DNA of 54,061 nucleotides, taken from positions 1 through 54,061 of the IMG/VR virus record IMGVR_UViG_3300043602_000277; one strand, written 5' to 3'. This DNA comes from a virus. The notes beneath the pieces were generated by a model. It was given only the letters and a program-made list of their open reading frames with translations, did no database searches and was not told the DNA's origin. Positions 1 to 54,061 of the stretch are shown here, piece after piece. Position 1 is the first letter of the stretch. Every line of letters begins with the position of its first letter. Position numbers and translations under genes: made by a program.

Positions 1-127
1 CTGGATCACGTTTGAATGGACTATATCTGAGGGCATCGCTCCGCCCATTGTCCCACCAGCGACGGACGTTGAGACAGGGCGTGTTACAGCACAAGCCGGC
101 CTCAACGTTCGCCGTGGGCCGGATACG
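1..127. repeat. Terminal direct repeat, left copy
   Basis: These 127 bases are identical to the last 127 bases of the window (53935-54061). An exact overlap of 127 is the size expected when a k-mer assembler closes a circular contig, so the unique unit is 53,934 bp. The repeat lies inside a reading frame that stays open across the join. A real short terminal redundancy of the virion DNA is possible but would not usually equal a common assembler k value. Confidence 0.95.
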
Positions 128-730
128 AGCTATGCGCTGCTGGGGACGCTGGCCTATGGCAGCACGGTCTTGTATGACGATAACGTAGATGGCTGGCTGC
201 ATGTAGTCGATGGCTACGTCAGCGCCGAGTACGTGGGCGAACCGCAGGGTACAGTAATTGCACCCATAGCGCCTAGCGGGTTGGTGCATCCGCTACCCGG
301 CAGCGTCATCACGCAGAGGTTCGGAGAGAATCCTGAAAACTACGTTCAATATGGGCAGATTGCGCACAATGGCGTCGATCTGGCAGGGGTGCCGGCAGGC
401 AGCCCGATTCTGACAATGGCGGATGGCGTGGTTTATCGAACGGATTATGATCCTGGCTATGGCAATTACGTCATGATTGCCCACGACCAGCGCCGCCTAT
501 ACAGTGTCTACTGCCATTGTTCGGAATTGCTCGTGCTGATTGGTAGCACGGTCAGCGCCGGCGAACAAATTGCCCTCGTCGGCTCAACCGGCAATTCGAC
601 CGCCGATCATCTTCATTTTGAGATACGCGAAATGAACGCCGACGGCAGTTATGGCGAGGGACAGTACGGCTACACTAAAGGCAGGGATGACCCTGAAACC
701 GTGTTCCATGTCTTGGGTGGCAAGCTATGA
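1..730 (+). CDS. Endolysin C-terminal part: SH3b plus M23 peptidase (3' portion of a gene crossing the circle join)
   Basis: The frame is open from base 2 and has no start of its own in the window. Codons of the first 250 bases encode an SH3b cell-wall-binding domain (AGLNVRRGPDTSYALLGTL, then WLHV and YVSAEYV). A proline linker follows, and then a lysostaphin-like M23 metallopeptidase with the zinc ligands in HNGVDL and HLHFEI. It should cut peptidoglycan cross-bridges at lysis. Its M23 domain is homologous to that of the second endolysin (44456-46336). Joined across the circle, it continues upstream into a DUF2213 head-protein fragment that starts at 53630, giving an odd 344-residue fusion. 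The normal N-terminus, probably a glycosidase-like domain as in the second endolysin, is missing. The stop overlaps the next gene by ATGA. Confidence 0.85.
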   Translation, partial: WITFEWTISEGIAPPIVPPATDVETGRVTAQAGLNVRRGPDTSYALLGTLAYGSTVLYDDNVDGWLHVVDGYVSAEYVGEPQGTVIAPIAPSGLVHPLPGSVITQRFGENPENYVQYGQIAHNGVDLAGVPAGSPILTMADGVVYRTDYDPGYGNYVMIAHDQRRLYSVYCHCSELLVLIGSTVSAGEQIALVGSTGNSTADHLHFEIREMNADGSYGEGQYGYTKGRDDPETVFHVLGGKL

Positions 731-1200
731 GCGATGCGGGAAACTTGCACGCAAAAGTCTTTGCCGCGGACTTTATCAAAAACTTGCCAGGCACTAGCTA
801 TATGGCTCAGGCATTCGCTTTAGTTGCGCTCGATTTTGTCGTGCCTCCAGTCGGCAAATCTAAAATCCTCCATGCCGAATCTGCTACAGGGCCATTTCAA
901 GAAGCTGACTACCTGCTTATCCGCTCACTGGATCACCGTGCGGAACCTCTGGCGGTTATGAATGCGTGGTTCAAAATCGTAAGCATTATTGAAGAAAACA
1001 CTTTCGCGCCCGCCGCAAGCCTTACGGCGCAGCGAAGCGGCGGAGATAGTGACCACCCACACAGCATCTGGGTATTGGAGCATGTACATGGCGGCAAGGT
1101 TGGCGCCGTCATTGGCAAGGGCAACACACTTGTCAACTTTGGACAGTCAACAGAGCCATGGATAACGTTTACGGGTTTGCTCCCTACGGGACAGGCATAG
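727..1200 (+). CDS. Unknown 157-residue protein after the endolysin
   Basis: I do not recognise the family. The ATG overlaps the endolysin stop (ATGA), so the two are translationally coupled and probably transcribed together. The protein has no signal peptide or clear membrane segment. Its middle is hydrophobic and its C-terminal half is rich in Gly and His. It ends in LLPTGQA, encoded by a 16-base repeat (TCCCTACGGGACAGGC) found again at 41.6-42.3 kb. The second lysis module carries a different gene (DUF5662) in the comparable slot, so this position looks like an exchangeable accessory site. Confidence 0.6.
   Translation: MSDAGNLHAKVFAADFIKNLPGTSYMAQAFALVALDFVVPPVGKSKILHAESATGPFQEADYLLIRSLDHRAEPLAVMNAWFKIVSIIEENTFAPAASLTAQRSGGDSDHPHSIWVLEHVHGGKVGAVIGKGNTLVNFGQSTEPWITFTGLLPTGQA
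1181..1196 (+). repeat. Dispersed 16-bp repeat TCCCTACGGGACAGGC
   Basis: An exact copy occurs at 42293-42308 and an exact reverse complement at 41647-41662. A copy with two mismatches is at 41783-41798. Here, at 41783 and at 42293 it encodes PTGQA near the C-terminus of a small protein. Confidence 0.8.
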
Positions 1201-1224
1201 ACGCCGGGAGCGGAGCGATGAATG

Positions 1225-1599
1225 CTACTTGGTCTCGCGCATCAAATCATCATAGGATATGCCCAGACCGTCATGCAGCGCGCGCATCATCTTAATGGTG
1301 AGGGGACGTTTACGGCTTAAGACTTCAGAGGCGCGGTTTTGCCCGCCCAAGTAGGGTGCAAGGTCAATCTGACGTAAGCCTTTGGCGTCCATGGTGCTCA
1401 GGATGATGTCTACGGCATCTTGCTTGTGGTAGGAACGGAGAAGGGAGACGATGGCGCGGAATCGGTCATCGTCGTAGTTGCTCATATCACCAGCGGCAAA
1501 AGCATTGTGCATCCGATCCAGTTCGCCTTTGAAGGCATCGTACTCGGCGTCGCTCTGAATCGCCTGCGGAAGAGCGGTCTTTTCAACTACAGATTCCAT
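1225..1599 (-). CDS. HigA-like helix-turn-helix antitoxin/regulator
   Basis: This 124-residue protein has an N-terminal acidic helical region and a C-terminal XRE-type helix-turn-helix (LRQIDLAPYLGG, then SEVLSRKRPLTIKMMRALH and LGI). That pattern is typical of HigA antitoxins, in which SEVLNRKRPLS is characteristic. It is the last gene of a leftward cassette behind brnT and brnA, 21 bp after the brnA stop. No HigB toxin is next to it. It may be a third component that regulates the cassette, or a solo antitoxin protecting against a host HigB. The strand is opposite to the lysis genes around it, as expected of cargo. Confidence 0.8.
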   Translation of the reverse strand: MESVVEKTALPQAIQSDAEYDAFKGELDRMHNAFAAGDMSNYDDDRFRAIVSLLRSYHKQDAVDIILSTMDAKGLRQIDLAPYLGGQNRASEVLSRKRPLTIKMMRALHDGLGISYDDLMRETK

Positions 1600-1620
1600 T
1601 TGTCGTACTCCTGATGTGTG

Positions 1621-1923
1621 CTACTTTGCCTTTTCTGCTGCTTCTTCTCTGCCCTTCATGCGAGCTTCTTCAAGACGCTGGGTAAGGACGTAATGATGGA
1701 GAATATTGTTGATGCGCTTCTGGTAGCCTGGGCCGCCCTCGCGAAAGTAGGTCAAGACAAAGTTGTCAAGGCGGATGGAAATGGTTTCTTTGGGGTTTGG
1801 CTCTACCCAAACGCCGTTGTCCCAAAAGTCATCGGGAATGTTGTAGGGATCGGCAAAGCTCTCATCATCGAGAATCTCTCCCTTTGCTGCTTCTGCGGTA
1901 CCCTTGGAATCTTTGCGTTTCAT
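1621..1923 (-). CDS. brnA: BrnA-type antitoxin
   Basis: This 100-residue protein has the BrnA (DUF4415) pattern: an acidic N-terminus, IPDDFWDNGVWVEPNPKETI, then a ribbon-helix-helix-like segment with SIRLDN and GPGYQKRINNILHHYV. The start at 1923 (MKRKDSKG) was chosen because the family signature begins just after it. In known systems BrnA neutralises the RNase toxin BrnT and represses the shared promoter by binding a palindrome. A 19-bp palindrome sits at the brnT promoter here. The gene overlaps the end of brnT by 59 bp, which implies translational coupling. A longer upstream frame to 2106 runs antisense through brnT and is not credible as protein. Confidence 0.87.
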   Translation of the reverse strand: MKRKDSKGTAEAAKGEILDDESFADPYNIPDDFWDNGVWVEPNPKETISIRLDNFVLTYFREGGPGYQKRINNILHHYVLTQRLEEARMKGREEAAEKAK

Positions 1924-2179
1924 GTTCTGTTGCCTCTCTAGCTGAAATAATACGTTTGCGTGGGCCGCGCCAGGTGTAGACGACGAAAAGGATGGTTTTG
2001 TCGTCGAGGAAACCAATCGCGATGTAACGAATCTCGTTATTCGGATATGGACGGAGATCTTGAAACGTGTAGGTAGGGCCATCCCAAATGCGCCGAGCTT
2101 CTTCAAAGCTGTAGCCGTGATCTTCTTGATTGGTTAGGTCTTTGGGTTCGTCCCACTCGAAGTCGTCGTCGAAGATCAT
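1865..2179 (-). CDS. brnT: BrnT-type ribonuclease toxin
   Basis: This 104-residue protein follows the BrnT family: FEWDEPKDLTNQEDHGYSFEEA at the N-terminus, RYIAIGFLDDKTILFVVYT in the middle and RIISAREATEHE near the C-terminus. BrnT folds like RelE-type RNases and stops translation by RNA cleavage. It is first in the leftward toxin-antitoxin cassette, as is usual for brnTA. The ATG lies only 6 bp after a perfect TATAAT box, so the message is probably leaderless. The cassette could stabilise the prophage or block competing phages. Confidence 0.88.
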   Translation of the reverse strand: MIFDDDFEWDEPKDLTNQEDHGYSFEEARRIWDGPTYTFQDLRPYPNNEIRYIAIGFLDDKTILFVVYTWRGPRKRIISAREATEHETQRFQGYRRSSKGRDSR

Positions 2180-2214
2180 GCCTATATTATATACAATTTG
2201 TATATATAAATCAA
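2180..2214 (-). promoter_or_regulatory. brnTA promoter with palindromic operator
   Basis: On the minus strand TTGATT (2214-2209), a 17-bp spacer and TATAAT (2191-2186) form a near-consensus promoter whose start point would fall on the brnT ATG. A perfect 19-bp palindrome centred on TACAATTTGTA (2188-2206) covers the spacer and the -10 box. It is the expected kind of BrnA operator for autorepression. Confidence 0.8.
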
Positions 2215-2251
2215 ATTTGAGTAGGTGTGACGAGAGGATAAAGGAGGAATC

Positions 2252-2401
2252 ATGTCAACGAGATGGGCAACGATGCTCGGTATTATTGCGGGCGGGCTGG
2301 CGTTGGTCTTTCATTTTGCCGGCATCGCACCAGGCTTTGAAGCTGTCTTAACCGACGGCGGCCTTATCCTGATCGGCGTGGGCGTACTATCCGGTTACTA
2401 A
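2252..2401 (+). CDS. Small two-helix membrane peptide, holin candidate
   Basis: The 49-residue protein begins MSTRWATMLGIIAGG and is almost wholly two hydrophobic segments separated by a short loop (APGFEA). A strong AAGGAGG ribosome site precedes the ATG. It has a counterpart of 48 residues at 46356-46502, also directly after an endolysin, with a matching end (ILxxxGxLSGY versus ILLTDIGILTGN). Position and topology fit a small holin or antiholin. The function is inferred. Confidence 0.7.
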   Translation: MSTRWATMLGIIAGGLALVFHFAGIAPGFEAVLTDGGLILIGVGVLSGY

Positions 2402-2407
2402 TGCGCC

Positions 2408-2731
2408 ATGTCAACCGATAACTGGTTCGCGGCGATCTGTTTCCTTGCCGTCTACGTTGCGGCGCTCATGCTGCTGGACGGCGCCCACAAAGCGCGCATC
2501 GCCGAGCTGAAGCAGATCCACCGTGAGCAAGTGAGCGGCTTGCGCAGCTACATCCGCACGTTGAGTCGGGAGCGTCTATGGCTGGAGGCGGAGCTGCAAC
2601 GGGTCACGGATAAGCTTGCCACGGTAGACAAGCGCAACAAAGTACAGGTCGAACCTGAGCATATCCAGTGGCTGCCGCCGTGGCCAACGGCACCTGACGC
2701 AGCGGAGGAATATGAGGAGGAGGATGGCTGA
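2408..2731 (+). CDS. Membrane-anchored coiled-coil protein of the lysis module
   Basis: This 107-residue protein starts MSTDNWF and has one N-terminal membrane helix (about residues 7-24). A charged coiled coil with SYIRTLSRERLWLEAEL follows, and then an acidic, proline-containing tail. That topology resembles an inner-membrane spanin or holin partner, but the match is to architecture only. A close homologue is at 47221-47520 in the second module. It lies 6 bp after the holin-like gene and overlaps the next start. Confidence 0.72.
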   Translation: MSTDNWFAAICFLAVYVAALMLLDGAHKARIAELKQIHREQVSGLRSYIRTLSRERLWLEAELQRVTDKLATVDKRNKVQVEPEHIQWLPPWPTAPDAAEEYEEEDG

Positions 2732-3008
2732 CCTTCTTCCCGAATTCCTGGGCATCTTCGTGCCACTCGAAATCATGCGGCTGGAACAGGTGGGCGGGCC
2801 AAAGCCGGCAGAGTTGGCGGCAGCGTCGGCCTACTGGATGAACCGCCTGGACGCCGGCGAACTAGACGAGCTGCTCTTCCCGGTCAAAGGCAAGACCGCC
2901 GGCAGCGCCAGCATGTTGGTGTCAATAATTGCCTGCCTGGCGTTTGAGAGTGGAGGAGTGCGGGTGTTTGGCCATCACTTTGTGGCCTATGAAGTGGCCG
3001 GTGCATAA
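2724..3008 (+). CDS. Conserved lysis-module protein, 94 residues
   Basis: I do not recognise the family. The ATG at 2724 was chosen over 2712 because a GGAGGAGG ribosome site sits just upstream and because it matches the paralogue at 47501-47932 (LLPEFxGIFVPLEIMRLE). The conserved core has VGGPKP, ELAAASAYW, LDAGELDELLFPVK and a hydrophobic segment MLVSIIACLAFE. The paralogue is longer at the C-terminus by about 45 residues. It overlaps the coiled-coil gene by 8 bp and is probably in the same lysis operon. Confidence 0.7.
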   Translation: MADLLPEFLGIFVPLEIMRLEQVGGPKPAELAAASAYWMNRLDAGELDELLFPVKGKTAGSASMLVSIIACLAFESGGVRVFGHHFVAYEVAGA

Positions 3009-3009
3009 C

Positions 3010-3032
3010 GAAAAACCCGCCGTTAAGCGGGT
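3010..3032 (-). terminator. Intrinsic terminator of the leftward gene
   Basis: A hairpin ACCCGC-CGTTAA-GCGGGT is followed on the minus strand by a T tract. The stop codon of the leftward gene lies inside the loop. An equivalent hairpin is at 47915-47937 in the second module. Confidence 0.75.
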
Positions 3033-3400
3033 TCGAGTTCGAGCATATTTAGTTGTTGCATCTTCAGCGGCGTTTTCTGTGCCTGCTTTGGATGCTCGGT
3101 AATGCGTCGACGCTGCTCTTCGAGCCGTTCACGTTTGCGTTGCTCGGTGCAAGCCTGCTCCCGTTGCCGCTCTTCGACCGCTGCGGCGGCTTCAGCCAGG
3201 CCAGCCGGCAGCGACCACGGCTCACGCTCGACAAAGATGAGTTTTCCGTCGGCGATGCCCTCGAACATGACAGTCACCGATGGCTTGCGGGCATTGGGGC
3301 CTTTGCTGGCGACGGAATTGGTTTTGGCGGCCAACCTTTCCAGATTGGCCATCTGTTCGTCCGTGAAACGAAAGTTGTATTGTCGTGTTAGTTTCCCCAT
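3023..3400 (-). CDS. Small basic DNA-binding-like protein (ribbon-helix-helix type?)
   Basis: This 125-residue protein begins MGKLTRQYNFRFTDEQMANLERLA, a layout like ribbon-helix-helix regulators. A long charged helix rich in Glu, Gln and Arg (VEERQREQ) follows, and the protein ends KMQQLNMLELEPA. The second module has a homologue at 47929-48279 sharing the C-terminal helix and the QKTPxKxxQL...ELEPA end. Both are leftward and divergent from the terminase small subunit, with a conserved promoter between. A role in autoregulation or in controlling the late packaging genes is inferred from position only. Confidence 0.65.
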   Translation of the reverse strand: MGKLTRQYNFRFTDEQMANLERLAAKTNSVASKGPNARKPSVTVMFEGIADGKLIFVEREPWSLPAGLAEAAAAVEERQREQACTEQRKRERLEEQRRRITEHPKQAQKTPLKMQQLNMLELEPA

Positions 3401-3457
3401 GTGTGTCTCCTATCTGGGCTGGTAGGTTGTGATGCTGCTATGGCCCTGTTGCCGCGT

Positions 3458-3486
3458 AATGTAGCATGTTTGTTCGGTGTGATCAA
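3458..3486 (-). promoter_or_regulatory. Conserved leftward promoter in the terminase upstream region
   Basis: On the minus strand TTGATC (3486-3481), a 17-bp spacer and TACATT (3463-3458) form a promoter for the 3023-3400 gene, with a leader of about 50 nt and an AGGAGA ribosome site. The second module keeps the same geometry (TTGATT-17-TATATA at 48369-48341). The rest of 3401-3552 is non-coding. It contains a block TTGTGATGCTGCTATGGCCCT and AAGATGACGGGG shared with the other module, and two TTTTGACAGG-like repeats just before the terminase start. Confidence 0.7.
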
Positions 3487-3552
3487 GATGACGGGGTTAC
3501 ATTTTGACGGGTTACGATATGGTTTGACAGGTTTTGACAGGATGAGGGCAAT

Positions 3553-4080
3553 GTGGCGCTTTCGGCCAAACAGAAGGCATTCATCAATGAGTACCTATCT
3601 GACTTTAATGCGACCCGTGCAGCACAGCGGGCGGGATATGGCGGGGATGAGAACACCTTAGCAGTCACAGGCAGCAGATTGCTAAGAATTGATAAGGTTG
3701 CCGAAGCCATCGCGGCCCGAATGCAAGAGAAGGCCATGGGCGCGGATGAAGTGCTTAGGCGCCTTGCAGAACAGGCAAGGGCTGAATACAGCGCCTATCT
3801 CACAGCGAATGGCACGGTAGATTTTGCCCGGCTGATTGCGGATGGCAAAGGTCATTTGGTCAAGGGTATCAAAGATACCGCTCAGGGGCGCAACATCGAA
3901 TTTCACGACGCCCAAGCCGCGCTCGTGCAAATCGGCAAGCATCACAAGCTCTTTACCGACAAGGTAGAGGTGGAGCATTCCGGTACGGTCGAAATTACAG
4001 CAGACGAAAGAGCGCGGGCGGCAAAAGAGCTTGAGCAATGGAACGAACAGAAGAAAGCCGGCGCAACATCGAATGGCTAA
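3553..4080 (+). CDS. terS: Terminase small subunit A
   Basis: This 175-residue protein starts with GTG. MALSAKQKAFINEYL and NATRAAQRAGY are the classic DNA-binding start of Terminase_2-type small subunits. The C-terminal half (EYSAYLTANGTVDFARLI to HHKLFTD) is nearly identical to the second small subunit at 48523-49005, while the N-terminal half differs. It should recognise the packaging site and recruit the large subunit. The GTG is supported by the aligned ATG of the second copy. It overlaps the large subunit gene by 43 bp. Confidence 0.9.
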   Translation: MALSAKQKAFINEYLSDFNATRAAQRAGYGGDENTLAVTGSRLLRIDKVAEAIAARMQEKAMGADEVLRRLAEQARAEYSAYLTANGTVDFARLIADGKGHLVKGIKDTAQGRNIEFHDAQAALVQIGKHHKLFTDKVEVEHSGTVEITADERARAAKELEQWNEQKKAGATSNG

Positions 4081-5489
4081 AATGCACGCAGTGTGTCGAT
4101 TACTTTATCGAGATGTATGTGATGATTTTTAACGCCACCGACAAGGATTGGGTGCGTTTTGCCCTGTGGCCCGCTCAGTCTGACACATTACAAAAGATCG
4201 GCCAAGAGCGACAAGCGATTGTGCTTAAAGCGCGGCAGCTTGGTCTCTCGTGGCTTGTCCTTTGTTATGCGCTTCATGCCATGGTCTTTAGGCCGGCGGC
4301 GACGATCCTCATTTTTTCTAAGCGCGACGAGGAAGCGGTTGAACTGCTGCGGCGCATCAAGGGCGTCTATGAGCGCTTGCCGGCATGGATGAAACCGCGC
4401 GCAGTCGCTGATGCCGATCACAATTGGGAGCTATCGAATGGCTCCTCAGCCAAGAGCTTCCCGACCACCGGCGGGCGTAGCTATACCGGTAGCCTTGTGA
4501 TCGTAGACGAAGCCGATTTTGTGCCTGACCTCGACTCCTTGATCAACGCCGTCAAGCCGACCATCGACGCCGGCGGGCAGATGGTCATGATCTCGACCGT
4601 GGATAAGAGTCAACCCGAATCGCCCTTCAAGCGCATTTATCGAGCTGCCAAGCATGGCGATACCGGCTGGCGATCTATCTTCCTCCCTTGGCACGCCCGC
4701 CCAGGCCGCACCCCTGAATGGTATGAGATACAACAGCGCGACATTTTCGCTCGCACCGGCTCTTCGGATGACCTTTATCAAGAATACCCGGCCACGGACG
4801 CCGAGGCGATGGCTCCGCGTGAGTTGGACAAGCGCATCCCTGCGGTCTGGCTCACCAACGTCTATGTCGCCGCCAAGCCACTGAGTAAAGAGGAGATCGC
4901 AGCCCAGAAGCTGCCCTCGCTGCCCAATTTGGAGGTGTATCGGCTGGTAGAACCGAAACACCGCTATGTGATCGGCGGCGATCCAGCAGAGGGCAATCCG
5001 AACAGCGATCCGTCGGCGCTGACCGTGCTGGACATTGACAGTGGAGAAGAGGTGGCGGCATTGGCGGGACGCATCGAGCCCAGCACTTTTGCCGCCTATG
5101 CCGACGAGCTCGCCGGCTACTACAATCGGGCGGCCATCATGTTTGAGCGCAACAATCACGGTCATGCCTGCATTGGCTGGCTGCGTGACAACTCCAAGAG
5201 CCGCTTGCTGCGCGGATACGATGACAAGCGTGGTTGGCTCTCCAACTCGCTGGGCAAGGCGCTCATGTACAGCAGCATGGCCGATGCCGCCAGAGATCAG
5301 CAGATGACAATTCATTCATTTGAGACCTATTCGCAACTGGCCTCAATCGAAGCGACCAGCCTAAGAGCGCCGGAAGGCTTACACGACGACCGTGCCGATT
5401 CGGTTGCACTCGCCAACATGGGCAGGCTTGCGAGCTTCAACAAACGAGAAGATCAGGAGACCCCGCCAAGTTCGTCGGGCTACGTTTGA
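4038..5489 (+). CDS. terL: Terminase large subunit A
   Basis: This 483-residue packaging motor and nuclease has the expected domains. The ATPase has a degenerate Walker A, KARQLGLS (64-71), as in many terminases, Walker B VIVDEAD (154-160) and coupling motif MISTVD (about 184-189). The RNase H-like nuclease has acidic motifs GGDPAEGN (313-320), MFERNNHG (368-375) and HDDRADSVAL (449-458). It cuts concatemers and drives DNA into the prohead through the portal. The second large terminase at 48971-50242 has a canonical Walker A and is only distantly related, although the small subunits of the two modules are close. Confidence 0.93.
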   Translation: MERTEESRRNIEWLKCTQCVDYFIEMYVMIFNATDKDWVRFALWPAQSDTLQKIGQERQAIVLKARQLGLSWLVLCYALHAMVFRPAATILIFSKRDEEAVELLRRIKGVYERLPAWMKPRAVADADHNWELSNGSSAKSFPTTGGRSYTGSLVIVDEADFVPDLDSLINAVKPTIDAGGQMVMISTVDKSQPESPFKRIYRAAKHGDTGWRSIFLPWHARPGRTPEWYEIQQRDIFARTGSSDDLYQEYPATDAEAMAPRELDKRIPAVWLTNVYVAAKPLSKEEIAAQKLPSLPNLEVYRLVEPKHRYVIGGDPAEGNPNSDPSALTVLDIDSGEEVAALAGRIEPSTFAAYADELAGYYNRAAIMFERNNHGHACIGWLRDNSKSRLLRGYDDKRGWLSNSLGKALMYSSMADAARDQQMTIHSFETYSQLASIEATSLRAPEGLHDDRADSVALANMGRLASFNKREDQETPPSSSGYV

Positions 5490-5561
5490 TGCTGTCTACT
5501 TCTCCTTTTTTTCCAGCCATTGGGGCTAAAAAAAAGTAACCGAGCACAGAAAGCAGGTGGC

Positions 5562-7355
5562 ATGAACACCAAAACGACCATCGGGAGCGCTTTGGGCGCG
5601 ATTACCTTTACGACCAGTGACGTTCCCGCGCCCATAGGGCTCCCAGTCAGCACTTCACGCGTGAGCCGGCTCTTTGACCAGTTGACGTTGGAGCAAGCGC
5701 AGAACATTGTCAACTCTCGCCGCGACGACAACGCTGAGATCAACCTCGACTATCTGCGCGGCGACCACTGGCGCAACGGCGAGGGTTGGGTTGGGCCGAG
5801 GATCAGCAGCTACAACGACCCTGGCACCAGCCAGCTATCCCTGGCTGCGATCAAGAAAGCCTTTGTCTCCCGCAACACGATTGCCGAGGTCACACGCCGG
5901 CAGGTGGGCGGCGTCTTAGGCCGTGACCTGCACTGGAAATTCACAGTCAAGCGCGAGCTCGAGGAGACCGAAAAGACCGACCCTGTCACCCGCATCACCA
6001 AGATGGTCAAAGAACAGCCGAGCGCCGCAGAAGAGGCGTTGATCAATGAAGCCGAAGCTGCCCTGGTCAACTGGTGGGACAAACGCAGCGTCAAGGACGC
6101 CCTGGAAATGATGGACGCCTCAGCCCTCAACACCAAGCGCGGCGTGCTGCGCCTCTACGTGCCACCCGACCTGCGCGACGATGGCGGCAACCTGCCGCCT
6201 GGCGATCTGGAAACCTGCCTCGGTTACATCTGGCTCCAGCATCTCGGCACCAACGAAGATTCGCTCGAGCTCGAGTTTGCCAGCGGCACGGTCTATACCG
6301 AAAAACGTTCACGCCGGCAGCTAGGCGTCTTTACCTACAACGAAGCGCTGGATCTGGTCAGCCAGGAGCAGGGCAGCCAAAGCAACAGCGAGGATGAGCG
6401 CGCCGAGTTGACCTACCTCGACGATGCCGGCAACACCGTAATCCGCGTGATCGACGATGAAGGCGATGTCGAGCCGCCGATGGTGATGCCGCTCGGTGGC
6501 CGCTTGACCATTTTTGAGATGAACCGGACCTGGCTGATCACGCCGCAGGTGATCTCCTTGCAGAAGATGCTCAACCTCTCGCTGACGATGAAGCAGCGCA
6601 ACTCCGTGCAGGCAGGCTTCCTCGAACGCATCTTCTTCAACGTCGATTGGCCGAGCGAAAAGCGCGTCGTCGACGGCAAGGAGACCTGGGTTCGCAAGCC
6701 GATGGAGATCGGCCCGGGAGTTGCTACCGAGTTCAAGGGTCTGGAGATCCGCAACGATGACAACGACGTGACCGGCCATGCCACACCCAGCGTCGTCTAC
6801 CGCGATCCTGTCTCGCCTGCCACCTTCATCGAGACCGAAGAGAGCGCCTACAAAAGCATCCTGCAAGAGGTACAACAGCTCCACTACCTGATCGCGGGCG
6901 ATGCGGTAGTCTCGGGCGAAAGTCGCAAGCAGGCGCGTGATTCCTATACCCAGGACTTAAAGCTTTCCGCCAGCAAGGTGCAAGAGGCGGCGCGTTGGCT
7001 GCTGGAGACCGTGTTGGCCGAAGCCAGCTTCTTTGCCGGACGCGCCGGTGAGTTTGAGGGCTTACGCGCCTACGTGGAGGCGCACATTGACAGCGGGCCG
7101 ATTGGCCCTGATGACATGCGCGTGGCGCGCGAGATGCGCGACGGCGATCTGTGGTCGGAAGAGCGCGCCATGTCCGAGACGGGCGTTGAGGATGTCGATG
7201 CCGAGAAAGCGCGCATCGCCAAAGAGCGGGCGCAACGTTCCGAGCTCGACCAGAAAAACATGGCGGCCGCGCAGCAGTTCATGGCCGAGAACGCACCGCC
7301 AACCGGCAACCTAGCCAACAACCAGCCGAACAACCAAGGAGGCGCCAACGCGTGA
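5562..7355 (+). CDS. Portal protein A
   Basis: The protein has 597 residues. The ATG at 5562 follows an AGGTGG site; an upstream TTG at 5520 is less likely. It lies between the large terminase and the MuF-like gene, which is the portal position. Features include an early DNA-duct-like region (LVNWWDKRSVKDALEMMD), a long mid-region with QKMLNLSLTMKQRNS, and a Gln/Asn-rich C-terminal tail. It forms the dodecameric ring through which DNA passes. It shows no obvious similarity to the DUF1073-type portal of the second module. The identification rests on position and size as much as on sequence. It overlaps the next gene by 4 bp. Confidence 0.82.
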   Translation: MNTKTTIGSALGAITFTTSDVPAPIGLPVSTSRVSRLFDQLTLEQAQNIVNSRRDDNAEINLDYLRGDHWRNGEGWVGPRISSYNDPGTSQLSLAAIKKAFVSRNTIAEVTRRQVGGVLGRDLHWKFTVKRELEETEKTDPVTRITKMVKEQPSAAEEALINEAEAALVNWWDKRSVKDALEMMDASALNTKRGVLRLYVPPDLRDDGGNLPPGDLETCLGYIWLQHLGTNEDSLELEFASGTVYTEKRSRRQLGVFTYNEALDLVSQEQGSQSNSEDERAELTYLDDAGNTVIRVIDDEGDVEPPMVMPLGGRLTIFEMNRTWLITPQVISLQKMLNLSLTMKQRNSVQAGFLERIFFNVDWPSEKRVVDGKETWVRKPMEIGPGVATEFKGLEIRNDDNDVTGHATPSVVYRDPVSPATFIETEESAYKSILQEVQQLHYLIAGDAVVSGESRKQARDSYTQDLKLSASKVQEAARWLLETVLAEASFFAGRAGEFEGLRAYVEAHIDSGPIGPDDMRVAREMRDGDLWSEERAMSETGVEDVDAEKARIAKERAQRSELDQKNMAAAQQFMAENAPPTGNLANNQPNNQGGANA

Positions 7356-8251
7356 GCCGCCAACAGCTTATCGCCCTCCTTGCTAACCTAGTCTTTAAGG
7401 GTCATCTGACCCCGACCGAAGCGCGCCTGATCGTCGCAGCCTATGATCGGGGGGATCTGCCGGAAATCGAGAAGCTGGTCGCGCTTGACCAGGAGCAAAC
7501 CGATGAGCGCTGGAAGCTGGCGCTGCTGGCGGTGCTGCTGCTGGTCGGTGGCAGCATTGCCAGGCCGCTGACTACATCTGAGCGCCTGCGCGCGCGCCGT
7601 CTCTTGCCGCTGCGTTTTGAGGAGAGCACGGCGACGTTGGCGGCGCAGGTCGCCAATGGCGGCATCAGCCTGGCGAGGTGGCAGCCGGCGCTCTATGCGG
7701 CGCAGGCCGGCTATGCCATGCAGATGACCACAGGCGGCTATGGCGCCATGCCACCGCTGGGGCTGCGGGATGTCGTCGATGCCGGCATCAAGGCGCAGAT
7801 CCCGTTCATCGAACGCTTTGGCCTGCAAATCCTGGCCCAACGCCTGATTGGTGCTCGCATGAGCGCGGCGGTCATCGCCGGTCGATCTGCGCTCTATGGC
7901 GGTCTCGGCTGGGGTTCCTGGTTCAAGGGCAACGAAGAGCGGGTGCTGAGGCCACAGGCGCCTGGCATCGTGCCGCGGCGCGCTGACGCATCGACAGGCT
8001 GGGTCGTCTACTACCGGGCGCGCGACGACAACCGCACCTGCGGGCCTTGCCATGAGGCGGCAGCCAAAGGGCCATACCTGCCACTGGAGGGGCCATTTCC
8101 TGGCGACGTGTGCAAGGGGCGAGGTCGCTGTCGCTGCACGCGGGAGACGGTCTACGACCTGCAAGCCTGGCAGATCCTGACCGGCATCGTAGCGCCCGCT
8201 GCCAAGCCTCCTGGCGTCGGCGGCGGCGGAAACACGGTCGCCGTGCTATGA
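7352..8251 (+). CDS. MuF-like minor head protein A
   Basis: The 299-residue protein has an N-terminal helical region and one hydrophobic stretch (LALLAVLLLVGG). Its C-terminal MuF-type domain carries paired cysteines: CGPCHEAA, then GDVCKGRGRCRC, likely binding zinc. Such proteins follow the portal and help prohead assembly or are ejected with DNA. The second module has the same cysteine pattern at 51972-52688 (CSDC, then CRGNCKC). The start overlaps the portal stop and the stop overlaps the next ATG, so the three are translationally coupled. Confidence 0.85.
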   Translation: MSRQQLIALLANLVFKGHLTPTEARLIVAAYDRGDLPEIEKLVALDQEQTDERWKLALLAVLLLVGGSIARPLTTSERLRARRLLPLRFEESTATLAAQVANGGISLARWQPALYAAQAGYAMQMTTGGYGAMPPLGLRDVVDAGIKAQIPFIERFGLQILAQRLIGARMSAAVIAGRSALYGGLGWGSWFKGNEERVLRPQAPGIVPRRADASTGWVVYYRARDDNRTCGPCHEAAAKGPYLPLEGPFPGDVCKGRGRCRCTRETVYDLQAWQILTGIVAPAAKPPGVGGGGNTVAVL

Positions 8252-8448
8252 GCGGAGGCAAATCATTGCCAGAGACCGAAAATCGTGATACGCTTGACGG
8301 CGATTCCACCGAGTTTGTCATCGTCGCACGCCGCATACTCGAATCTGAACGCAGACTCTTACTCTCACGCTTGCACGAATTAAACCTGTTGCTCGGCTAC
8401 CCGCAGATCTACACGAGCAGGGAGCATCGGCGACAGGGACGCGAATAA
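8248..8448 (+). CDS. Small conserved helical protein before the capsid operon
   Basis: The 66-residue protein begins MSGGKSLPETENRD and ends with a helix RRLLLSRLHELNLLLGY and a basic tail. Its ATG overlaps the MuF-like stop (ATGA). The second module has a 68-residue counterpart at 53332-53538 with RLLIARLHLLRKQLGY. In both modules it is the last gene before a strong intrinsic terminator and the scaffold or DUF2213 gene. I do not know its function. Conservation of the motif and position says it is a real gene. Confidence 0.72.
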   Translation: MSGGKSLPETENRDTLDGDSTEFVIVARRILESERRLLLSRLHELNLLLGYPQIYTSREHRRQGRE

Positions 8449-8480
8449 TTTTATAGCGCCCAACGGTGTATCGCCCATCG

Positions 8481-8546
8481 GCGACCTAGTTTCCTTTTTG
8501 CTTGCTCACACATGAGCAGCAAAAAGTCGAACGGGTCGCTTTTTTT
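8481..8546 (+). terminator. Nested-hairpin terminator upstream of the scaffold and capsid genes
   Basis: The outer stem GCGACC (8481-8486) pairs with GGTCGC (8534-8539) and is followed by seven T. Inside it is a second stem CTTTTTGCT/AGCAAAAAG (8494-8502 with 8518-8526) capped by GCTC-ACACAT-GAGC. It separates the packaging genes from the capsid genes and may lower read-through or act as a processed RNA element. A terminator sits at the same place in the second module (53566-53607). Confidence 0.85.
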
Positions 8547-8638
8547 ATTGCTATTTTCCGGCCAGGGTGCCGGCAGATATAAACCGTAGCGCGGCCAGGG
8601 CGCCGCGTACCTGCCTGAACGACAAGGAGCGACAGGCC

Positions 8639-9415
8639 ATGTTGATCACTCGCTGGAAGCAGGGAGCCGACATCATTCCTCTGCTGTACGACAACGACAC
8701 ACCGGCTGGCGATGCGCCGACTGGCGGGCTGTCCGAGGAGGCCATGAAGGCTTTCAACAAACGCCTGGAGAAGCTCGACAACAACGCGCAAGCGATGGCG
8801 ATGCTGCTCTTCGGCGAAAATTTCCAGCTGCGCGACAAAGTGCGCTCGATGGAGGGCAGGGTCTCTCCAGAGGGCGCAACCGTCTTAACCGGCGACGATG
8901 CCAAAGCCTGGGACATCTACAAGGCGCTGGGCAAGCCGGAAACCGTCAAGCAGGGTCTTGACGAGCGAGGCCAGTTCCAGGGTGAACTGGAGTCACTGAG
9001 GCGCGAGGCCATTCTACGCAGGGTCGCAGAGGTCGCCGGCTTCAAATACAACATTTTGGCCGACCGCGAAAAGGCGGCGAGGGCGGACAACAAACCGTTG
9101 GCCTTCGAGGTGCGCGAAGTTGAGGTGGATGGCGTCAAAAAGGCGACCGCCTTCATCAAGGAAGGCTCGACCGAAAAGACAGCCGAGGACTATGCCAGGG
9201 AGCAGTGGTCTGACTACCTCAGCGTCCTGCAAGTCACCCAGGGCGGTGACCAGCAGCAGAGCACAACCGCTGCCCACAATGGCACGCGCTTCATCGGCCA
9301 AACCGCAGCCAATGGCGGCAATCGGGGCGCACCTGATCCTGTCGCCAAATTCCTGCAAGAACAAGCCGAAGCGGCGAAGGCGATTAGCAATCCCTTCGTT
9401 ACACCAGACAAGTAA
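8639..9415 (+). CDS. Capsid assembly scaffold-like protein
   Basis: The 258-residue protein starts at ATG 8639 after AAGGAG. It is acidic and helix-rich, with a coiled-coil-prone segment (EAMKAFNKRLEKLDNN) and charged stretches (RREAILRRVAEVAGF). The C-terminus is low-complexity and Gln/Ala-rich, ending NPFVTPDK. Composition and place, directly upstream of the decoration-like and major capsid genes, fit a scaffold protein that shapes the prohead. No protease domain is visible. In the second module a DUF2213 gene occupies this position. Confidence 0.7.
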   Translation: MLITRWKQGADIIPLLYDNDTPAGDAPTGGLSEEAMKAFNKRLEKLDNNAQAMAMLLFGENFQLRDKVRSMEGRVSPEGATVLTGDDAKAWDIYKALGKPETVKQGLDERGQFQGELESLRREAILRRVAEVAGFKYNILADREKAARADNKPLAFEVREVEVDGVKKATAFIKEGSTEKTAEDYAREQWSDYLSVLQVTQGGDQQQSTTAAHNGTRFIGQTAANGGNRGAPDPVAKFLQEQAEAAKAISNPFVTPDK

Positions 9416-9425
9416 GGAGTCAACC

Positions 9426-10061
9426 ATGCCGTGGACACAAACCTCCTTTGTCGCGACACCTGATTTTATCGTCGATCCCGAATCCATCGACCGCAACAGC
9501 GGGCGAGTGATCGACTGGAGCCAGGTGCCGGACAGCTACAAGGCAGGCACAACCTATAGCATCACCACCACCGCACAAGCGGCGGCAGCTGCTGTCGCCA
9601 TTTTGGTGCAGGCGCTGCCGGTCGCCTTACCCAGCGGCACCGTGCTCAACTTTGCCGGCGCCGGACGCTTTGCCACACTCACCGCTCCCGCAGCGGTCGG
9701 CGCTACCAGCCTGACCGTTGAAGCGCTGGATGTCATCATCCCGACCGCCACCGCTGCACCCTATACCGTCTCCAAGAGCGGCAACAAGGCCATTCTCTCC
9801 GGCACCGTCATGGCGCAGCTCGCCAGTGGCAGAGTTGTGCCGAGGGCAGCCAGGCCAGGATCGGAAACGGCGATGGGCCTGCTGTGGGGAACCGCCATCG
9901 AGAACCTGCCCAGCGCGCCACTGAGCGGATATGCCATCATTGTCGGTGGCGTTATCTACGAAAACCTTCTGCCGGAGGTGATCACAGCCTTCAAGAGCGA
10001 ACTGGTCACCAATGGCTCCGGCTGGGTCTGGCAGACCTACCAAGATAGCACGGAGGCGTAA
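9426..10061 (+). CDS. Head decoration-like protein
   Basis: The 211-residue protein starts at ATG 9426 after AAGGAG. The sequence is rich in Ala, Thr and Val, with beta-type repeats (GAGRFATLTAPAAVGATSLTV and VSKSGNKAILSGTVM), a pattern typical of lambda gpD-like or related head stabilisation proteins. It is placed between scaffold and major capsid genes, 2 bp before the capsid ATG. The assignment is by position and composition. Confidence 0.62.
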   Translation: MPWTQTSFVATPDFIVDPESIDRNSGRVIDWSQVPDSYKAGTTYSITTTAQAAAAAVAILVQALPVALPSGTVLNFAGAGRFATLTAPAAVGATSLTVEALDVIIPTATAAPYTVSKSGNKAILSGTVMAQLASGRVVPRAARPGSETAMGLLWGTAIENLPSAPLSGYAIIVGGVIYENLLPEVITAFKSELVTNGSGWVWQTYQDSTEA

Positions 10062-10063
10062 GC

Positions 10064-11191
10064 ATGTTTACTAATTTTGCCGAAGCCCTGGCAGCGCTAG
10101 GGCCAAATGCCGGCGCGCGCATCATCAACGCCGCGCGCCCCACTTCCGACTATCTTCTCAACACCTTCCTGCCTGAGCGCCTCATGACCGATTACTCGGT
10201 CAACGCCGCCAACATGCTCGTCCGCACGACGATGGCCGGCATGGTCTCGATGGACAGCCCTTACCCGCCAGGCGGATTGGTCGAGCTGCAAACCTTCTTT
10301 GAACAGTCTCTCAAGCTCGGGATCAGCAACCGCATGATCGAGGCGCAGATCCGCCAGCTCCAGCAGTTGCTCATGGGGTTGCAACTCGCCGGTTCGCTGA
10401 CCAATGACTTCCTCCAGCGCGAGGCCTTCAACTTCTACCAAAAAACGGTCGTGCAGGCCATCCTAGACCGCGCCGAGTGGATGCGGGCGCAGGCGATGAT
10501 CTATGGCGCCATCAACTGGACATTCAACCAGAAGCCGGTCTCAGTCAGCTACGGCATCCCTGCCGGCAACTTCCTGACCACACGCACCGATGCCAACAAC
10601 GATTCCTACTCCGACACCGGCAGTAAATTTTGGGAAGATGTCGCCAACGCTCAGGGCATCCTGCGCTACAACCTGCGCGGCGCCGTTATGAACACCGCCA
10701 CCTATCTCAAAATTCTGAGCCAACCGGCCAACAACATCATCGTCCTGGCGCAGAGCAACAACAGCGTCACGGTCACGCGCACGACTTCACGCAGCGGCAA
10801 CACCGTGCAAGACAACGATGCTCGCTACACCATGCAGTTTGTGCTCTACGACCGTGAGGCCGAGGTGATGGACACCACGCCACCGAACCTGGGCAAGACC
10901 GAGATCAAAAAGTTTGTGCCAGATGGCAAGATCATCTACATCGGCGCCAACACCGCCAGTGGCTATGTGGTCGGCGAAGGCTCAACACGCAACCCACGCG
11001 CCGATATGGAGATCGGCTATCACCACATCGCCCCGACCGTTGAAGGCGGCGGCGCACCTGGCCGCTGGGGCCGCATGTACGTGCCGGAAGGCTATCCGAT
11101 GCAACTGATCGCCGAGGGCGCCAGCAACGAGCTGCCCGTCATCCTGGCGCCGGAGAAGATCTGCATCGCTACCACCGAGATGCTGCCGTAG
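10064..11191 (+). CDS. Major capsid protein (HK97 fold, gpE-like)
   Basis: The 375-residue protein has the pattern of lambda gpE-type capsids: an N-terminal YLLNTFLPERLMTDYS segment, a spine-helix region rich in Gln (EAQIRQLQQLLMGLQ), and a C-terminal A-domain-like stretch with DGKIIYIGANTASGYVVGEG and APEKICIATTEMLP. It follows scaffold and decoration-like genes. It forms the icosahedral shell. It is the only major capsid gene in the circle although two packaging modules are present. Confidence 0.88.
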   Translation: MFTNFAEALAALGPNAGARIINAARPTSDYLLNTFLPERLMTDYSVNAANMLVRTTMAGMVSMDSPYPPGGLVELQTFFEQSLKLGISNRMIEAQIRQLQQLLMGLQLAGSLTNDFLQREAFNFYQKTVVQAILDRAEWMRAQAMIYGAINWTFNQKPVSVSYGIPAGNFLTTRTDANNDSYSDTGSKFWEDVANAQGILRYNLRGAVMNTATYLKILSQPANNIIVLAQSNNSVTVTRTTSRSGNTVQDNDARYTMQFVLYDREAEVMDTTPPNLGKTEIKKFVPDGKIIYIGANTASGYVVGEGSTRNPRADMEIGYHHIAPTVEGGGAPGRWGRMYVPEGYPMQLIAEGASNELPVILAPEKICIATTEMLP

Positions 11192-11250
11192 TTCACCGAC
11201 TTTTACCGACTTTTACCGACTTTTACCGACTTTTACCGACTTTTACCGAT
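11191..11250 (+). repeat. Tandem 10-bp repeat TTTTACCGAC after the capsid gene
   Basis: Five complete or nearly complete units of TTTTACCGAC (11201-11250, the last ending GAT) are preceded by a partial unit GTTCACCGAC. The four-T tracts recur every 10 bp, one helical turn, which should curve the DNA. The array fills the gap between the capsid stop and the ribosome site of the next gene. Copy number may vary by slippage. Confidence 0.9.
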
Positions 11251-11262
11251 AAGGAGCGATCT

Positions 11263-11565
11263 ATGTCAGACCCACAAACCCAAACACCAGCGGCACCGCG
11301 CGACCAAACGCCGGTGGCGGTCAACCTGGACGAAGAACGCATGTACCGCGCCAACGACGCCGACACTAGCGCCACTACAGTCGGCCCTGGGCCTGCTGTG
11401 GTGCCGAAGTGGGTGGCTGAGGAGTGGGGCGTCGAATACAAAGCCGCACCCGCTGGCGGAACCAAAGACCTGCCGCGTGCGGAGGGCTCGCCAGAGAGCA
11501 AGCCTGGCGCAGAGGGCTCCACACCCAAAGCGGGCAGCAGGGACAAACCTGAACAGAGCCGATAG
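11263..11565 (+). CDS. Unknown 100-residue, Pro/Ala-rich protein
   Basis: It starts at ATG 11263 after AAGGAG. The sequence is hydrophilic and probably disordered, with many Pro, Ala, Glu and Lys (TKDLPRAEGSPESKPGAEG). A short conserved-looking block, VPKWVAEEWGVEYKA, is in the middle. It lies between the major capsid and connector genes. I do not recognise it. Confidence 0.6.
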   Translation: MSDPQTQTPAAPRDQTPVAVNLDEERMYRANDADTSATTVGPGPAVVPKWVAEEWGVEYKAAPAGGTKDLPRAEGSPESKPGAEGSTPKAGSRDKPEQSR

Positions 11566-11576
11566 GGAGATCCGCC

Positions 11577-11975
11577 ATGAGCGAAAGAGTCTATGTGACC
11601 TTGCCGCGCACGGTCTCCTATGCCGAAGAGGGATCGCCCGAACTGGCCTACGGGCCAGGGAGGGCGCATATCCCTCTTCCACTCGCCGAGTCGCTTAAAG
11701 AGTGGGGCATTATCAGCGAGTGGTCGACCAGCGCGCCCACTGCACCTGACACCTCGCCGATCAAGCCGAGCGACGAACTGGCCGCCGACTTCCCAGGTCG
11801 CGAATACCTCTACATGGCCGGCTACACCAGCTATGGACAGGTCGCCGAGCTGGACAAAGAAGAGCTGGATGCCTTGCCAGGCATCGGCGAAGCGACCGCT
11901 GACAAGATCCTGGCGGCGATGGCTGCTGCCGAGAAAAGGATGCCGCCAGATGCCGCACAGCCTGACGCCAGCTGA
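11577..11975 (+). CDS. Head protein with helix-hairpin-helix motif
   Basis: The 132-residue protein has an N-terminal beta-rich part. Residues about 95-118 form a helix-hairpin-helix (LDALPGIGEATADKILAAM), a DNA- or protein-contact motif seen in small head and connector proteins of many phages. It precedes the connector genes and overlaps the next start by 26 bp. A role in head completion is inferred. Confidence 0.65.
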   Translation: MSERVYVTLPRTVSYAEEGSPELAYGPGRAHIPLPLAESLKEWGIISEWSTSAPTAPDTSPIKPSDELAADFPGREYLYMAGYTSYGQVAELDKEELDALPGIGEATADKILAAMAAAEKRMPPDAAQPDAS

Positions 11976-12369
11976 CCTGCTGTACCCGCGCGGCGAGCTG
12001 CAACCGAAGATGTTTCCCGACCGTGCTGCCGGCGCCAATGCCGAGGATGCGCTGGAAGAGTGGCTCGACCAGGCCGACCTGCTGATCGTGGGCGTGGCAG
12101 CCAGCCGGCAGAACGCCGCGGCCCGGGCCTACTGTTATGCCAGGGCTTTCCGAGCGATGGCGATGAAGATCGGCGCGCTGCCGGATTCCAGCAGTGATTC
12201 CGGCGTGCCGATGAACGTCGGCACCAGCTGGAGCCAGGAGCGCATCCACTATTGGGAAGGCCGCGCGGCTGAGCAGGATCGCCTCTTCTCCGGCATCGTC
12301 GGCGATGTCAGTCTGGCCGATTCGGATGCAGGCCAGGGCGGCACTGTGCGCGTCGTGGCGGTGTGGTGA
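11950..12369 (+). CDS. Head-tail connector protein (adaptor-like)
   Basis: The 139-residue protein starts at ATG 11950 inside the end of the previous gene. It is mostly helical (NAEDALEEWLDQADLLI, then RQNAAARAYCYARAFRAMA), like gp6/gp15-type adaptors that bind the portal ring. The C-terminal end is Gly- and Ser-rich. The stop overlaps the ATG of the next gene. Assignment is from position and helical pattern. Confidence 0.6.
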   Translation: MPHSLTPADLLYPRGELQPKMFPDRAAGANAEDALEEWLDQADLLIVGVAASRQNAAARAYCYARAFRAMAMKIGALPDSSSDSGVPMNVGTSWSQERIHYWEGRAAEQDRLFSGIVGDVSLADSDAGQGGTVRVVAVW

Positions 12370-12899
12370 TGGGAGAGGCGCTCTGGGCCGACCTCGACGC
12401 CTGGCAGGCAGAGATCCTGAGCCCGCTCATGGACGATCTGCAATTTCCAACGCTGCCGGTCAAGATGGTCGCCTGCACGCTCGTTCGCAACTATGTCGAG
12501 TGGGACAACCCTGCGGTCTGGACATTTCCGGCCATCATTGTCTCCAGCTCGACCCTGCGCCGTCCGGCCACAGAAACCATGTTCGGCGATGGCATCGCTC
12601 ACTACCGCAAGCACATTCCTTATCGCTGGTTCGCTGTGGTGGAGGGCGATTCCTTCACCTCAGAGCGCGATGCCAAAGTGCTGGAAAAGCGGCTGGAGAC
12701 ATTGGCTCGCCGGCTGGTGGCTGGCGGCTGGGGCGCCGGATCTGCTTTCCCGCTGCCAGCCGATGGCAGCGGCGAACGTCTGTCGACCATCAGGGTCGGC
12801 GACAGCGCCATCGCCCGCTATCCGCGCGGCACCGAAGCCGAGGACGATCCCTGGTGGGGAGTGGCGTCATTGGATATCGAGCTCGTCACTACGGTTTAG
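12369..12899 (+). CDS. Tail terminator or neck protein-like
   Basis: The 176-residue protein starts at ATG 12369 (overlapping the previous stop as TGATG). It shows alternating strands and helices (VWTFPAIIVSSSTLRR, then RWFAVVEGDSFTSERDAKVLEKRLETLARRL), as in small neck or tail terminator proteins. It is the last gene before the tail tube gene, with only an inserted leftward endonuclease between. Function inferred from order. Confidence 0.58.
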   Translation: MGEALWADLDAWQAEILSPLMDDLQFPTLPVKMVACTLVRNYVEWDNPAVWTFPAIIVSSSTLRRPATETMFGDGIAHYRKHIPYRWFAVVEGDSFTSERDAKVLEKRLETLARRLVAGGWGAGSAFPLPADGSGERLSTIRVGDSAIARYPRGTEAEDDPWWGVASLDIELVTTV

Positions 12900-13586
12900 G
12901 CTGGTACTGATTCAGTTGTGGGGGAGTGGTAAATGCCCGTTCGACCGTCCAGTTTCTGCGAAGTATGCGATTTCTCAAGAGATCATAGGAAAGACCTAAT
13001 TCTTGTGACCAGTCGGCTAGTATCTGGCTCTTTCCGTTGAAGGTGATGAGAACGTTGTCTGAGCGGTTTCTTTGTTGCTCGGCGCGTGTCGCCCAACGTA
13101 GATTGCCAGGCTCGTAATGGCCGTCGTTGTCAATGCGGTCAAGCGTGCGGTTTTCTTCACCGAAACCAGGAAGCGTACTGACATGGTTGTAAAACGACTG
13201 AACGTCGTAAATCCAGGGCTCGTAGACATGAATACCACGCCCGCCATACCTGTGATAATTTGCGGAAGATGGCTGGGTGCAGCGGCCCACCATGCTATGC
13301 CAGGTCGAGTGGATACGCGTATTCCAGAGGCCATGAACGCGCTTCTGCTCAGATGTCATTTCTTTATGCAGACAGCCGCAAGAGCGCGAGCGTCCCGTTC
13401 GCAAACTTGTTTGTCTCACGATTCGCTCTGTGCCACAGTCACAGCGGCACAGCGGCACAGCCAATAGCTACATTGGGAGGTGGTATGCGACCAGGAGAGA
13501 ACAAGCCAACGTCCGAAGCGCTGGTCTGTCAAATCGACAAAGTTGGGGCGGTGCGTTTTGGGTCTTGGGGTATACTTGGAGGGCAT
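12889..13586 (-). pseudogene. HNH homing endonuclease broken by an 8-bp tandem duplication
   Basis: On the minus strand a frame starts at ATG 13586 after AAAGGAG (MPSKYTPRPK, FVDLTDQRFGRWLV, YWLCRC) and runs into a stop after a shifted tail. The second part continues in another frame as CRCDCGTERIVRQ, then GYGGRGIHVYEPW-like HNH/AP2 endonuclease sequence (TLDRIDNDGHYEPGNLRWATR). At the break the coding strand reads TGCCGCTG twice in tandem (about 13441-13457). Removing one 8-base unit joins the frames into one protein of about 229 residues. The gene is inserted opposite to the tail genes, as free-standing homing endonucleases often are. It may be inactive, or the second part may start at 13464. 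Confidence 0.85.
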
Positions 13587-13662
13587 GGAAGAGTCTCCTT
13601 TCATGCCAAGCCCAGGGGTGTTACAAGCACCGCCTGGGTATCTGTTTGCAAGGACTTTATTA

Positions 13663-13678
13663 TAGCTCAGATGAGCTA
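13663..13678. repeat. Inverted repeat before the tail tube gene
   Basis: TAGCTC-AGAT-GAGCTA is a perfect short inverted repeat in the 115-bp gap between the endonuclease start and the tail tube gene. It could be an operator or a weak hairpin in the tube leader. A strong AAGGAGG ribosome site follows. No T tract is present, so termination is unlikely. Confidence 0.5.
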
Positions 13679-13701
13679 TTTACACAAGCAAGGAGGTATC
13701 T

Positions 13702-14751
13702 ATGGCCGGTGAAAAGGTGCCGTCGACCACGTCGAGATTTAAGGTTGGGGCTCAAGTTGCCAAAGGCACACCTGCTACGAAGGTCGTCTGCGGCACCATG
13801 ACCATGAGCGGTCTCAACGCCACCAAAGACCCGATTGACAAGGGCGGCGAGCATGGCTGCAACACCGGGCCGGATCGTGCCACCGTTCACAAAAGCGAGC
13901 AGCGCTATAGCTCCTTCATCGTCAACGGTTCGTTCCGCGGCTATATGTACCCTGACCTGATCGGCTATCTCTTGCTCGGCGCAGGTTTTACGGTGGTCAC
14001 CACAGCCGGCGCCGGAGCCGCGTTGGGCACCTACAGCCACGTCTTTACGCTGGCGATGCGTACCGTCGTTCCCTGGCTCAGCGTCCACAGCCAGATCGGC
14101 AGCAAGAACCGCCTGGCGGTCGATGCGCGTGTCAACCAGCTGACCTTTACCGCCAATGCCCAGGGCTTCACCTACAATGGCACCTTCCAGGCACTCAAAG
14201 AGGACGAAGTACCTGTGTCCGGCATCGTCACCACCAACGAAGAGGTCATCGAAGTCCTGACCACACGCGGATCAATGATCCTCAACTACGACCCTGACGG
14301 GACGCCGGTGACGATGTTGGCGGCGGAGCAGGAGGGCTTCACGCTGGTCATCAACAACCCCTTCGACCAAGACCAGCAGAAGTTGTTTAGCTTTGGACGT
14401 GGCGACCTACCGCAAACAGGGCTCGACGTGACCGGCACCGTCGAAGGGCTCAACGTCGACTATCTCAACTATGAGCGCATCAAAGGCGGGGCAGTGGGCG
14501 TGGATACCATCGCCGACGATTGCGCGCTCGCCAAGATCGACGTTACCTTCAACAGCGCCGAAAACATTCTGACGACCGCCATCCCCTACAGCATCCGTTT
14601 TGAGATCCCACACGCCGAAGTCACCCTGAACGACTTCCAGGCCGAGGGCACCAACACGGTCGAATGGACGTTCCCGTTCCGCATGGTGGATGACAATGCC
14701 ACACCGATCAAGATCACGCTCGTCAACAAACTTCCCAGCTACGCAGGCTAA
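13702..14751 (+). CDS. Major tail tube protein
   Basis: The 349-residue protein is beta-rich throughout. It has the N-terminal pattern of long siphophage tube proteins (FKVGAQVAKGTPATKVVCG) and a C-terminal domain with HAEVTLNDFQAEGTNTVEWTF. It is directly upstream of the frameshifted chaperone pair and the tape measure gene, the standard order for a long non-contractile tail. It polymerises around the tape measure. The start follows AAGGAGG. Confidence 0.82.
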   Translation: MAGEKVPSTTSRFKVGAQVAKGTPATKVVCGTMTMSGLNATKDPIDKGGEHGCNTGPDRATVHKSEQRYSSFIVNGSFRGYMYPDLIGYLLLGAGFTVVTTAGAGAALGTYSHVFTLAMRTVVPWLSVHSQIGSKNRLAVDARVNQLTFTANAQGFTYNGTFQALKEDEVPVSGIVTTNEEVIEVLTTRGSMILNYDPDGTPVTMLAAEQEGFTLVINNPFDQDQQKLFSFGRGDLPQTGLDVTGTVEGLNVDYLNYERIKGGAVGVDTIADDCALAKIDVTFNSAENILTTAIPYSIRFEIPHAEVTLNDFQAEGTNTVEWTFPFRMVDDNATPIKITLVNKLPSYAG

Positions 14752-14755
14752 ACCT

Positions 14756-15262
14756 ATGAACCTCGGGGCCAAGCGCACGGTGATCTGGACAACGCCGCCA
14801 CAAAATGGCGATGGCGAAGTGGAGGATTACCGCTTCACATTTAGCAGTTGCACGACGGTCGACATGGGCCGCTACTGGAGCGCCATGCGCGTTTTTGAGG
14901 CCTGGTTTGAAAAGGAGCAAGGGCAGAGTTATGACGATGCCCGCCTGGGCAGCGACAAAGAGGTGTCCGCGCGAGCGGTGACGCTATGGCTGCGCGCGTA
15001 CAACTACGCCATGATCATCGCCAGCCTGCAAGGGCTGGAGCGGCGCATGCGCGCGCCAGAGATCACCAACGGCAATGCGCCTGCCTGGACACCTGCCGAG
15101 ATTCCGGTCGAGTGGCAGAGCCAGGCGGGCTTTGAGGCCAATGCGCCACTTGCCATCGTCGGCGCGTTGGCCGAGACCGCCAATGCTGTCAACCCTGGCC
15201 TCTGGCGCCAGCAGGATGATGATGAGGCCAAAAAAAAAGGCGGAGTCAGCGCAAACTGGTAA
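14756..15262 (+). CDS. Tail assembly chaperone, short form (gpG-like)
   Basis: The 168-residue protein is followed in the -1 frame by an extension domain, and the 0-frame ends AKKKGGVSANW just after a run of nine A. This is the layout of the lambda G / G-T chaperones, which coat the tape measure during tail assembly. The core has EAWFEKEQGQSYDDARLGSDK and helices RAVTLWLRAYNYAMII. It starts 5 bp after the tube gene. Confidence 0.82.
   Translation: MNLGAKRTVIWTTPPQNGDGEVEDYRFTFSSCTTVDMGRYWSAMRVFEAWFEKEQGQSYDDARLGSDKEVSARAVTLWLRAYNYAMIIASLQGLERRMRAPEITNGNAPAWTPAEIPVEWQSQAGFEANAPLAIVGALAETANAVNPGLWRQQDDDEAKKKGGVSANW
15230..15238 (+). promoter_or_regulatory. Programmed -1 ribosomal frameshift site (A9)
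   Basis: Nine consecutive A (GCC AAA AAA AAA GGC in the 0 frame) provide a slippery heptamer A AAA AAA. Slipping back one base enters the open frame that encodes the T-like domain. Position near the 3' end of the chaperone gene is as in most siphophages. Confidence 0.82.
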
Positions 15263-15573
15263 AAGGGCTCGCCAAGACGCTGGTGGCAGGCGAGCTGCGC
15301 GCCAAGCAAGAGGCGAAGGACGGGGCGCTGCCTGAGCTGCCAATCAGCCGCAAGGAGCTGGCCGAGGCCGAGCGCAAGGGCTTACTCGACGAGGCCAACC
15401 TCGAGATCTTCATGACGTGGTGGTCGTTCGGTGGCGCCCAGCAAGGCATCTCACCCATGCAGGCCGCCGAGATGCCCGCAGCGATGCGCCAGGACTTTGC
15501 CTACATCCTCGAGGAGATCCGCAAAGAACGCCGGCGCCAAGAGAGTCTTGAGAAAAAGGTCAAACCACCGTAG
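15238..15573 (+). CDS. Tail assembly chaperone extension (gpT-like), made by -1 frameshift
   Basis: The frame is open from the slippery A run through RSQRKLVKGLAKTLVAGELR to a stop at 15571-15573. It is expected to be made as a C-terminal extension of the 14756 gene, giving a protein of about 270 residues. It is charged and helical (SRKELAEAERKGLLDEANLE, then YILEEIRKERRRQESLEKK). An independent start at GTG 15283 is possible but has no clear ribosome site. The T domain is known to recruit the tube protein to the tape measure. Confidence 0.75.
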   Translation, partial: RRSQRKLVKGLAKTLVAGELRAKQEAKDGALPELPISRKELAEAERKGLLDEANLEIFMTWWSFGGAQQGISPMQAAEMPAAMRQDFAYILEEIRKERRRQESLEKKVKPP

Positions 15574-15906
15574 ATCAATCCATTTTGCAATAAACGTTAC
15601 ACGGTCATTTTGACCCGCCAGTTTACAAGTTATTGCCGCCGCCAGTTTACAAGTTATTCCCGAAAAGGGGCTTTTTTTCGCCCATCGCAGCCATCAAGAT
15701 CGCTTAGATCGGCTTAAATCGGCCATTTTGAGGCCGTTTGCCACAGAGGATGAATGTAGAGACCCATTTTGGATCGCCCTGTGGTGCCCCTTGTGACACT
15801 GCATCAAAAGTTGCTTAATCGCGATCACAAGGAATTGCCGATTATGCTGCTATATAGCCATACGAAATGCAGGATAGATTGCGTGGCAGAAGGAGCAAAA
15901 TAGACC
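15574..15906. repeat. 333-bp non-coding gap with direct repeats and possible terminator
   Basis: No convincing gene lies here. A 19-bp sequence CGCCAGTTTACAAGTTATT occurs twice in direct orientation (15616-15634 and 15640-15658, period 24). It is followed by short hairpin-forming sequence with a seven-T run (15659-15683), then repeats of ATCGGCTTA type (about 15690-15725). The end of the gap contains AGAAGGAG before the next start. Such a large gap is unusual inside a tail operon. It may house a terminator plus a new promoter. Confidence 0.7.
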
Positions 15907-16389
15907 ATGATGACCTTGCGACCTAGCGCGCAGAGCACACAGCAATTCTTCCAAACCATCGAAAGCATCCAGCAGCTCACCACTCCACCGGCGCCGCTGG
16001 TCTCGGCCATCCAGCAGGCGATCTGCGAAGAGTTTGAGCGCAACTTTACCAGCGAGGCAGATGCCGGACTGAGCTGGCCGCGCCTGTCCGAAGTCACCAT
16101 TCGCATCCGTCTGGCGCAGGGCTTTGGCGCCGGCCCGATCCTGGTTCGCACCGGCGACTACAAACGCAGCTGGGTTGATCCGACGCATCCGGCTCACGTT
16201 CATGAGCTACGCCAGTCCTCCAGCCATTGGTCGGTGGAGGAGGGATCAGAACATGCCTTCACTGCCAAGCATGAGCTGGGCGAGGGCAAGACACCGGCTC
16301 GTCCGGCCAGGAACGTGACCGTGGCCGGCGAAGAGCGAATCAGCCGCGTGATCGACGCAGGGCTGAGAAGGATACTCGCCAAGAGATGA
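15907..16389 (+). CDS. Tail completion protein (phage virion morphogenesis type)
   Basis: The 160-residue protein contains GPILVRTGDYKRSWVDPTHPAH, resembling the central LxRTGxLxxS motif of the Mu gpG-like virion morphogenesis family, and a C-terminal KTPARPARNV segment also typical of it. These proteins complete or join tails. It overlaps the tape measure start by 4 bp. Its place between chaperones and tape measure is unusual, since it is normally upstream of the tube gene. That is consistent with insertion or shuffling at the preceding gap. Confidence 0.7.
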   Translation: MMTLRPSAQSTQQFFQTIESIQQLTTPPAPLVSAIQQAICEEFERNFTSEADAGLSWPRLSEVTIRIRLAQGFGAGPILVRTGDYKRSWVDPTHPAHVHELRQSSSHWSVEEGSEHAFTAKHELGEGKTPARPARNVTVAGEERISRVIDAGLRRILAKR

Positions 16390-19073
16390 ACGGCAGCCAG
16401 AAGTTCACCTACATGGTCGACATCGACGTTGCCAGTGCTGAGGCAGCGGCGAAGAAACTCCAGTCGATCTACCAGCAGGCGCTGGCGCAGATCAAGATGC
16501 CGACCGAGAGCGGGCAGAACGTCGTCGCGGCCATGCAGGCGCAGCAGAGCCAGATGAGTGCTGCGGCCAAAGCCGGCTCTTCCGAGCGCGTGGCCGCCAT
16601 GCAGGCCGAGTCTGCGGCCAAGATCAAGCAGGCGAGCGACAGCAGCACCGCCATCATCGCTGCCGAAAAACGCACGACCGCCGCTGTCCAGCAGGAGGCT
16701 GCGGCCCGCCAATCATCGCTGCAAAAGCCGCAACTTGGCGGCGAGCTGATCCCTGGCTTTGGCGGCGCCCAATCTCTCCTCAGCACATCGGTTGCCGGCA
16801 TCGGCATTGGCTTTGCCGCCAAACAGATTGTAGACACCTCGCTGGCGCTCGACGCCCAGGCCACATCCTACAAACGGGTGGAGTTGGCGGCCAAGACGCT
16901 GGCCGGTTCGCAGAGCAATCTCAACGCGCTGATGAAAACCTATGACGAGGCCACTGGCGGCATGGTCGACAAGCAAACCTCGCTGGCGACGGTGACACGC
17001 TTGATGTCGGTCGGCTTTGCCGATTCCACTGAGGAGCTGGAGAAGTTCACACGCGCCGTGCGCGGCATCTCGGTCGCCACCGGCCAGAACCAAGACTATA
17101 TCGGCAGCCAGCTGCAACTGGCGATTGCCAACCAATCGACGATGCGCCTCGACCAGCTCGGTCTCGGCGTCAGCGAGGTCAAAGACCGCATCGAGGAGCT
17201 GCGCGCTGCCAATTCCGAGCTCACGAAAGAGCAGGCCTACCAGGAGGCGATCCTCGGTCTGGCGACAGAAAAGTATGGCGCTCTGACCACAGCCACTGAC
17301 GCCCAGGCGACCAGTGTTGAGAAATTGAAGGTGGCGTGGGCCAACTGGCGCATTGAAGCGGCGCAAGCGGTCACCCCGATTGTCGAGAGCATTGCCGAGG
17401 GTGCGCGTCAGGTGTTCTTCCCCGACCTGCAAGACATTCGCCAACGCCTGGTCACGACCAACGAACAGAACCGATCCATCGCACAGCCCTTTGGTTTAGA
17501 GGACATGGGATCAGCCCCATTGGAAAAGGCCATCAAACTCATCGATGACCTCAACAAAAAGATGGCCGAGGGCGAGCACGTTCCCGAAGGATATGCGAGC
17601 GCGGTGCGAAAAGCCGCCGAGGAAACCTTGCGCTTTGGCAATGTGGGCACTGACACAGCCAGAACACTCGACGCCTTCACGCTGGTCATGGCGTCGGGCG
17701 CAGCGGGTACGATGGACTTGCAGACGGCTCTAGCCCAGGCCGAGCAAGACACGCGTGATGTGGCTGCCGCGGCAGAGGACGCCGACGCCAAGCTGATTGA
17801 ATTCGCCGGAGCAACCCGCACAGCAGCGGGCGAACTAGGCTATCTGGTGGATCTGGCCTATTCAGCGGGCGCCGGCCTCGACGACCTCGGCGACAAGGCC
17901 GATGCCGTGGGAGCCAGGCTGGCCGCCGTGCGCGAGATGAACGCACCCATCAATGCCATCAACCAGCAGATCGGCGCCGGCATCCTGCGAACCGGCGTCA
18001 ACCTCAGTGGTGTGACGGGAACGGATGCGGCCAAACAGCAGATCGCCGACGCGCAGGGCAAGCTCGAATCGCAAATTGCCGACCTCAAAACGCAGGGCAT
18101 CCGTGACCCAACCGAGCTGGCCTTCCGCACCAAGCAGCTCGAAGATGGCCTGATCAAGCCCATGCAAGACCAGATCGATGCCGACAAGGAGGCCACACGC
18201 GCCCGCGAGGCTGCCGACAGAAAAGCAGCCAGCGCTTGGGAGTCGGCGGCCAAAAAGACGGCATCGGAGATGGAGGCAGCGGCCAAGAAGATGGCGGCTG
18301 AGTTTGAGAGCGCCCTGCACGACATTCCAGGCCTTTTTGCGCCAAGCGCTGTGACAGCCGAGGACATGGATGCGGCCAAAGGCGGCTACTACCAGGAGAA
18401 GGCCGACGAGTACCTGCGGCGCTTGATGGATGAGGCCGGTGGCGGCACCGACTATGCCAACGTCGATGTCAAGGACGCCGCCAAAGCCATCGGCATGGAT
18501 GAGAACAGCGCGCCGATGGCGATTGCCAATGCCTTCAAGCAAGCCTGGGCAAGTGGCTCGCTGTGGTCTGACCCGACCAACATCGAAAAGTTCATCAACA
18601 AGGATGCTGTGGTGCGCGAGCTCGAACAAAAGCAGCGCGGCGAGCAAGGACAGAACAACCTGCTCAACTGGCTTGGCCTTGATCCACGCATCGTGGCGGC
18701 AGCCGGCTTCCAGGGCGTTTTGCCGGGTCGTTTGGGCGGAGACGTGCCTGCCGACTGGATGATGAACACGACCTCTGGCGGTGGCGGTGGCGGCAAGGGC
18801 GATTGGTCGCAGGCCAGCGCACAGATGCAGGCGGGGCTGGGCAAGGGCGCAGATTCCGGCTTGCAGCAATTTGGCCTCGACGCCGTGACCACCATCAGCA
18901 ACGCCATGACCGGCGAACAGGCGCAGGCGCAGTGGGACACATTGGGCGAAAGCGTCGGCCAGATGATGACCACCGCCATCGAGACGGGCATCGCCGGCAC
19001 CGACTTTGTTGGCGTTGTCGTTGCCGCTGCGCTCGCACAGATCAACGCGGCTCTGGAGAACACCGTACCATGA
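16386..19073 (+). CDS. Tape measure protein
   Basis: The 895-residue protein is the longest gene after the chaperones. Its N-terminus (VDIDVASAEAAAKKLQSIYQQ) and Ala/Gln-rich coiled coils (KAGSSERVAAMQAESAAKIKQ) are typical of tape measure proteins. One hydrophobic region (LLSTSVAGIGIGFAAKQIV) may insert in the host membrane during DNA entry. A second coiled coil (RAREAADRKAASAWESAAKK) and a Gly-rich segment lie in the C-terminal half. It sets tail length. At about 1.5 angstrom per residue the tail would be near 130 nm, which is an estimate only. Confidence 0.87.
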   Translation: MNGSQKFTYMVDIDVASAEAAAKKLQSIYQQALAQIKMPTESGQNVVAAMQAQQSQMSAAAKAGSSERVAAMQAESAAKIKQASDSSTAIIAAEKRTTAAVQQEAAARQSSLQKPQLGGELIPGFGGAQSLLSTSVAGIGIGFAAKQIVDTSLALDAQATSYKRVELAAKTLAGSQSNLNALMKTYDEATGGMVDKQTSLATVTRLMSVGFADSTEELEKFTRAVRGISVATGQNQDYIGSQLQLAIANQSTMRLDQLGLGVSEVKDRIEELRAANSELTKEQAYQEAILGLATEKYGALTTATDAQATSVEKLKVAWANWRIEAAQAVTPIVESIAEGARQVFFPDLQDIRQRLVTTNEQNRSIAQPFGLEDMGSAPLEKAIKLIDDLNKKMAEGEHVPEGYASAVRKAAEETLRFGNVGTDTARTLDAFTLVMASGAAGTMDLQTALAQAEQDTRDVAAAAEDADAKLIEFAGATRTAAGELGYLVDLAYSAGAGLDDLGDKADAVGARLAAVREMNAPINAINQQIGAGILRTGVNLSGVTGTDAAKQQIADAQGKLESQIADLKTQGIRDPTELAFRTKQLEDGLIKPMQDQIDADKEATRAREAADRKAASAWESAAKKTASEMEAAAKKMAAEFESALHDIPGLFAPSAVTAEDMDAAKGGYYQEKADEYLRRLMDEAGGGTDYANVDVKDAAKAIGMDENSAPMAIANAFKQAWASGSLWSDPTNIEKFINKDAVVRELEQKQRGEQGQNNLLNWLGLDPRIVAAAGFQGVLPGRLGGDVPADWMMNTTSGGGGGGKGDWSQASAQMQAGLGKGADSGLQQFGLDAVTTISNAMTGEQAQAQWDTLGESVGQMMTTAIETGIAGTDFVGVVVAAALAQINAALENTVP

Positions 19074-19420
19074 CCGTATCCATTAACGCTATAACTATCC
19101 CTGTGACGATCAGGGACATTGGCAGCTATGTCTGGGTCGCCTTTGTCGAAGAGAGGCAGAACGGGCTCGGCGAGACGGTCGTCGCCGGCCTGCCTTCCGT
19201 GACCTGGACATTTCCTGTCCTCTATCCGGTCGACTTTGCCTGGTGGACAACGACGCTTTTAGGCGGCGCCTACTACCTCAAGTGCGTGGCCGTCCTGCCC
19301 AACGACCTTGACACCGAGATAACCTATTCGCAGGTCATCGTGCGGCGTCCGACCTACAGCGGTCGCATCAACGGCCTCTATCAGAACGTTGTCGTTAAAA
19401 TCGACACCATGAAAGTTTAG
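19070..19420 (+). CDS. Small tail protein after the tape measure
   Basis: The 116-residue beta-rich protein starts at ATG 19070, overlapping the tape measure stop. It has MTVSINAITIPVTIRD at the start and strands RPTYSGRINGLYQNVVVKI at the end. It sits where distal tail or minor tail proteins are found. I do not recognise a family. Confidence 0.62.
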   Translation: MTVSINAITIPVTIRDIGSYVWVAFVEERQNGLGETVVAGLPSVTWTFPVLYPVDFAWWTTTLLGGAYYLKCVAVLPNDLDTEITYSQVIVRRPTYSGRINGLYQNVVVKIDTMKV

Positions 19421-19424
19421 CCCT

Positions 19425-22115
19425 ATGGCTCCTTTCCAGTGGGCGATCTACATCGGGCCGCCCTGGCATGACGCAGCCAGCCCTTACTATTTTGATTGGC
19501 CGAGCTATAACAAGGACGCTGCCAGCACCCTCAGCGCGGCTTCCACGGTCGCCACGACGCTTGTCTCCGGCGCCGTTTCGGTTGTGCTCGCCAATACCGG
19601 CTCCTTTGCCAGCAAGGGCGGGGTATGGCTTGGCCCGGGTGGCAGTGGCGAGAGTTGGGAATATTGCGAATACACGAACAAGGTGCCGACGAACACGCTC
19701 ACGGGTCTGACGCGTGAGCCCACGGTCGACCGCGACCATAACGGCATCCACTCCGTTGGCGCCGCAGCTCGCCTGTGGTGGCCGCTGGCAGAGAACGACG
19801 GCAAGCTCAACATCAACTTCTCGCTGGATGACCTTTCGGTTGCGTCGGACTGGCAGTTCGAGATCAGCGGCATCAAAGCGCCGCAAGCCGCCTTCCAGCC
19901 GCTGCACCTTGCCATCATCCAATACCGCCAGGCGGTGACCGGCACGCTGACCAATTTCCTGGTCGGCTTCATGGACAGCGGCTCGATCCAGGATGATGCT
20001 CGCAGCACGCGCGGCTGGTCGGCCAAGTTCGCCAGCGTGGGAATGATGTTGCGCCGTACACAGGTCGAAGGCGTGCGCGTCGGCAACTTTGATCTGGCGT
20101 TGGCCGGGGAGGCCACATCGACGGTGCCGCTGGCTGCCCCGCACAAGGAACGCTGGACGGGTGACTTCACACCCGCCAAACCCAACTTTGACGCCAGCAT
20201 CGTTTTGCAAGAGGAGGATGATGGCATCTGGATCGGCGACCGTCTGATCGGCACAACCGAAGATCCGGCAAGCTACAGCGGCCTCAGCCAGATCTACATC
20301 AACCCGCCAGCCTCGATCAACGCCGGCTCGAAGTGGTTTGAGTTCATCTGGAGAGACACCGCAAGCACAGAGATCATCGCCTGGGACAGCGTAAGTGGCT
20401 CTCAGGTACACCTGGATCTGCCCAGCCTCGACATTAACGCCGGCGAGCGCGTGATTGTGGCCGAGAACGAAGTTGTCTTTCTCAGAGAGAACCCTACGCA
20501 AGAGGCGGTGGCTATTTTCGATGTGTCCGGATCGGACAACCCTGGCTTCTTCAATCACCTGTGGCCGGCAGGTGGCGGCATGGCCTTCAACTTCTTCGGC
20601 AGCTTTTCCAGTGGCGTTTTTTGGGGAACGACCACGCCTGGCGATGCCGGCTTTGCAGGCGCCTGGGTCGGGCCATCGCTGCCCGCACCCAAACGTGATG
20701 AGACCATGCGTTGGAAGGCGAACGACCACGGGCATGCCAACACGAAGGATGATTGGGAAGTCAGCATGCGCCAGTCGCCAGGCTACCGCATCCACAACAA
20801 CACGCGTGGCGAACAGGCATGGCTGGCGGTGACCTTGCCGGGCATGGGCCTGATCCTGCATGACGATATTGATGCGGTCAACCCTGCTGCCGGCAGCTTC
20901 CTCGCCATCGATGGGCAGAACGGGCCATCGACCGATGGGCTGGCGAACCCAGGTGATATTGTGGTCGGCGATGAAGTGATTCGCTACATCAACAAAACAG
21001 CGACCAATGTCCAGGTCAGCGAACGCGGCGCCTATGGCACGACAGCGGTCGCCCACAAAGCCAGTGATGCCGTCTTTGTCTTTCACACACAAAACGGCAG
21101 GCTCAGCGTCACCGATGCCATGCCGATTCGGGCCTTGATCTGGGAGCGTCCCGCTGGCAGCAGCAACTACCCGCGTGACTTCAACTGGCGCTATTCGGCG
21201 CTGGAAGCGCGCACACCCGACGCCGAACAGCACGAAGATGACTATGAGTTCTACCAGCCGGTCGCCGACTATGCCTTTCCCAGCATGCAGTTGACACTGG
21301 CGCAGGCACGCGTCAAAACCATCTTGCTCGAGTTCAAGCGCATGGCCGCCGACCCGTCTCGCCCGCGCATCAATCGCCTCAAGGCATTGGTGGATGAGAG
21401 CTATTTTGACAGCTCGCTGTGGCTGGACGAGGGGACGAGCATTGAAGGGCTCATGCAACGCATCCTGCTCAACGCCGGCCTGAGCACTAGCGCCATCCAG
21501 ATCATCGCAAATGGCGTGGCGCCGAGCGGCTTCACGACAGCTATCGATATGGCCTGGAATGTCATCGCCAGCGCCGCCGAGCTGGGCAACAGCATGATCA
21601 AGATCGACCGCGACAGCAAGGTCATCCTACAGCCCGACAACCTCTGGCGTGTGCCGGTCGGCACGTATGCACCCTCCAAAACCTGGACACGCAGCAATGC
21701 CGGCAACGTACAATTCTCGCGCATCGCCGGCGCCACCGCCTCACAGGTCAAACTACACTGGAAGTTGCCGGACGGCAGTGACAGCGGTGTTGCCAAGTAT
21801 CCGGCCACGCCGGCTGCGCTGGGCGCTGAGCAGGAGATCGGGCCACTATACTTTGCCAGCAAGGCCGATGCCGACCTGGCTGCCCGCAAACGCTTCTACC
21901 TAGCTCGCTATCCCTACGAGCTGGTCGTCTCGCTGGCGCAGGGTGATCTGACGGTCGAGCCGCACCAGATCCACCGAGTACAATGGCCGCTCGCTGAGGA
22001 TGGGCAGCAGATTGACAGATTGATCCTGGTGCGCCAGGTGCAGCACTCCATCAGCAACCAGCTGCTGGCAACCGTTCTGCATGGCATCGTCATCGACCAG
22101 GAATGGGAGGTTTAA
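19425..22115 (+). CDS. Large tail hub / baseplate protein
   Basis: The 896-residue protein lies between tape measure and fibre genes and is mostly beta, with many Trp and Gly. Its C-terminal part (residues about 600-896) reads like tail hub proteins: FASKADADLAARKRFYLARYPYELV and LTVEPHQIHRVQWPL, followed by LILVRQVQHSISNQLLATV. It probably closes the tail tube and carries the fibre. The stop overlaps the ATG of the fibre gene (TAATG). A long open frame on the opposite strand (19395-21458) is a composition shadow. Confidence 0.72.
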   Translation: MAPFQWAIYIGPPWHDAASPYYFDWPSYNKDAASTLSAASTVATTLVSGAVSVVLANTGSFASKGGVWLGPGGSGESWEYCEYTNKVPTNTLTGLTREPTVDRDHNGIHSVGAAARLWWPLAENDGKLNINFSLDDLSVASDWQFEISGIKAPQAAFQPLHLAIIQYRQAVTGTLTNFLVGFMDSGSIQDDARSTRGWSAKFASVGMMLRRTQVEGVRVGNFDLALAGEATSTVPLAAPHKERWTGDFTPAKPNFDASIVLQEEDDGIWIGDRLIGTTEDPASYSGLSQIYINPPASINAGSKWFEFIWRDTASTEIIAWDSVSGSQVHLDLPSLDINAGERVIVAENEVVFLRENPTQEAVAIFDVSGSDNPGFFNHLWPAGGGMAFNFFGSFSSGVFWGTTTPGDAGFAGAWVGPSLPAPKRDETMRWKANDHGHANTKDDWEVSMRQSPGYRIHNNTRGEQAWLAVTLPGMGLILHDDIDAVNPAAGSFLAIDGQNGPSTDGLANPGDIVVGDEVIRYINKTATNVQVSERGAYGTTAVAHKASDAVFVFHTQNGRLSVTDAMPIRALIWERPAGSSNYPRDFNWRYSALEARTPDAEQHEDDYEFYQPVADYAFPSMQLTLAQARVKTILLEFKRMAADPSRPRINRLKALVDESYFDSSLWLDEGTSIEGLMQRILLNAGLSTSAIQIIANGVAPSGFTTAIDMAWNVIASAAELGNSMIKIDRDSKVILQPDNLWRVPVGTYAPSKTWTRSNAGNVQFSRIAGATASQVKLHWKLPDGSDSGVAKYPATPAALGAEQEIGPLYFASKADADLAARKRFYLARYPYELVVSLAQGDLTVEPHQIHRVQWPLAEDGQQIDRLILVRQVQHSISNQLLATVLHGIVIDQEWEV

Positions 22116-25100
22116 TGCCCAATACACCGAACAACGCGCGCATCGCCGCTCATGTGACAAGGCAGGCCAACAAGCTGGCCTCTAAGCTCGACAAGCGCTA
22201 TGAGAAGTCACCGGTTGTCTTTCAGGGCGTGAGCGCGGGCCACAACCAGGTGCAAATTGGCGGCAAACTCTACCCGGCAGAAGGCGTCGACGGGCAGGGT
22301 GGATCGTTGCAAGTGGTCAATGTCGGCACGCCGGCTGTGGCTCGCTATGCGCCTCCCAATCGCAGCAGCGTGATTGCGCTCTCCGGTTCGGGTGGTGGCA
22401 GTGGCAGCGGTGGAGGCGGTGGCGGCGGCAGCGGTGGCGGTGCGACCAACCTCGACTCACTGACCGATGTCACCGTAACAGCACCTGCCAACGCACAGGT
22501 CTTGCAATACAGCGCAGCCAGCGGCCAATGGGTCAACGTGCCATTCGCCTTTGCTCCTTCTCCCCATGACCTCAGTGGCGGCCATCATCAAGGCAAGCTC
22601 AACTGGCCGCTGATCAACTTCACCGGCTCGAATTTGACCAGCATCGAAACGCGGCTGCATGTCAATCTGCAAGGCATCGGGCCGGATGACCATCATGCCC
22701 AGGCACACGTCCTGGCAACGGGAACGGCGCTGGGCGGGGATCACACCATCAGCGGGGCAGCGGTGGGAGAGGTGCTGCGCGCCCTGGGGCCAACGAGCGC
22801 CGCCTTCGACAAGCTCTTGCATACCGACCTTGACCCGACCAGCGTCACTGCCAACCAGCATCACAATCAAGCTCATCTGCTGGCGACCGATGTAGCGCTG
22901 GGGCCGGATCACACGATCAGCGGCGCTCTTCCTGGCTATGTCCTGCGCGCCAGCTCGCCGACCGCTGCTCAGTTTATGCAGTTAAACCATGATGACCTTG
23001 ACAATGTGCTGCCCGACCAGCATCACCCGCGCATCCACAACATCGTCACGGGAGATGCGAGTGGGCCTGTCCACTCGATCACAGGCGTTCGCTTTCAACT
23101 GGTGGGAGCAACGGGCACGAATGTGCTAGGGCTGTTGACACCCGCCTCTGCGCCAGGCGCAGCCGAAGCCATCCTCAAAACCGATGTCTATGGCGGCGTT
23201 CAACTCGACACCAATCTGCTTTACGTCGACGCAGCCGACAATTGGGTTGGCATCAACCGCACCCCCGCTGGCGCTGCACTGGATATTACCGCCTTCTCCA
23301 CGGGCGACATTACGCAGCGCATCAAGCAGATCCCCGGCCAAACGCAGCGGTTATGGAGGGTGGAGGATTCGACGGGCCATGAGCTGATCGTGTTGGACAA
23401 TGTCGGCAACTTGCAATCGGGCCAGCCTGGCTTTGTCTCCGGCTTGCTCGGTTGGCAGATCAGCTATAACGGCAATGCTGAGTTCAACAACCTCTGGTGC
23501 CGGGGCGAGCTGCACGCCACGGTATTCGTCAAGGACGAGATCCATGCGACCGGCGGTTCGCTGCTGGTGGCCTCGGCAGGCACGCTGCATGATGATGCCG
23601 CCATTAGCTCAGCGATCACGGATGACGATGAGTTGTGGGTGTACAGCAAGTCGGCGGGGTGGGGCGTGCCGATGACAGTCGTAACCACGTCACCCACCTT
23701 TACGGGCAACATCTTGCATGTATCGCACATCGGCAACATCATCACCATCAATGACCCGCCGAGCGGGCCGGCCTTCTACTTCCAGCCTGGCGACATTATC
23801 CGCAGTAAAACAGAGGTACCGACAGGCGTCACCGATTTCTGGCTGGAAGTTAACGCTGCCCAGCAGATGGATGGGTACGCCAACTATAGCGTGGTCAAAC
23901 GTTCGGGAACGGATGGCCCGTTGCCCAAAGGGTCGGCGGTCGTCAGCTATGGCAAGCAGGGCGATGGTCGCATTATGCTGACCTCTGATCTCAACTATGC
24001 GCCCTACATCGACATTTTTACCATCGGGCCTCAGGTCTGGACAGCCAATGCCGGGTCGATCATCCCACATGTGCGACTGGGCAGATTGGATGGGGTGGGC
24101 GTCCCTGGCTCGCATTTGGCGAATGCTGTCTACCATCCTGGCGACGGTCTGCCTGGCATTACGGGAGACGGCTCCACGCCGCAGTATGGCATGATTGCGG
24201 GCAGCGACCTGAGCGATGCCAACAGCGGCTATCTGATCGCCTCCAACAAGCAACTCGCCCTCTACAAGGTCAACATGCGCCTCAACAACGGCATCGCTGA
24301 CACAGGGCTATGGACAGCCGAGGGCAACCTGCGCATCGGCAAAAATGTGGGCGCCGATGCCACGACAGGTTTTCGGGTCTATACAACGGATGGGCCTACC
24401 AACAACGCCGGAGATGTCGTCATCGGCAATGTGGCAACGGGCAATTATCTGATGTGGTCTCAGCTGAGCGGATCGCTGATCGTCCAGGGGCAGCTCATCG
24501 TGTCGGGTGGCGGCGGCTCGGTAGACAAGGATTACGTCGACACTTGGGATCAGCACTATCATGGGCTGGCATTGACCGCCAGTAGCAATGCCCAGGGCAA
24601 TGCCCAGGTCTATGGAACCGCGCGGCGGCTGGTCGGCGTGACCGGAACCTGGACAAGCCCAGGCCCGAACCAGATCAGTTGGGCATCGCTCAGTGCGGCC
24701 TTTGCCGATGGCACATCTCGCAGCATCGCCAATCCTGTCGCTCCAGGCTATATCACGATCAGCGTGCGCACCTACCTCTTTGTCAGTGTAGCGGGGACGG
24801 GTACGATCACGATGCGACCGCCAGTGACCGACCCTGCTCTGATCAACTCGCCCGACTATGTGCTAATCGCCGTGGCTGATCCTGGCTCGCCCAAAGCATC
24901 GGTGTCCGTAGTGGCGGGAACAACCTACATTTCCGGCACCAATATCGCTACGTTATCGATCAATGCCAATCACATCGCAGCCAACTCCATCTACGCCGGA
25001 ATGATTGTGGGCGGGGAAGTCCATGCTAGCCATATGGCAGCGGATGTGTTCACCACGACTACAGATCAGGCGACCGCCAAAGCCAGCGGGCAGCGCACGA

Positions 25101-27181
25101 TTGCGGTGACAGGCACGTTTGTCTCGACAGGCTACCAGTCGATCAGTTGGGGGACGCCGACCAATGTGCAGGTGGTCAAGGGTAACAGTACGCTGGTCAC
25201 AATCGCCGATGGCGTGCTCAATGCCAGCAGCGTTGCCCCCCTGGCTCCATTAACGACCAGGCTCTACCTCTACATCCTCGAAACCGATGCCGGAACCGTG
25301 AGTATGCGAGCGGTCAGCAACATCGACTCTCTGCCTGCCAATGCCATTATGATCGCTGTGGTCACGCCAGGCACAACGGGTGTCAATGGCACTGAGGCAG
25401 CCACCATCATCATGGTCAATGGCGGTGTGGTCATCTCAGGCGACAGCATTGCCGCCAACAGCATCGTCGCCAGCAACATCAAGGCCAACAGCATCACATC
25501 GGCGCAGATCGCCGCGGATGTGTACACCACAGCCAACAGCAAGAAGGTGCTGGCGGTCAATGGCACGTTCACGCCCTCGCTGACCAATGCGGCGCAGGTG
25601 ACCTGGGCAGGTGTTACGCTGGTCAGAGGTGATGGCGGCCCACTCCAGACTATCACCGATGGCTTCACAGGCACGATGACCGCGCGTACCTACCTCTACA
25701 TCAACGACGGTGATCCGCTGTCAACGACGATGAAGAGCCAGACGAACATCAACCTGATTCCACCCAACGCCATTATGGTGGCGGTCTGCGAGCCAGGGGC
25801 GTTGGCGGCCTCCGCGGTTGTGGTCGGTGGCGGTGTGGTCATCTCTGGCGATGACATTGTGGCGGGCACCATCACAGCTGGACACATTGTAGCGGGTTCA
25901 ATTACGACGAGAGAGTTGGACAACAATTATGAAGCAGCCCTAACGACACAGATCAACACAGCGGCCTCTGGTGCGGGTGGAACAGCGACAACAGATGCCA
26001 ATCTCTATTCCGCACAGCGGCGCTTAATCGGTGTGACAGGCACATGGACGGTGGCGTCGAGCAATGTTTTCTCATGGTCGGACTTTGTCGCCAGCATGGG
26101 CTCTGGCAACCGCTCTATCGTGGCGGGCTTCTATAATGGCGGAACCAATGGTCGTCGCTACTTCTACATTGACATTACGACGGGGACAACCTTACGAAAT
26201 ACAGCTGACCCGACCACCCTTAGCGCCAACCACGTTCTCATCGCCATCTTTGAGCCAGGCGCAACGGCTGGTGGGGCGATGGGGACAATTACCGTCCTCG
26301 GTGGCACAACCTGGATCGGCGGCGACCAGATCATCACCGACAGCATCATCGGCAATCGCATCAAGGCCAACTCGATCAATGCCGACCATATCATTGGCAA
26401 AGAGATCACCAGCGACAAGATGAGCATCAACGACCTGTCCTTGATGCATGGCAACTTCGGAAACGTCAATACAGGGCCGCTGACGGTTAACGGCACACTG
26501 CAAATGAACTCAGCAGGCAGGATCTATTCAGGCGCCAAAGTCGCCTTTGGCAGCTCACAGCCTGGTTTCTTCCTCGGCTTCGATACAGGCACCTATAAAT
26601 TCGATGTTGGCAACAATCAAGACTATCTACGCTGGAATGGGAGCAGCCTAGCGCTCAAAACAACCGTCCCACTTGACCTTACCAGCGATGTCAGCAACGC
26701 CATCTTCCGCTTTCATAGTCCAGGCGGCAGGGCAGCGTCGATGTACTTCGACGCTGGCGGCAACAACCTATTTGAATTCGATGCGCAGGTCAAGGCAGTG
26801 AATTTGATAGCGCAAAATGTTCTGACGATTGACAGTGCAATTGGGTCGGGTGGCGACGTGTTGAAATTCATAGTCCCTGCGCCGCAATTTAATCCTGGGA
26901 GTGACACTTTTCGCTACGACCGCACCGGGTCAAGCGGCCTATGGTATTCGGTGTCAAGCATGTTGACTTACAGTGGTGATGTGAAGATTCAGCGCACTCT
27001 CCAGGCAGCCAACCTCATCGTGCTTGGCAATTCAATCTCGATCACGCAGTCCTCGACGATTACGTCCTGGAACAGTTCACCGGGAGGCACTGCTGGTGAA
27101 CTGCGCTGGGGCGGTGACAGTCTCTATTTATGGAGTGGGTCGCGGTGGATGCGCGCCCGCTTAGATGCCACGAACTGGTAA
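22115..27181 (+). CDS. Giant tail fibre / receptor-binding protein
   Basis: The 1,688-residue protein starts at ATG 22115 coupled to the hub gene. The order of parts is: a conserved N-terminal anchor with QVQIGGKLYPAEGV; a Gly/Ser linker (about residues 90-110); three short repeats with LATGTALGGDHTISG, LLATDVALGPDHTISG and IVTGDASGPVHSITG; a central region; four long repeats (24.6-26.4 kb) each with VTGTW/VTGTF, YLYI, an IAVxxPG strand and a run of TIxxxxIxANSI; and a C-terminal tip ending LRWGGDSLYLWSGSRWMRA. The repeats form a trimeric shaft in related fibres. Host binding by the tip is inferred. Confidence 0.85.
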   Translation: MPNTPNNARIAAHVTRQANKLASKLDKRYEKSPVVFQGVSAGHNQVQIGGKLYPAEGVDGQGGSLQVVNVGTPAVARYAPPNRSSVIALSGSGGGSGSGGGGGGGSGGGATNLDSLTDVTVTAPANAQVLQYSAASGQWVNVPFAFAPSPHDLSGGHHQGKLNWPLINFTGSNLTSIETRLHVNLQGIGPDDHHAQAHVLATGTALGGDHTISGAAVGEVLRALGPTSAAFDKLLHTDLDPTSVTANQHHNQAHLLATDVALGPDHTISGALPGYVLRASSPTAAQFMQLNHDDLDNVLPDQHHPRIHNIVTGDASGPVHSITGVRFQLVGATGTNVLGLLTPASAPGAAEAILKTDVYGGVQLDTNLLYVDAADNWVGINRTPAGAALDITAFSTGDITQRIKQIPGQTQRLWRVEDSTGHELIVLDNVGNLQSGQPGFVSGLLGWQISYNGNAEFNNLWCRGELHATVFVKDEIHATGGSLLVASAGTLHDDAAISSAITDDDELWVYSKSAGWGVPMTVVTTSPTFTGNILHVSHIGNIITINDPPSGPAFYFQPGDIIRSKTEVPTGVTDFWLEVNAAQQMDGYANYSVVKRSGTDGPLPKGSAVVSYGKQGDGRIMLTSDLNYAPYIDIFTIGPQVWTANAGSIIPHVRLGRLDGVGVPGSHLANAVYHPGDGLPGITGDGSTPQYGMIAGSDLSDANSGYLIASNKQLALYKVNMRLNNGIADTGLWTAEGNLRIGKNVGADATTGFRVYTTDGPTNNAGDVVIGNVATGNYLMWSQLSGSLIVQGQLIVSGGGGSVDKDYVDTWDQHYHGLALTASSNAQGNAQVYGTARRLVGVTGTWTSPGPNQISWASLSAAFADGTSRSIANPVAPGYITISVRTYLFVSVAGTGTITMRPPVTDPALINSPDYVLIAVADPGSPKASVSVVAGTTYISGTNIATLSINANHIAANSIYAGMIVGGEVHASHMAADVFTTTTDQATAKASGQRTIAVTGTFVSTGYQSISWGTPTNVQVVKGNSTLVTIADGVLNASSVAPLAPLTTRLYLYILETDAGTVSMRAVSNIDSLPANAIMIAVVTPGTTGVNGTEAATIIMVNGGVVISGDSIAANSIVASNIKANSITSAQIAADVYTTANSKKVLAVNGTFTPSLTNAAQVTWAGVTLVRGDGGPLQTITDGFTGTMTARTYLYINDGDPLSTTMKSQTNINLIPPNAIMVAVCEPGALAASAVVVGGGVVISGDDIVAGTITAGHIVAGSITTRELDNNYEAALTTQINTAASGAGGTATTDANLYSAQRRLIGVTGTWTVASSNVFSWSDFVASMGSGNRSIVAGFYNGGTNGRRYFYIDITTGTTLRNTADPTTLSANHVLIAIFEPGATAGGAMGTITVLGGTTWIGGDQIITDSIIGNRIKANSINADHIIGKEITSDKMSINDLSLMHGNFGNVNTGPLTVNGTLQMNSAGRIYSGAKVAFGSSQPGFFLGFDTGTYKFDVGNNQDYLRWNGSSLALKTTVPLDLTSDVSNAIFRFHSPGGRAASMYFDAGGNNLFEFDAQVKAVNLIAQNVLTIDSAIGSGGDVLKFIVPAPQFNPGSDTFRYDRTGSSGLWYSVSSMLTYSGDVKIQRTLQAANLIVLGNSISITQSSTITSWNSSPGGTAGELRWGGDSLYLWSGSRWMRARLDATNW

Positions 27182-27192
27182 AAGGAGAAACG

Positions 27193-27522
27193 ATGGCAAA
27201 TAGCAACGGCACCCAAGGGGTTCCCGTAAAGCAAGCAGAGACCCACGCCGCGCGTGAGCTGAGCCTGGCACAGCGTGAGCACTTGATGATGCTGGTCGGG
27301 CAGATGAACATCACCCATGCCGAGATGGAGGCGGCGCAGCAGGCGCACGAAACGGCGACCGCCAATGCCAACAGCTTTCTGGCCTACTGCGCCAGGGAGC
27401 ATGGCACGAATACCCCGGCATGGCGCTTCGATCAAGACCGGACGACCTTTTTCTATGAGCCCGTGGTAGAGGGCGATCCGGGTGACAAGGGCCGCGTGAT
27501 AGAAGGCGCTCATGCAATATAA
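27193..27522 (+). CDS. Small fibre-associated protein, copy 1
   Basis: The 109-residue protein starts at ATG 27193 after AAAGGAG. The core is LSLAQREHLMMLVGQM, a helix and FLAYCAREHG, then WRFDQDRTTFFYEP. The next gene encodes a paralogue, indicating tandem duplication. I do not recognise the family. Position after the fibre suggests a fibre chaperone or tip component. Confidence 0.65.
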   Translation: MANSNGTQGVPVKQAETHAARELSLAQREHLMMLVGQMNITHAEMEAAQQAHETATANANSFLAYCAREHGTNTPAWRFDQDRTTFFYEPVVEGDPGDKGRVIEGAHAI

Positions 27523-27775
27523 GGCTTTGAGCCAGGCGCAGCGCCAGCATTTGGAAGGGCTGATGGCGGAGATCAAGAGTGCGGAAGTCGCAGCCCAACG
27601 TTTTTTGGGCTATTGTGCGACTGAGGCAGGCATCGAGATCGGGCGGGACGGTTGGCAGTTTGACCTCGACCAGATGGCCTTTTTTGCGGTGGATTCAGCC
27701 ATCGGGTTCGCGGCGAGATCTGACTTGCATCAAGAGGCGGCGTCAGTGTCGGGGAACGGAGACCTTCATGCCTAG
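27512..27775 (+). CDS. Small fibre-associated protein, copy 2
   Basis: The 87-residue protein starts at ATG 27512, overlapping copy 1 by 11 bp. It shares with it LSQAQRQHLEGLM, RFLGYCATEAG and WQFDLDQMAFF. The two tandem paralogues have diverged strongly in the linker and tail. Function unknown. Confidence 0.65.
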   Translation: MQYKALSQAQRQHLEGLMAEIKSAEVAAQRFLGYCATEAGIEIGRDGWQFDLDQMAFFAVDSAIGFAARSDLHQEAASVSGNGDLHA

Positions 27776-28460
27776 TGTACTTGCCAACCTGAACGAACTA
27801 ACGGCAATTGCGGTTAACGACTACCTACACGTGCTCGACACATCGGATGTGACTGACCCAGATAAGCGGATCAGGCAAGACAACCTGTTATTGGGCGTGG
27901 CAAAAAAATCAGGAACGCCAGCCTTCGGCAATATCGCCAACTGGATCGATGCCAACACGATACAAGATTCCACCATCGCCTACGCGGATGTGGCGCGCCT
28001 GGGCGTGGCGCAGACCTTTAGCACGCTCAAGACCTTTAGCGCCGGCATCAACTTGGGCGGCCAAACCTTGTCGATTTACCAAGAAAGCACGTGGACGCCG
28101 GTGATTCAGGGCAGTGGTGGCAATCCGACAATGACCTATGGTGTGCAAAGCGGCATTTTCACGAGAATTGGCCGGGTCGTCTTTTATATTGTCACCCTCT
28201 CAATTGCCGCCATCAGCGGCGGCTCTGGCGACATACGGGTTACGCTGCCGTCAAGTGTGGTGACAGGAGGCATCGGCAGCGCCTATCTTAGTGGAATTGA
28301 TTTACCAGGCACGCCGGTTTCGGTCACGGTCAACGCCACCGCAGGCGCAGCCTACGCCACGTTGCAATCAATCCAGGACAATGCCGCCGCCAGCCCTGCG
28401 CAGATTTCCGGACTGTCACCTAGCGATGTAATCGCCGGTAGCGGCTTCTATTTTGCTTAA
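27768..28460 (+). CDS. Tail tip receptor-binding-type protein
   Basis: The 230-residue protein starts at ATG 27768. The N-terminal part (SVLANLNELTAIAVNDYLHV and DTSDVTDPDKRIRQDNLL) is a common fibre attachment segment. The C-terminal part has STWTPVIQGSGGNP, GIFTRIGRVVFYIVTLSI and IRVTLPSSV, the pattern of a widespread beta-sandwich tip domain in phage fibres (ESTWTP ... YTRIGNVV). It probably binds the host surface or is an accessory tip. No chaperone gene is evident downstream. Confidence 0.75.
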   Translation: MPSVLANLNELTAIAVNDYLHVLDTSDVTDPDKRIRQDNLLLGVAKKSGTPAFGNIANWIDANTIQDSTIAYADVARLGVAQTFSTLKTFSAGINLGGQTLSIYQESTWTPVIQGSGGNPTMTYGVQSGIFTRIGRVVFYIVTLSIAAISGGSGDIRVTLPSSVVTGGIGSAYLSGIDLPGTPVSVTVNATAGAAYATLQSIQDNAAASPAQISGLSPSDVIAGSGFYFA

Positions 28461-28530
28461 TAGTTTAGAATAGCGCCCGCGCCTAGCAAACTTGCGACGG
28501 CAGCGGCGGAGAAAGAGAACAGGGGAAATC

Positions 28531-28761
28531 ATGGATCAGGCAGAAGTAGATAAATTCATCATGTCAGGTCAAAGCGCCTTGACTATCTTGGCGCAGGCAC
28601 AAGAGGCGCTCGAACGCTATGCGGCCAGTTTTGAGCAGCGCGGCGGCAGTGAAGTCTATGGCGACGATGCCACCCAAATTGTGTATTTGAGTAACGATCT
28701 AGTCACATGGATGACGCCGGAGCGGGCGGCGACGATTGCGAGATTGCGCATCGACGTCTGA
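28531..28761 (+). CDS. Unknown 76-residue acidic protein
   Basis: The ATG at 28531 follows AGGGGA. The sequence is helical and acidic (MDQAEVDKFIMSGQ, then ALTILAQAQEALERYAAS). It closes the tail region before the leftward cargo genes. I do not recognise it. Confidence 0.55.
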   Translation: MDQAEVDKFIMSGQSALTILAQAQEALERYAASFEQRGGSEVYGDDATQIVYLSNDLVTWMTPERAATIARLRIDV

Positions 28762-28788
28762 CATATACACAAGCCGCCTGGTGGGAGG

Positions 28789-29163
28789 TTACCGCGCTTG
28801 GTCAACTTCGACAAAGCCGACGCTGGCGTTGCAATTGACCTTGAAGTAGTAAATAGCGGTGTCGCCGCTACCAAGCACATGCGATTCATCATCTAGCTTG
28901 GTGCAGACTGTTCCTTCAGCGATGTCTTTGTATTGCTCATTTGGGCCTTCAGTTAAATCGGCCCAGAGATGAACATAGCCATGGTTCCAGGGCTTCGCTA
29001 CCAATTTCAGAGAGTTTCCAATGGATGCAGCATCAGCACTTGGGGCTCCCCGCGCATCCATTGCGATCTTGATGACGCCAAAGATGACAATCAGAACCAT
29101 ACCGATTATCACAATGGAAATCATGAAGCGACTTAACTTGTTTTCAGATTGGGCGATTGACAT
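28789..29163 (-). CDS. Single-pass membrane protein, possible superinfection exclusion factor
   Basis: This 124-residue protein starts at ATG 29163 (MSIAQSENKLSRF). It has one strong membrane helix (about residues 14-33, MISIVIIGMVLIVIFGVIKI) followed by a secreted-type domain of about 80 residues with two Cys (GTVCTKLDD, KVNCNASV). It is leftward, after the tail genes, a common place for lysogeny-expressed cargo. A role in blocking superinfection is a guess from topology. Its 170-bp upstream region has a GGGGCCGC-ACTA-GCGACCCC hairpin (about 29211-29232). Confidence 0.62.
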   Translation of the reverse strand: MSIAQSENKLSRFMISIVIIGMVLIVIFGVIKIAMDARGAPSADAASIGNSLKLVAKPWNHGYVHLWADLTEGPNEQYKDIAEGTVCTKLDDESHVLGSGDTAIYYFKVNCNASVGFVEVDQAR

Positions 29164-29335
29164 AGTAGTTCCTGTTGCCGGCTTTAGCCCGCCAACTTTG
29201 CGCAAAAATTGTGGGGCCGCACTAGCGACCCCGCTCCTAATAAGTCTAACTCAAGTTGCCGTGCGAATTTCTGACAGCCGGCTTGCATTTTGGCAAGGTC
29301 GTTGACAGCTATCTGGCAGATCGCTGAACTACTAT

Positions 29336-30007
29336 TTACTGCTCAAATATGTCGGCAAAAGATACGAACTGCGCTAGTCGCATTGGTACGCCATCTGCCC
29401 TTCCCGTTGTGTCGCTGGTCAGGATACCGAAGGGCATCGTAATGCCGAGTTCTTTGGTAATCACCAAGCCTCCACTCATGCCAGCCAAAGGCGTGAGGTT
29501 ATCGATCATTGCATATTGATGGAATACGCGCGATTGTGTTGTTCCCGGCGGTTCTTCCATTGTTTCTGCCTCAAATCCCAATGCTTCGATTGACCGTAAT
29601 TTACCTTTAGGCGGCTGTCCCCAAATCATGGAATCCGAAGGAAATCCAAGTATTTCAACTGGCATGTGAGAGCGTATTTTTCGCGCGGATAATAAGCCGT
29701 CGTAATGGAGAAATAATGGAGCCGGACCAGTCTTTAGTCCAAGGGAGACTACTGCGAAGTCAGCGGTTTGTGTTTCCGATTCCCCGCGCCAGTACCTTGG
29801 AATGGGTGTGCCAAGATCGACGGCGCCCATCGCAGTTGCGATCTTAAGCGCGCCCATTTCTAGCGCGGGTTCTACGACATGGCGGCACGACACAAGAAAT
29901 AGCTCGTTACGATATTGAATCAATACGCCAGAACCATGAGGCCCTGCAAACAGCATGATCCCTGGCGGCCCTCCGGCTACGATTACTACAGAGTTTGAGT
30001 AGTTCAT
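29336..30007 (-). CDS. Trypsin-like serine protease
   Basis: The 223-residue protein has the chymotrypsin-fold triad in order: His in LVSCRHVVEPAL, Asp in TADFAVVSLG and Ser in LAGMSGGLVI. The N-terminal PHGSGVLIQYRNELFLVSCRH matches the first strands of trypsin-like peptidases. No signal peptide is clear, so it probably acts inside the cell. It is leftward with an AGGAAGG ribosome site, in the cargo region next to the membrane protein. Such isolated proteases occur in prophages and in some defence loci, but its substrate cannot be told. Confidence 0.8.
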   Translation of the reverse strand: MNYSNSVVIVAGGPPGIMLFAGPHGSGVLIQYRNELFLVSCRHVVEPALEMGALKIATAMGAVDLGTPIPRYWRGESETQTADFAVVSLGLKTGPAPLFLHYDGLLSARKIRSHMPVEILGFPSDSMIWGQPPKGKLRSIEALGFEAETMEEPPGTTQSRVFHQYAMIDNLTPLAGMSGGLVITKELGITMPFGILTSDTTGRADGVPMRLAQFVSFADIFEQ

Positions 30008-30040
30008 GCCGAAATTACCTTCCTAAAGCCGGTGCAGACA

Positions 30041-30160
30041 GCAGCGTAATCGCTGCAACTTCCGTTGCAGCCCATCTGCGACCGCTCGCGCCCGGGCAGT
30101 TCTGCAGCGCCGGCGGCCGCCGGGTGCGATCCAGTGTGAGCGCGTGGATCCACGCGTTGG
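30041..30160. repeat. GC-rich cluster of perfect palindromes
   Basis: Within 120 bp are GCTGCAA-CTTCCG-TTGCAGC (30052-30071, stem 7), the 14-bp palindrome CCGGCGGCCGCCGG (30110-30123) and the 16-bp palindrome CGCGTGGATCCACGCG (30141-30156). The base composition is far richer in GC than the flanking AT-rich sequence at 30.4-30.6 kb. It looks like imported intergenic DNA, perhaps host repeat material. No gene is evident in 30008-30189. Confidence 0.7.
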
Positions 30161-30189
30161 CCATTGCCGCAATAATTTGTGCTGACCCC

Positions 30190-30327
30190 TCACCGTATCA
30201 CCCGAAATACACCCGGCAAACTCTCGCAGGCGTCGCCATCGTTGTCTTGGTCAAGCTTGTGGATGTCGCCGGCGCCTTCCCTTTGGCAGAAGTCGAAACA
30301 CGCTTGGGACTGGCTGTGCGTGCTGCC
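30190..30327 (-). pseudogene. Remnant with Excalibur calcium-binding domain
   Basis: On the minus strand the frame ending at 30190 encodes ACFDFCQREG, then GDIHKLDQDNDGDACESLPG, the signature of the Excalibur domain (D-D-DG-ACE) seen on secreted nucleases and wall proteins. There is no start codon, and stops interrupt the frame upstream. So only a fragment of about 45 codons remains. The rightward frame through the same DNA (30179-30433) looks less like a known protein. This is probably a decayed host-derived gene. Confidence 0.6.
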
Positions 30328-30570
30328 TTACCGGCAGTTGCCCACAAACTATGTCTACATCGCCCTCTTCACGCGCTCCGGGGAGTGGCGGCCGCGGTCA
30401 GTTGATTTGGTGGAGATGATGGGGCAACGGTGAGGGAGGGATGTCATCATTTTTGTAGGGCAACGGAGAATTGTTGTGAATGAAGATGATTAGCAAAGTC
30501 TTAGAAATGTATTAGATTGCCAAATTCACATAAGAAATGGCTGAAAAGTTAATAGTACATATTTTCGGCT

Positions 30571-30581
30571 TATGCTAAAAT
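30571..30581 (+). promoter_or_regulatory. Extended -10 promoter of the ParB/DUF262 unit
   Basis: TATGCTAAAAT contains an extended -10 (TGC TAAAAT) in an AT-rich region (30480-30580). A -35 box at 17 bp is poor, as is usual for extended -10 promoters. The expected start is near 30588. Nothing else is seen in the AT-rich stretch 30440-30570. Confidence 0.6.
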
Positions 30582-30587
30582 GGCAGG

Positions 30588-30767
30588 AATAACAGATTGA
30601 AGAGATACCAGGGCGACGCTCACTACGTCCCCTGGCATGGCAGCAGAAACAGGAGTTCTGATGCACCCCGATCATATCATACCTGGGGGTCTAATGGCCC
30701 CCTTGAATTCCCAAATCGACAACATATCTGGAAATTTCGCGCGCAAACTATGCGCGCTTTTTATTTT
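30588..30767 (+). ncRNA. Structured leader or small RNA with three hairpins
   Basis: Between the extended -10 promoter and an intrinsic terminator lies about 180 nt with ordered hairpins. The first is CCAGGG-(C)-GACG with CGTC-CCCTGG (30608-30618 with 30626-30635). The second is GGGGG/CCCCC (30685-30689 with 30698-30702). The third is the terminator stem. This could be a stand-alone small RNA or an attenuating leader for the ParB and DUF262 genes. A 44-codon frame with a good ribosome site runs through the second and third hairpins, so a translated attenuator is the main alternative. Confidence 0.45.
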
Positions 30768-30795
30768 CTCCTACAACAACGGTCATAGCTTATGA
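30661..30795 (+). CDS. Small leader ORF coupled to the ParB-like gene
   Basis: ATG 30661 follows AGGAG at 5-base spacing, and 44 codons (MHPDHIIPGGLMAPLNSQ onward) run to a TGA that overlaps the parB start (TATGA). The ParB-like gene has no ribosome site of its own, so coupling through this ORF is plausible. The peptide has a hydrophobic end (KLCALFIFSYNNG). A T-rich terminator hairpin lies inside the frame, as in translated attenuators. Confidence 0.45.
   Translation: MHPDHIIPGGLMAPLNSQIDNISGNFARKLCALFIFSYNNGHSL
30739..30767 (+). terminator. Intrinsic terminator/attenuator ahead of the ParB-like gene
   Basis: The stem GCGCGC-AAACTAT-GCGCGC (30739-30757) is followed by TTTTTATTTT. It lies only 25 bp before the parB start, so it would attenuate transcription of the two-gene unit or end a small RNA. 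Confidence 0.75.
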
Positions 30796-31694
30796 ATTTA
30801 CCGTTAGACCAAATTCGCAAGGACGGCGGTACGCAAGCACGCGCGCAACTTGATTGGGGCGCCATTGATGAATATGCGGCGTCAATGAAGGAGGGGGAAG
30901 AATTCCCACCCATCATTGTCTACTATGATGGCACCGACTACTGGCTCGCCGACGGCTTTCACCGCGTGAGCGCAGCGGAGAAGGCGGGCCTGACGGAGAT
31001 CGCCGCCGATGTGCGGCAGGGAACGCGTCGGGACGCCATTCTCCACAGCGTGGGAGCGAATGCCAACCATGGGGTACGTCGCACTAATCGTGATAAACGC
31101 CAGGCCGTCATGATGATTCTACGGGATGAGGAATGGGGCAAGCTGTTTGACGGTGATATTGCTCGTCTTTGCGGTGTAACAAGCAGAACGGTTGCGACAA
31201 TTCGCAATGAGATGATTAATGAAAATTTCATTAAGCCTTCGCCAGAACGCTTTGGACTTCGCAATGGCAAGGTTCAAGTAAGAAATGTCGCCAATCTTGG
31301 CCGCAAACCCTCGCCGCTGTTGGTTCCCGAAGCCCTGCCACCAACGTTATGGCCCGTACCTATGCTGACCGATCTCGTCGCCCCAGAGGTTTCGCAGCCT
31401 ACTTTACACGACACGGAATTCACCTACCGTATTGCGCCCGATGATCTCTGTCTTATCGAACGGTGTCCCAACCAAGATGTCGAATGCGCCCATTGGTATT
31501 GGTACATGCGCCGGGATACAGCGGAGGAGGCAGCGGAAGCCTTTTTGCGATTGGGCAAAAGCATGGGATTACCAATCCAAGATGATGTCGTACCGACCAC
31601 AGGGGATGAGTTGGTTTATGAGGATTATGACATGGTTGTCTATGACATAGGTGCCTATGACACGGACGACTATGACGTAGACGAAGATAACTAA
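30792..31694 (+). CDS. ParB/Srx-fold protein with helix-turn-helix
   Basis: The 300-residue protein has an N-terminal ParB-like domain (PLDQIRKDGGTQAR, EFPPIIVYYDG, ADGFHRVSAAEKAG at about 53-66). A helix-turn-helix follows (GDIARLCGVTSRTVATIRNEM, about 120-140), with an extended region and a very acidic Tyr/Asp-rich tail (EDYDMVVYDIGAYDTDDYD). ParB-like proteins bind DNA and some hydrolyse CTP or cut DNA. There is no ParA partner. It is instead followed after 28 bp by a DUF262-HNH gene. The pair therefore looks like a cargo or defence operon rather than a partition system. Confidence 0.75.
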   Translation: MNLPLDQIRKDGGTQARAQLDWGAIDEYAASMKEGEEFPPIIVYYDGTDYWLADGFHRVSAAEKAGLTEIAADVRQGTRRDAILHSVGANANHGVRRTNRDKRQAVMMILRDEEWGKLFDGDIARLCGVTSRTVATIRNEMINENFIKPSPERFGLRNGKVQVRNVANLGRKPSPLLVPEALPPTLWPVPMLTDLVAPEVSQPTLHDTEFTYRIAPDDLCLIERCPNQDVECAHWYWYMRRDTAEEAAEAFLRLGKSMGLPIQDDVVPTTGDELVYEDYDMVVYDIGAYDTDDYDVDEDN

Positions 31695-31722
31695 TTAGCT
31701 ATCAGCCTAACAGGAGAAAACA

Positions 31723-33003
31723 ATGCAAAGTAATATGCTAGGAGGTTTTGACTTACAGAAGGTAATTTTGACGGGCGATATAGCACTCGATTGCTTGACG
31801 CTGGTCGAACGGTACGAAAAGAAGCAATACAGAATCCCTGATTTTCAGCGCCAGCCGCTTTTATGGCCTGACGCGCAGAGACAATCGTTTATCAGTCGAT
31901 TGCGAATCGGCCCCGCTCCAATTGGGACGATTGTACTCTTTGCCTCAGAAGATGATGCAGAACGCCATACCTATTTACTGGACGGATTGCAGCGTATTAG
32001 CACTATGTGGGAATTTTATCACAAGCCCGAGCGTTATGGCATAAGCGACAAGGATATTGCCCACCAGTTCTTACATAACGCAGAATTTCCGGTACAGCGG
32101 CGCACCTACCCGAACCAACGGGAGGCCTATGCAGACTTTCTCCGCTTGCAAGCCAATCTTCATCTCACGGCCTATGAAGAGAATTTAGGGACGCGTTCAT
32201 TACTTCCGCAGTGGTCATGGTTTAGTGGGATAGAAGATGATTTGCATAAGCGCGTGGCGCAAGTAATTGCGGGTTATGGAGTGAGGGAAAAAGATGATCG
32301 GGAGAATGCACACAACTACTTCCGCCACAATTTAGGAATGTTTTTGCGCTATGCAACCGCAAATCTAACATTGGAACCATGGCAGGTAACAGGCAAAATA
32401 AAAGCAAAAGCTGTCGAGACCAGGTTAGCGGAACTGCTTAAATCAGAATCCATGAAATTTAGTTCCGCCACAGAATCTTTAAAAGGGCTTTATCGCCGCC
32501 TCGATCTAGATTTTGCCGTGATTTTTGAAGCGTGGAAGGAGGCAAAGAAAGCAAAGGGGCTTAACGATGCGCGGCACATGGAAATTACTGTAATTCGTTT
32601 TTTACATGAATGCGGTATCTATGCACATCTCAACCGAGTCGGCCCCTATCGCTTCAAAAGTTTTGCACTGCAACTACTGAGCATCACCGAGGGACGCGGC
32701 CAGGTTCCATATAAGAAAGAAGGATCAGCAGAACGTGTCACACTTGGTTTGGGGAAGCTAGGACGTTTGTCGGACATGGCCCGTCATACCGCTGTTGAAG
32801 AGGACATACGCAATCCTGATGACAAGAGCGATAAGAGTAGTGGCAATTATCCAATCGGTCGCGGTCAAGATCGCGGTCATTTGCTTCCAAAGAGTATGTA
32901 CGGCAATGGCCCAACCGAACCGGAGCCAGCCTCATTGAATCGGTCAAAGGGAAATCGGATAACAGAGGAAGAATCATCCATAGATAATTTAGAGCCGGGG
33001 TAG
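31723..33003 (+). CDS. DUF262-HNH protein (GmrSD-like nuclease)
   Basis: The 426-residue protein has an N-terminal DUF262 domain with IPDFQR (38-43) and LDGLQR (86-91), the nucleotide-binding hallmarks of GmrS-like proteins. A helical middle follows, then a C-terminal HNH-like end (RGHLLPKS with His 386, then LNRSKGNR with Asn 406 and 411). GmrSD enzymes cut modified phage DNA, and other DUF262 proteins act in defence. A prophage-carried copy would protect the lysogen. It starts after AGGAG and is co-oriented with the ParB-like gene. GC is lower than in the structural genes, suggesting separate acquisition. Confidence 0.8.
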   Translation: MQSNMLGGFDLQKVILTGDIALDCLTLVERYEKKQYRIPDFQRQPLLWPDAQRQSFISRLRIGPAPIGTIVLFASEDDAERHTYLLDGLQRISTMWEFYHKPERYGISDKDIAHQFLHNAEFPVQRRTYPNQREAYADFLRLQANLHLTAYEENLGTRSLLPQWSWFSGIEDDLHKRVAQVIAGYGVREKDDRENAHNYFRHNLGMFLRYATANLTLEPWQVTGKIKAKAVETRLAELLKSESMKFSSATESLKGLYRRLDLDFAVIFEAWKEAKKAKGLNDARHMEITVIRFLHECGIYAHLNRVGPYRFKSFALQLLSITEGRGQVPYKKEGSAERVTLGLGKLGRLSDMARHTAVEEDIRNPDDKSDKSSGNYPIGRGQDRGHLLPKSMYGNGPTEPEPASLNRSKGNRITEEESSIDNLEPG

Positions 33004-33042
33004 GTGCACGTTCGTCGCTGCCTGTAACAGCGGCTAACATTC

Positions 33043-33073
33043 GCCGCTGGTCGTGCGCAAACACGCCAGCGGC
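33043..33073. terminator. Strong hairpin between convergent genes
   Basis: GCCGCTGG-T-CGTG-CGCAAA-CACG-CCAGCGGC is a near-perfect 12-bp stem 40 bp after the DUF262-HNH stop, between convergent transcripts. The T tract is poor, so it may be a weak terminator or a 3' end stabiliser. The rest of 33074-33171 holds nothing I can identify. Confidence 0.6.
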
Positions 33074-33171
33074 TTCTATGTATCCAACTATATCCTAAGT
33101 AGAACATATTTCCAAGTGTTTCCATTCACCCTTACCCTAGCTCCGCTACCGCACCCTACCCGTGCAGCTAC

Positions 33172-33675
33172 CTAACGCGCTAGGCGCCGGCTACGCGCCT
33201 CTCTATAGTCCGCTACAGACAACGGCCACCGCTGCCAGTAGCGCAGCCCATCCGCCGGCTGGTCGTAATCGAACAAGTTGAGTCGCCACGCCCGCCGGGC
33301 GCGATCATAGAGCCACAGGCCCGGGCCTCTACCATCCTCCTGCGCCTGGCGGCTGAAGATCATCTCCCGTAGCACGACCGACTCCGTTGACGTGATGCCC
33401 CAGCTCCGATGCCCAGCGCGGCCCCATGGCGCGGGAATGAGCAGGCGCCAGGTCACAGCGTCGATGTTGGACCAGGCGCCGTCATCATCGCGCTCGTAGG
33501 CAAGTTGGGTCAGCCGTTGGACGGCCTCGCTGAAGAGCTCGACGATGGCAGCGTCGGCGTTGCGCCGGCTGAGCGCTTCAGCCACTCGTTGGATCACGGT
33601 ATGCCGTTCCGGGGCGGCTGTGCTGATCGCTGCCTTGCGCTCAAGTTTGGCAAAGATGCCATTAGCGTTTGCCAT
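33172..33675 (-). CDS. Unknown 167-residue protein, end of the leftward early operon
   Basis: The start at 33675 (MANANGIFAKLERK) overlaps the previous gene by 14 bp. A longer upstream frame runs antisense to nothing conserved and lacks a ribosome site. The sequence is charged, with Trp- and Arg-rich blocks (GLWLYDRARRAWRLNLFDYD, then YWQRWPLSVADYREARSRR). I do not recognise a family. It is the last gene of an eight-gene leftward operon opposite the repressor-like gene. Confidence 0.6.
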   Translation of the reverse strand: MANANGIFAKLERKAAISTAAPERHTVIQRVAEALSRRNADAAIVELFSEAVQRLTQLAYERDDDGAWSNIDAVTWRLLIPAPWGRAGHRSWGITSTESVVLREMIFSRQAQEDGRGPGLWLYDRARRAWRLNLFDYDQPADGLRYWQRWPLSVADYREARSRRLAR

Positions 33676-34066
33676 AGCGCCGGAACCTCTCTTTTTGCTC
33701 GCGCTTGAGATAAGCCCATGCCAGCAGTGTGTGGGCGAAAAGGGCGCCGTCGGCTGAGACGAAAACATGCAGGGCGTACGCGCATAGCCACGCCATGGTG
33801 AAGCCGGCCAGCGCCAACAAGAGCGCCGGCACGCTGAGGAACGGAACGCCAAAGGCGAGGATGCCGATCAGCAGCACGACAACACCGGTGGCCGCGGCCA
33901 GCGGGGCGGTCGCCAGCATGAAGCCGTGAGCCCGGTCGCTGTGGGAGCTGTGGGGCATAGGTTCGGTGATCGGGGCGGGTGGCAATGCCATTGGCGGCAG
34001 GATCTCGACGCGGGGCGGGGCAGGGTCGGGGGCGACGAATCTTATGCTATTCTTCTGTTCAGGCAC
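33662..34066 (-). CDS. Membrane protein with two helices
   Basis: This 134-residue protein has a Pro-rich cytoplasmic N-terminus and two adjacent membrane segments (about residues 50-72, TAPLAAATGVVVLLIGILAF, and 75-100). A basic C-terminal end follows (LKREQKERFRRYGKR). It is in the leftward early operon. Function unknown. Membrane cargo in such operons may act in exclusion or host takeover, but nothing in the sequence shows this. Confidence 0.6.
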   Translation of the reverse strand: MPEQKNSIRFVAPDPAPPRVEILPPMALPPAPITEPMPHSSHSDRAHGFMLATAPLAAATGVVVLLIGILAFGVPFLSVPALLLALAGFTMAWLCAYALHVFVSADGALFAHTLLAWAYLKREQKERFRRYGKR

Positions 34067-34091
34067 TAGGTACAGTCCTATCTAGTGATTA

Positions 34092-34126
34092 GCCGGCGGC
34101 TGCTTCTGGCGAGGTCAGCCGCCGGC
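34092..34126 (-). promoter_or_regulatory. Perfect 11-bp stem hairpin inside the leftward operon
   Basis: GCCGGCGGCTG (34092-34102) pairs perfectly with CAGCCGCCGGC (34116-34126) around a 13-base loop. It lies between two leftward genes. No T tract follows on either strand, so it may be an RNA processing or stability element rather than a terminator. Confidence 0.6.
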
Positions 34127-34140
34127 GACTTTATTAACTT

Positions 34141-34386
34141 TTACGCGCTTTCTGGCGGCGGCAGTTTGGCGATGCGTCCGAGCCATTCCATCGCCACCCG
34201 CACGCGCTCCTGGTGATCTTCGCCGCTATGGTCTTGCCCATAGCGCCACAGGATATACCGCAGCGCCTCCGGGACTTCCGGCAGCGGCTCCGGGGCCGTC
34301 TTGCCCATGCCCATGGCGTCGATATCGGCTTGGATCGCTTTGGCGGCATCGATGGCGCGGCGCAGGGGGTCGAGTTGGTCGCTCAT
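34141..34386 (-). CDS. Unknown 81-residue early protein
   Basis: The protein has an N-terminal helix MSDQLDPLRRAIDAAKAIQ, a Pro-rich turn and a C-terminal block LRYILWRYGQDHSGEDHQ with WLGRIAKL. The start overlaps the previous stop by 4 bp, so it is in an operon with the 34383 gene. Not recognised. Confidence 0.6.
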   Translation of the reverse strand: MSDQLDPLRRAIDAAKAIQADIDAMGMGKTAPEPLPEVPEALRYILWRYGQDHSGEDHQERVRVAMEWLGRIAKLPPPESA

Positions 34387-34640
34387 GATTCGCCTCGCTC
34401 AGCTTTGGCCCATGCCTCGGCTTGTTCGCGACGATACTTGTAATCGTCCCACGCTAGGTTGCCTTCGTCGGCCTCATCCCTTTGTACGCGCACTTCGTCA
34501 ACTGCGGCGGCAATGATGAGGTCTACAATCTGCTCGACCTCCATATCGTTGTCAGAGTCCCAACCAATATCGTTTTTCCTGGCGAGTAAGCGGAAGTAAT
34601 GGACGAGTAGCCGTTTGGCTGCGTTGGCGTTATTAGCCAT
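34383..34640 (-). CDS. Unknown 85-residue early protein
   Basis: A helical, charged protein (NAAKRLLVHYFRLLARK, then MEVEQIVDLIIAAAVDEVR) that starts after an AGGAG-type site. Its stop overlaps the next start. Not recognised. Position suggests an early or host-interaction role. Confidence 0.58.
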   Translation of the reverse strand: MANNANAAKRLLVHYFRLLARKNDIGWDSDNDMEVEQIVDLIIAAAVDEVRVQRDEADEGNLAWDDYKYRREQAEAWAKAERGES

Positions 34641-34687
34641 GGTGTTTCTCCTGGGCGGATTAGCCGCCGCCCCGGCAGTAGTTTGGC

Positions 34688-35383
34688 TCAGGCGTGAACG
34701 CCGTTGCGGGCGTGCTTGAGTTCCGCTTCGAGCTGCCGGATCAGCAGCGTGGCCTCATCGGGCGTCAGCTCTTTGCAGCTGGTGGCGGCGCCGTTCGTGA
34801 CCTCACTGACGAGCTGCGGTCGTTCGGCGTCCCAACGCTTGCCGTGAACGTCTACGCCTAGCACGTTGAGGCGCGTCATTTGAGCAGGGGAGAGGCGGTT
34901 CGGCTTGGCCGTGACGGGGGCGTTGGGCTCCCACAGCGCTTCGTCGGCGCTGCGGATCTCGCCCGTTTCGGGGTCGAGCGTGATGTCGAGGCCGTCGTCG
35001 TCGTCGTCCAGGCCAGACGGTTCCTCGGCCTGGGCCGCGTTGACTGTGGGCTTGGGCTGGGCGGGCGGTATTTCGGGCTTGACCCTGATTGCATCTTCCA
35101 TCTTGCCAAAGGCGCGTACCTTGGTGGCATGAATGACAATTTGCTTGCCTACCCAATCATCCGTGTCCATGCCGTGAAGATCGGCAATGATCATGCAGTT
35201 CGTTCGATTCAAGACTAACCCCTTCGCCGCATTTGTGAACCATGCGACTGGTTTGGTCACGGTCTTATTGTCGTGCGATTGCATATCCTCTAAGGTCACG
35301 CTGCGAATGGTTAAGATGAATGACTTGCCATTCAAGTCAGCGGAGGCTATAAAGCGAGTTGGAAACAGGTCGGCGACCTTCAT
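34688..35383 (-). CDS. Phage DNA-metabolism protein (OB-fold-like N-terminus, RecT/Erf-associated C-terminus)
   Basis: The 231-residue protein opens with VADLFPTRFIASADLNGK and continues WFTNAAKGLVLNRTNC, MDTDDWVGKQIVIHAT and MEDAIRVKPEIPP. That pattern is seen in a widespread phage family encoded near recombination genes. After an acidic linker, the C-terminal part (QMTRLNVLGVDVHGKRWDAER, then LTPDEATLLIRQLEAELK) resembles helical tails found behind recombination and nuclease proteins. Single-strand DNA binding is likely but inferred. It is the largest gene of the leftward early operon. Confidence 0.6.
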   Translation of the reverse strand: MKVADLFPTRFIASADLNGKSFILTIRSVTLEDMQSHDNKTVTKPVAWFTNAAKGLVLNRTNCMIIADLHGMDTDDWVGKQIVIHATKVRAFGKMEDAIRVKPEIPPAQPKPTVNAAQAEEPSGLDDDDDGLDITLDPETGEIRSADEALWEPNAPVTAKPNRLSPAQMTRLNVLGVDVHGKRWDAERPQLVSEVTNGAATSCKELTPDEATLLIRQLEAELKHARNGVHA

Positions 35384-35425
35384 GGTTTGCTCCTGCGCGT
35401 GTACGATGCGCGCCCCCGATAAGAA

Positions 35426-35653
35426 TCAGCCTTGTTGCTTAGCGAGAATGGCTTCGCACTTTTTGCAGTAGTGGCCATGTTGCAGCGGCCCGACCAGCAT
35501 CGGTGCAATGTCATCGGCGGCGGCCACCTTGCCACAGAGGGCGGTACGAGTCCCATATTCGGGGTACTCATGGATGCCAACGAAGAGATGTACCTGCGTT
35601 GACGAGCCGTCTGCTTGGCGGTTGCGCCAGAACTTACGATACGAGCGCCACAT
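35426..35653 (-). CDS. Small Cys-containing early protein
   Basis: The 75-residue protein starts at ATG 35653 (MWRSYRKFWRNRQ), just after the previous stop. It has an internal Cys (TALCGKVAAAD) and a C-terminal HYCKKCEAIL that may bind zinc. The longer frame to 35698 overlaps the upstream gene. Not recognised. Confidence 0.58.
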   Translation of the reverse strand: MWRSYRKFWRNRQADGSSTQVHLFVGIHEYPEYGTRTALCGKVAAADDIAPMLVGPLQHGHYCKKCEAILAKQQG

Positions 35654-35655
35654 GC

Positions 35656-36093
35656 TTACTTGCGTCGCCACCAATTGACCTTTTGCGCTTTGGCCCACGC
35701 GTCGTTATGGCCGCGGATATATGCGTCATGCGCCAGGGTGCAGCCGCGGGGCGGATTGTAACAACCGGCGGCTTGGTCGCCCATTCCAGCCAGATAGGCA
35801 TCTTCGATGGGATCGCTTTTGTCGAACAAGCCCGCGCTATCCTCATACTCATCCGCTTCCGCCGCCTCATCGATGACGTTCTGCAGCGGCTCCAGGCGGC
35901 TCGTGCACCCCGATTCCAAATCGGTCACATACCCGCGATCTTCCAGCCACACGATGAGGTCAGCCGGCAGCGGCAACTCCTGTCCGGTTTCACGCCGCCA
36001 GTCGAGCAGCTCGGCCAAGCGGGTGTCGATGTGGACCATGGGTGGCTGCGACGCTATCATTTTACCGACGGCAAAGACATAGGTAGTCGCCAT
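35656..36093 (-). CDS. Unknown 145-residue acidic early protein
   Basis: Features seen are LAELLDWRRETGQELPLPADL, an acidic middle (NVIDEAAEADEYEDSAG), two Cys around GCYNPPRGC and a basic Trp-rich end (KVNWWRRK). It is second in the leftward operon, 2 bp after the first gene. No family recognised. Confidence 0.6.
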   Translation of the reverse strand: MATTYVFAVGKMIASQPPMVHIDTRLAELLDWRRETGQELPLPADLIVWLEDRGYVTDLESGCTSRLEPLQNVIDEAAEADEYEDSAGLFDKSDPIEDAYLAGMGDQAAGCYNPPRGCTLAHDAYIRGHNDAWAKAQKVNWWRRK

Positions 36094-36095
36094 GA

Positions 36096-36284
36096 TTATA
36101 GCCCCTGTGCTTCGAGGTAGGTTCCCATGTTGGGCAGCTTGGTGCCGGCGGCCTGTGCGGCCTTGCGGTCGGCGGCGTACGCCTTGAGGGCCGCGTCATA
36201 TTTGGCCTGGCGCTCGCGTGCCGGCGCATTGCGGCGCCGTGATGCGATTTGCTTCTGGGTCTTGACTGACATAGAATTTGTCAT
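36096..36284 (-). CDS. Small basic first protein of the leftward operon
   Basis: The 62-residue protein starts at ATG 36284 (MTNSMSVKTQKQIASRRR) about 100 bp downstream of the leftward promoter. It is Lys/Arg/Ala-rich (RERQAKYDAALKAYAADRK) and probably helical, with nucleic-acid-binding composition. As the first leftward early gene it may be an antiterminator or regulator, but no motif shows this. Confidence 0.55.
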   Translation of the reverse strand: MTNSMSVKTQKQIASRRRNAPARERQAKYDAALKAYAADRKAAQAAGTKLPNMGTYLEAQGL

Positions 36285-36393
36285 TGTTGAAACCTTTCTT
36301 GGAAGAGACAGGATTGAGACCGTGAGGCGGGCCGTTACGAGCGGCTGCGCCTCTTTTCTATTGGCTTGCGCCCTTGCGCTTGCCTGTGAATCC

Positions 36394-36422
36394 AGTTTAT
36401 CACACTTTAATTCAATAGTCAA
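36394..36422 (-). promoter_or_regulatory. Leftward early promoter with operator box
   Basis: On the minus strand TTGACT (36422-36417), a 17-bp spacer and TAAACT (36399-36394) form a good promoter. AGTGTGATA covers the spacer end and the -10, the same box as in the rightward promoter 60 bp away. It should drive the 36284-33172 operon. The leader (36285-36393) carries no gene. Confidence 0.78.
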
Positions 36423-36455
36423 GAAATAAAGTTGAGTTTAATGACAATCTTCGTG

Positions 36456-36485
36456 TTGACTTCTTTACTTGTAGTGTGATATGCT
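36456..36485 (+). promoter_or_regulatory. Rightward promoter with matching operator box
   Basis: TTGACT (36456-36461), an 18-bp spacer and TATGCT (36480-36485) form the promoter of the repressor-like gene. AGTGTGATA overlaps the -10 just as in the leftward promoter, suggesting that one regulator binds both. An AAGGAGA ribosome site follows almost at the expected start point, so the leader is very short. Confidence 0.78.
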
Positions 36486-36505
36486 AATCGGGAAAGGAGA
36501 TTGCA

Positions 36506-36775
36506 ATGGGGAAACTTAGACTTGATGAGCGCCGGCTAAAGGTGCTCATGGCAATGAACGGGATCGACACACTGCCGCAGCTCGCATCGGCGGCAAATAT
36601 GCACTACAACTCTGTATACAAAATGGTGAATACGGGGCGGTTTTCGATTGACTCAATCGAGGCGCTCGCCAATGTACTTGGCTGCAACCCCATCGATCTC
36701 GTCACGACGGAAGGGTATCCTGACCCAAAATCGGTACCCCTGGTCATCCGTGGACAGGAACTGGCAACGGCGTAG
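36506..36775 (+). CDS. Cro/CI-type helix-turn-helix regulator
   Basis: The 89-residue protein has an XRE-like DNA-binding domain (VLMAMNGIDTLPQLASAANM, HYNSVYKMVNTGRFSIDSIE, ALANVLGCNPIDLV) and only a short tail. It has no LexA-like peptidase domain, so it is a Cro-type or minimal repressor. It is transcribed away from the leftward early operon across paired promoters with a shared box, the usual lysis-lysogeny switch layout. Whether it acts as repressor or Cro cannot be told from sequence. Confidence 0.8.
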   Translation: MGKLRLDERRLKVLMAMNGIDTLPQLASAANMHYNSVYKMVNTGRFSIDSIEALANVLGCNPIDLVTTEGYPDPKSVPLVIRGQELATA

Positions 36776-36794
36776 CCGTTGGTTAGTTGGTGGC

Positions 36795-36897
36795 CGGGGC
36801 CGGACGCGAAAAAGCGCCCAGCCCCGAAAGGATGAACGCTTTGTCTTACTTCTGCAATCAGCAGCGGATAGTTTGGCGACCGTGCGCCGCTGATTGC
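36795..36897 (+). other. Two hairpins between regulator and attP
   Basis: CGGGGC...CGC-GAAAAA...GCG...GCCCCG (36795-36826) and GCAATCAG (36854-36861) pairing with CTGATTGC (36890-36897). Neither has a T tract. They may protect or terminate the regulator mRNA or belong to the integrase arm sites. Nothing coding is seen in 36776-36930. Confidence 0.5.
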
Positions 36898-36930
36898 CTG
36901 CTCATTAACAACTGAACAGATTTGTTACAG

Positions 36931-36973
36931 TGACCCCCCAGGGATTCGAACCCTGAACCCAATGATTAAGAGT
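36931..36973 (-). other. Candidate attP core: 3' half of tRNA-Lys (CTT)
   Basis: The minus strand reads as a tRNA from the anticodon loop CTCTTAA (anticodon CTT, Lys) through the variable loop GGGTT, the perfect T-arm CAGGG-TTCGAAT-CCCTG and an acceptor strand GGGGGTC plus A. Upstream of the anticodon loop the pairing is lost, so it is not a complete gene. Identity to the 3' half of a host tRNA, right beside the integrase, is the standard form of an attP that restores the tRNA after integration. Confidence 0.85.
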
Positions 36974-37021
36974 TCTGTATAGTGGGTTGAGGTAAAACCG
37001 CGCTTAATTCAATAACAAAAA

Positions 37022-37067
37022 GAGCCACTGTGACTAATCTGTAGTTAGTCACAGTGGCTCTTTTTTT
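37022..37067. terminator. Bidirectional intrinsic terminator between attP and integrase
   Basis: A perfect 16-bp stem GAGCCACTGTGACTAA / TTAGTCACAGTGGCTC (37022-37037 with 37045-37060) has an A tract before it and seven T after it. It would stop transcripts from both sides, ending integrase transcription just before attP. Confidence 0.9.
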
Positions 37068-37076
37068 GGTGAAAAA

Positions 37077-38018
37077 TCAACCACCGACACGCCGGCGCAC
37101 TTCTTGATATTCGCGGCGGATGCCTTCCGGCAGCCAGTGGGCATAGAAGCGGCGCGTGAACTCTTCACTGGCATGGCCCATTGTGTCGCTGACGGCGGAT
37201 AGTTGCATTCCATTGTTGAGAAAGAGCATGGCATAACCGTGGCGGAAACGGTGCGGATTCTGGTAGGGCAATCCTGCTTCATGGCAGCGCCGGTGCAGCA
37301 TCTGGCGCACGCCGTTTCCGCTGAGCGCAGCCCTGGCGCCGCCGATGCCATTGTTGGAGACAAAAAGCGGATTGCCGGGAATGTTTTGGCCGTCGTGCGT
37401 TAAGGGCCGTTTCATCAGGTAGGCGCGGATCATGGGGCCTAGATCGGCGCCACAGGGGACAAGCCTGCCTTCGCCGCCTTTGCCGGTTTGCACCGTCACC
37501 TGCTGGCGAATGACGTCAACATCCGGCTGTTTGAGATCGGTCAGTTCGGAAATCCGCAATCCACACCAAAAGAGCAGATAGATGATGCAGCGATCGCGAC
37601 ATTCAACCCAGGTGTGTTCGCCTATCGAAGCCGTGAGCCGCTGGTACTGGGCCAAGCTCACATAGGGTCGCACTCCATTTGGTAAGCCGGGCGCTTCCAG
37701 ATCAGCCATTGGCGACGCCGGCAGACACTTCACCCGCTTGACGAGATAGTTATACCAGACCCGCAGACTCCGATAACGACCCGCCACCGTGTATGGACTA
37801 TAGCCGGCCTCCTGTTCATGGACGATGAACGCCTCAATCGTTTCGGGTTCGCCCATATCCAACCGGCTTTGCATTGGATCGGCTAACCAGTCGAGGTAGC
37901 GGTTGAGGTGTTGCTCATAGGAGATCAGTGTGTTCGGTGAGCGATTGAGCGCACGCTTCGTTTGCAGGAACCGTGCAACCCAGCTCGACCATAGTTCGAC
38001 ATCTGCGCGTGTTGCCAT
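37077..38018 (-). CDS. int: Tyrosine integrase
   Basis: The 313-residue protein has a SAM-like N-terminal core-binding domain (residues about 10-100, LNRSPNTLISYEQHLNRYLDW) and a C-terminal catalytic domain. The active-site set is complete: Arg155 (GLRISEL), Lys180, His256 and Arg259 (HRFRH), His282 (MGH) and Tyr292 (FYAHW). It should recombine attP with a host tRNA-Lys gene. It is leftward, with attP directly downstream of its stop beyond a terminator. No excisionase is obvious. One of the small early proteins could serve. Confidence 0.95.
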   Translation of the reverse strand: MATRADVELWSSWVARFLQTKRALNRSPNTLISYEQHLNRYLDWLADPMQSRLDMGEPETIEAFIVHEQEAGYSPYTVAGRYRSLRVWYNYLVKRVKCLPASPMADLEAPGLPNGVRPYVSLAQYQRLTASIGEHTWVECRDRCIIYLLFWCGLRISELTDLKQPDVDVIRQQVTVQTGKGGEGRLVPCGADLGPMIRAYLMKRPLTHDGQNIPGNPLFVSNNGIGGARAALSGNGVRQMLHRRCHEAGLPYQNPHRFRHGYAMLFLNNGMQLSAVSDTMGHASEEFTRRFYAHWLPEGIRREYQEVRRRVGG

Positions 38019-38247
38019 ATCACGATGCCTTTCTGAATACAGAGAGGGATTCGCCCAGCGGGATCAGGGCTTATCGCGCGAGACGTCCAAAGTTCTATCT
38101 GGGTGTGCTAACGCGAAACTTCCCGCTGCCGGCGCATATTTGCGCCAGGGCGGGAAGCTACGCATCGGTCATTCGTTTGTTGCCGGGGCTCTCCAGCAGC
38201 CGGCAATCAATCATGAGCTCCCATAGGGTAGCAAGGAATTTATCGCT
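38019..38247. promoter_or_regulatory. Divergent region with two compact hairpins
   Basis: This 229-bp gap between the integrase start and the rightward replication genes contains CTTCCCGC-TGCC-GGCGCA-TATT-TGCGCC-AGG-GCGGGAAG (38119-38157) and TTGCCGG...CCGGCAA (38180-38206). The first is a two-tier stem with an internal loop. Promoters for both directions must lie here, but I see no convincing -10/-35 pair. A structured leader for the rightward transcript is possible. Confidence 0.6.
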
Positions 38248-38658
38248 ATGTCTATAGCTGAACCAAATACCGCAACACAAATCGTCGGCAGAAACGGCGA
38301 CCACTCATCACCGCCACCATCAAAACCTAGGCAAAAGCCGCGAGGCCGCTACAAACCAAGACTCGCCACCAATATCAAGGTGACGATGGAGGAAGTCGTG
38401 GCAAAGTCTACTTCAGCGCGCCGGTGGATGGGGTTAATTTTGGATTGGATCGAGGAGGAACGCAGGGTCACCAAAGCCGATATTGAGGCTCTGGTTGATG
38501 TTGCGCCGATTACGGCGATTGCCAACGGCATGTACCATGACCGGCTGATCCGCTTGGGCGAGCTGGATCACCACATGGCGCGGCTGGCGCTGGAAGTGAC
38601 GGCCATCGAGACGGAGCTAAGGGATGCGTTGGAGCATTCGCGGGCGGCAGCGCCATGA
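38248..38658 (+). CDS. Unknown 136-residue protein, first of the replication region
   Basis: It has a basic, Pro-rich disordered N-terminus (SSPPPSKPRQKPRGRYKPR) and a helical remainder with ARRWMGLILDWIEEERRVTKA and LGELDHHMARLALEVTAIE. The stop overlaps the next start by 4 bp. Not recognised. Its place directly before the origin-containing gene suggests a replication or regulatory partner. Confidence 0.6.
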   Translation: MSIAEPNTATQIVGRNGDHSSPPPSKPRQKPRGRYKPRLATNIKVTMEEVVAKSTSARRWMGLILDWIEEERRVTKADIEALVDVAPITAIANGMYHDRLIRLGELDHHMARLALEVTAIETELRDALEHSRAAAP

Positions 38659-39488
38659 GCAGCGAAACGACCGACGCCATATTTGACCAGATTGACGGCG
38701 CTGATTTGAGCGCAACGGCCTATCGCACAGGGATACGCCTATGGCGGTTGGCCGCGGCCAATGGGGGCGTGGTTCATTTGCCGCGGACGCAGATGATCGC
38801 GCTTTGCGGCACGGAGAGCGACGGTACTATGAAAAACCACTTATGTCAGATTGCGAAGGCCGGCATTATTGAATACGGCGTGACGGGCGACGTGGTATTT
38901 ATCAGACTTTTGTTGTGGATTTATCACGCTGAGCGTGACGCTCATCACGCTGAGCGTGACAACGATGATGGTAATCGTCACGCTGAGCGTGACGCTCATC
39001 ACGCTGAGCGTGACGATGCGGCTTCTACCTCACACGTGCGCGCACGCGCGGTAGGTAGGTTAGGTAGGTCTTTTACTACTACAGATAAAAGAAAAAAACC
39101 TACCTACCCACCTACCTCCCAAACGCCGGCGCTTACTGGCGAACAGCAACTCGCGTTTGAACTTCTGGTCGATAGCGAGGTGGGCGTGATCCACCGCATA
39201 GCGGATGAACTTGCGCGCAAATTGCCGCCACAGGACATTTACCGGGCGGTTGACAAGTGGCTGCCGGAACATCAGGCGGCGAAAGTTGGGCCTGGCGCGC
39301 TTAAGCATCGCCTGGAAACGCTCAAGCCATCCAATGCCCGCATGGTCAGCCTATCCGCCGGCTTCCGTGACAGCGAACTCTTCCACCGCCACCGGTTGCC
39401 AGATGAGATGATCGCCGACCCGGAGCGCAAGCAGTACAACATCGATGACGGAGCAGCCAGGGAACCGAGAAAGAAGTACAGCGTATGA
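38655..39488 (+). CDS. Replication initiator-like protein with internal origin
   Basis: The 277-residue protein has an N-terminal winged-helix-like part (SATAYRTGIRLWRLAAANGG, TQMIALCGTES, KNHLCQIAKAGIIEYG). A low-complexity middle with HAERD repeats is encoded by palindromic iterons. A C-terminal helical part has QQLAFELLVDSEVGVIHRIADE and PPQDIYRAVDKWLPEHQ. The plan matches lambda O-type initiators, whose genes hold the origin in the middle. I infer that it binds its own gene to start replication. No helicase gene is evident, so it probably recruits host DnaB. Confidence 0.68.
   Translation: MSSETTDAIFDQIDGADLSATAYRTGIRLWRLAAANGGVVHLPRTQMIALCGTESDGTMKNHLCQIAKAGIIEYGVTGDVVFIRLLLWIYHAERDAHHAERDNDDGNRHAERDAHHAERDDAASTSHVRARAVGRLGRSFTTTDKRKKPTYPPTSQTPALTGEQQLAFELLVDSEVGVIHRIADELARKLPPQDIYRAVDKWLPEHQAAKVGPGALKHRLETLKPSNARMVSLSAGFRDSELFHRHRLPDEMIADPERKQYNIDDGAAREPRKKYSV
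38924..39013 (+). repeat. Four palindromic iterons (TCACGCTGAGCGTGA)
   Basis: Exact 15-bp copies start at 38924, 38945, 38978 and 38999. They form two pairs with 21-bp spacing, two helical turns, and the pairs are offset by 54 bp. Each copy is a perfect palindrome around a central G (TCACGCT-G-AGCGTGA), so each can bind a dimer. They encode the HAERD repeats of the surrounding protein. This is the expected form of an initiator-binding array. Confidence 0.9.
39031..39119 (+). other. Origin unwinding region with GGTAGG/CCTACC inverted repeat
   Basis: Directly after the iterons is an alternating purine-pyrimidine run (39031-39050). GGTAGGTAGGTTAGGTAGG (39050-39068), an A/T-rich tract of about 30 bp (39070-39098) and CCTACCTACCCACCTACCT (39099-39117) follow. 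The arms are nearly complementary and flank the easily melted centre. Together with the iterons this is a good candidate for the replication origin. Confidence 0.75.
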
Positions 39489-39811
39489 TCTCTGACCTCT
39501 ACCAGCCCTACACCGACGCCGGCACGCCGCAGACCGTCTGGGCGTACAATGGCGGCCGCACACGCCACGCCATCGTCGTCTACGCCTGCTACATCCGGGA
39601 TCCGCGCTTTGAGCGTGAGCCGACGGCGGATGAGATCCGGCTCATCGTCGAGTACTGCGCGTACTTCATCCATGCGCCGTGTTTGTTCGTATCAGACGAG
39701 CTGTGCGCCTTGCGTGAGACGATTGTGTACGTGGAGACGGCGGAACAGTTGGCCGGCTGGCTGTGGGGCTGTGCCAGCTTGGGGCTGGGCAATGTGCTGG
39801 GGGGGCTATGA
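39485..39811 (+). CDS. Unknown 108-residue early protein
   Basis: The start overlaps the initiator-like stop by 4 bp. Motifs seen are AIVVYACYIRDPRFEREPTADE and IVEYCAYFIHAPCLF, with AEQLAGWLWGCASLGLGN at the end. Several Cys residues are present without a clear metal pattern. Not recognised. Confidence 0.58.
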   Translation: MISDLYQPYTDAGTPQTVWAYNGGRTRHAIVVYACYIRDPRFEREPTADEIRLIVEYCAYFIHAPCLFVSDELCALRETIVYVETAEQLAGWLWGCASLGLGNVLGGL

Positions 39812-40164
39812 AAGCCAAATTGCATCCGCGGCTGAAACTGGCCCGCATCCGCCATCCGTGGTCATCGTATGCTGACGACCAGAACGGCGCCTTCCGGCTC
39901 ATGGGGCCGTGTAAGCGCCCCCTCCTGATGATTGCGAGCAACGGCGGTGGCTGGGATCATATCAGCGTCAGCATTGCCGACAACGAAGAGATCCCAACAT
40001 GGGATGAGATGTGCTTCGTCAAGGATTTATTCTTTGAGGCAGAAGAACCGGCGTTTCAGTACCACCCGCCCCAAAGCCGCTACGTTAACATATTCAAGGG
40101 CTGTCTGCATCTATGGCGACCACAAGGCGTAGCGATACCAATGCCGGATCTGGGGCTTGTATGA
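39808..40164 (+). CDS. DUF7694-like phage protein
   Basis: The 118-residue protein starts at ATG 39808 overlapping the previous stop. The C-terminal part (HISVSIADNEEIPTWDEMCF, KDLFFEAEEPAFQYHPPQSR, YVNIFKGCLHLWRPQ) matches a small domain common in phage replication regions. Function unknown. It overlaps the next gene by 4 bp. Confidence 0.68.
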   Translation: MKAKLHPRLKLARIRHPWSSYADDQNGAFRLMGPCKRPLLMIASNGGGWDHISVSIADNEEIPTWDEMCFVKDLFFEAEEPAFQYHPPQSRYVNIFKGCLHLWRPQGVAIPMPDLGLV

Positions 40165-40916
40165 GACAACCTTACCAGAAGCCGGGCCGGCCACGACCAG
40201 CAATGCCGACGGCGGCCGAGCGCATGGAGCGCAAGCGCAAGGCCAAGGAGCAGCCCAAGGTTGACTATTACCTGGCCGGCAAGGTCAAGAAGCTCGCTTA
40301 CGACTATGGGCAGATTCCTGAAGAGCATCGTGAGCAGGTGCAGCGGGCGGCGCTCAAGATACGCCAGTGCGAACGGCGGGCCGTGGAGGACTTGATCACC
40401 ATCGGTCAGGAGTTGATGGCCGTCAAGGCGATCATGCCCGACAAGTTCACTGAGTGGATTGATGGGGAGTTTGGATACAGCAATGGCAGCGCCCATGATT
40501 TCATGAACATGGCGCGCAGACACGTTCAATTTCCAAACTTTGGAAATTTGGGCATTAGTAGCGCCCGGCTTTTGTCGGCTCCATCCATCCCTGACGCGGC
40601 GATTGTAGAGGCTTGCGAGATTGCCGTGACAGCAGGGAAGATCACGTTGGCGCAGACAAGGGAGATCATCCATACTCATAAGCCGCCCAAACCTAAACAA
40701 CTGCCGGGGCCACAGGAGACAATGACGATTGATGCCGAGTATGTTGTTATGCCCGAAAGTCCATACTCCGATCCCGAACTCGTCTATCCTGCGCTAGAGC
40801 GCGCGCTAGCCCATAAGCTGCGAGATGCCATATTGCATCGAATTTTGAAATCATTCTTGACCAGCGAGGAACAAGATCAGCTTGTCATTGCGCTCGGTCA
40901 CGTTCTTGACGATTAA
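40161..40916 (+). CDS. DUF3102-like DNA-associated protein
   Basis: The 251-residue protein starts at ATG 40161 (MRQPYQKPGRP) with a basic tail. The middle (LITIGQELMAVKAIMPDKFTE, DFMNMARRHVQFPNF, SSARLLSAPSIPDAAI) follows the DUF3102 pattern found in phages and plasmids. The C-terminal end (LKSFLTSEEQDQLVIALGHVL) resembles the short protein at 41381-41560 (FLTRDEHDELFIALTRAL), so that segment appears to be duplicated. Role probably in replication or regulation, inferred. Confidence 0.65.
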   Translation: MRQPYQKPGRPRPAMPTAAERMERKRKAKEQPKVDYYLAGKVKKLAYDYGQIPEEHREQVQRAALKIRQCERRAVEDLITIGQELMAVKAIMPDKFTEWIDGEFGYSNGSAHDFMNMARRHVQFPNFGNLGISSARLLSAPSIPDAAIVEACEIAVTAGKITLAQTREIIHTHKPPKPKQLPGPQETMTIDAEYVVMPESPYSDPELVYPALERALAHKLRDAILHRILKSFLTSEEQDQLVIALGHVLDD

Positions 40917-40937
40917 CTAGCTAAGAGGAAATACATC

Positions 40938-41471
40938 ATGCCACGTCGCCGACACAAAAGTACCTTGAAGCAGCGCATGACCCCATGCGAATGTTGTGGA
41001 TATCCAATATCACAGCGTCACCACTTATTCGAGATCGCTCATTACGGAGAAAGCGATTTTACCAGACAGCTATGTGCAAACTGTCATGAGCTATACCATC
41101 TAATCGAAGCGCTTGACTCCACACCAGAAGATCGGGCGGACAAGGTAACACGTTCTTCAGCTTTGATTGGCCGGATCGTGTCGGCTTGGGGCAAGGATGA
41201 CCCGCGATTCAAGTACCTTTGCGAACTATATTATTTAGCACAAGAGCATCGTGATGCGGTAATGCTTGCCGTAGGAATTCCAAATATGGCCCTTGATATG
41301 ACTCGCAATTGGCTTGACAATATGACGCCTGAAGAATATGACGAGCTTAAGATTGAGATTGAGCACGAGCGGGCGCTCAAGTGCGAACGCACGTATTTCC
41401 GCTGTGGCGTGACCTGCGTGAGGAAATACTTCAAGAGATCGACACGCTCTTGGATATTGTCGCGTGGATGA
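40938..41471 (+). CDS. HNH endonuclease-like protein
   Basis: The 177-residue protein has a compact HNH/zinc site at the N-terminus: CECCGYP, then RHHLFEIAHYGE and LCANCHELYH. A helical part follows (DDPRFKYLCELYYLAQEHRD). The last 25 residues look unnatural (CVRKYFKRSTRSWILSRG). In the same DNA a shifted frame (41381-41560) encodes a more protein-like sequence, so the C-terminus may have suffered a frameshift. It is probably a free-standing homing endonuclease. Confidence 0.72.
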   Translation: MPRRRHKSTLKQRMTPCECCGYPISQRHHLFEIAHYGESDFTRQLCANCHELYHLIEALDSTPEDRADKVTRSSALIGRIVSAWGKDDPRFKYLCELYYLAQEHRDAVMLAVGIPNMALDMTRNWLDNMTPEEYDELKIEIEHERALKCERTYFRCGVTCVRKYFKRSTRSWILSRG

Positions 41472-41560
41472 AGGACGCACTCATGCCGTTCCTGACGCGT
41501 GACGAGCATGACGAACTGTTCATTGCGCTGACGCGGGCGCTGAAAGGTGAGAATGAATGA
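41381..41560 (+). CDS. Short helical protein or displaced C-terminus
   Basis: GTG 41381 opens 59 codons (LWRDLREEILQEIDTLLDIV, then PFLTRDEHDELFIALTRAL) that overlap the HNH gene by 91 bp in another frame. The end resembles the C-terminus of the 40161-40916 protein. It may be the original end of the HNH protein after a frameshift, or the tail of a duplicated gene interrupted by the HNH gene. Its stop overlaps the next ATG. Confidence 0.5.
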   Translation: MRTHVFPLWRDLREEILQEIDTLLDIVAWMKDALMPFLTRDEHDELFIALTRALKGENE

Positions 41561-41814
41561 CCGAATCAGAACTACGAGCCAAGTACACGCAGGCCGTTCG
41601 CATCATCCGCGCCGAGCGTAAGCAGCGTGAGTGGGTGTTCCGCTTAGCCTGTCCCGTAGGGAAGCCGGACAAACTGGCCGCCAAGCTGGTGGAGATGGAC
41701 ATGCTGCTCACGATTTTGGGTGAGCTAAAAGACGCGCTCAAGCCGCATGTGGAGCTGGAGCAGCCGCGGCTGCTGGATGCGCCCCCTACGGGGCAGGCTT
41801 TGAGGTATGAGTAA
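41557..41814 (+). CDS. Unknown 85-residue early protein
   Basis: The ATG overlaps the previous stop (ATGA). It is helical and basic (ELRAKYTQAVRIIRAERKQRE, then KLAAKLVEMDMLLTILGEL), ending APPTGQALRYE from the dispersed 16-bp repeat. An inverted copy of the repeat also lies within it (41647-41662). Not recognised. Confidence 0.58.
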   Translation: MTESELRAKYTQAVRIIRAERKQREWVFRLACPVGKPDKLAAKLVEMDMLLTILGELKDALKPHVELEQPRLLDAPPTGQALRYE

Positions 41815-42308
41815 GGACACAACCATGTTAAAAATTGCTGACTTTGAGTATCCGGGCCCGCTGGTCGCTGCCGTCGGCCTCATTCTTGAGCGTCAACTCC
41901 GCTACAGCGACACGGACGAACCCACGGCATTTGAAATTGAGAATCAAGATGGGCCGGTCGTAAAAGTCCACATCTACCGGCCTGTTTTTTATGAGCCTGA
42001 TGGTTCTGTTGCCAGGCCGCTCCGTTTGCCACCGGATTACGTGGGCGAACCGACAACGGCAGGTGGTAATCTCTCCGAACCGGCCCACGCCGAGATGTGG
42101 TTTAGAGAATTGGGCGAGAACAAGTCTGCTATTGAAGTCTATGCCGAGTCTCACGATGACTGGATGGCGACCCAGCCGATTGTGAACTACATTCTTGCCT
42201 GGTTACGCGCCAGGATTGTACGCCGCACGGATACCTGGCTGGCGGTAGAGCCATGACGATCACCGTCCACCGTCCCAGCGGCGGCTATTGGATCCCTACG
42301 GGACAGGC
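41647..42308. repeat. Cluster of the dispersed 16-bp repeat
   Basis: Exact copy at 42293-42308 (plus), exact copy at 41647-41662 (minus) and a variant with two mismatches at 41783-41798 (plus). The two plus copies are each followed within about 25 bp by TATGAGTAAG, which supplies the start of the next gene. So a block of about 45 bp seems to have been copied. Confidence 0.75.
41825..42256 (+). CDS. Unknown 143-residue acidic protein
   Basis: ATG 41825 after TAAGGA was preferred to ATG 41807. The sequence has beta-type segments (YPGPLVAAVGLILERQLRYSD, VVKVHIYRPVFYEPDG) and a C-terminal helix IVNYILAWLRARIVRR. No family recognised. The stop overlaps the next short ORF. Confidence 0.55.
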   Translation: MLKIADFEYPGPLVAAVGLILERQLRYSDTDEPTAFEIENQDGPVVKVHIYRPVFYEPDGSVARPLRLPPDYVGEPTTAGGNLSEPAHAEMWFRELGENKSAIEVYAESHDDWMATQPIVNYILAWLRARIVRRTDTWLAVEP

Positions 42309-42330
42309 TGTGCCGGTGAAATATGAGTAA
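42253..42330 (+). CDS. 25-codon ORF, truncated relative of the 42625 gene
   Basis: It starts MTITVHRPSGGYW, like MTIEVQRPSGGTF of the 42625-42828 protein, then runs into the dispersed repeat (IPTGQA) and ends VPVKYE. It therefore looks like the N-terminus of a duplicated gene cut short by the repeat. It may still be translated, being coupled to its neighbours. Confidence 0.5.
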   Translation: MTITVHRPSGGYWIPTGQAVPVKYE

Positions 42331-42628
42331 GAACATGTTTCAACTGACCATTGCCGTTGAGGATGCCCAGATGGTTCAACTTTTGGCTACGATGTGCGAA
42401 GTTGCGGTGAAGGGTCACGAGGCCAGTTGTTTTCCGCCTCATGTCATAGCCGCTACCGATTGGTATCTGAATCAACTCCGATTCCAGATTAGTAACGAAA
42501 TTGACCAGTTTGATGATGATGAAGTGGCGCTGCTTGCGGGCTACTTGAGGCGTTGTGCCGATTTGATAGAGGGCTTTGTGACTGAGGCAGTAGAGGATGA
42601 GGAGCCGCGCCCAGGGGGCACCCGATGA
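42323..42628 (+). CDS. Unknown 101-residue protein
   Basis: It starts at ATG 42323 and overlaps both neighbours. It is helical (QLTIAVEDAQMVQLLATMCE) with an acidic middle (NEIDQFDDDEVALLAGYLRR) and tail. Not recognised. Confidence 0.55.
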   Translation: MSKNMFQLTIAVEDAQMVQLLATMCEVAVKGHEASCFPPHVIAATDWYLNQLRFQISNEIDQFDDDEVALLAGYLRRCADLIEGFVTEAVEDEEPRPGGTR

Positions 42629-42828
42629 CCATTGAAGTCCAGCGTCCCAGCGGCGGCACGTTCCTGTACCGGCAGCGTGAGGATGAGCCGAATGTGATCG
42701 AGAGCAGGGCCACGTACCGGGGGGCGAGGTGGCAGTTCGTGGCCAGGTTCGCGAGCGCGGACGAGGCCAGAGATGCGCTGCTGGCGATTGGGCGGGAGCA
42801 GGAGGGGGATTCTGATGAGCGAGAATAG
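42625..42828 (+). CDS. Small 67-residue protein with RPSGG start
   Basis: The start overlaps the previous stop (ATGA). The protein (MTIEVQRPSGGTFLYRQRED, then ARFASADEARDALLAIG) has a short beta-alpha pattern. Its N-terminus recurs in the 42253 ORF. Function unknown. Confidence 0.55.
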   Translation: MTIEVQRPSGGTFLYRQREDEPNVIESRATYRGARWQFVARFASADEARDALLAIGREQEGDSDERE

Positions 42829-43090
42829 CCAAGATGATGTTCGCCTATCGAGGGGTTGCGATGTTGTCGGTTTTAATGATGTTGCCGATCCAGAAACGAT
42901 ATTTGAGGTTTGGCAAATGCACACCGTGCCAATGGCGAACGAATTGGTAATGTTTGGCGAAGAAACATCGTTACCGGAAGTCGCTGGCGTATGGCAAGTT
43001 CTGCAAAGACTCTGGATTTGCGAGGATAGTCCAGTCACCGTCAGGCTATTAGTACGGCGGATACGAGATGACCCAACCCCATTCGCATAA
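42815..43090 (+). CDS. Unknown 91-residue protein
   Basis: ATG 42815 follows GGAGGGGG-type sequence and overlaps the previous gene by 14 bp. Contents: CDVVGFNDVADPETIFEVWQ and EVAGVWQVLQRLWICEDS, ending in a basic segment. Not recognised. Confidence 0.52.
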   Translation: MSENSQDDVRLSRGCDVVGFNDVADPETIFEVWQMHTVPMANELVMFGEETSLPEVAGVWQVLQRLWICEDSPVTVRLLVRRIRDDPTPFA

Positions 43091-43202
43091 CCACGTCCAG
43101 CCCGTCCCACACCGCACGCGGCCCATCCCGTCCCGTTTCGGCATCCGGCCCGGCGGCAGACCCGAACGGCGGCGGGTGCGGTCTGGGCCAGGCAAGGCAT
43201 GA
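43068..43202 (+). CDS. Small His/Arg-rich basic peptide
   Basis: ATG 43068 opens 44 codons (MTQPHSHNHVQPVPHRTRPI, then GIRPGGRPERRRVRSG), overlapping the previous gene by 23 bp. The composition is extreme in His, Pro and Arg. It could bind nucleic acid or be spurious. There is no other gene in 43203-43457, which holds an AT-rich TATATATC stretch and a hairpin. Confidence 0.4.
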   Translation: MTQPHSHNHVQPVPHRTRPIPSRFGIRPGGRPERRRVRSGPGKA

Positions 43203-43338
43203 CTACGCGTATGGTCGTCCAATGAGATGAGGCGCGTATGAGCGTTTTGTTGAGGCCGTCTACGCTTTTGGGACGATATGAAAATGGATATATATCTTTT
43301 GCATTGCCATATGCAACAAAACGTGCTAAGGTTATGTT

Positions 43339-43374
43339 GACTTCGGGCACCCGTTCGCGCGGCGCTCCGAAGTC
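43339..43374 (+). other. Hairpin with 8-bp stem
   Basis: GACTTCGG (43339-43346) pairs with CCGAAGTC (43367-43374) around a 20-base GC-rich loop. There is no strong T tract. It is possibly a weak terminator of the early transcript. Confidence 0.5.
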
Positions 43375-43457
43375 GTTTGTCCTTCGACGCCTACATTAAA
43401 GCCCACATATGGCTGCGCGAGCGGTTGCCCTATCCTTTACCCACAGGGCAGCCGCAC

Positions 43458-43655
43458 ATGAACCAGACCAAGCCAGACCCACCCCAAAAACAAACCCGCC
43501 CCCACGTGCGCGAAGCAGAATCGACCTGCCGCGGCCAGACGCCTTGCGGCCGTCGCTGCGTGATGAATGGTCGTCATCGCCATCGTTTCCACAGTTGTTC
43601 GTCGCCGACGTGCCCCAAGTGCCACGCTGACGAACGGTTCCGGTGGGCGTCATGA
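43458..43655 (+). CDS. Small zinc-ribbon-like protein
   Basis: ATG 43458 (MNQTKPDPPQKQ) opens 65 codons with regularly spaced Cys and His: STCRGQTPCGRRCVMNG, RHRHRFHSC, then CPKCHADERF. That spacing would suit one or two zinc sites and argues that it is real. An in-frame TTG lies upstream at 43377. Not a recognised family. Confidence 0.55.
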   Translation: MNQTKPDPPQKQTRPHVREAESTCRGQTPCGRRCVMNGRHRHRFHSCSSPTCPKCHADERFRWAS

Positions 43656-43657
43656 AC

Positions 43658-43738
43658 TTAGCTAAAACGGTCTGTTTGGGGTATAATACAGGAGTAAACC
43701 ACATAAAAAGAGACAGGATGTTATCAGCATCCCGTCTC
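43658..43738 (+). promoter_or_regulatory. Promoter with perfect TATAAT and structured leader before the HNH gene
   Basis: TATAAT at 43682-43687 has a weak -35 (TTAGCT, 43658-43663). The predicted leader holds GAGAC-A-GGATG / CATCC-C-GTCTC (43710-43738). It is a candidate for the late promoter serving the HNH, endolysin and packaging genes. Confidence 0.55.
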
Positions 43739-43770
43739 CCATTCAGTACCTGTGTAGAGGCACAGATACC

Positions 43771-44481
43771 ATGTCAGATCATACCACGCGTCCATTCCAA
43801 CCCGAACTTCCCTTCGACGAAATTCCCTACGGCTACTGCCAATGCGGCTGCGGGCAAAAGACCCATATTGAAACCCATACCCATCCAGAACGCGGCCAGT
43901 TCGCTGGTGAGCCACGACGCTTTCTGCGTGGGCATCAAGGCCGCAAACCTACACCCAAAGCCGATGAACTCAAGATTTGCTCGCGATGCAAGCAGGGCAA
44001 ACCTTTATCTGATTACTCCCAACGTCGGAGCGGCAAAAGAGCCGGTCAATACTATTCGCACTGCCGCGCCTGTGCAGTTGAGGCGACGATGGCAAGCCGC
44101 TCAAAAGACGCTTCGTATCAAGTGCGTCAAAGGGAACTTCAGCGAAAATTTCGCGAGCGTCATCAGGAGCGACTTACTATCAAGTCATCTGAGCGATATG
44201 CTAAGAATCCTGAAGCTAGAAAAGCTGGCGCACGAAAAACCAGAGAGAAAAATCCGTTGCGCGAAAAGGCGCATATTGCCGTTCGACGCGCCATAGCACG
44301 GGGCGATCTTCCTCCTGCAACAGCAATGGTATGTGAACGATGCCAAGAAGCGCAGGCTGCTCACTGGCATCACGATATGGGATACGCCGAGGAATATCGT
44401 CTACACGTAATCGCTCTATGCAAGTCGTGTCATGGAAAGGCGCATTGGCTAGATATTGGCGAATCTAATCGGACTTCATGA
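43771..44481 (+). CDS. HNH homing endonuclease
   Basis: The 236-residue protein has three parts. The first is an N-terminal Cys-rich module (YCQCGCGQKTHIETHTH, then RRFLRGHQGRKP). The second is a middle zinc finger (ICSRCKQGKPLSDYSQRRSG, YYSHCRACAVE) and a basic helix. The third is a C-terminal HNH with CERCQEAQAAHWHHDMGY and VIALCKSCHGKAHW. It overlaps the endolysin by 26 bp, and the endolysin then has only a TTG start. It looks as if the endonuclease landed at the endolysin's 5' end. Confidence 0.85.
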   Translation: MSDHTTRPFQPELPFDEIPYGYCQCGCGQKTHIETHTHPERGQFAGEPRRFLRGHQGRKPTPKADELKICSRCKQGKPLSDYSQRRSGKRAGQYYSHCRACAVEATMASRSKDASYQVRQRELQRKFRERHQERLTIKSSERYAKNPEARKAGARKTREKNPLREKAHIAVRRAIARGDLPPATAMVCERCQEAQAAHWHHDMGYAEEYRLHVIALCKSCHGKAHWLDIGESNRTS

Positions 44482-46336
44482 TTTCGAGGGAATAGAAATA
44501 GCGGCTCCAGATAGTTGGATCCTGGATACAATCGCGCTCAGTGAAAACCCATCGCCCAAGATTTACCCAAGTAACTTCAATACGATTGTCAGGGTTAACT
44601 GGGCATATGGCAGCGGCGGAACCTTGCCCTTGCCATCCGTTTACGAGGCCTTCTCGGAGCTGGTCGCCGCCTATGTCGATGGCTGTACTGGCTGCCGGCG
44701 CTGGATCATCGGCAACGAGCCAAACCTGAGCCGTGAATGGCCCGACAACACGCCCATCTATCCCTGGCACTATGCCGCCTGCTACAAGCTCTGCTGGCAA
44801 GCCATCCATGCGCTGCCGGGCCATGCCAACGACGAGGTGCTGGTCGCTGGCAGTGGGCCGTGGAACGCCGAGCTAAAGTACAACAGCAACAAAAACGGCG
44901 ACTGGATTGTCTATTTTACCGACGTGATTAACTTGGTTGGGGATGCCTGCGACGGCTATAGCATCCATGCCTATACCCATGGCTACGATGTGTCCCTAGT
45001 CACGTCATCGGCGCGTATGGATCGCCCCTTCCAGAACCACTTTTACGAGTTCTACACCTATCGCGATTATTGCCTTGCCATCCCGCCTGAGCTGCGCTAT
45101 CTGCCGGTCTATCTGACGGAGGCCAACGGCAATGGCCCGTGGCAAGCCGTGGGGCTGATGCCGGCCATGTTGCAGGAGATCGATAGCTGGAACCATAGCA
45201 AGCTGCCCAAGATTCACAGCGTGATCTTCTACCGCTATCCACGCTATGACCAGTTTTACATTGAGGGCCGCGGCGATGTCATGGCCGAATACCAACGGGC
45301 CGTCGCCCTGGGCTATCAGGCGCCTATCACACCCACATTGCCCACGCCGGAACCGCCCGACCCAGAGCCGCCACGGCCCACGCCTGCGCCTGAGCCTGCG
45401 CGTGACATCGACCCGCGCCTGCTCGCCCGCGGCGTTACACTCACGCGTGCGACTGTTCCTGTGGGCACCTATGCTTGGCGCGTAGAGGAGGGCATCTACT
45501 ATGCTTGGGGCGAAGGGCCAAACGATGCCCAGGGCCGGCGCGCCGACTATGTGGACGTGGTGAATGGCAACGGTGAGCGCGTCATTGGTACGCCGATCAT
45601 GCACTGGTGGTCTAGCGGCTCAGACACCAAGCCGGCTGAGAACAAACGCGATCCGTGGATGACCGCTCAGGGTAAAGACGGCTATGCCCTCGACTTCCCT
45701 TTTGGCGCTACCTGGCCCAGCTACGGCGTCAAAATTGCCGACGGTACGCCCAGCGATGAAGTGTGGGGCCTCGGCTATGGCGATGTGATCAACCCGAACC
45801 ACCACACGGCCAGCTATTTTAAGTTTGTACGCGTACTAGAGGGCGTTACAGCGCCGATTCCTCCCACACCACCAGTACAGGAAGGGGGTCTAATCCATCC
45901 CCTTCCTGGTGCGGTGATTACGCAGCATTGGGGCCAGGATGCCGAGAGCTACGCACGTTTTGGCATTTGGGGCCATAACGGGACGGATCTAGGAAATAGA
46001 CCACTCCGCACGCCGATCCGCTGCATCGCCGCCGGCATCGTGGCAATGTCCGACTTTGACCCTGCCTATGGCCACTATGTGCGCGTCGATCACCGGGACT
46101 TGGAGTGCTATTCGATGTACTGCCATTTGGATGAGTCGGGCGCAGCGGCGGGTACGCGCGTGGAAGCGGGGGACACGATGGGGCTGCTGGGGTCAAGCGG
46201 CAATAGTTCTGGGCCTCATTTGCACGTTGAAATTCGGTTACAAAACAAAGATGGCACGTACCGCGAAGATACGCCTATGTCTAAAGGCCGAGTTGACCCT
46301 GAGACTTGGTGCGCCATGCACAATCTCAAATTGTGA
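44456..46336 (+). CDS. Endolysin B: glycosidase-like, beta domain, M23 peptidase
   Basis: The 626-residue protein has three parts. Residues 1-285 resemble a clan-A glycoside hydrolase (IGLHDFEG start, RRWIIGNEPN with the likely acid/base Glu, VYLTEANGNGPW with a second Glu). A Pro-rich linker leads to a beta domain (about 315-465, WRVEEGIYYAWGEGP). An M23 peptidase follows (from about 476) with zinc ligands His507, Asp511, His588 and His590 and a catalytic-type His557. It should attack both glycan and peptide parts of the wall. The only in-frame start is TTG 44456, within the HNH gene. The true start may have been lost to the insertion. Confidence 0.85.
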   Translation: MANLIGLHDFEGIEIAAPDSWILDTIALSENPSPKIYPSNFNTIVRVNWAYGSGGTLPLPSVYEAFSELVAAYVDGCTGCRRWIIGNEPNLSREWPDNTPIYPWHYAACYKLCWQAIHALPGHANDEVLVAGSGPWNAELKYNSNKNGDWIVYFTDVINLVGDACDGYSIHAYTHGYDVSLVTSSARMDRPFQNHFYEFYTYRDYCLAIPPELRYLPVYLTEANGNGPWQAVGLMPAMLQEIDSWNHSKLPKIHSVIFYRYPRYDQFYIEGRGDVMAEYQRAVALGYQAPITPTLPTPEPPDPEPPRPTPAPEPARDIDPRLLARGVTLTRATVPVGTYAWRVEEGIYYAWGEGPNDAQGRRADYVDVVNGNGERVIGTPIMHWWSSGSDTKPAENKRDPWMTAQGKDGYALDFPFGATWPSYGVKIADGTPSDEVWGLGYGDVINPNHHTASYFKFVRVLEGVTAPIPPTPPVQEGGLIHPLPGAVITQHWGQDAESYARFGIWGHNGTDLGNRPLRTPIRCIAAGIVAMSDFDPAYGHYVRVDHRDLECYSMYCHLDESGAAAGTRVEAGDTMGLLGSSGNSSGPHLHVEIRLQNKDGTYREDTPMSKGRVDPETWCAMHNLKL

Positions 46337-46355
46337 TGAAAGGGAAGGGATCGTG

Positions 46356-46502
46356 ATGAGTCGTCCACTGATTCTGATTTCGCTATTGCTGGCCGTCGTC
46401 GGCGCCATCTTTGGCCTGGCGCACATTGCCGAGGCCTTTGTGCCGCTGCTCTTTGCCGCTGCCATCCTGCTGACGGATATTGGGATACTGACCGGCAACT
46501 AA
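46356..46502 (+). CDS. Small two-helix membrane peptide, holin candidate (module B)
   Basis: The 48-residue protein (MSRPLILISLLLAVVGAIFG, then FVPLLFAAAILLTDIGILTG) has two membrane segments. It follows the endolysin after 19 bp with a GGGAAGGGA ribosome site. A GTG one codon earlier is a second possible start. It corresponds to 2252-2401 in module A. Confidence 0.7.
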   Translation: MSRPLILISLLLAVVGAIFGLAHIAEAFVPLLFAAAILLTDIGILTGN

Positions 46503-47050
46503 TGAAAGCGCACTGGCTTTACCTAAAATATGTTTTGCGCCATAAGTGGTATGTATTCCTGTGGTGCTGTCGGTATGGGATTCCGTGGGCGGGCATTGTT
46601 CACGACCTGAGCAAATTCCAGCCAATCGAATGGTTCCCCTATGTTGACAAGTTTTATGGTGGGCCGTGGCCTGAGCAGCACTATGGAGATATGCGTAACC
46701 AGTTTGAGGATAGGTATACGCAGCCCTGGGTAGACCGTCGCTTTGACGCCGCATGGAATCATCATCAAAAGTGCAATCTGCATCATTGGCAATATTGGGT
46801 ACTGCTTGAGGATAGCGGCAAGATTGGCGCTTTGCCCATGCCCGACCGTTACCGCAAAGAAATGTTGGCCGACTGGCGCGGGGCGGGGATGGCGATTCGT
46901 GGGGTAGATAACACTGTCAAATGGTACACCGAAAACTTCTCCAAGATGCTTTTGCATCCACAGACGCGTGATCGGATTGAGCGTGAATTGGATTTGATTG
47001 TCAACGTCAATGGCGAGGATATGCGCCTTCTTGATTCGGAGACGCTGTAA
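46502..47050 (+). CDS. DUF5662 family protein
   Basis: The 182-residue protein matches the DUF5662 pattern: YVLRHKWYVFLWCCRYG, IPWAGIVHDLSKFQPIEW, then AAWNHHQKCNLHHWQYWVL. The many His and Asp residues (HDLSKF, NHHQ, HHWQYW) suggest a metal-binding HD-like fold. No activity is established to my knowledge. It is coupled to the holin-like gene and takes the accessory slot that module A uses for other cargo. Confidence 0.8.
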   Translation: MKAHWLYLKYVLRHKWYVFLWCCRYGIPWAGIVHDLSKFQPIEWFPYVDKFYGGPWPEQHYGDMRNQFEDRYTQPWVDRRFDAAWNHHQKCNLHHWQYWVLLEDSGKIGALPMPDRYRKEMLADWRGAGMAIRGVDNTVKWYTENFSKMLLHPQTRDRIERELDLIVNVNGEDMRLLDSETL

Positions 47051-47056
47051 CGTGCT

Positions 47057-47218
47057 ATGCCACGCGGCGATCTGGCGCTGTTCCTGTTCGTATGCAGCCT
47101 GGCGGTCTTTTTTGCCGAGATGCAGTACCGGCGTGAAGCGTCTACGCGTTGGCTGTGTCTTGCGCTAGTCTGGATTACGATTGTGGCCATGCTGATCTAC
47201 GTGTACAGCGGGGCTTAA
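47057..47218 (+). CDS. Second small membrane protein of module B
   Basis: The 53-residue protein has two membrane segments (DLALFLFVCSLAVFFAEM and WLCLALVWITIVAMLIYVY) split by a charged turn. It is a holin or antiholin candidate paired with 46356-46502. No counterpart is seen in module A. Confidence 0.62.
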   Translation: MPRGDLALFLFVCSLAVFFAEMQYRREASTRWLCLALVWITIVAMLIYVYSGA

Positions 47219-47220
47219 CC

Positions 47221-47520
47221 ATGTCAACAGACAATTGGTTCGTCATCATCATGTTTATCGGCGTGTACATCTGTTGCCTGCTCCTGCTCGACGGCGCCCA
47301 CCGTGCCCACATCGCCGCGCTGAAGGGGGCGCATTACGAGCAGGTGGCATCCTTGCGCTCCTACATCCGCACGTTGAGCCGCGAACGGCTGTGGCTGGAG
47401 GCGGAGCTGGCACGCGTCAAGGACAAGGCGAAGCAGGTGCAGGCTGAGCCGGAACATATCGAATGGATGCCGTTGCAGTGGTTACCGCCGTCCGAGGAAT
47501 ATGATGGCGACCGCAATTGA
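47221..47520 (+). CDS. Membrane-anchored coiled-coil protein, module B
   Basis: The 99-residue protein starts MSTDNWF, has one membrane helix (IIMFIGVYICCLLLLDG) and the same coiled coil as the module A protein (SYIRTLSRERLWLEAEL, then QAEPEHIEWMP). It is a spanin-like or holin-partner candidate. Near-identity of the coiled coil between modules points to recent common ancestry or exchange. Confidence 0.72.
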   Translation: MSTDNWFVIIMFIGVYICCLLLLDGAHRAHIAALKGAHYEQVASLRSYIRTLSRERLWLEAELARVKDKAKQVQAEPEHIEWMPLQWLPPSEEYDGDRN

Positions 47521-47932
47521 GCTGTTGCCGGAATTTATCGGCATCTTCGTGCCGCTGGAGATCATGCGCCTGGAAGAGGTGGGCGGGCCGAAACCAACGG
47601 AGTTGGCCGCAGCGTCTGCCTACTGGGCGGATCGCCTGGACGCCGGCGAGCTTGACGAGCTGCTCTTCCCGGTCAAGTGCAAGACGGCGCGCAGCGCCAG
47701 CATGTTGGTGTCAATCATCGCCTGCCTGGCGTTTGAGACGGGCGGCGTGCGGGTCTTTGGACACCACTTTGTTGCCTATGAACCAGAGCCCGCACATAAA
47801 CAGCCCTGGCACAAGCCCACCGTGGTTTATGTGCCGCTACAGGGAACGGGCTTTGAGGTCGGTTCGGACATTGACGGACAGGACGGCACGTGGCCGCCGC
47901 CACTAATGGACAAAGAAAAAACCGGCTGCTAA
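47501..47932 (+). CDS. Conserved lysis-module protein, module B
   Basis: The 143-residue homologue of 2724-3008 (PEFIGIFVPLEIMRLEEVGG, LDAGELDELLFPVK, then MLVSIIACLAFE) has an extra C-terminal part (KPTVVYVPLQGTGFEVGSD). The start could be 47501 or 47504. It overlaps the coiled-coil gene by 20 bp. Function unknown. Confidence 0.7.
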   Translation: MMATAIELLPEFIGIFVPLEIMRLEEVGGPKPTELAAASAYWADRLDAGELDELLFPVKCKTARSASMLVSIIACLAFETGGVRVFGHHFVAYEPEPAHKQPWHKPTVVYVPLQGTGFEVGSDIDGQDGTWPPPLMDKEKTGC

Positions 47933-47937
47933 GCCGG
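47915..47937 (-). terminator. Intrinsic terminator of the leftward gene, module B
   Basis: CCGGCT-GCTA-AGCCGG is followed on the minus strand by a long T tract. It overlaps the ends of both convergent genes, as does its module A equivalent (3010-3032). Confidence 0.75.
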
Positions 47938-48279
47938 CTCTAATTCCATCTGTAATTGTTCGAGCTTGACAGGCGTTTTCTGTGCCTGCTTGCCATAGGT
48001 GATGATGCGCTGCCTTTGCTCTTCACGCTGCACCTGTTCCCGTTGCCGCTCTTCCACCGCCTCAGCCTGTTCGACAAGGCCGGCGGGCAGCTCGTAGGGA
48101 TTGTGCTCAATTACGTCTAGCTCGCCGCGGCCGATTCTGCGAATCATGACTTGCCAGCTCGGTATGCTACGCCTGGCGGGGCCACGGGTGGGACGCGAAC
48201 GGGTCTGCACGGCTAGTTCTTGCAGCCGCTCCAGTTCGGCGGCGGTCAGGTCGATGCGGTGATGTTCTCGGTGTTCCAT
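47929..48279 (-). CDS. Small DNA-binding-like protein, module B
   Basis: The start at 48279 (MEHREHHRIDLTAAELERLQ) was chosen by alignment with the module A protein and the promoter at 48341-48369. The 116-residue protein has an N-terminal regulator-like segment. It shares with the module A protein the charged helix (VEERQREQVQREEQR) and the end QKTPVKLEQLQMELEPA. The DNA-contact half differs between modules, as if each protein recognises its own upstream region. Confidence 0.65.
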   Translation of the reverse strand: MEHREHHRIDLTAAELERLQELAVQTRSRPTRGPARRSIPSWQVMIRRIGRGELDVIEHNPYELPAGLVEQAEAVEERQREQVQREEQRQRIITYGKQAQKTPVKLEQLQMELEPA

Positions 48280-48522
48280 GTGTTTCTCCAATCTGAACAG
48301 GGCGGGCAAGTTGTGATGCTGCTGTGGCCCTATAGCTACGTATATAGCACGAATGTTAACGGTAATCAAGATGACGGGGATACAATTTTGACAGGTGCTG
48401 TCAATTTTTCCGCCGCCTGCCCCTCTCCGCCGCCACCCAGAGGGTTCCCGCCGCCAAAGGCTGACAGCGGGCGCGAAGTAGCAGGACTGCTAGCGGCGGG
48501 CGACATATGACAGGTTGAGCCA
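48280..48522. promoter_or_regulatory. Terminase upstream region B: leftward promoter, palindrome and insertion
   Basis: On the minus strand TTGATT (48369-48364), 17 bp and TATATA (48346-48341) form the leftward promoter. The blocks GTGATGCTGCTGTGGCCCT and AAGATGACGGGG match module A. A perfect palindrome TTGACAG-GTG-CTGTCAA is at 48388-48404. It is followed by about 110 bp of GC-rich sequence absent from module A, lying between two TGACAGG copies (48389 and 48507). The region may also hold the packaging site. Confidence 0.7.
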
Positions 48523-49005
48523 ATGGCTTTATCGGCCAAACAAAGCGCATTCGTAGAGGAATATTTGCGATGCTGGAATGCGACAGACGCTTATCAGACC
48601 GTTTATCCAAAGTCGAGTCGGGACGCGGCCAGAGCACACGCAGCGCGATTGGTAGCAAATGGTAGCATTGCCGCAGAGATTCAGCGCCGTGTAGATGAAC
48701 GCGCCATGTCCGCCAATGAAGTGCTTGATCGTCTTGCGGAGCAGGCCAGGGCCGGCTATAGCGCCTATCTCACAGCGGACGGTGCAGTAGATTTTGCTCG
48801 GCTGGTCGCCGATGGCAAGGGACACTTGGTCAAGGGCATCAAAGATACAGCGCAAGGACGTAATATCGAGTTTCACGACGCCCAGGCCGCGCTCGTGCAA
48901 ATCGGCAAGCACCACAAGCTCTTTACAGATAACGTGCAACAATCCGGTGAGGTAGTGGTAAAAGTCCAATATGGCGATGACGGAACTGACAGTACGCCTG
49001 AATAA
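48523..49005 (+). CDS. terS: Terminase small subunit B
   Basis: The 160-residue protein begins MALSAKQSAFVEEYL and NATDAYQTVYP, a Terminase_2-type DNA-binding start. The C-terminal half (YSAYLTADGAVDFARLVADG to HHKLFTDN) is almost the same as in module A. The large subunit it feeds is, however, of another type. It overlaps the large subunit gene by 35 bp. Confidence 0.9.
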   Translation: MALSAKQSAFVEEYLRCWNATDAYQTVYPKSSRDAARAHAARLVANGSIAAEIQRRVDERAMSANEVLDRLAEQARAGYSAYLTADGAVDFARLVADGKGHLVKGIKDTAQGRNIEFHDAQAALVQIGKHHKLFTDNVQQSGEVVVKVQYGDDGTDSTPE

Positions 49006-50242
49006 GCCACACCCCAAACAGCGCCAGTTTCTGCGCTGCCCGGCCAAGCGCATCGTGGTGCGGGCCGGCCGACGCGGCGGCAAAACGGTCGGCATGGCCA
49101 TCAAGGCCGTGGAGAGTTTTCTGCGAGGACACCGCGTGCTCTACGCCGCGCCCACGGCTGACCAGATCAACACCTTTTGGCGCCATGTGCGCGATGCTCT
49201 TCAGCCTTGCATCGACGCCGGCCTCTATTACAAGAACGAAACCGAGAAGATCGTCGAATTGCGTGGCACGGAGCAGCGCATCAAAGCAAAGACCGCTTGG
49301 AACAGCGACACTCTTCGTGGAGACTATGCCGATCTGCTCATCCTCGATGAGTGGCAGTTGATGAATGAAGATGCCTGGGGCGTCGTCGGTGCGCCGATGC
49401 TTCTGGACAATGACGGCGATGCGGTCTTTATCTATACGCCGCCATCGGCGCGTACGGCTGGCACCAGCAAGGCGCATGACAAAAAACATGCGGCCAAGCT
49501 CTTTGCGGCAGCGGCTGCCGATACGACGGGGCGTTGGGCGGCCTTTACCTTTAGCAGCCACGACAACCCCTATTTGAGCCAAGATGCTTTGGGGGAAATT
49601 GCCGGCGACATGAGCAATCTGGCCTATCGCCAGGAAATCATGGCTGAGGACATTGACGAGGTTCCGGGGGCATTGTGGACGCGGGCGAACTTAGAAAAGC
49701 ATCGTATCAAGTCAGCGCCTTCAATGTACCGCATCGTCGTGGCGGTAGACCCGGAAGCCACGGCCACGGCCACCAGCGCCGAGACGGGCATCATCGTGGC
49801 AGGCATCGACGAAAACGAGATCGGCTATCTCTTGGAGGATTGTACGCTGCGGGGATCGCCTGGCGAGTGGGGTATGGCTGCCGTGCGCGCCTTTGATCGC
49901 TGGGACGGCGATCACATTGTCGCCGAAACCAATAACGGCGGTGACATGGTGAAATTTGTGGTCGAGGCGGCTGCCAAGGAGTTATATCGGCAGGAGGAGC
50001 GCAAGAGCGACCGTATACCTTACAAGAAACTGCACGCCAGCCGGGGAAAACATACGCGCGCCGAGCCGGTATCAACGCTCTACGAGAATGGCCGTATTAA
50101 GCATGTCGGTGCTTACGCCGAGCTGGAAGATCAGTTATGTACGTGGTTGCCGGGTGATACGAGTCCCGATCGCTTAGATGCGGCTGTGTGGGCCTTTACC
50201 GAGTTGATGCTTTCAGAGAAGAAAAAAGCCGGAACATGGTAA
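48971..50242 (+). CDS. terL: Terminase large subunit B
   Basis: The 423-residue protein has a canonical Walker A, AGRRGGKT (32-39), Walker B LLILDEWQL (122-130) and a coupling-type FIYTPPS. The C-terminal nuclease has VAVDPEA (257-263), AETNNGGD (318-325) and DRLDAAVWA (400-408). The pattern fits the Terminase_6 group and differs from large subunit A. The start could be ATG 48971 or 48977. It packages DNA with the portal encoded 16 bp downstream. Confidence 0.93.
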   Translation: MAMTELTVRLNKPHPKQRQFLRCPAKRIVVRAGRRGGKTVGMAIKAVESFLRGHRVLYAAPTADQINTFWRHVRDALQPCIDAGLYYKNETEKIVELRGTEQRIKAKTAWNSDTLRGDYADLLILDEWQLMNEDAWGVVGAPMLLDNDGDAVFIYTPPSARTAGTSKAHDKKHAAKLFAAAAADTTGRWAAFTFSSHDNPYLSQDALGEIAGDMSNLAYRQEIMAEDIDEVPGALWTRANLEKHRIKSAPSMYRIVVAVDPEATATATSAETGIIVAGIDENEIGYLLEDCTLRGSPGEWGMAAVRAFDRWDGDHIVAETNNGGDMVKFVVEAAAKELYRQEERKSDRIPYKKLHASRGKHTRAEPVSTLYENGRIKHVGAYAELEDQLCTWLPGDTSPDRLDAAVWAFTELMLSEKKKAGTW

Positions 50243-50258
50243 GAATGAGTGAGGAACA

Positions 50259-51758
50259 ATGTCAGACATCATCCTGATCGCTAACAAAGACGGGCAACCG
50301 GTTGGCGCCATCCCGCGGCCCAGCGTAAACGCCCGCTCCGTCCTCAGCGACCGCCTGGCCCTGGGCGGCTATGGCACATCGTTCAGTGGCGCCCGTGACT
50401 ACTTCGATGTGCTGGGCTATCCCAAGGCACTCAGTATCGATGCCTATTGGGGCAAGTTTGAGCGTGATCCGTTGGGCGGGCGCATCGTCGAATTTCCGCC
50501 GGCAGAGACATGGCGGGATACGCCGACGGTCAAGGATGGGCGTGATAAGGATGCCCTCGACGACACCGCCTTTGCTAAAGCGTGGGCCGACTTTGCCGAA
50601 CGAATGCGCGTCTATCACTACTGCAAGCGCGTCGACATCCTGTGCGGCATCGGGCGCTTTAGCATCCTCCTGATTGGCGTGGCCGGCGGCGGTGATTTGG
50701 AGAGCGAAGTCAAGCGCGTCACTAGCCTTGACCAGATCCTCTACCTGCGCCCGTACGGTGAGCAATCGGTCGAGGTGACCGAATACGAGAACGACCCGGC
50801 AAGCCCGCGCTTTGGCCTGCCGCGCATCTACACGGTCACGTTTGCCGATACCAATACCCTGGGCAATATGGGCACCATTCAGCGCCGCGTCCATGCCAGC
50901 CGCGTGATCCATGTCGCCGAGGGGCTGCTGGAAAACGACGTGTACGGGATGCCGCGGCTGCAACGCGTCTATAACCTGCTCGACGACATCCTCAAGTTGG
51001 TGGGTGGGGCTGCCGAGGCCAGTTGGCTGCTGATGCGGAAGGGCTTTGTACTCAACATCGACCCGGAAGCGGAACTATCCGCCGAGGCCGCCGCCAGCAT
51101 CGAAGAGGAGTTTGACGAATACGAGCATGGTCTACGCCGCTTTATGAAAACGCGCGGCGTCACGGTCAGCGACCTTGGCAGCGAAGTGGTTGACCCGTCG
51201 GGGCCGTTTAGCGTCATCATCGGCCTGATTAGCGCCGCCACCGGCATCCCGCAGCGCATCCTGCTTGGCAGCGAGCGCGGCGAGCTGGCATCTTCGCAAG
51301 ACGGTGCCAATTGGGCGGGGGCCATTGCCAGCCGCCAGCTCAACTTTGCCGAGCCGACGATCCTGCGCCCGCTGATTGACCGCCTCATCCAGTGGGGCGC
51401 TATGCCGGCGCCCACGCAGGGCCGCTATACCGTCGTGTGGGATGAACTCTTTGAACTCAACGACCAGGAACGGGCCGCCATCGCCGTGGCCTGGGCCGAT
51501 GCCATCCAGAAGCTAGCAGCCGTCTACGGTATGCCGCCGGTAACGATGGAGGAATGGCGCGGCGACTTCTCGCCCTTCCCCGGCGAATTGCCGGTGACGG
51601 CCCTGGAGCCTGTACCGCCGCCCACCATACCCGCCAATCTGCCTGGCCAGGATGTGCTGGGGCAAGTGGCCGACCTGGTGGGCAACGCCGGCTACAGTGG
51701 GCCGGAAGCGTTTGCGCTGGTCAACGCAGCGGCTAGGCTGATTGCGAGGCAAGGATGA
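50259..51758 (+). CDS. Portal protein B (DUF1073/Phage_portal_3 type)
   Basis: The 499-residue protein follows the DUF1073 portal family: DYFDVLGYPKALSIDAYWGK, GRIVEFPPAETWR, a central RVHASRVIHVAEGLLEND, and SAATGIPQRILLGSERGELA near the C-terminus. Databases sometimes label this family Acb1-like because of a shared domain name, but the place after the large terminase makes it the portal. It is unrelated in sequence pattern to portal A. The stop overlaps the next ATG. Confidence 0.87.
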   Translation: MSDIILIANKDGQPVGAIPRPSVNARSVLSDRLALGGYGTSFSGARDYFDVLGYPKALSIDAYWGKFERDPLGGRIVEFPPAETWRDTPTVKDGRDKDALDDTAFAKAWADFAERMRVYHYCKRVDILCGIGRFSILLIGVAGGGDLESEVKRVTSLDQILYLRPYGEQSVEVTEYENDPASPRFGLPRIYTVTFADTNTLGNMGTIQRRVHASRVIHVAEGLLENDVYGMPRLQRVYNLLDDILKLVGGAAEASWLLMRKGFVLNIDPEAELSAEAAASIEEEFDEYEHGLRRFMKTRGVTVSDLGSEVVDPSGPFSVIIGLISAATGIPQRILLGSERGELASSQDGANWAGAIASRQLNFAEPTILRPLIDRLIQWGAMPAPTQGRYTVVWDELFELNDQERAAIAVAWADAIQKLAAVYGMPPVTMEEWRGDFSPFPGELPVTALEPVPPPTIPANLPGQDVLGQVADLVGNAGYSGPEAFALVNAAARLIARQG

Positions 51759-52018
51759 CACCAGAACAGCTAGCCAAGTGGGCCGAGAACCAAATTCAAG
51801 CCCTGATCCGCATCGGCTATGACGCCTCTGAGGCCGAGCGCAGCGTCAATTGGGTGCTGATGCACTTGCCGCCAGGGGCCGATCCAAGAACGTACGTATT
51901 CCCGGCTGAGACGCTGAGTGAACCGTTAGATAGCGCCGCTGTCGAGGGCGCACGCATAGCATGGTATACAAATGATGCGATCCCCAACCGCTACAAACGT
52001 TTACTCGACGCACGCTAG
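51755..52018 (+). CDS. Small protein between portal B and MuF B
   Basis: The 87-residue protein (MTPEQLAKWAENQIQALIRI, then AERSVNWVLMHLPPGAD) is coupled to the portal stop and overlaps the MuF-like gene by 47 bp in another frame. It may be the N-terminal half of a MuF-like protein separated by a frameshift, since module A has one longer protein. It may also be an independent head protein. Confidence 0.6.
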   Translation: MTPEQLAKWAENQIQALIRIGYDASEAERSVNWVLMHLPPGADPRTYVFPAETLSEPLDSAAVEGARIAWYTNDAIPNRYKRLLDAR

Positions 52019-52688
52019 CCCGTCGCCAACGCTGCCCGGCTACACCTTTGAGGATGAGCTGGGCCGCTACCGTTCCAACGTGTCGGGCCGTTTCGTGGCG
52101 CGCAAGGATATTCTGTCGCTGACGGACGCCCAGATCAACGCCAGCGAGGCGCGCATGACCGACCTGACGACGGCGGTGATGGAAGGGCGTATCAGCCCGA
52201 CGGTATGGCAGGAGGCCATGAGGACGGAAGCCAAGCAGCAAGTGCTGTCACAGGCCGCCCTCGGCTCAGGCGGTTGGGAGAGAATCAGCCAGCAATCCTA
52301 TGGCCGCGCCGGCGCTGACTTGCGCCAACTCTACGCCAAGATTAGTGGCACGGCTGCCGACATCGCAGACGGCAAAATCACGATGGCGCAAGCGCAGGCA
52401 CGCGCCAACGAATACGCCGGTCACGGTCGCAGCCACTTCTACACGGCCGAGCGGGAGAAGGTCAGGCCATCGGCGCCGAACAAAGTGTTCCTGGAGCGGC
52501 GTATGTTGGGCGGGGGCGGCAAAACGTGTAGCGATTGCGTTTCCTTCTATGACCAGGGTTGGCAGCCGTTTGGCCTGCTACCGCCGCCCGGTGTGGACAG
52601 CGTATGTCGTGGCAACTGTAAGTGCAGTCTGATTCGCATGGAAGTCGAAGCGGGCACCGTGGGCGAGTGGATCGGCGGCAAGAAATGA
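51972..52688 (+). CDS. MuF-like minor head protein B
   Basis: The protein has up to 238 residues. The first 20 overlap the previous gene, so the true start may be later or produced by frameshift. The body has RYRSNVSGRFVARKDILS, helices TDLTTAVMEGRISPTVWQEA and the Cys pattern CSDCVSFYDQG, then SVCRGNCKCSLIRM, as in MuF A. It acts in head assembly. The stop overlaps the next ATG. Confidence 0.8.
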   Translation: MMRSPTATNVYSTHASPSPTLPGYTFEDELGRYRSNVSGRFVARKDILSLTDAQINASEARMTDLTTAVMEGRISPTVWQEAMRTEAKQQVLSQAALGSGGWERISQQSYGRAGADLRQLYAKISGTAADIADGKITMAQAQARANEYAGHGRSHFYTAEREKVRPSAPNKVFLERRMLGGGGKTCSDCVSFYDQGWQPFGLLPPPGVDSVCRGNCKCSLIRMEVEAGTVGEWIGGKK

Positions 52689-53329
52689 AACGAATCTTTG
52701 TAACCTTTGGCACCGGGCCGCACGTCGAATATCTGAACATCAGCCGGCCATCGTTTATAGCCTATGCCGAGCGTCACGGCTATGACTATCAGGAAATCTA
52801 TATTCCGAGCGACCGCCCAGCATCGTGGAGCAAAATCCCTGCAATGCTACAAGCTCTTACGCTGGCCGATGAGGCATTGTGGGTTGATGCCGATGTCGTC
52901 ATCGTAGACGGCAGCAGGGATTTGGCCGCAGAAGTGAGTATCGACGCCATCCAAGCCGTAGTTTTACACACCTATCATCGTGGCTTCTTCCTGGGCCACG
53001 TGCCCAGCGCCGGCGTGTGGTTGGTGCGCCAAGCCATGCGCCCTACGCTCACGCAGATCTGGACAATGACGCAGTACCTGAACCATCCCTTTTGGGAAAT
53101 GGCTGCATTCATCGAATTGATGGGCTGCACCTTCAACGGCGATCGGATATTTCCTGTTACCTTGACCGAACCGACCAATCTTTATCGCAGCACCCAATTC
53201 CTTGATGAGGATTGGAACTCGATTGACACGCTCAACCATCAGGCCACGCCGCGCTTTATGCACATGCCGGCGCTCACGCACGAACAGCGCCTCGCTGAGA
53301 TGCACTTCTGGGCGGGGCAGGCAGTGTAG
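52685..53329 (+). CDS. Glycosyltransferase-like protein in the head module
   Basis: The 214-residue protein starts at ATG 52685 (MKRIFVTFGTGPHVEYL). It has a nucleotide-sugar fold pattern: SWSKIPAMLQALTLADEALWVDADVVIVD with a DxD motif, then FFLGHVPSAGVWLVRQAMRP and a C-terminal TPRFMHMP. It resembles GT-A transferases of the galactosyltransferase type. It is coupled to MuF B and has no counterpart in module A, so it is cargo within the head operon. It could glycosylate a virion protein or a host surface sugar. Confidence 0.72.
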   Translation: MKRIFVTFGTGPHVEYLNISRPSFIAYAERHGYDYQEIYIPSDRPASWSKIPAMLQALTLADEALWVDADVVIVDGSRDLAAEVSIDAIQAVVLHTYHRGFFLGHVPSAGVWLVRQAMRPTLTQIWTMTQYLNHPFWEMAAFIELMGCTFNGDRIFPVTLTEPTNLYRSTQFLDEDWNSIDTLNHQATPRFMHMPALTHEQRLAEMHFWAGQAV

Positions 53330-53331
53330 AG

Positions 53332-53538
53332 ATGAGCGAATCACGCGCAGGCTATCTCACGAACCAAGCCGCAAAGGTTGTTGCTCAAAACGGCAATAAG
53401 TGTGATACCATTACCGTCAACCGGGCCGACCTTGAGCAGGAACATCGTTTACTCATCGCCCGCTTGCATCTGTTACGCAAGCAACTCGGCTACGCACCGC
53501 TGACCGACAAAGAACAACAGCGACAAGCCGCTAAATAA
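53332..53538 (+). CDS. Small conserved helical protein, module B
   Basis: The 68-residue protein has LEQEHRLLIARLHLLRKQLG, the same motif as the module A protein at 8248-8448. It lies immediately before the terminator. Function unknown. Confidence 0.7.
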   Translation: MSESRAGYLTNQAAKVVAQNGNKCDTITVNRADLEQEHRLLIARLHLLRKQLGYAPLTDKEQQRQAAK

Positions 53539-53565
53539 ATAATTCCGCCTCACGGTAAAGCCCTA

Positions 53566-53607
53566 CGGCGCAATTCTGGTCAATTCCAGAGTTGCGCCGT
53601 TTTTTTT
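53566..53607 (+). terminator. Intrinsic terminator before DUF2213, module B
   Basis: CGGCGCAA (53566-53573) pairs with TTGCGCCG (53592-53599), with CTGG/CCAG inside, followed by eight T. It occupies the same place as the nested-hairpin terminator of module A (8481-8546). Confidence 0.88.
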
Positions 53608-53629
53608 GTTGTTTTGGAGCGCCATCGCA

Positions 53630-54061
53630 ATGCTCACCCTACAATTTTCCGGCAACGCCACCACAGGCCAAGTCAAAGAGATCACCCACGGCGGCAGGCG
53701 CTATCTGGTGTCACCCGTCGTCGCCCTGCGTGAGGGCATCCTCAACGATACCTACGTCAGCGCCGCCGAATTCGGCAAGTTCGCCTCATCCTGGCAGGGC
53801 CGCCCCGTTCCGATTGCACACCCCAAAGCCGATGGCCTGCCCACATCCGCCAACACGCCCGACATCTGGGCCAATGACGTGCTGGGCCATCTCTGGAATG
53901 TGGCCGTGGACGGCGGCGCGCTCAAAGGCGAAATCTGGATCACGTTTGAATGGACTATATCTGAGGGCATCGCTCCGCCCATTGTCCCACCAGCGACGGA
54001 CGTTGAGACAGGGCGTGTTACAGCACAAGCCGGCCTCAACGTTCGCCGTGGGCCGGATACG
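53630..54061 (+). CDS. DUF2213 head protein N-terminus, running into the endolysin frame at the join
   Basis: ATG 53630 after TTGGAGC opens a frame whose first 103 codons match the DUF2213 start (VALREGILNDTYVSAAEFGK, WQGRPVPIAHPKADG, then LGHLWNVAVDGGALKGEIW). At codon 103, where the family normally continues with an acidic stretch, the sequence switches to the endolysin A frame (TFEWTISEG, then the SH3b domain). The remaining 41 codons are the terminal repeat. The frame is kept through the join to 730. The second half of DUF2213 and the rest of head module B are absent. Confidence 0.8.
   Translation, partial: MLTLQFSGNATTGQVKEITHGGRRYLVSPVVALREGILNDTYVSAAEFGKFASSWQGRPVPIAHPKADGLPTSANTPDIWANDVLGHLWNVAVDGGALKGEIWITFEWTISEGIAPPIVPPATDVETGRVTAQAGLNVRRGPDT
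53935..54061. repeat. Terminal direct repeat, right copy
   Basis: Identical to bases 1-127. Its left edge coincides with the switch from DUF2213 to endolysin sequence. Confidence 0.95.

Follow-up and report, generated by a model that had tools for sequence, protein, structure and literature searches.

The two adjacent genes described here, one encoding a ParB-fold protein with an HTH (ParB-HTH) and the other a DUF262 protein, probably represent one version of an as yet uncharacterised pair of phage genes and not a proven new defence system, since similar pairs recur in phage DNA-replication clusters. They are found in the linear IMG/VR record IMGVR_UViG_3300043602_000277, the whole 54,061 bases of which are referred to as the window. 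The cassette occupies positions 30571-33003 of the plus strand, as the original prediction correctly had it, and stands alone, outside any recognisable replication module, with the last of the late genes on one side and a run of minus-strand genes on the other. At about even odds in our estimation, the two products are a phage 'double ParB/Srx' nucleotide-dependent complex on DNA, here in the form of a stand-alone, leader-controlled prophage cassette. Its features are:

30571-30581, plus strand: extended -10 promoter element TATGCTAAAAT (from the sequence)
30585-30765, plus strand: structured leader RNA with three hairpins and a terminator (from folding)
30640-30664, plus strand: hairpin with the AGGAG ribosome site in its loop and the AUG of the leader ORF in its 3' arm (predicted structure)
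30661-30795, plus strand: 44-codon leader ORF, with AGGAG 5 nt before the ATG and an ATGA overlap with parB
30739-30766, plus strand: intrinsic terminator (GCGCGCAAACTATGCGCGC at 30739-30757 followed by a T-run), within the leader ORF
30792-31694, plus strand: predicted ParB/Srx-fold and HTH DNA-binding protein, 300 aa (Pfam, PHROG, structure model)
30951-30965, plus strand: DGFHR motif, residues 54-58 of ParB-HTH
31712-31716, plus strand: AGGAG ribosome site of the DUF262 gene
31723-33003, plus strand: DUF262/GmrSD_N protein, 426 aa (Pfam PF03235, 1.3e-12)
31804-32100, plus strand: DUF262 domain, residues 28-126, with IPDFQR and LLDGLQRIS motifs (Pfam, alignments)
32878-32958, plus strand: HNH-like fragment HLLPKS...LNRSKGNR (H386...N406RSKGNR412), recognised by eye and without profile support

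Large terminase genes occur twice in the window, at 4038-5489 and 48971-50242, along with a major head gene (near 10.1 kb) and a portal gene (50259-51758); the window therefore appears to consist of two joined prophages.

The product of the first gene matches PHROG 1033 ('ParB-like partition protein') at 4e-15 and Pfam ParB_N at 6.5e-5, the latter below the curated cut-off. A structure model built from 48 sequences has a mean pLDDT of 75.6, with values >90 across nearly all of residues 1-150, and resembles Noc, ParB and KorB (Foldseek 1e-7 to 1e-6; Z 12-14 over about 90-130 residues). The ParB N-terminal fold with an HTH is present, and the gene is ParB-like, as had been predicted, on the strength of the PHROG match and the fold model. 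Invariant positions in the family include G12, T14, Q15, R17, W51-R58 (WLADGFHR), G94, D101 and K102. The DGFHR motif, shared by all 48 aligned family members, stands in place of the ParB GxRR box, and the canonical GxRR phosphate box is absent from these members. A ParB without ParA had also been foreseen, and no match to PF13614 was found at E 1 in the record, which may be a fragment. As the original prediction had it, the cassette fits neither ParABS partition nor the usual GmrSD operon, and the pair does merit attention as a unit.

Relatives of ParB-HTH were recovered from 507 viral and 267 genome stretches, and their neighbours include ResIII/DEAD helicases (63 loci), Toprim proteins (35), AAA_24, DUF669, RusA and primase. 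ParB-HTH is thus a member of a large phage family residing mostly in replication/recombination modules, a setting more suggestive of phage DNA metabolism than of defence. Prophages commonly encode ParB-fold proteins that lie outside parAB operons, and such proteins bind CTP, ATP or GTP (PMC12704722). The window protein shares with these orphan ParB-like proteins (PMC12704722; PHROG 1033) the ParB/Srx fold with an HTH, the lack of ParA and the prophage setting, but it possesses DGFHR instead of the GxRR box and is paired with a DUF262 protein, whereas the term "DUF262" is absent from the text of that survey (PMC12704722).

The second gene follows parB after 28 bp and its product scores 48.6 bits against GmrSD_N (PF03235; cut-off 33.2), in keeping with the GmrSD-like DUF262 gene expected at this distance. 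It has DGLQR at residues 87-91, where GmrSD has DGQQR. The predicted HNH domain was not confirmed: Pfam HNH and DUF1524 profiles gave no match on the whole protein, its C-terminal 87 residues matched no Pfam family at E up to 10, DUF1524 had no match anywhere in the record at E 10, and the HNH-like fragment was seen by eye only. With HNH and DUF1524 undetectable, the "nuclease" half of the pair is unsupported. In PADLOC the best matches were to NsnA (1.8e-9, 35 bits) and PD-T4-2_A (2.4e-8, 31 bits), both limited to the DUF262 core of about 90 residues. We take NsnA to be the DUF262 protein of Menshen. Close relatives of the window DUF262 protein were found in none of the phages, plasmids and viral contigs searched, nor was there a sequence match in the PDB. 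A structure model derived from a two-sequence alignment was unusable (pLDDT 35) and was discarded. Elsewhere, at loci L165 and L167 of Chloroflexota genomes, a DUF262 gene precedes a gene for an ATPase-like protein; the L165 DUF262 protein is similar to NsnA along its entire length (372 bits), which makes these two loci Menshen-like.

GmrSD, BrxU, SspE, Menshen, Dazbog and PD-T4-2 are DUF262 defence systems (PMC10952713). Like GmrSD, BrxU and SspE, in which DUF262 is joined to DUF1524 or HNH, the window protein has an N-terminal DUF262 with QR and DGxQR motifs; it differs in lacking a detectable DUF1524 or HNH, in having DGLQR rather than DGQQR, and in belonging to a two-gene unit with ParB-HTH. 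It resembles the DUF262 proteins of Menshen (NsnA) and PD-T4-2 in its length and in having no DUF1524, but those systems have other partner genes and the similarity is confined to the DUF262 core. No AAA/OLD-type or HEPN family was detected among the window proteins scanned, a subset of its ORFs. Two-gene Type IV enzymes composed of two ParB_n proteins, one with HNH, have been described (PMC12373910). These GmrS/GmrSD enzymes likewise have two ParB_n/Srx-superfamily proteins encoded side by side; both of theirs are of the DUF262/GmrS type and one carries HNH, whereas the window has one ParB-HTH protein and HNH is undetected.

Pairings of a related kind recur. The same-strand gene immediately downstream (+1) of ParB-HTH encodes a protein with a DG-x-[QHN]-R motif at 25 of 111 loci, compared with 1 of 581 genes further away. 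This count includes the window itself, and its Fisher p of 2.6e-20 ignores relatedness; 16 loci with such a partner remain once a planctomycete genome with many copies is left out. The loci were sampled by similarity to the window and the counts describe that sample, not phages at large. The window, with adjacent same-strand genes for a DGFHR ParB-HTH and a DG-x-[QHN]-R partner, fits this definition. The commonest +1 partners are DGQHR proteins of about 277 aa (20 loci), many of them from the one planctomycete genome, and since their profile aligns with that of the window DUF262 over 14 columns only they are analogous to it at best. In that genome (CP087563) ParB-HTH followed by a DGQHR or DGHNR gene occurs in many copies (L091, L122, L124, L128, L133, L136, L152, L158 and L161), perhaps an expanded mobile element.

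The closest analogue is ParB-HTH followed, with an ATGA overlap, by a gene for a DGLQR protein. This arrangement was found at seven loci, two in acidobacterial genomes (L137 and L155, where the DGLQR protein has 349 aa) and five in viral contigs (L181-L185). These pairs share with the window the gene order, a DGLQR-type second gene and a very short intergenic distance; they differ in having no leader and a second protein which is remotely related, the profile of the window and L016 DUF262 proteins aligning with the DGLQR family over 64 columns (hhalign E 4e-5, probability 70%). The L183 pair differs further in being part of a recombination module, PD-(D/E)XK and RecD2-like proteins being among the next gene products. 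A search with the DGLQR protein yielded six viral loci. At one of these, L180 (3841-6041), it is preceded by a different ParB_N protein in place of ParB-HTH, which suggests partner exchange. In L180 and L183, the loci examined for this, the downstream products include PD-(D/E)XK, AAA_24 and RecD2-like proteins.

The survey of the pair that the original prediction had called for gave a divided result, in that the wider DG-x-[QHN]-R pairing is strong while ParB-HTH with DUF262 proper is rare. Apart from the window, a PF03235 protein adjoins ParB-HTH in 1 of 80 viral records with this ParB family; this is phage L016, where the DUF262 gene lies 33 bp upstream of ParB-HTH and its product has 24% identity to that of the window (E 2e-10). 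A search with the L016 DUF262 protein recovered only itself. Among 50 genomes with ParB-HTH, PF03235 occurs in 26, in none of them beside ParB-HTH as judged by coordinates, the matching of contigs to loci being incomplete. In 400 Chloroflexota genomes the DUF262 profile gave weak matches in 7 and ParB-HTH was found in 6, and no second DG-x-[QHNF]-R gene was seen beside ParB in short loci from Chloroflexota genomes. In the phylum of L155, 396 genomes were surveyed and the DGLQR protein is encoded in one, that of L155 itself. On the ParB tree the pairing with DGLQR or DUF262 requires four changes, at least two of which are forced by supported branches; the window, L016 and the L155-type pairs fall on separate branches, which suggests that the pairing has arisen repeatedly.

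The cassette is preceded by a leader whose anatomy was largely as predicted. The extended -10 element TATGCTAAAAT is the sole TGnTAWAAT on the plus strand of the window. No -35 is recognisable upstream of it, the best candidate with normal spacing agreeing at 3/6 positions, and the element is absent from the promoter-scan output. The 181 nt from 30585 to 30765 fold with -61.3 kcal/mol and a z score of -4.3 (-4.7 on repeat); among 216 segments of equal length across the record, 6 have values of -4 or lower, placing the leader among the top few percent, though not alone there. Hairpins at 30608-30635, 30640-30664 and 30685-30702, together with the terminator hairpin and its T-run, bear out the three hairpins and terminator expected over about 180 nt; 30640-30700 folded by itself is no better than shuffles (z -0.2). 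The 44-codon ORF, likewise expected, has its well-placed ribosome site and overlaps a parB gene which has none of its own. Its product has no family match in Pfam or PHROG searches.

No Rfam family matched the leader at its gathering score. The nearest, Trp_leader (E 0.06, 21 versus 41 bits), was dismissed as a chance match. Terminator-like hairpins lie upstream of 11/143 members of the ParB-HTH family and of 69/1969 other genes, and three of the 11 are copies of the window itself; a terminator before parB is accordingly not clearly enriched as a family trait. The exact leader motif was found in no viral contig, and in the L155-type pairs the start of parB abuts the preceding gene, without a leader. 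Judged by these comparisons the leader is common to no relative, and the idea that it is a conserved part of the unit was not upheld. This uniqueness and the strength of the terminator would suit a small RNA of its own that ends at the terminator, with the ORF a chance frame, a frame of this length and phase being open in 8% of dinucleotide shuffles. The frame occurs together with a ribosome site in 0.6% of shuffles, and its ATGA overlap is with a gene lacking a ribosome site, which argues against chance. We regard the small RNA as possible but unlikely, whichever view is taken of the gene pair.

From what was observed, namely the genes present and their motifs, the ParB fold model, the recurrent pairing and the anatomy of the leader, the following model of the nucleotide-dependent complex can be proposed. 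The ParB-fold protein with its HTH is predicted to bind DNA; the DUF262 protein, of the same superfamily and with a DGLQR pocket, would bind or hydrolyse NTP, and the two would act jointly as an NTP-dependent complex on DNA. The ancestral setting of the pair may have been a phage early replication or recombination module. Transcription would start near 30585 and by default end at the terminator at 30757. Ribosomes translating the 44-codon ORF would traverse the terminator hairpin and begin anew at the parB start codon that overlaps the ORF, so that both proteins would be made only if the leader is translated. Complex formation, NTP switching, this coupling or antitermination, and a role in phage DNA metabolism are what we infer. 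A functional interaction of DUF262 proteins with ParAB is hinted at, indirectly, by plasmid pQBR57 in Pseudomonas fluorescens, where the cost of a DUF262-DUF1524 protein to its carriers falls when expression of the plasmid par genes rises (PMC8544851).

DUF262 proteins have been known chiefly from bacterial defence, as its effectors or sensors, and the ParB proteins encoded away from parAB operons are a large group still lacking an explanation. A repeated ParB-DUF262 link in phages would suggest that the two families share a nucleotide-switch principle in the metabolism of phage DNA, upon which defence systems may have drawn. A hitherto undescribed class of nucleotide switch on phage DNA, composed of two ParB/Srx-superfamily proteins (ParB-HTH with a DUF262 or DGQHR partner), whose stand-alone, leader-controlled prophage version possibly serves superinfection exclusion, is a speculative extension that we think doubtful.

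The foremost alternative is that the cassette is a prophage defence acting in superinfection exclusion, in which ParB-HTH would recognise DNA and the DUF262 protein would be the sensor or the effector, driven by NTP, comparable to Menshen, PD-T4-2 or the two-gene GmrS/GmrSD restriction systems. The GmrSD_N score above cut-off, the best PADLOC matches and the precedent of Type IV enzymes encoded by two genes, each for a ParB_n protein (PMC12373910), all speak for it, as does a stand-alone cassette between tail-end and opposite-strand genes, next to a trypsin-like protease gene with weak LmuA similarity. Those PADLOC matches cover the DUF262 core alone, however, whereas the L165 protein aligns with NsnA throughout; HNH/DUF1524 is undetected, the adjacent partner is neither a HEPN nor an AAA/OLD gene, and most ParB-HTH relatives reside in replication modules. 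Because the characterised DUF262 proteins are defence proteins, and the cassette is at a typical prophage accessory position, we retain defence as a minority possibility. The candidate anti-phage unit originally proposed survives as a unit with a possible defence role, set against relatives in phage replication modules, and its "ParB without ParA plus nuclease" signature provided no evidence for defence.

That an autoregulated ParB-HTH repressor and a DUF262 gene acquired at a hot spot are simply chance neighbours is improbable, for although the exact pairing is rare, the L016 gene order differs and the DUF262 gene has its own ribosome site, the genes are on the same strand 28 bp apart and DG-x-[QHN]-R partners, including DGLQR with the ATGA overlap, are strongly enriched beside the ParB-HTH family.

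Several other elements near the cassette deserve mention. Directly after the DUF262 stop codon, 33001-33100 folds strongly (z -4.2) without a T-run. On the minus strand at 28789-30007 a small gene with a probable membrane segment adjoins the gene for a trypsin-like protease, whose similarity to LmuA is weak (3.7e-4), and the two are a possible second accessory cassette. An integrase gene is located at 37077-38018. Next to it, 36930-36985 on the minus strand resembles, on reading the sequence, the 3' half of a tRNA gene, probably Lys with anticodon CTT; ARAGORN called no tRNA there and the segment is single-copy within the window, but its position makes it a likely attachment site. Also beside the integrase gene, a perfect 21-bp inverted repeat with A and T runs (37017-37065) is likely to be a bidirectional terminator.

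Follow-up and report, generated by a model that had tools for sequence, protein, structure and literature searches.

Why would a single phage genome hold two packaging modules, and is the record in which they are found the record of a single phage? The viral record IMGVR_UViG_3300043602_000277, which at its full length of 54,061 bases is the window analysed here, ends in an exact 127-nt repeat (left copy 1..127, right copy 53935..54061), and this repeat upholds the circular topology that an earlier note had given it, a circle of 53,934 bases. According to that note, the circle holds two complete lysis-packaging modules, A at 1-8448 and B at 44456-53538. The note gave two explanations: either the contig unites two related phages, or it is a real hybrid that has a packaging set to spare. 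Our analysis of the sequence argues for the join of two related phages; a working spare set is unsupported, since the B set comes without a whole protease, a decoration protein or a capsid and since genes at the join are broken. As to where the join was made, we give a probability of roughly one half to the reading that the record is a chimera in which two related phages were put together, without homology at the join, in the library or in the assembly.

Gene content of the two modules

Module B lies on the plus strand except for one gene. It opens with a full-length endolysin (44456..46336), glycosidase-like at its N-terminus and of the M23 type at its C-terminus, followed by a hydrophobic, holin-like peptide of 48 residues found in a hydropathy scan (46356..46502) and a DUF5662 protein (46502..47050, PF18907) without a counterpart in module A. 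Comparison of the two modules identifies a coiled-coil protein (47218..47520), a conserved lysis-region protein (47501..47932) and a leftward gene on the minus strand (47929..48369). Then come terS (48523..49005; Terminase_2, PF03592, E 2e-20), terL (48971..50242; PF17289, phrog_2), a portal gene (50259..51758; Phage_portal_3, PF06381, E 5e-30), a MuF-like protein that falls in phrog_24776, a family of unknown function (51972..52688), and a small protein (53332..53538). The earlier note ended the module at this point, but downstream of a terminator-like hairpin (53565..53600, plus strand, 15 pairs and then a T run), which lies 3' of the packaging genes and 5' of the protease, there follows a head-maturation protease of PHROG 760 (plus strand, from 53630), which breaks off at about 53941, leaving its N-terminal part of about 105 residues.

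Module A, for its part, begins in the middle of a gene. Its endolysin (2..730, plus strand) consists of a linker and an M23 peptidase domain (PF01551) and lacks the first 440 or so residues. Inside the lysis region, on the minus strand, lie a BrnT toxin/BrnA antitoxin pair and an HTH protein (1225-2179). The remaining genes are on the plus strand apart from the leftward gene (3023..3400, minus): a hydrophobic, holin-like peptide of 49 residues, again from the hydropathy scan (2252..2401), a coiled-coil protein (2408..2731), the conserved lysis-region protein (2712..3008), terS (3553..4080; PF03592, Terminase_2, E 1.6e-26), terL (4038..5489; phrog_2, E 4e-34), a protein in the portal position (5520..7355), one in the MuF position (7352..8251) and a small protein (8281..8448). 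They are followed by scaffold-like, decoration (phrog_3583) and major capsid genes (8642..11191, plus strand; phrog_29 major head protein, PF03864), which are the sole head set in the window. Among viral contigs and phage records we found no relatives of this capsid.

Thus both blocks are present, but neither is complete, as each loses part of one gene where the circle closes. The common gene order claimed for them holds broadly but not in detail: module A has the leftward BrnT/BrnA pair and HTH protein, and module B has the DUF5662 protein and a weakly glycosyltransferase-like gene. The homology claimed for the lysis proteins is borne out, with 46% identity for the C-terminal part of the endolysin, 61% for the coiled-coil protein and 90% over 88 residues for the lysis-region protein, and so is that of TerS (64% at the protein level, with the C-terminal half 83% identical at the DNA level). 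The leftward gene, the small protein and the MuF-like protein are 48%, 42% and 24% identical, respectively. The two TerL proteins are indeed unlike each other (E 0.38, a pairwise similarity that is not meaningful), and the proteins in the portal position share a match of just 21 residues. At the DNA level, the longest exact match between the modules is 26 nt, and their direct repeats are 74-85% identical.

Of the names given to these genes, TerS and TerL can stand in both modules. The label of portal is secure in module B but comes from position alone in module A, where the protein matched nothing in Pfam, PHROG or PDB, had no relatives in viral contigs, phage records or genomes, and gave an AlphaFold model with a pLDDT of 36. 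The MuF label has no Pfam support in either module, and the scan that found the hairpin after module B returned none after module A.

A conserved intergenic element of about 60 nt (core ATCAAGATGACGGGG..TACA) sits between the leftward gene and terS in both modules, at 3453..3512 (plus strand, 80% identical to L002, the relative described below) and at 48341..48404 (plus strand); it recurs at L002:8904-8964 and, in another viral contig, at L125:10884-10934. It is possibly a packaging site or a promoter/operator. Elsewhere in the window, a GmrSD_N (DUF262-like) protein (31723-33003, plus strand) lies beside a ParB-like gene (30792-31694), a pair that may be defence or partition cargo, and short tandem palindromic repeats (TCACGCTGAGCGTGAC) occur at 38924-39014 within a replication-region gene (38655-39488).

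Relatives of the two modules

The closest guide to module B is a B-type phage, L002 (IMGVR_UViG_3300020020_000123), which shares synteny with the window across the replication region and on through module B. It carries, in the same order, an integrase, replication genes, a B-type endolysin, TerS, TerL (91% identity), portal (83%), the MuF-like protein (78%) and the N-terminus of the protease (69-71% over its residues 1-105), although it has one packaging module where the window has two. In L002 the protease is intact, a protein of 400 residues that matches head-maturation proteases (phrog_530; PF09979, DUF2213), and decoration and capsid-like genes follow it, whereas the protease of the window is cut. 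The tail and tape-measure genes of L002 are also related to those of the window, which match L002 and G002, a relative of the A-type TerL, about equally and so give no position for a second crossover between the A head genes and the B lysin.

Between the window and L002, dN is 0.057 and dS 1.49 for the B-type TerL, and 0.117 and 0.72 for the portal, values which show that the genes of module B were under constraint until recently. Such constraint fits either origin of the join and counts only against an old, unused duplicate. Among cellular genomes, a MAG of Chloroflexi (59%) and one of Dehalococcoidia (62%, partial) hold the nearest relatives of this TerL, at most a hint at a host in these groups.

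How unusual is a double set among these phages? The window has two TerL genes, a marker expected once per genome, while each of 22 other TerL-bearing records, some of which are fragments and many of which may be, has one. Combinations of TerL and portal do vary: an A-type TerL goes with a B-type portal in L084, L085, L087, L088 and L094, and in L003 (1412-2857) and L005 (3398-4786) a B-type TerL (89% identity) is followed by a portal of the SPP1 type, not Phage_portal_3. This mosaicism means that swaps of packaging parts are normal in the group; a double set is not. As a separate observation, in L005 (2520-3287), and in L004 as well, an intein-like insert that is in frame and matches Hint_2 and Intein_splicing splits the B-type TerL behind residue ~397, and another frame holds an HNH-like ORF (L005:2609-3244); the TerL genes of L003, L002 and the window are without it.

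The join between protease and endolysin

The two modules do not meet at a module boundary. They meet within two genes, at 53935-53941, which are also positions 1-7 of the circle. Here the B protease runs in frame and without a stop across the closure into the A endolysin, giving a frame of 352 residues. Residues 9-112 of this frame can be aligned with the L002 protease, the alignment ending at ...GEIWI, and its last 164 with the C-terminus of the L106 lysin. The DNA match to L002 ends abruptly at 53940, inside the protease gene, so that about 295 of 400 residues are gone. The protease is likely cut before its catalytic region, as the lost part includes a VSTGY stretch that we take to lie near the active site. 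A search of the window for the decoration and capsid genes of L002 found neither.

The other partner is truncated as well. A pattern scan with the motif W-I-x-F-E-W-x-I-x-E-G, which the window shares, returned three viral lysins, L106 (with an M23 domain 63% identical to that of the window), L124 and L125. Their middle domain ends ...HTSTWIDFEW and they carry a glycosidase-like N-terminal domain at the place where the window carries the protease fragment. Because all three are full length, the A endolysin can be said to be missing about 1.33 kb, a stretch found in L106 and L125. The three bases ahead of the shared TGG are ACC in L125, ACG in L106 and L124, and ATC in the window, and therefore only C-TGG-AT(C), 6-7 nt, is plausibly common to the two parents.

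The C of this overlap is also the very first base of the 127-nt repeat, whose right copy starts with CTGGATC and whose left copy is all A endolysin sequence. Were the circle opened at random, the chance of opening at this exact base would be 1.9e-5, and within the 7-nt overlap 1.3e-4. We consider it unlikely that this repeat belongs physically to the ends of a linear phage genome, as a direct terminal repeat, because it starts in the middle of the fused ORF and has an odd, k-mer-like length. Collapse of the assembly at a shared repeat is ruled out by the 26-nt limit on exact matches between the modules and by the length of the overlap at the join. As this overlap is shorter than a k-mer collapse would need, there must be reads, or else a chimeric molecule, that run across the join. 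The 30-mer across it occurred in no other viral contig, in a scan that may omit the window's own record and near ones.

Reconstruction of the assembly

The length of the repeat, 127, is a common assembler k. We therefore took k = 127 from it, and a de Bruijn assembler with it, and rebuilt the graph with the lysin of L125 as a stand-in for the A-native lysin arm, bearing in mind that in practice assemblers use read pairs, too, when they resolve branches. A graph of the circle and an unbroken A-type lysin arm yields a single loop unitig, which is identical to the record. With a B-native arm, on the other hand, the circle opens at 53814 instead, and with both native arms the result is a contig of 53,940 bases that has no terminal repeat. 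That the record is returned with the A-native arm suggests that, in the sample, the B protease and the native A lysin both led into position 1 from upstream. The record shows no B-native branch, a point in favour of a frequent join and, with it, of a real molecule. A scan with the L002 protease for the B-native continuation in the same sample gave L002 itself and one match of 29%.

Discussion

How could such a record arise? In the reading to which we give even odds, two phages that occurred together, both presumably in the sample, would have been joined in the library or the assembly, that is, outside a cell, with the intact A-type lysin arm also among the reads. The record would then start inside the A endolysin, run through the packaging, head and tail genes of A, the integrase and the replication region to the endolysin and packaging module of B, stop inside the B head-maturation protease, and close onto the A endolysin through the 6-7 nt that the two share. 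We favour a chimera because the 22 other records have one TerL each, because the repeat starts at the overlap and because both genes are cut. Against an origin in library or assembly speak the overlap, which is much shorter than the k of any assembler, and the lack of an unresolved B-native branch in the record.

These same two points favour a real DNA molecule, formed by rare illegitimate recombination within one cell at the TGG-AT microhomology between the B protease gene and the A endolysin gene, a tentative reading but one to be taken seriously. A further crossover at some place in the backbone common to both phages would be required, and the outcome would be a genome with an orphan B module, coexisting with the A-type phage and probably either defective or short-lived. 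All the B genes upstream of the cut protease are intact and under constraint relative to L002, relatives differ in their TerL/portal combinations, and phage mosaicism is accepted to come from illegitimate as well as from homeologous exchange (PMC2327257). Yet the molecule would exceed the estimated native A-type genome of 45.8 kb by about 8 kb, with no B capsid to justify the surplus; one gene of each parent is broken; the direct repeats between the modules should permit loss of the extra one; and the join has been seen in this record alone among viral contigs. A stable, replicating phage that has captured a second module is very improbable by comparison. There, B would be a spare or alternative motor and either motor would fill the one A-type capsid with a genome of nearly unit length, with the protease-endolysin fusion carried along. 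Both sets are intact from terS through portal, the TerS proteins are similar, and the two elements before terS are 44.88 kb apart, near one native genome length. The B motor and portal, however, have no cognate protease beyond residue 105, decoration protein or capsid, the A endolysin has lost its N-terminal part and is fused to a protease fragment, and neither the double TerL nor the join recurs in the records compared.

The practical point is that a record such as this, with a terminal repeat, would readily be taken for a complete genome. A cheap check suggests itself: where a terminal repeat of k-mer length starts exactly in a gene fusion, the circle deserves no trust until reads have been mapped to it. 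If, on the other hand, the molecule is real, it would be a rare view of an illegitimate recombinant between phages at a time when the useless module has yet to be lost.

Two comparisons with known systems place the record. Peaks at k-mer lengths have been reported among the terminal repeats of viral contigs, where such repeats are known assembly products and circular templates are apparently opened at a random place (CheckV paper, PMC8116208). The window resembles those contigs in its exact terminal repeat of typical k-mer length and differs from them in that it opens exactly at a gene fusion. Published phages with two TerL annotations also exist (PMC10773633, PMC11512304, PMC11273794); in these, the TerL genes lie side by side or represent a single TerL whose two domains have been split, whereas the window has two complete and dissimilar TerL genes in separate modules.
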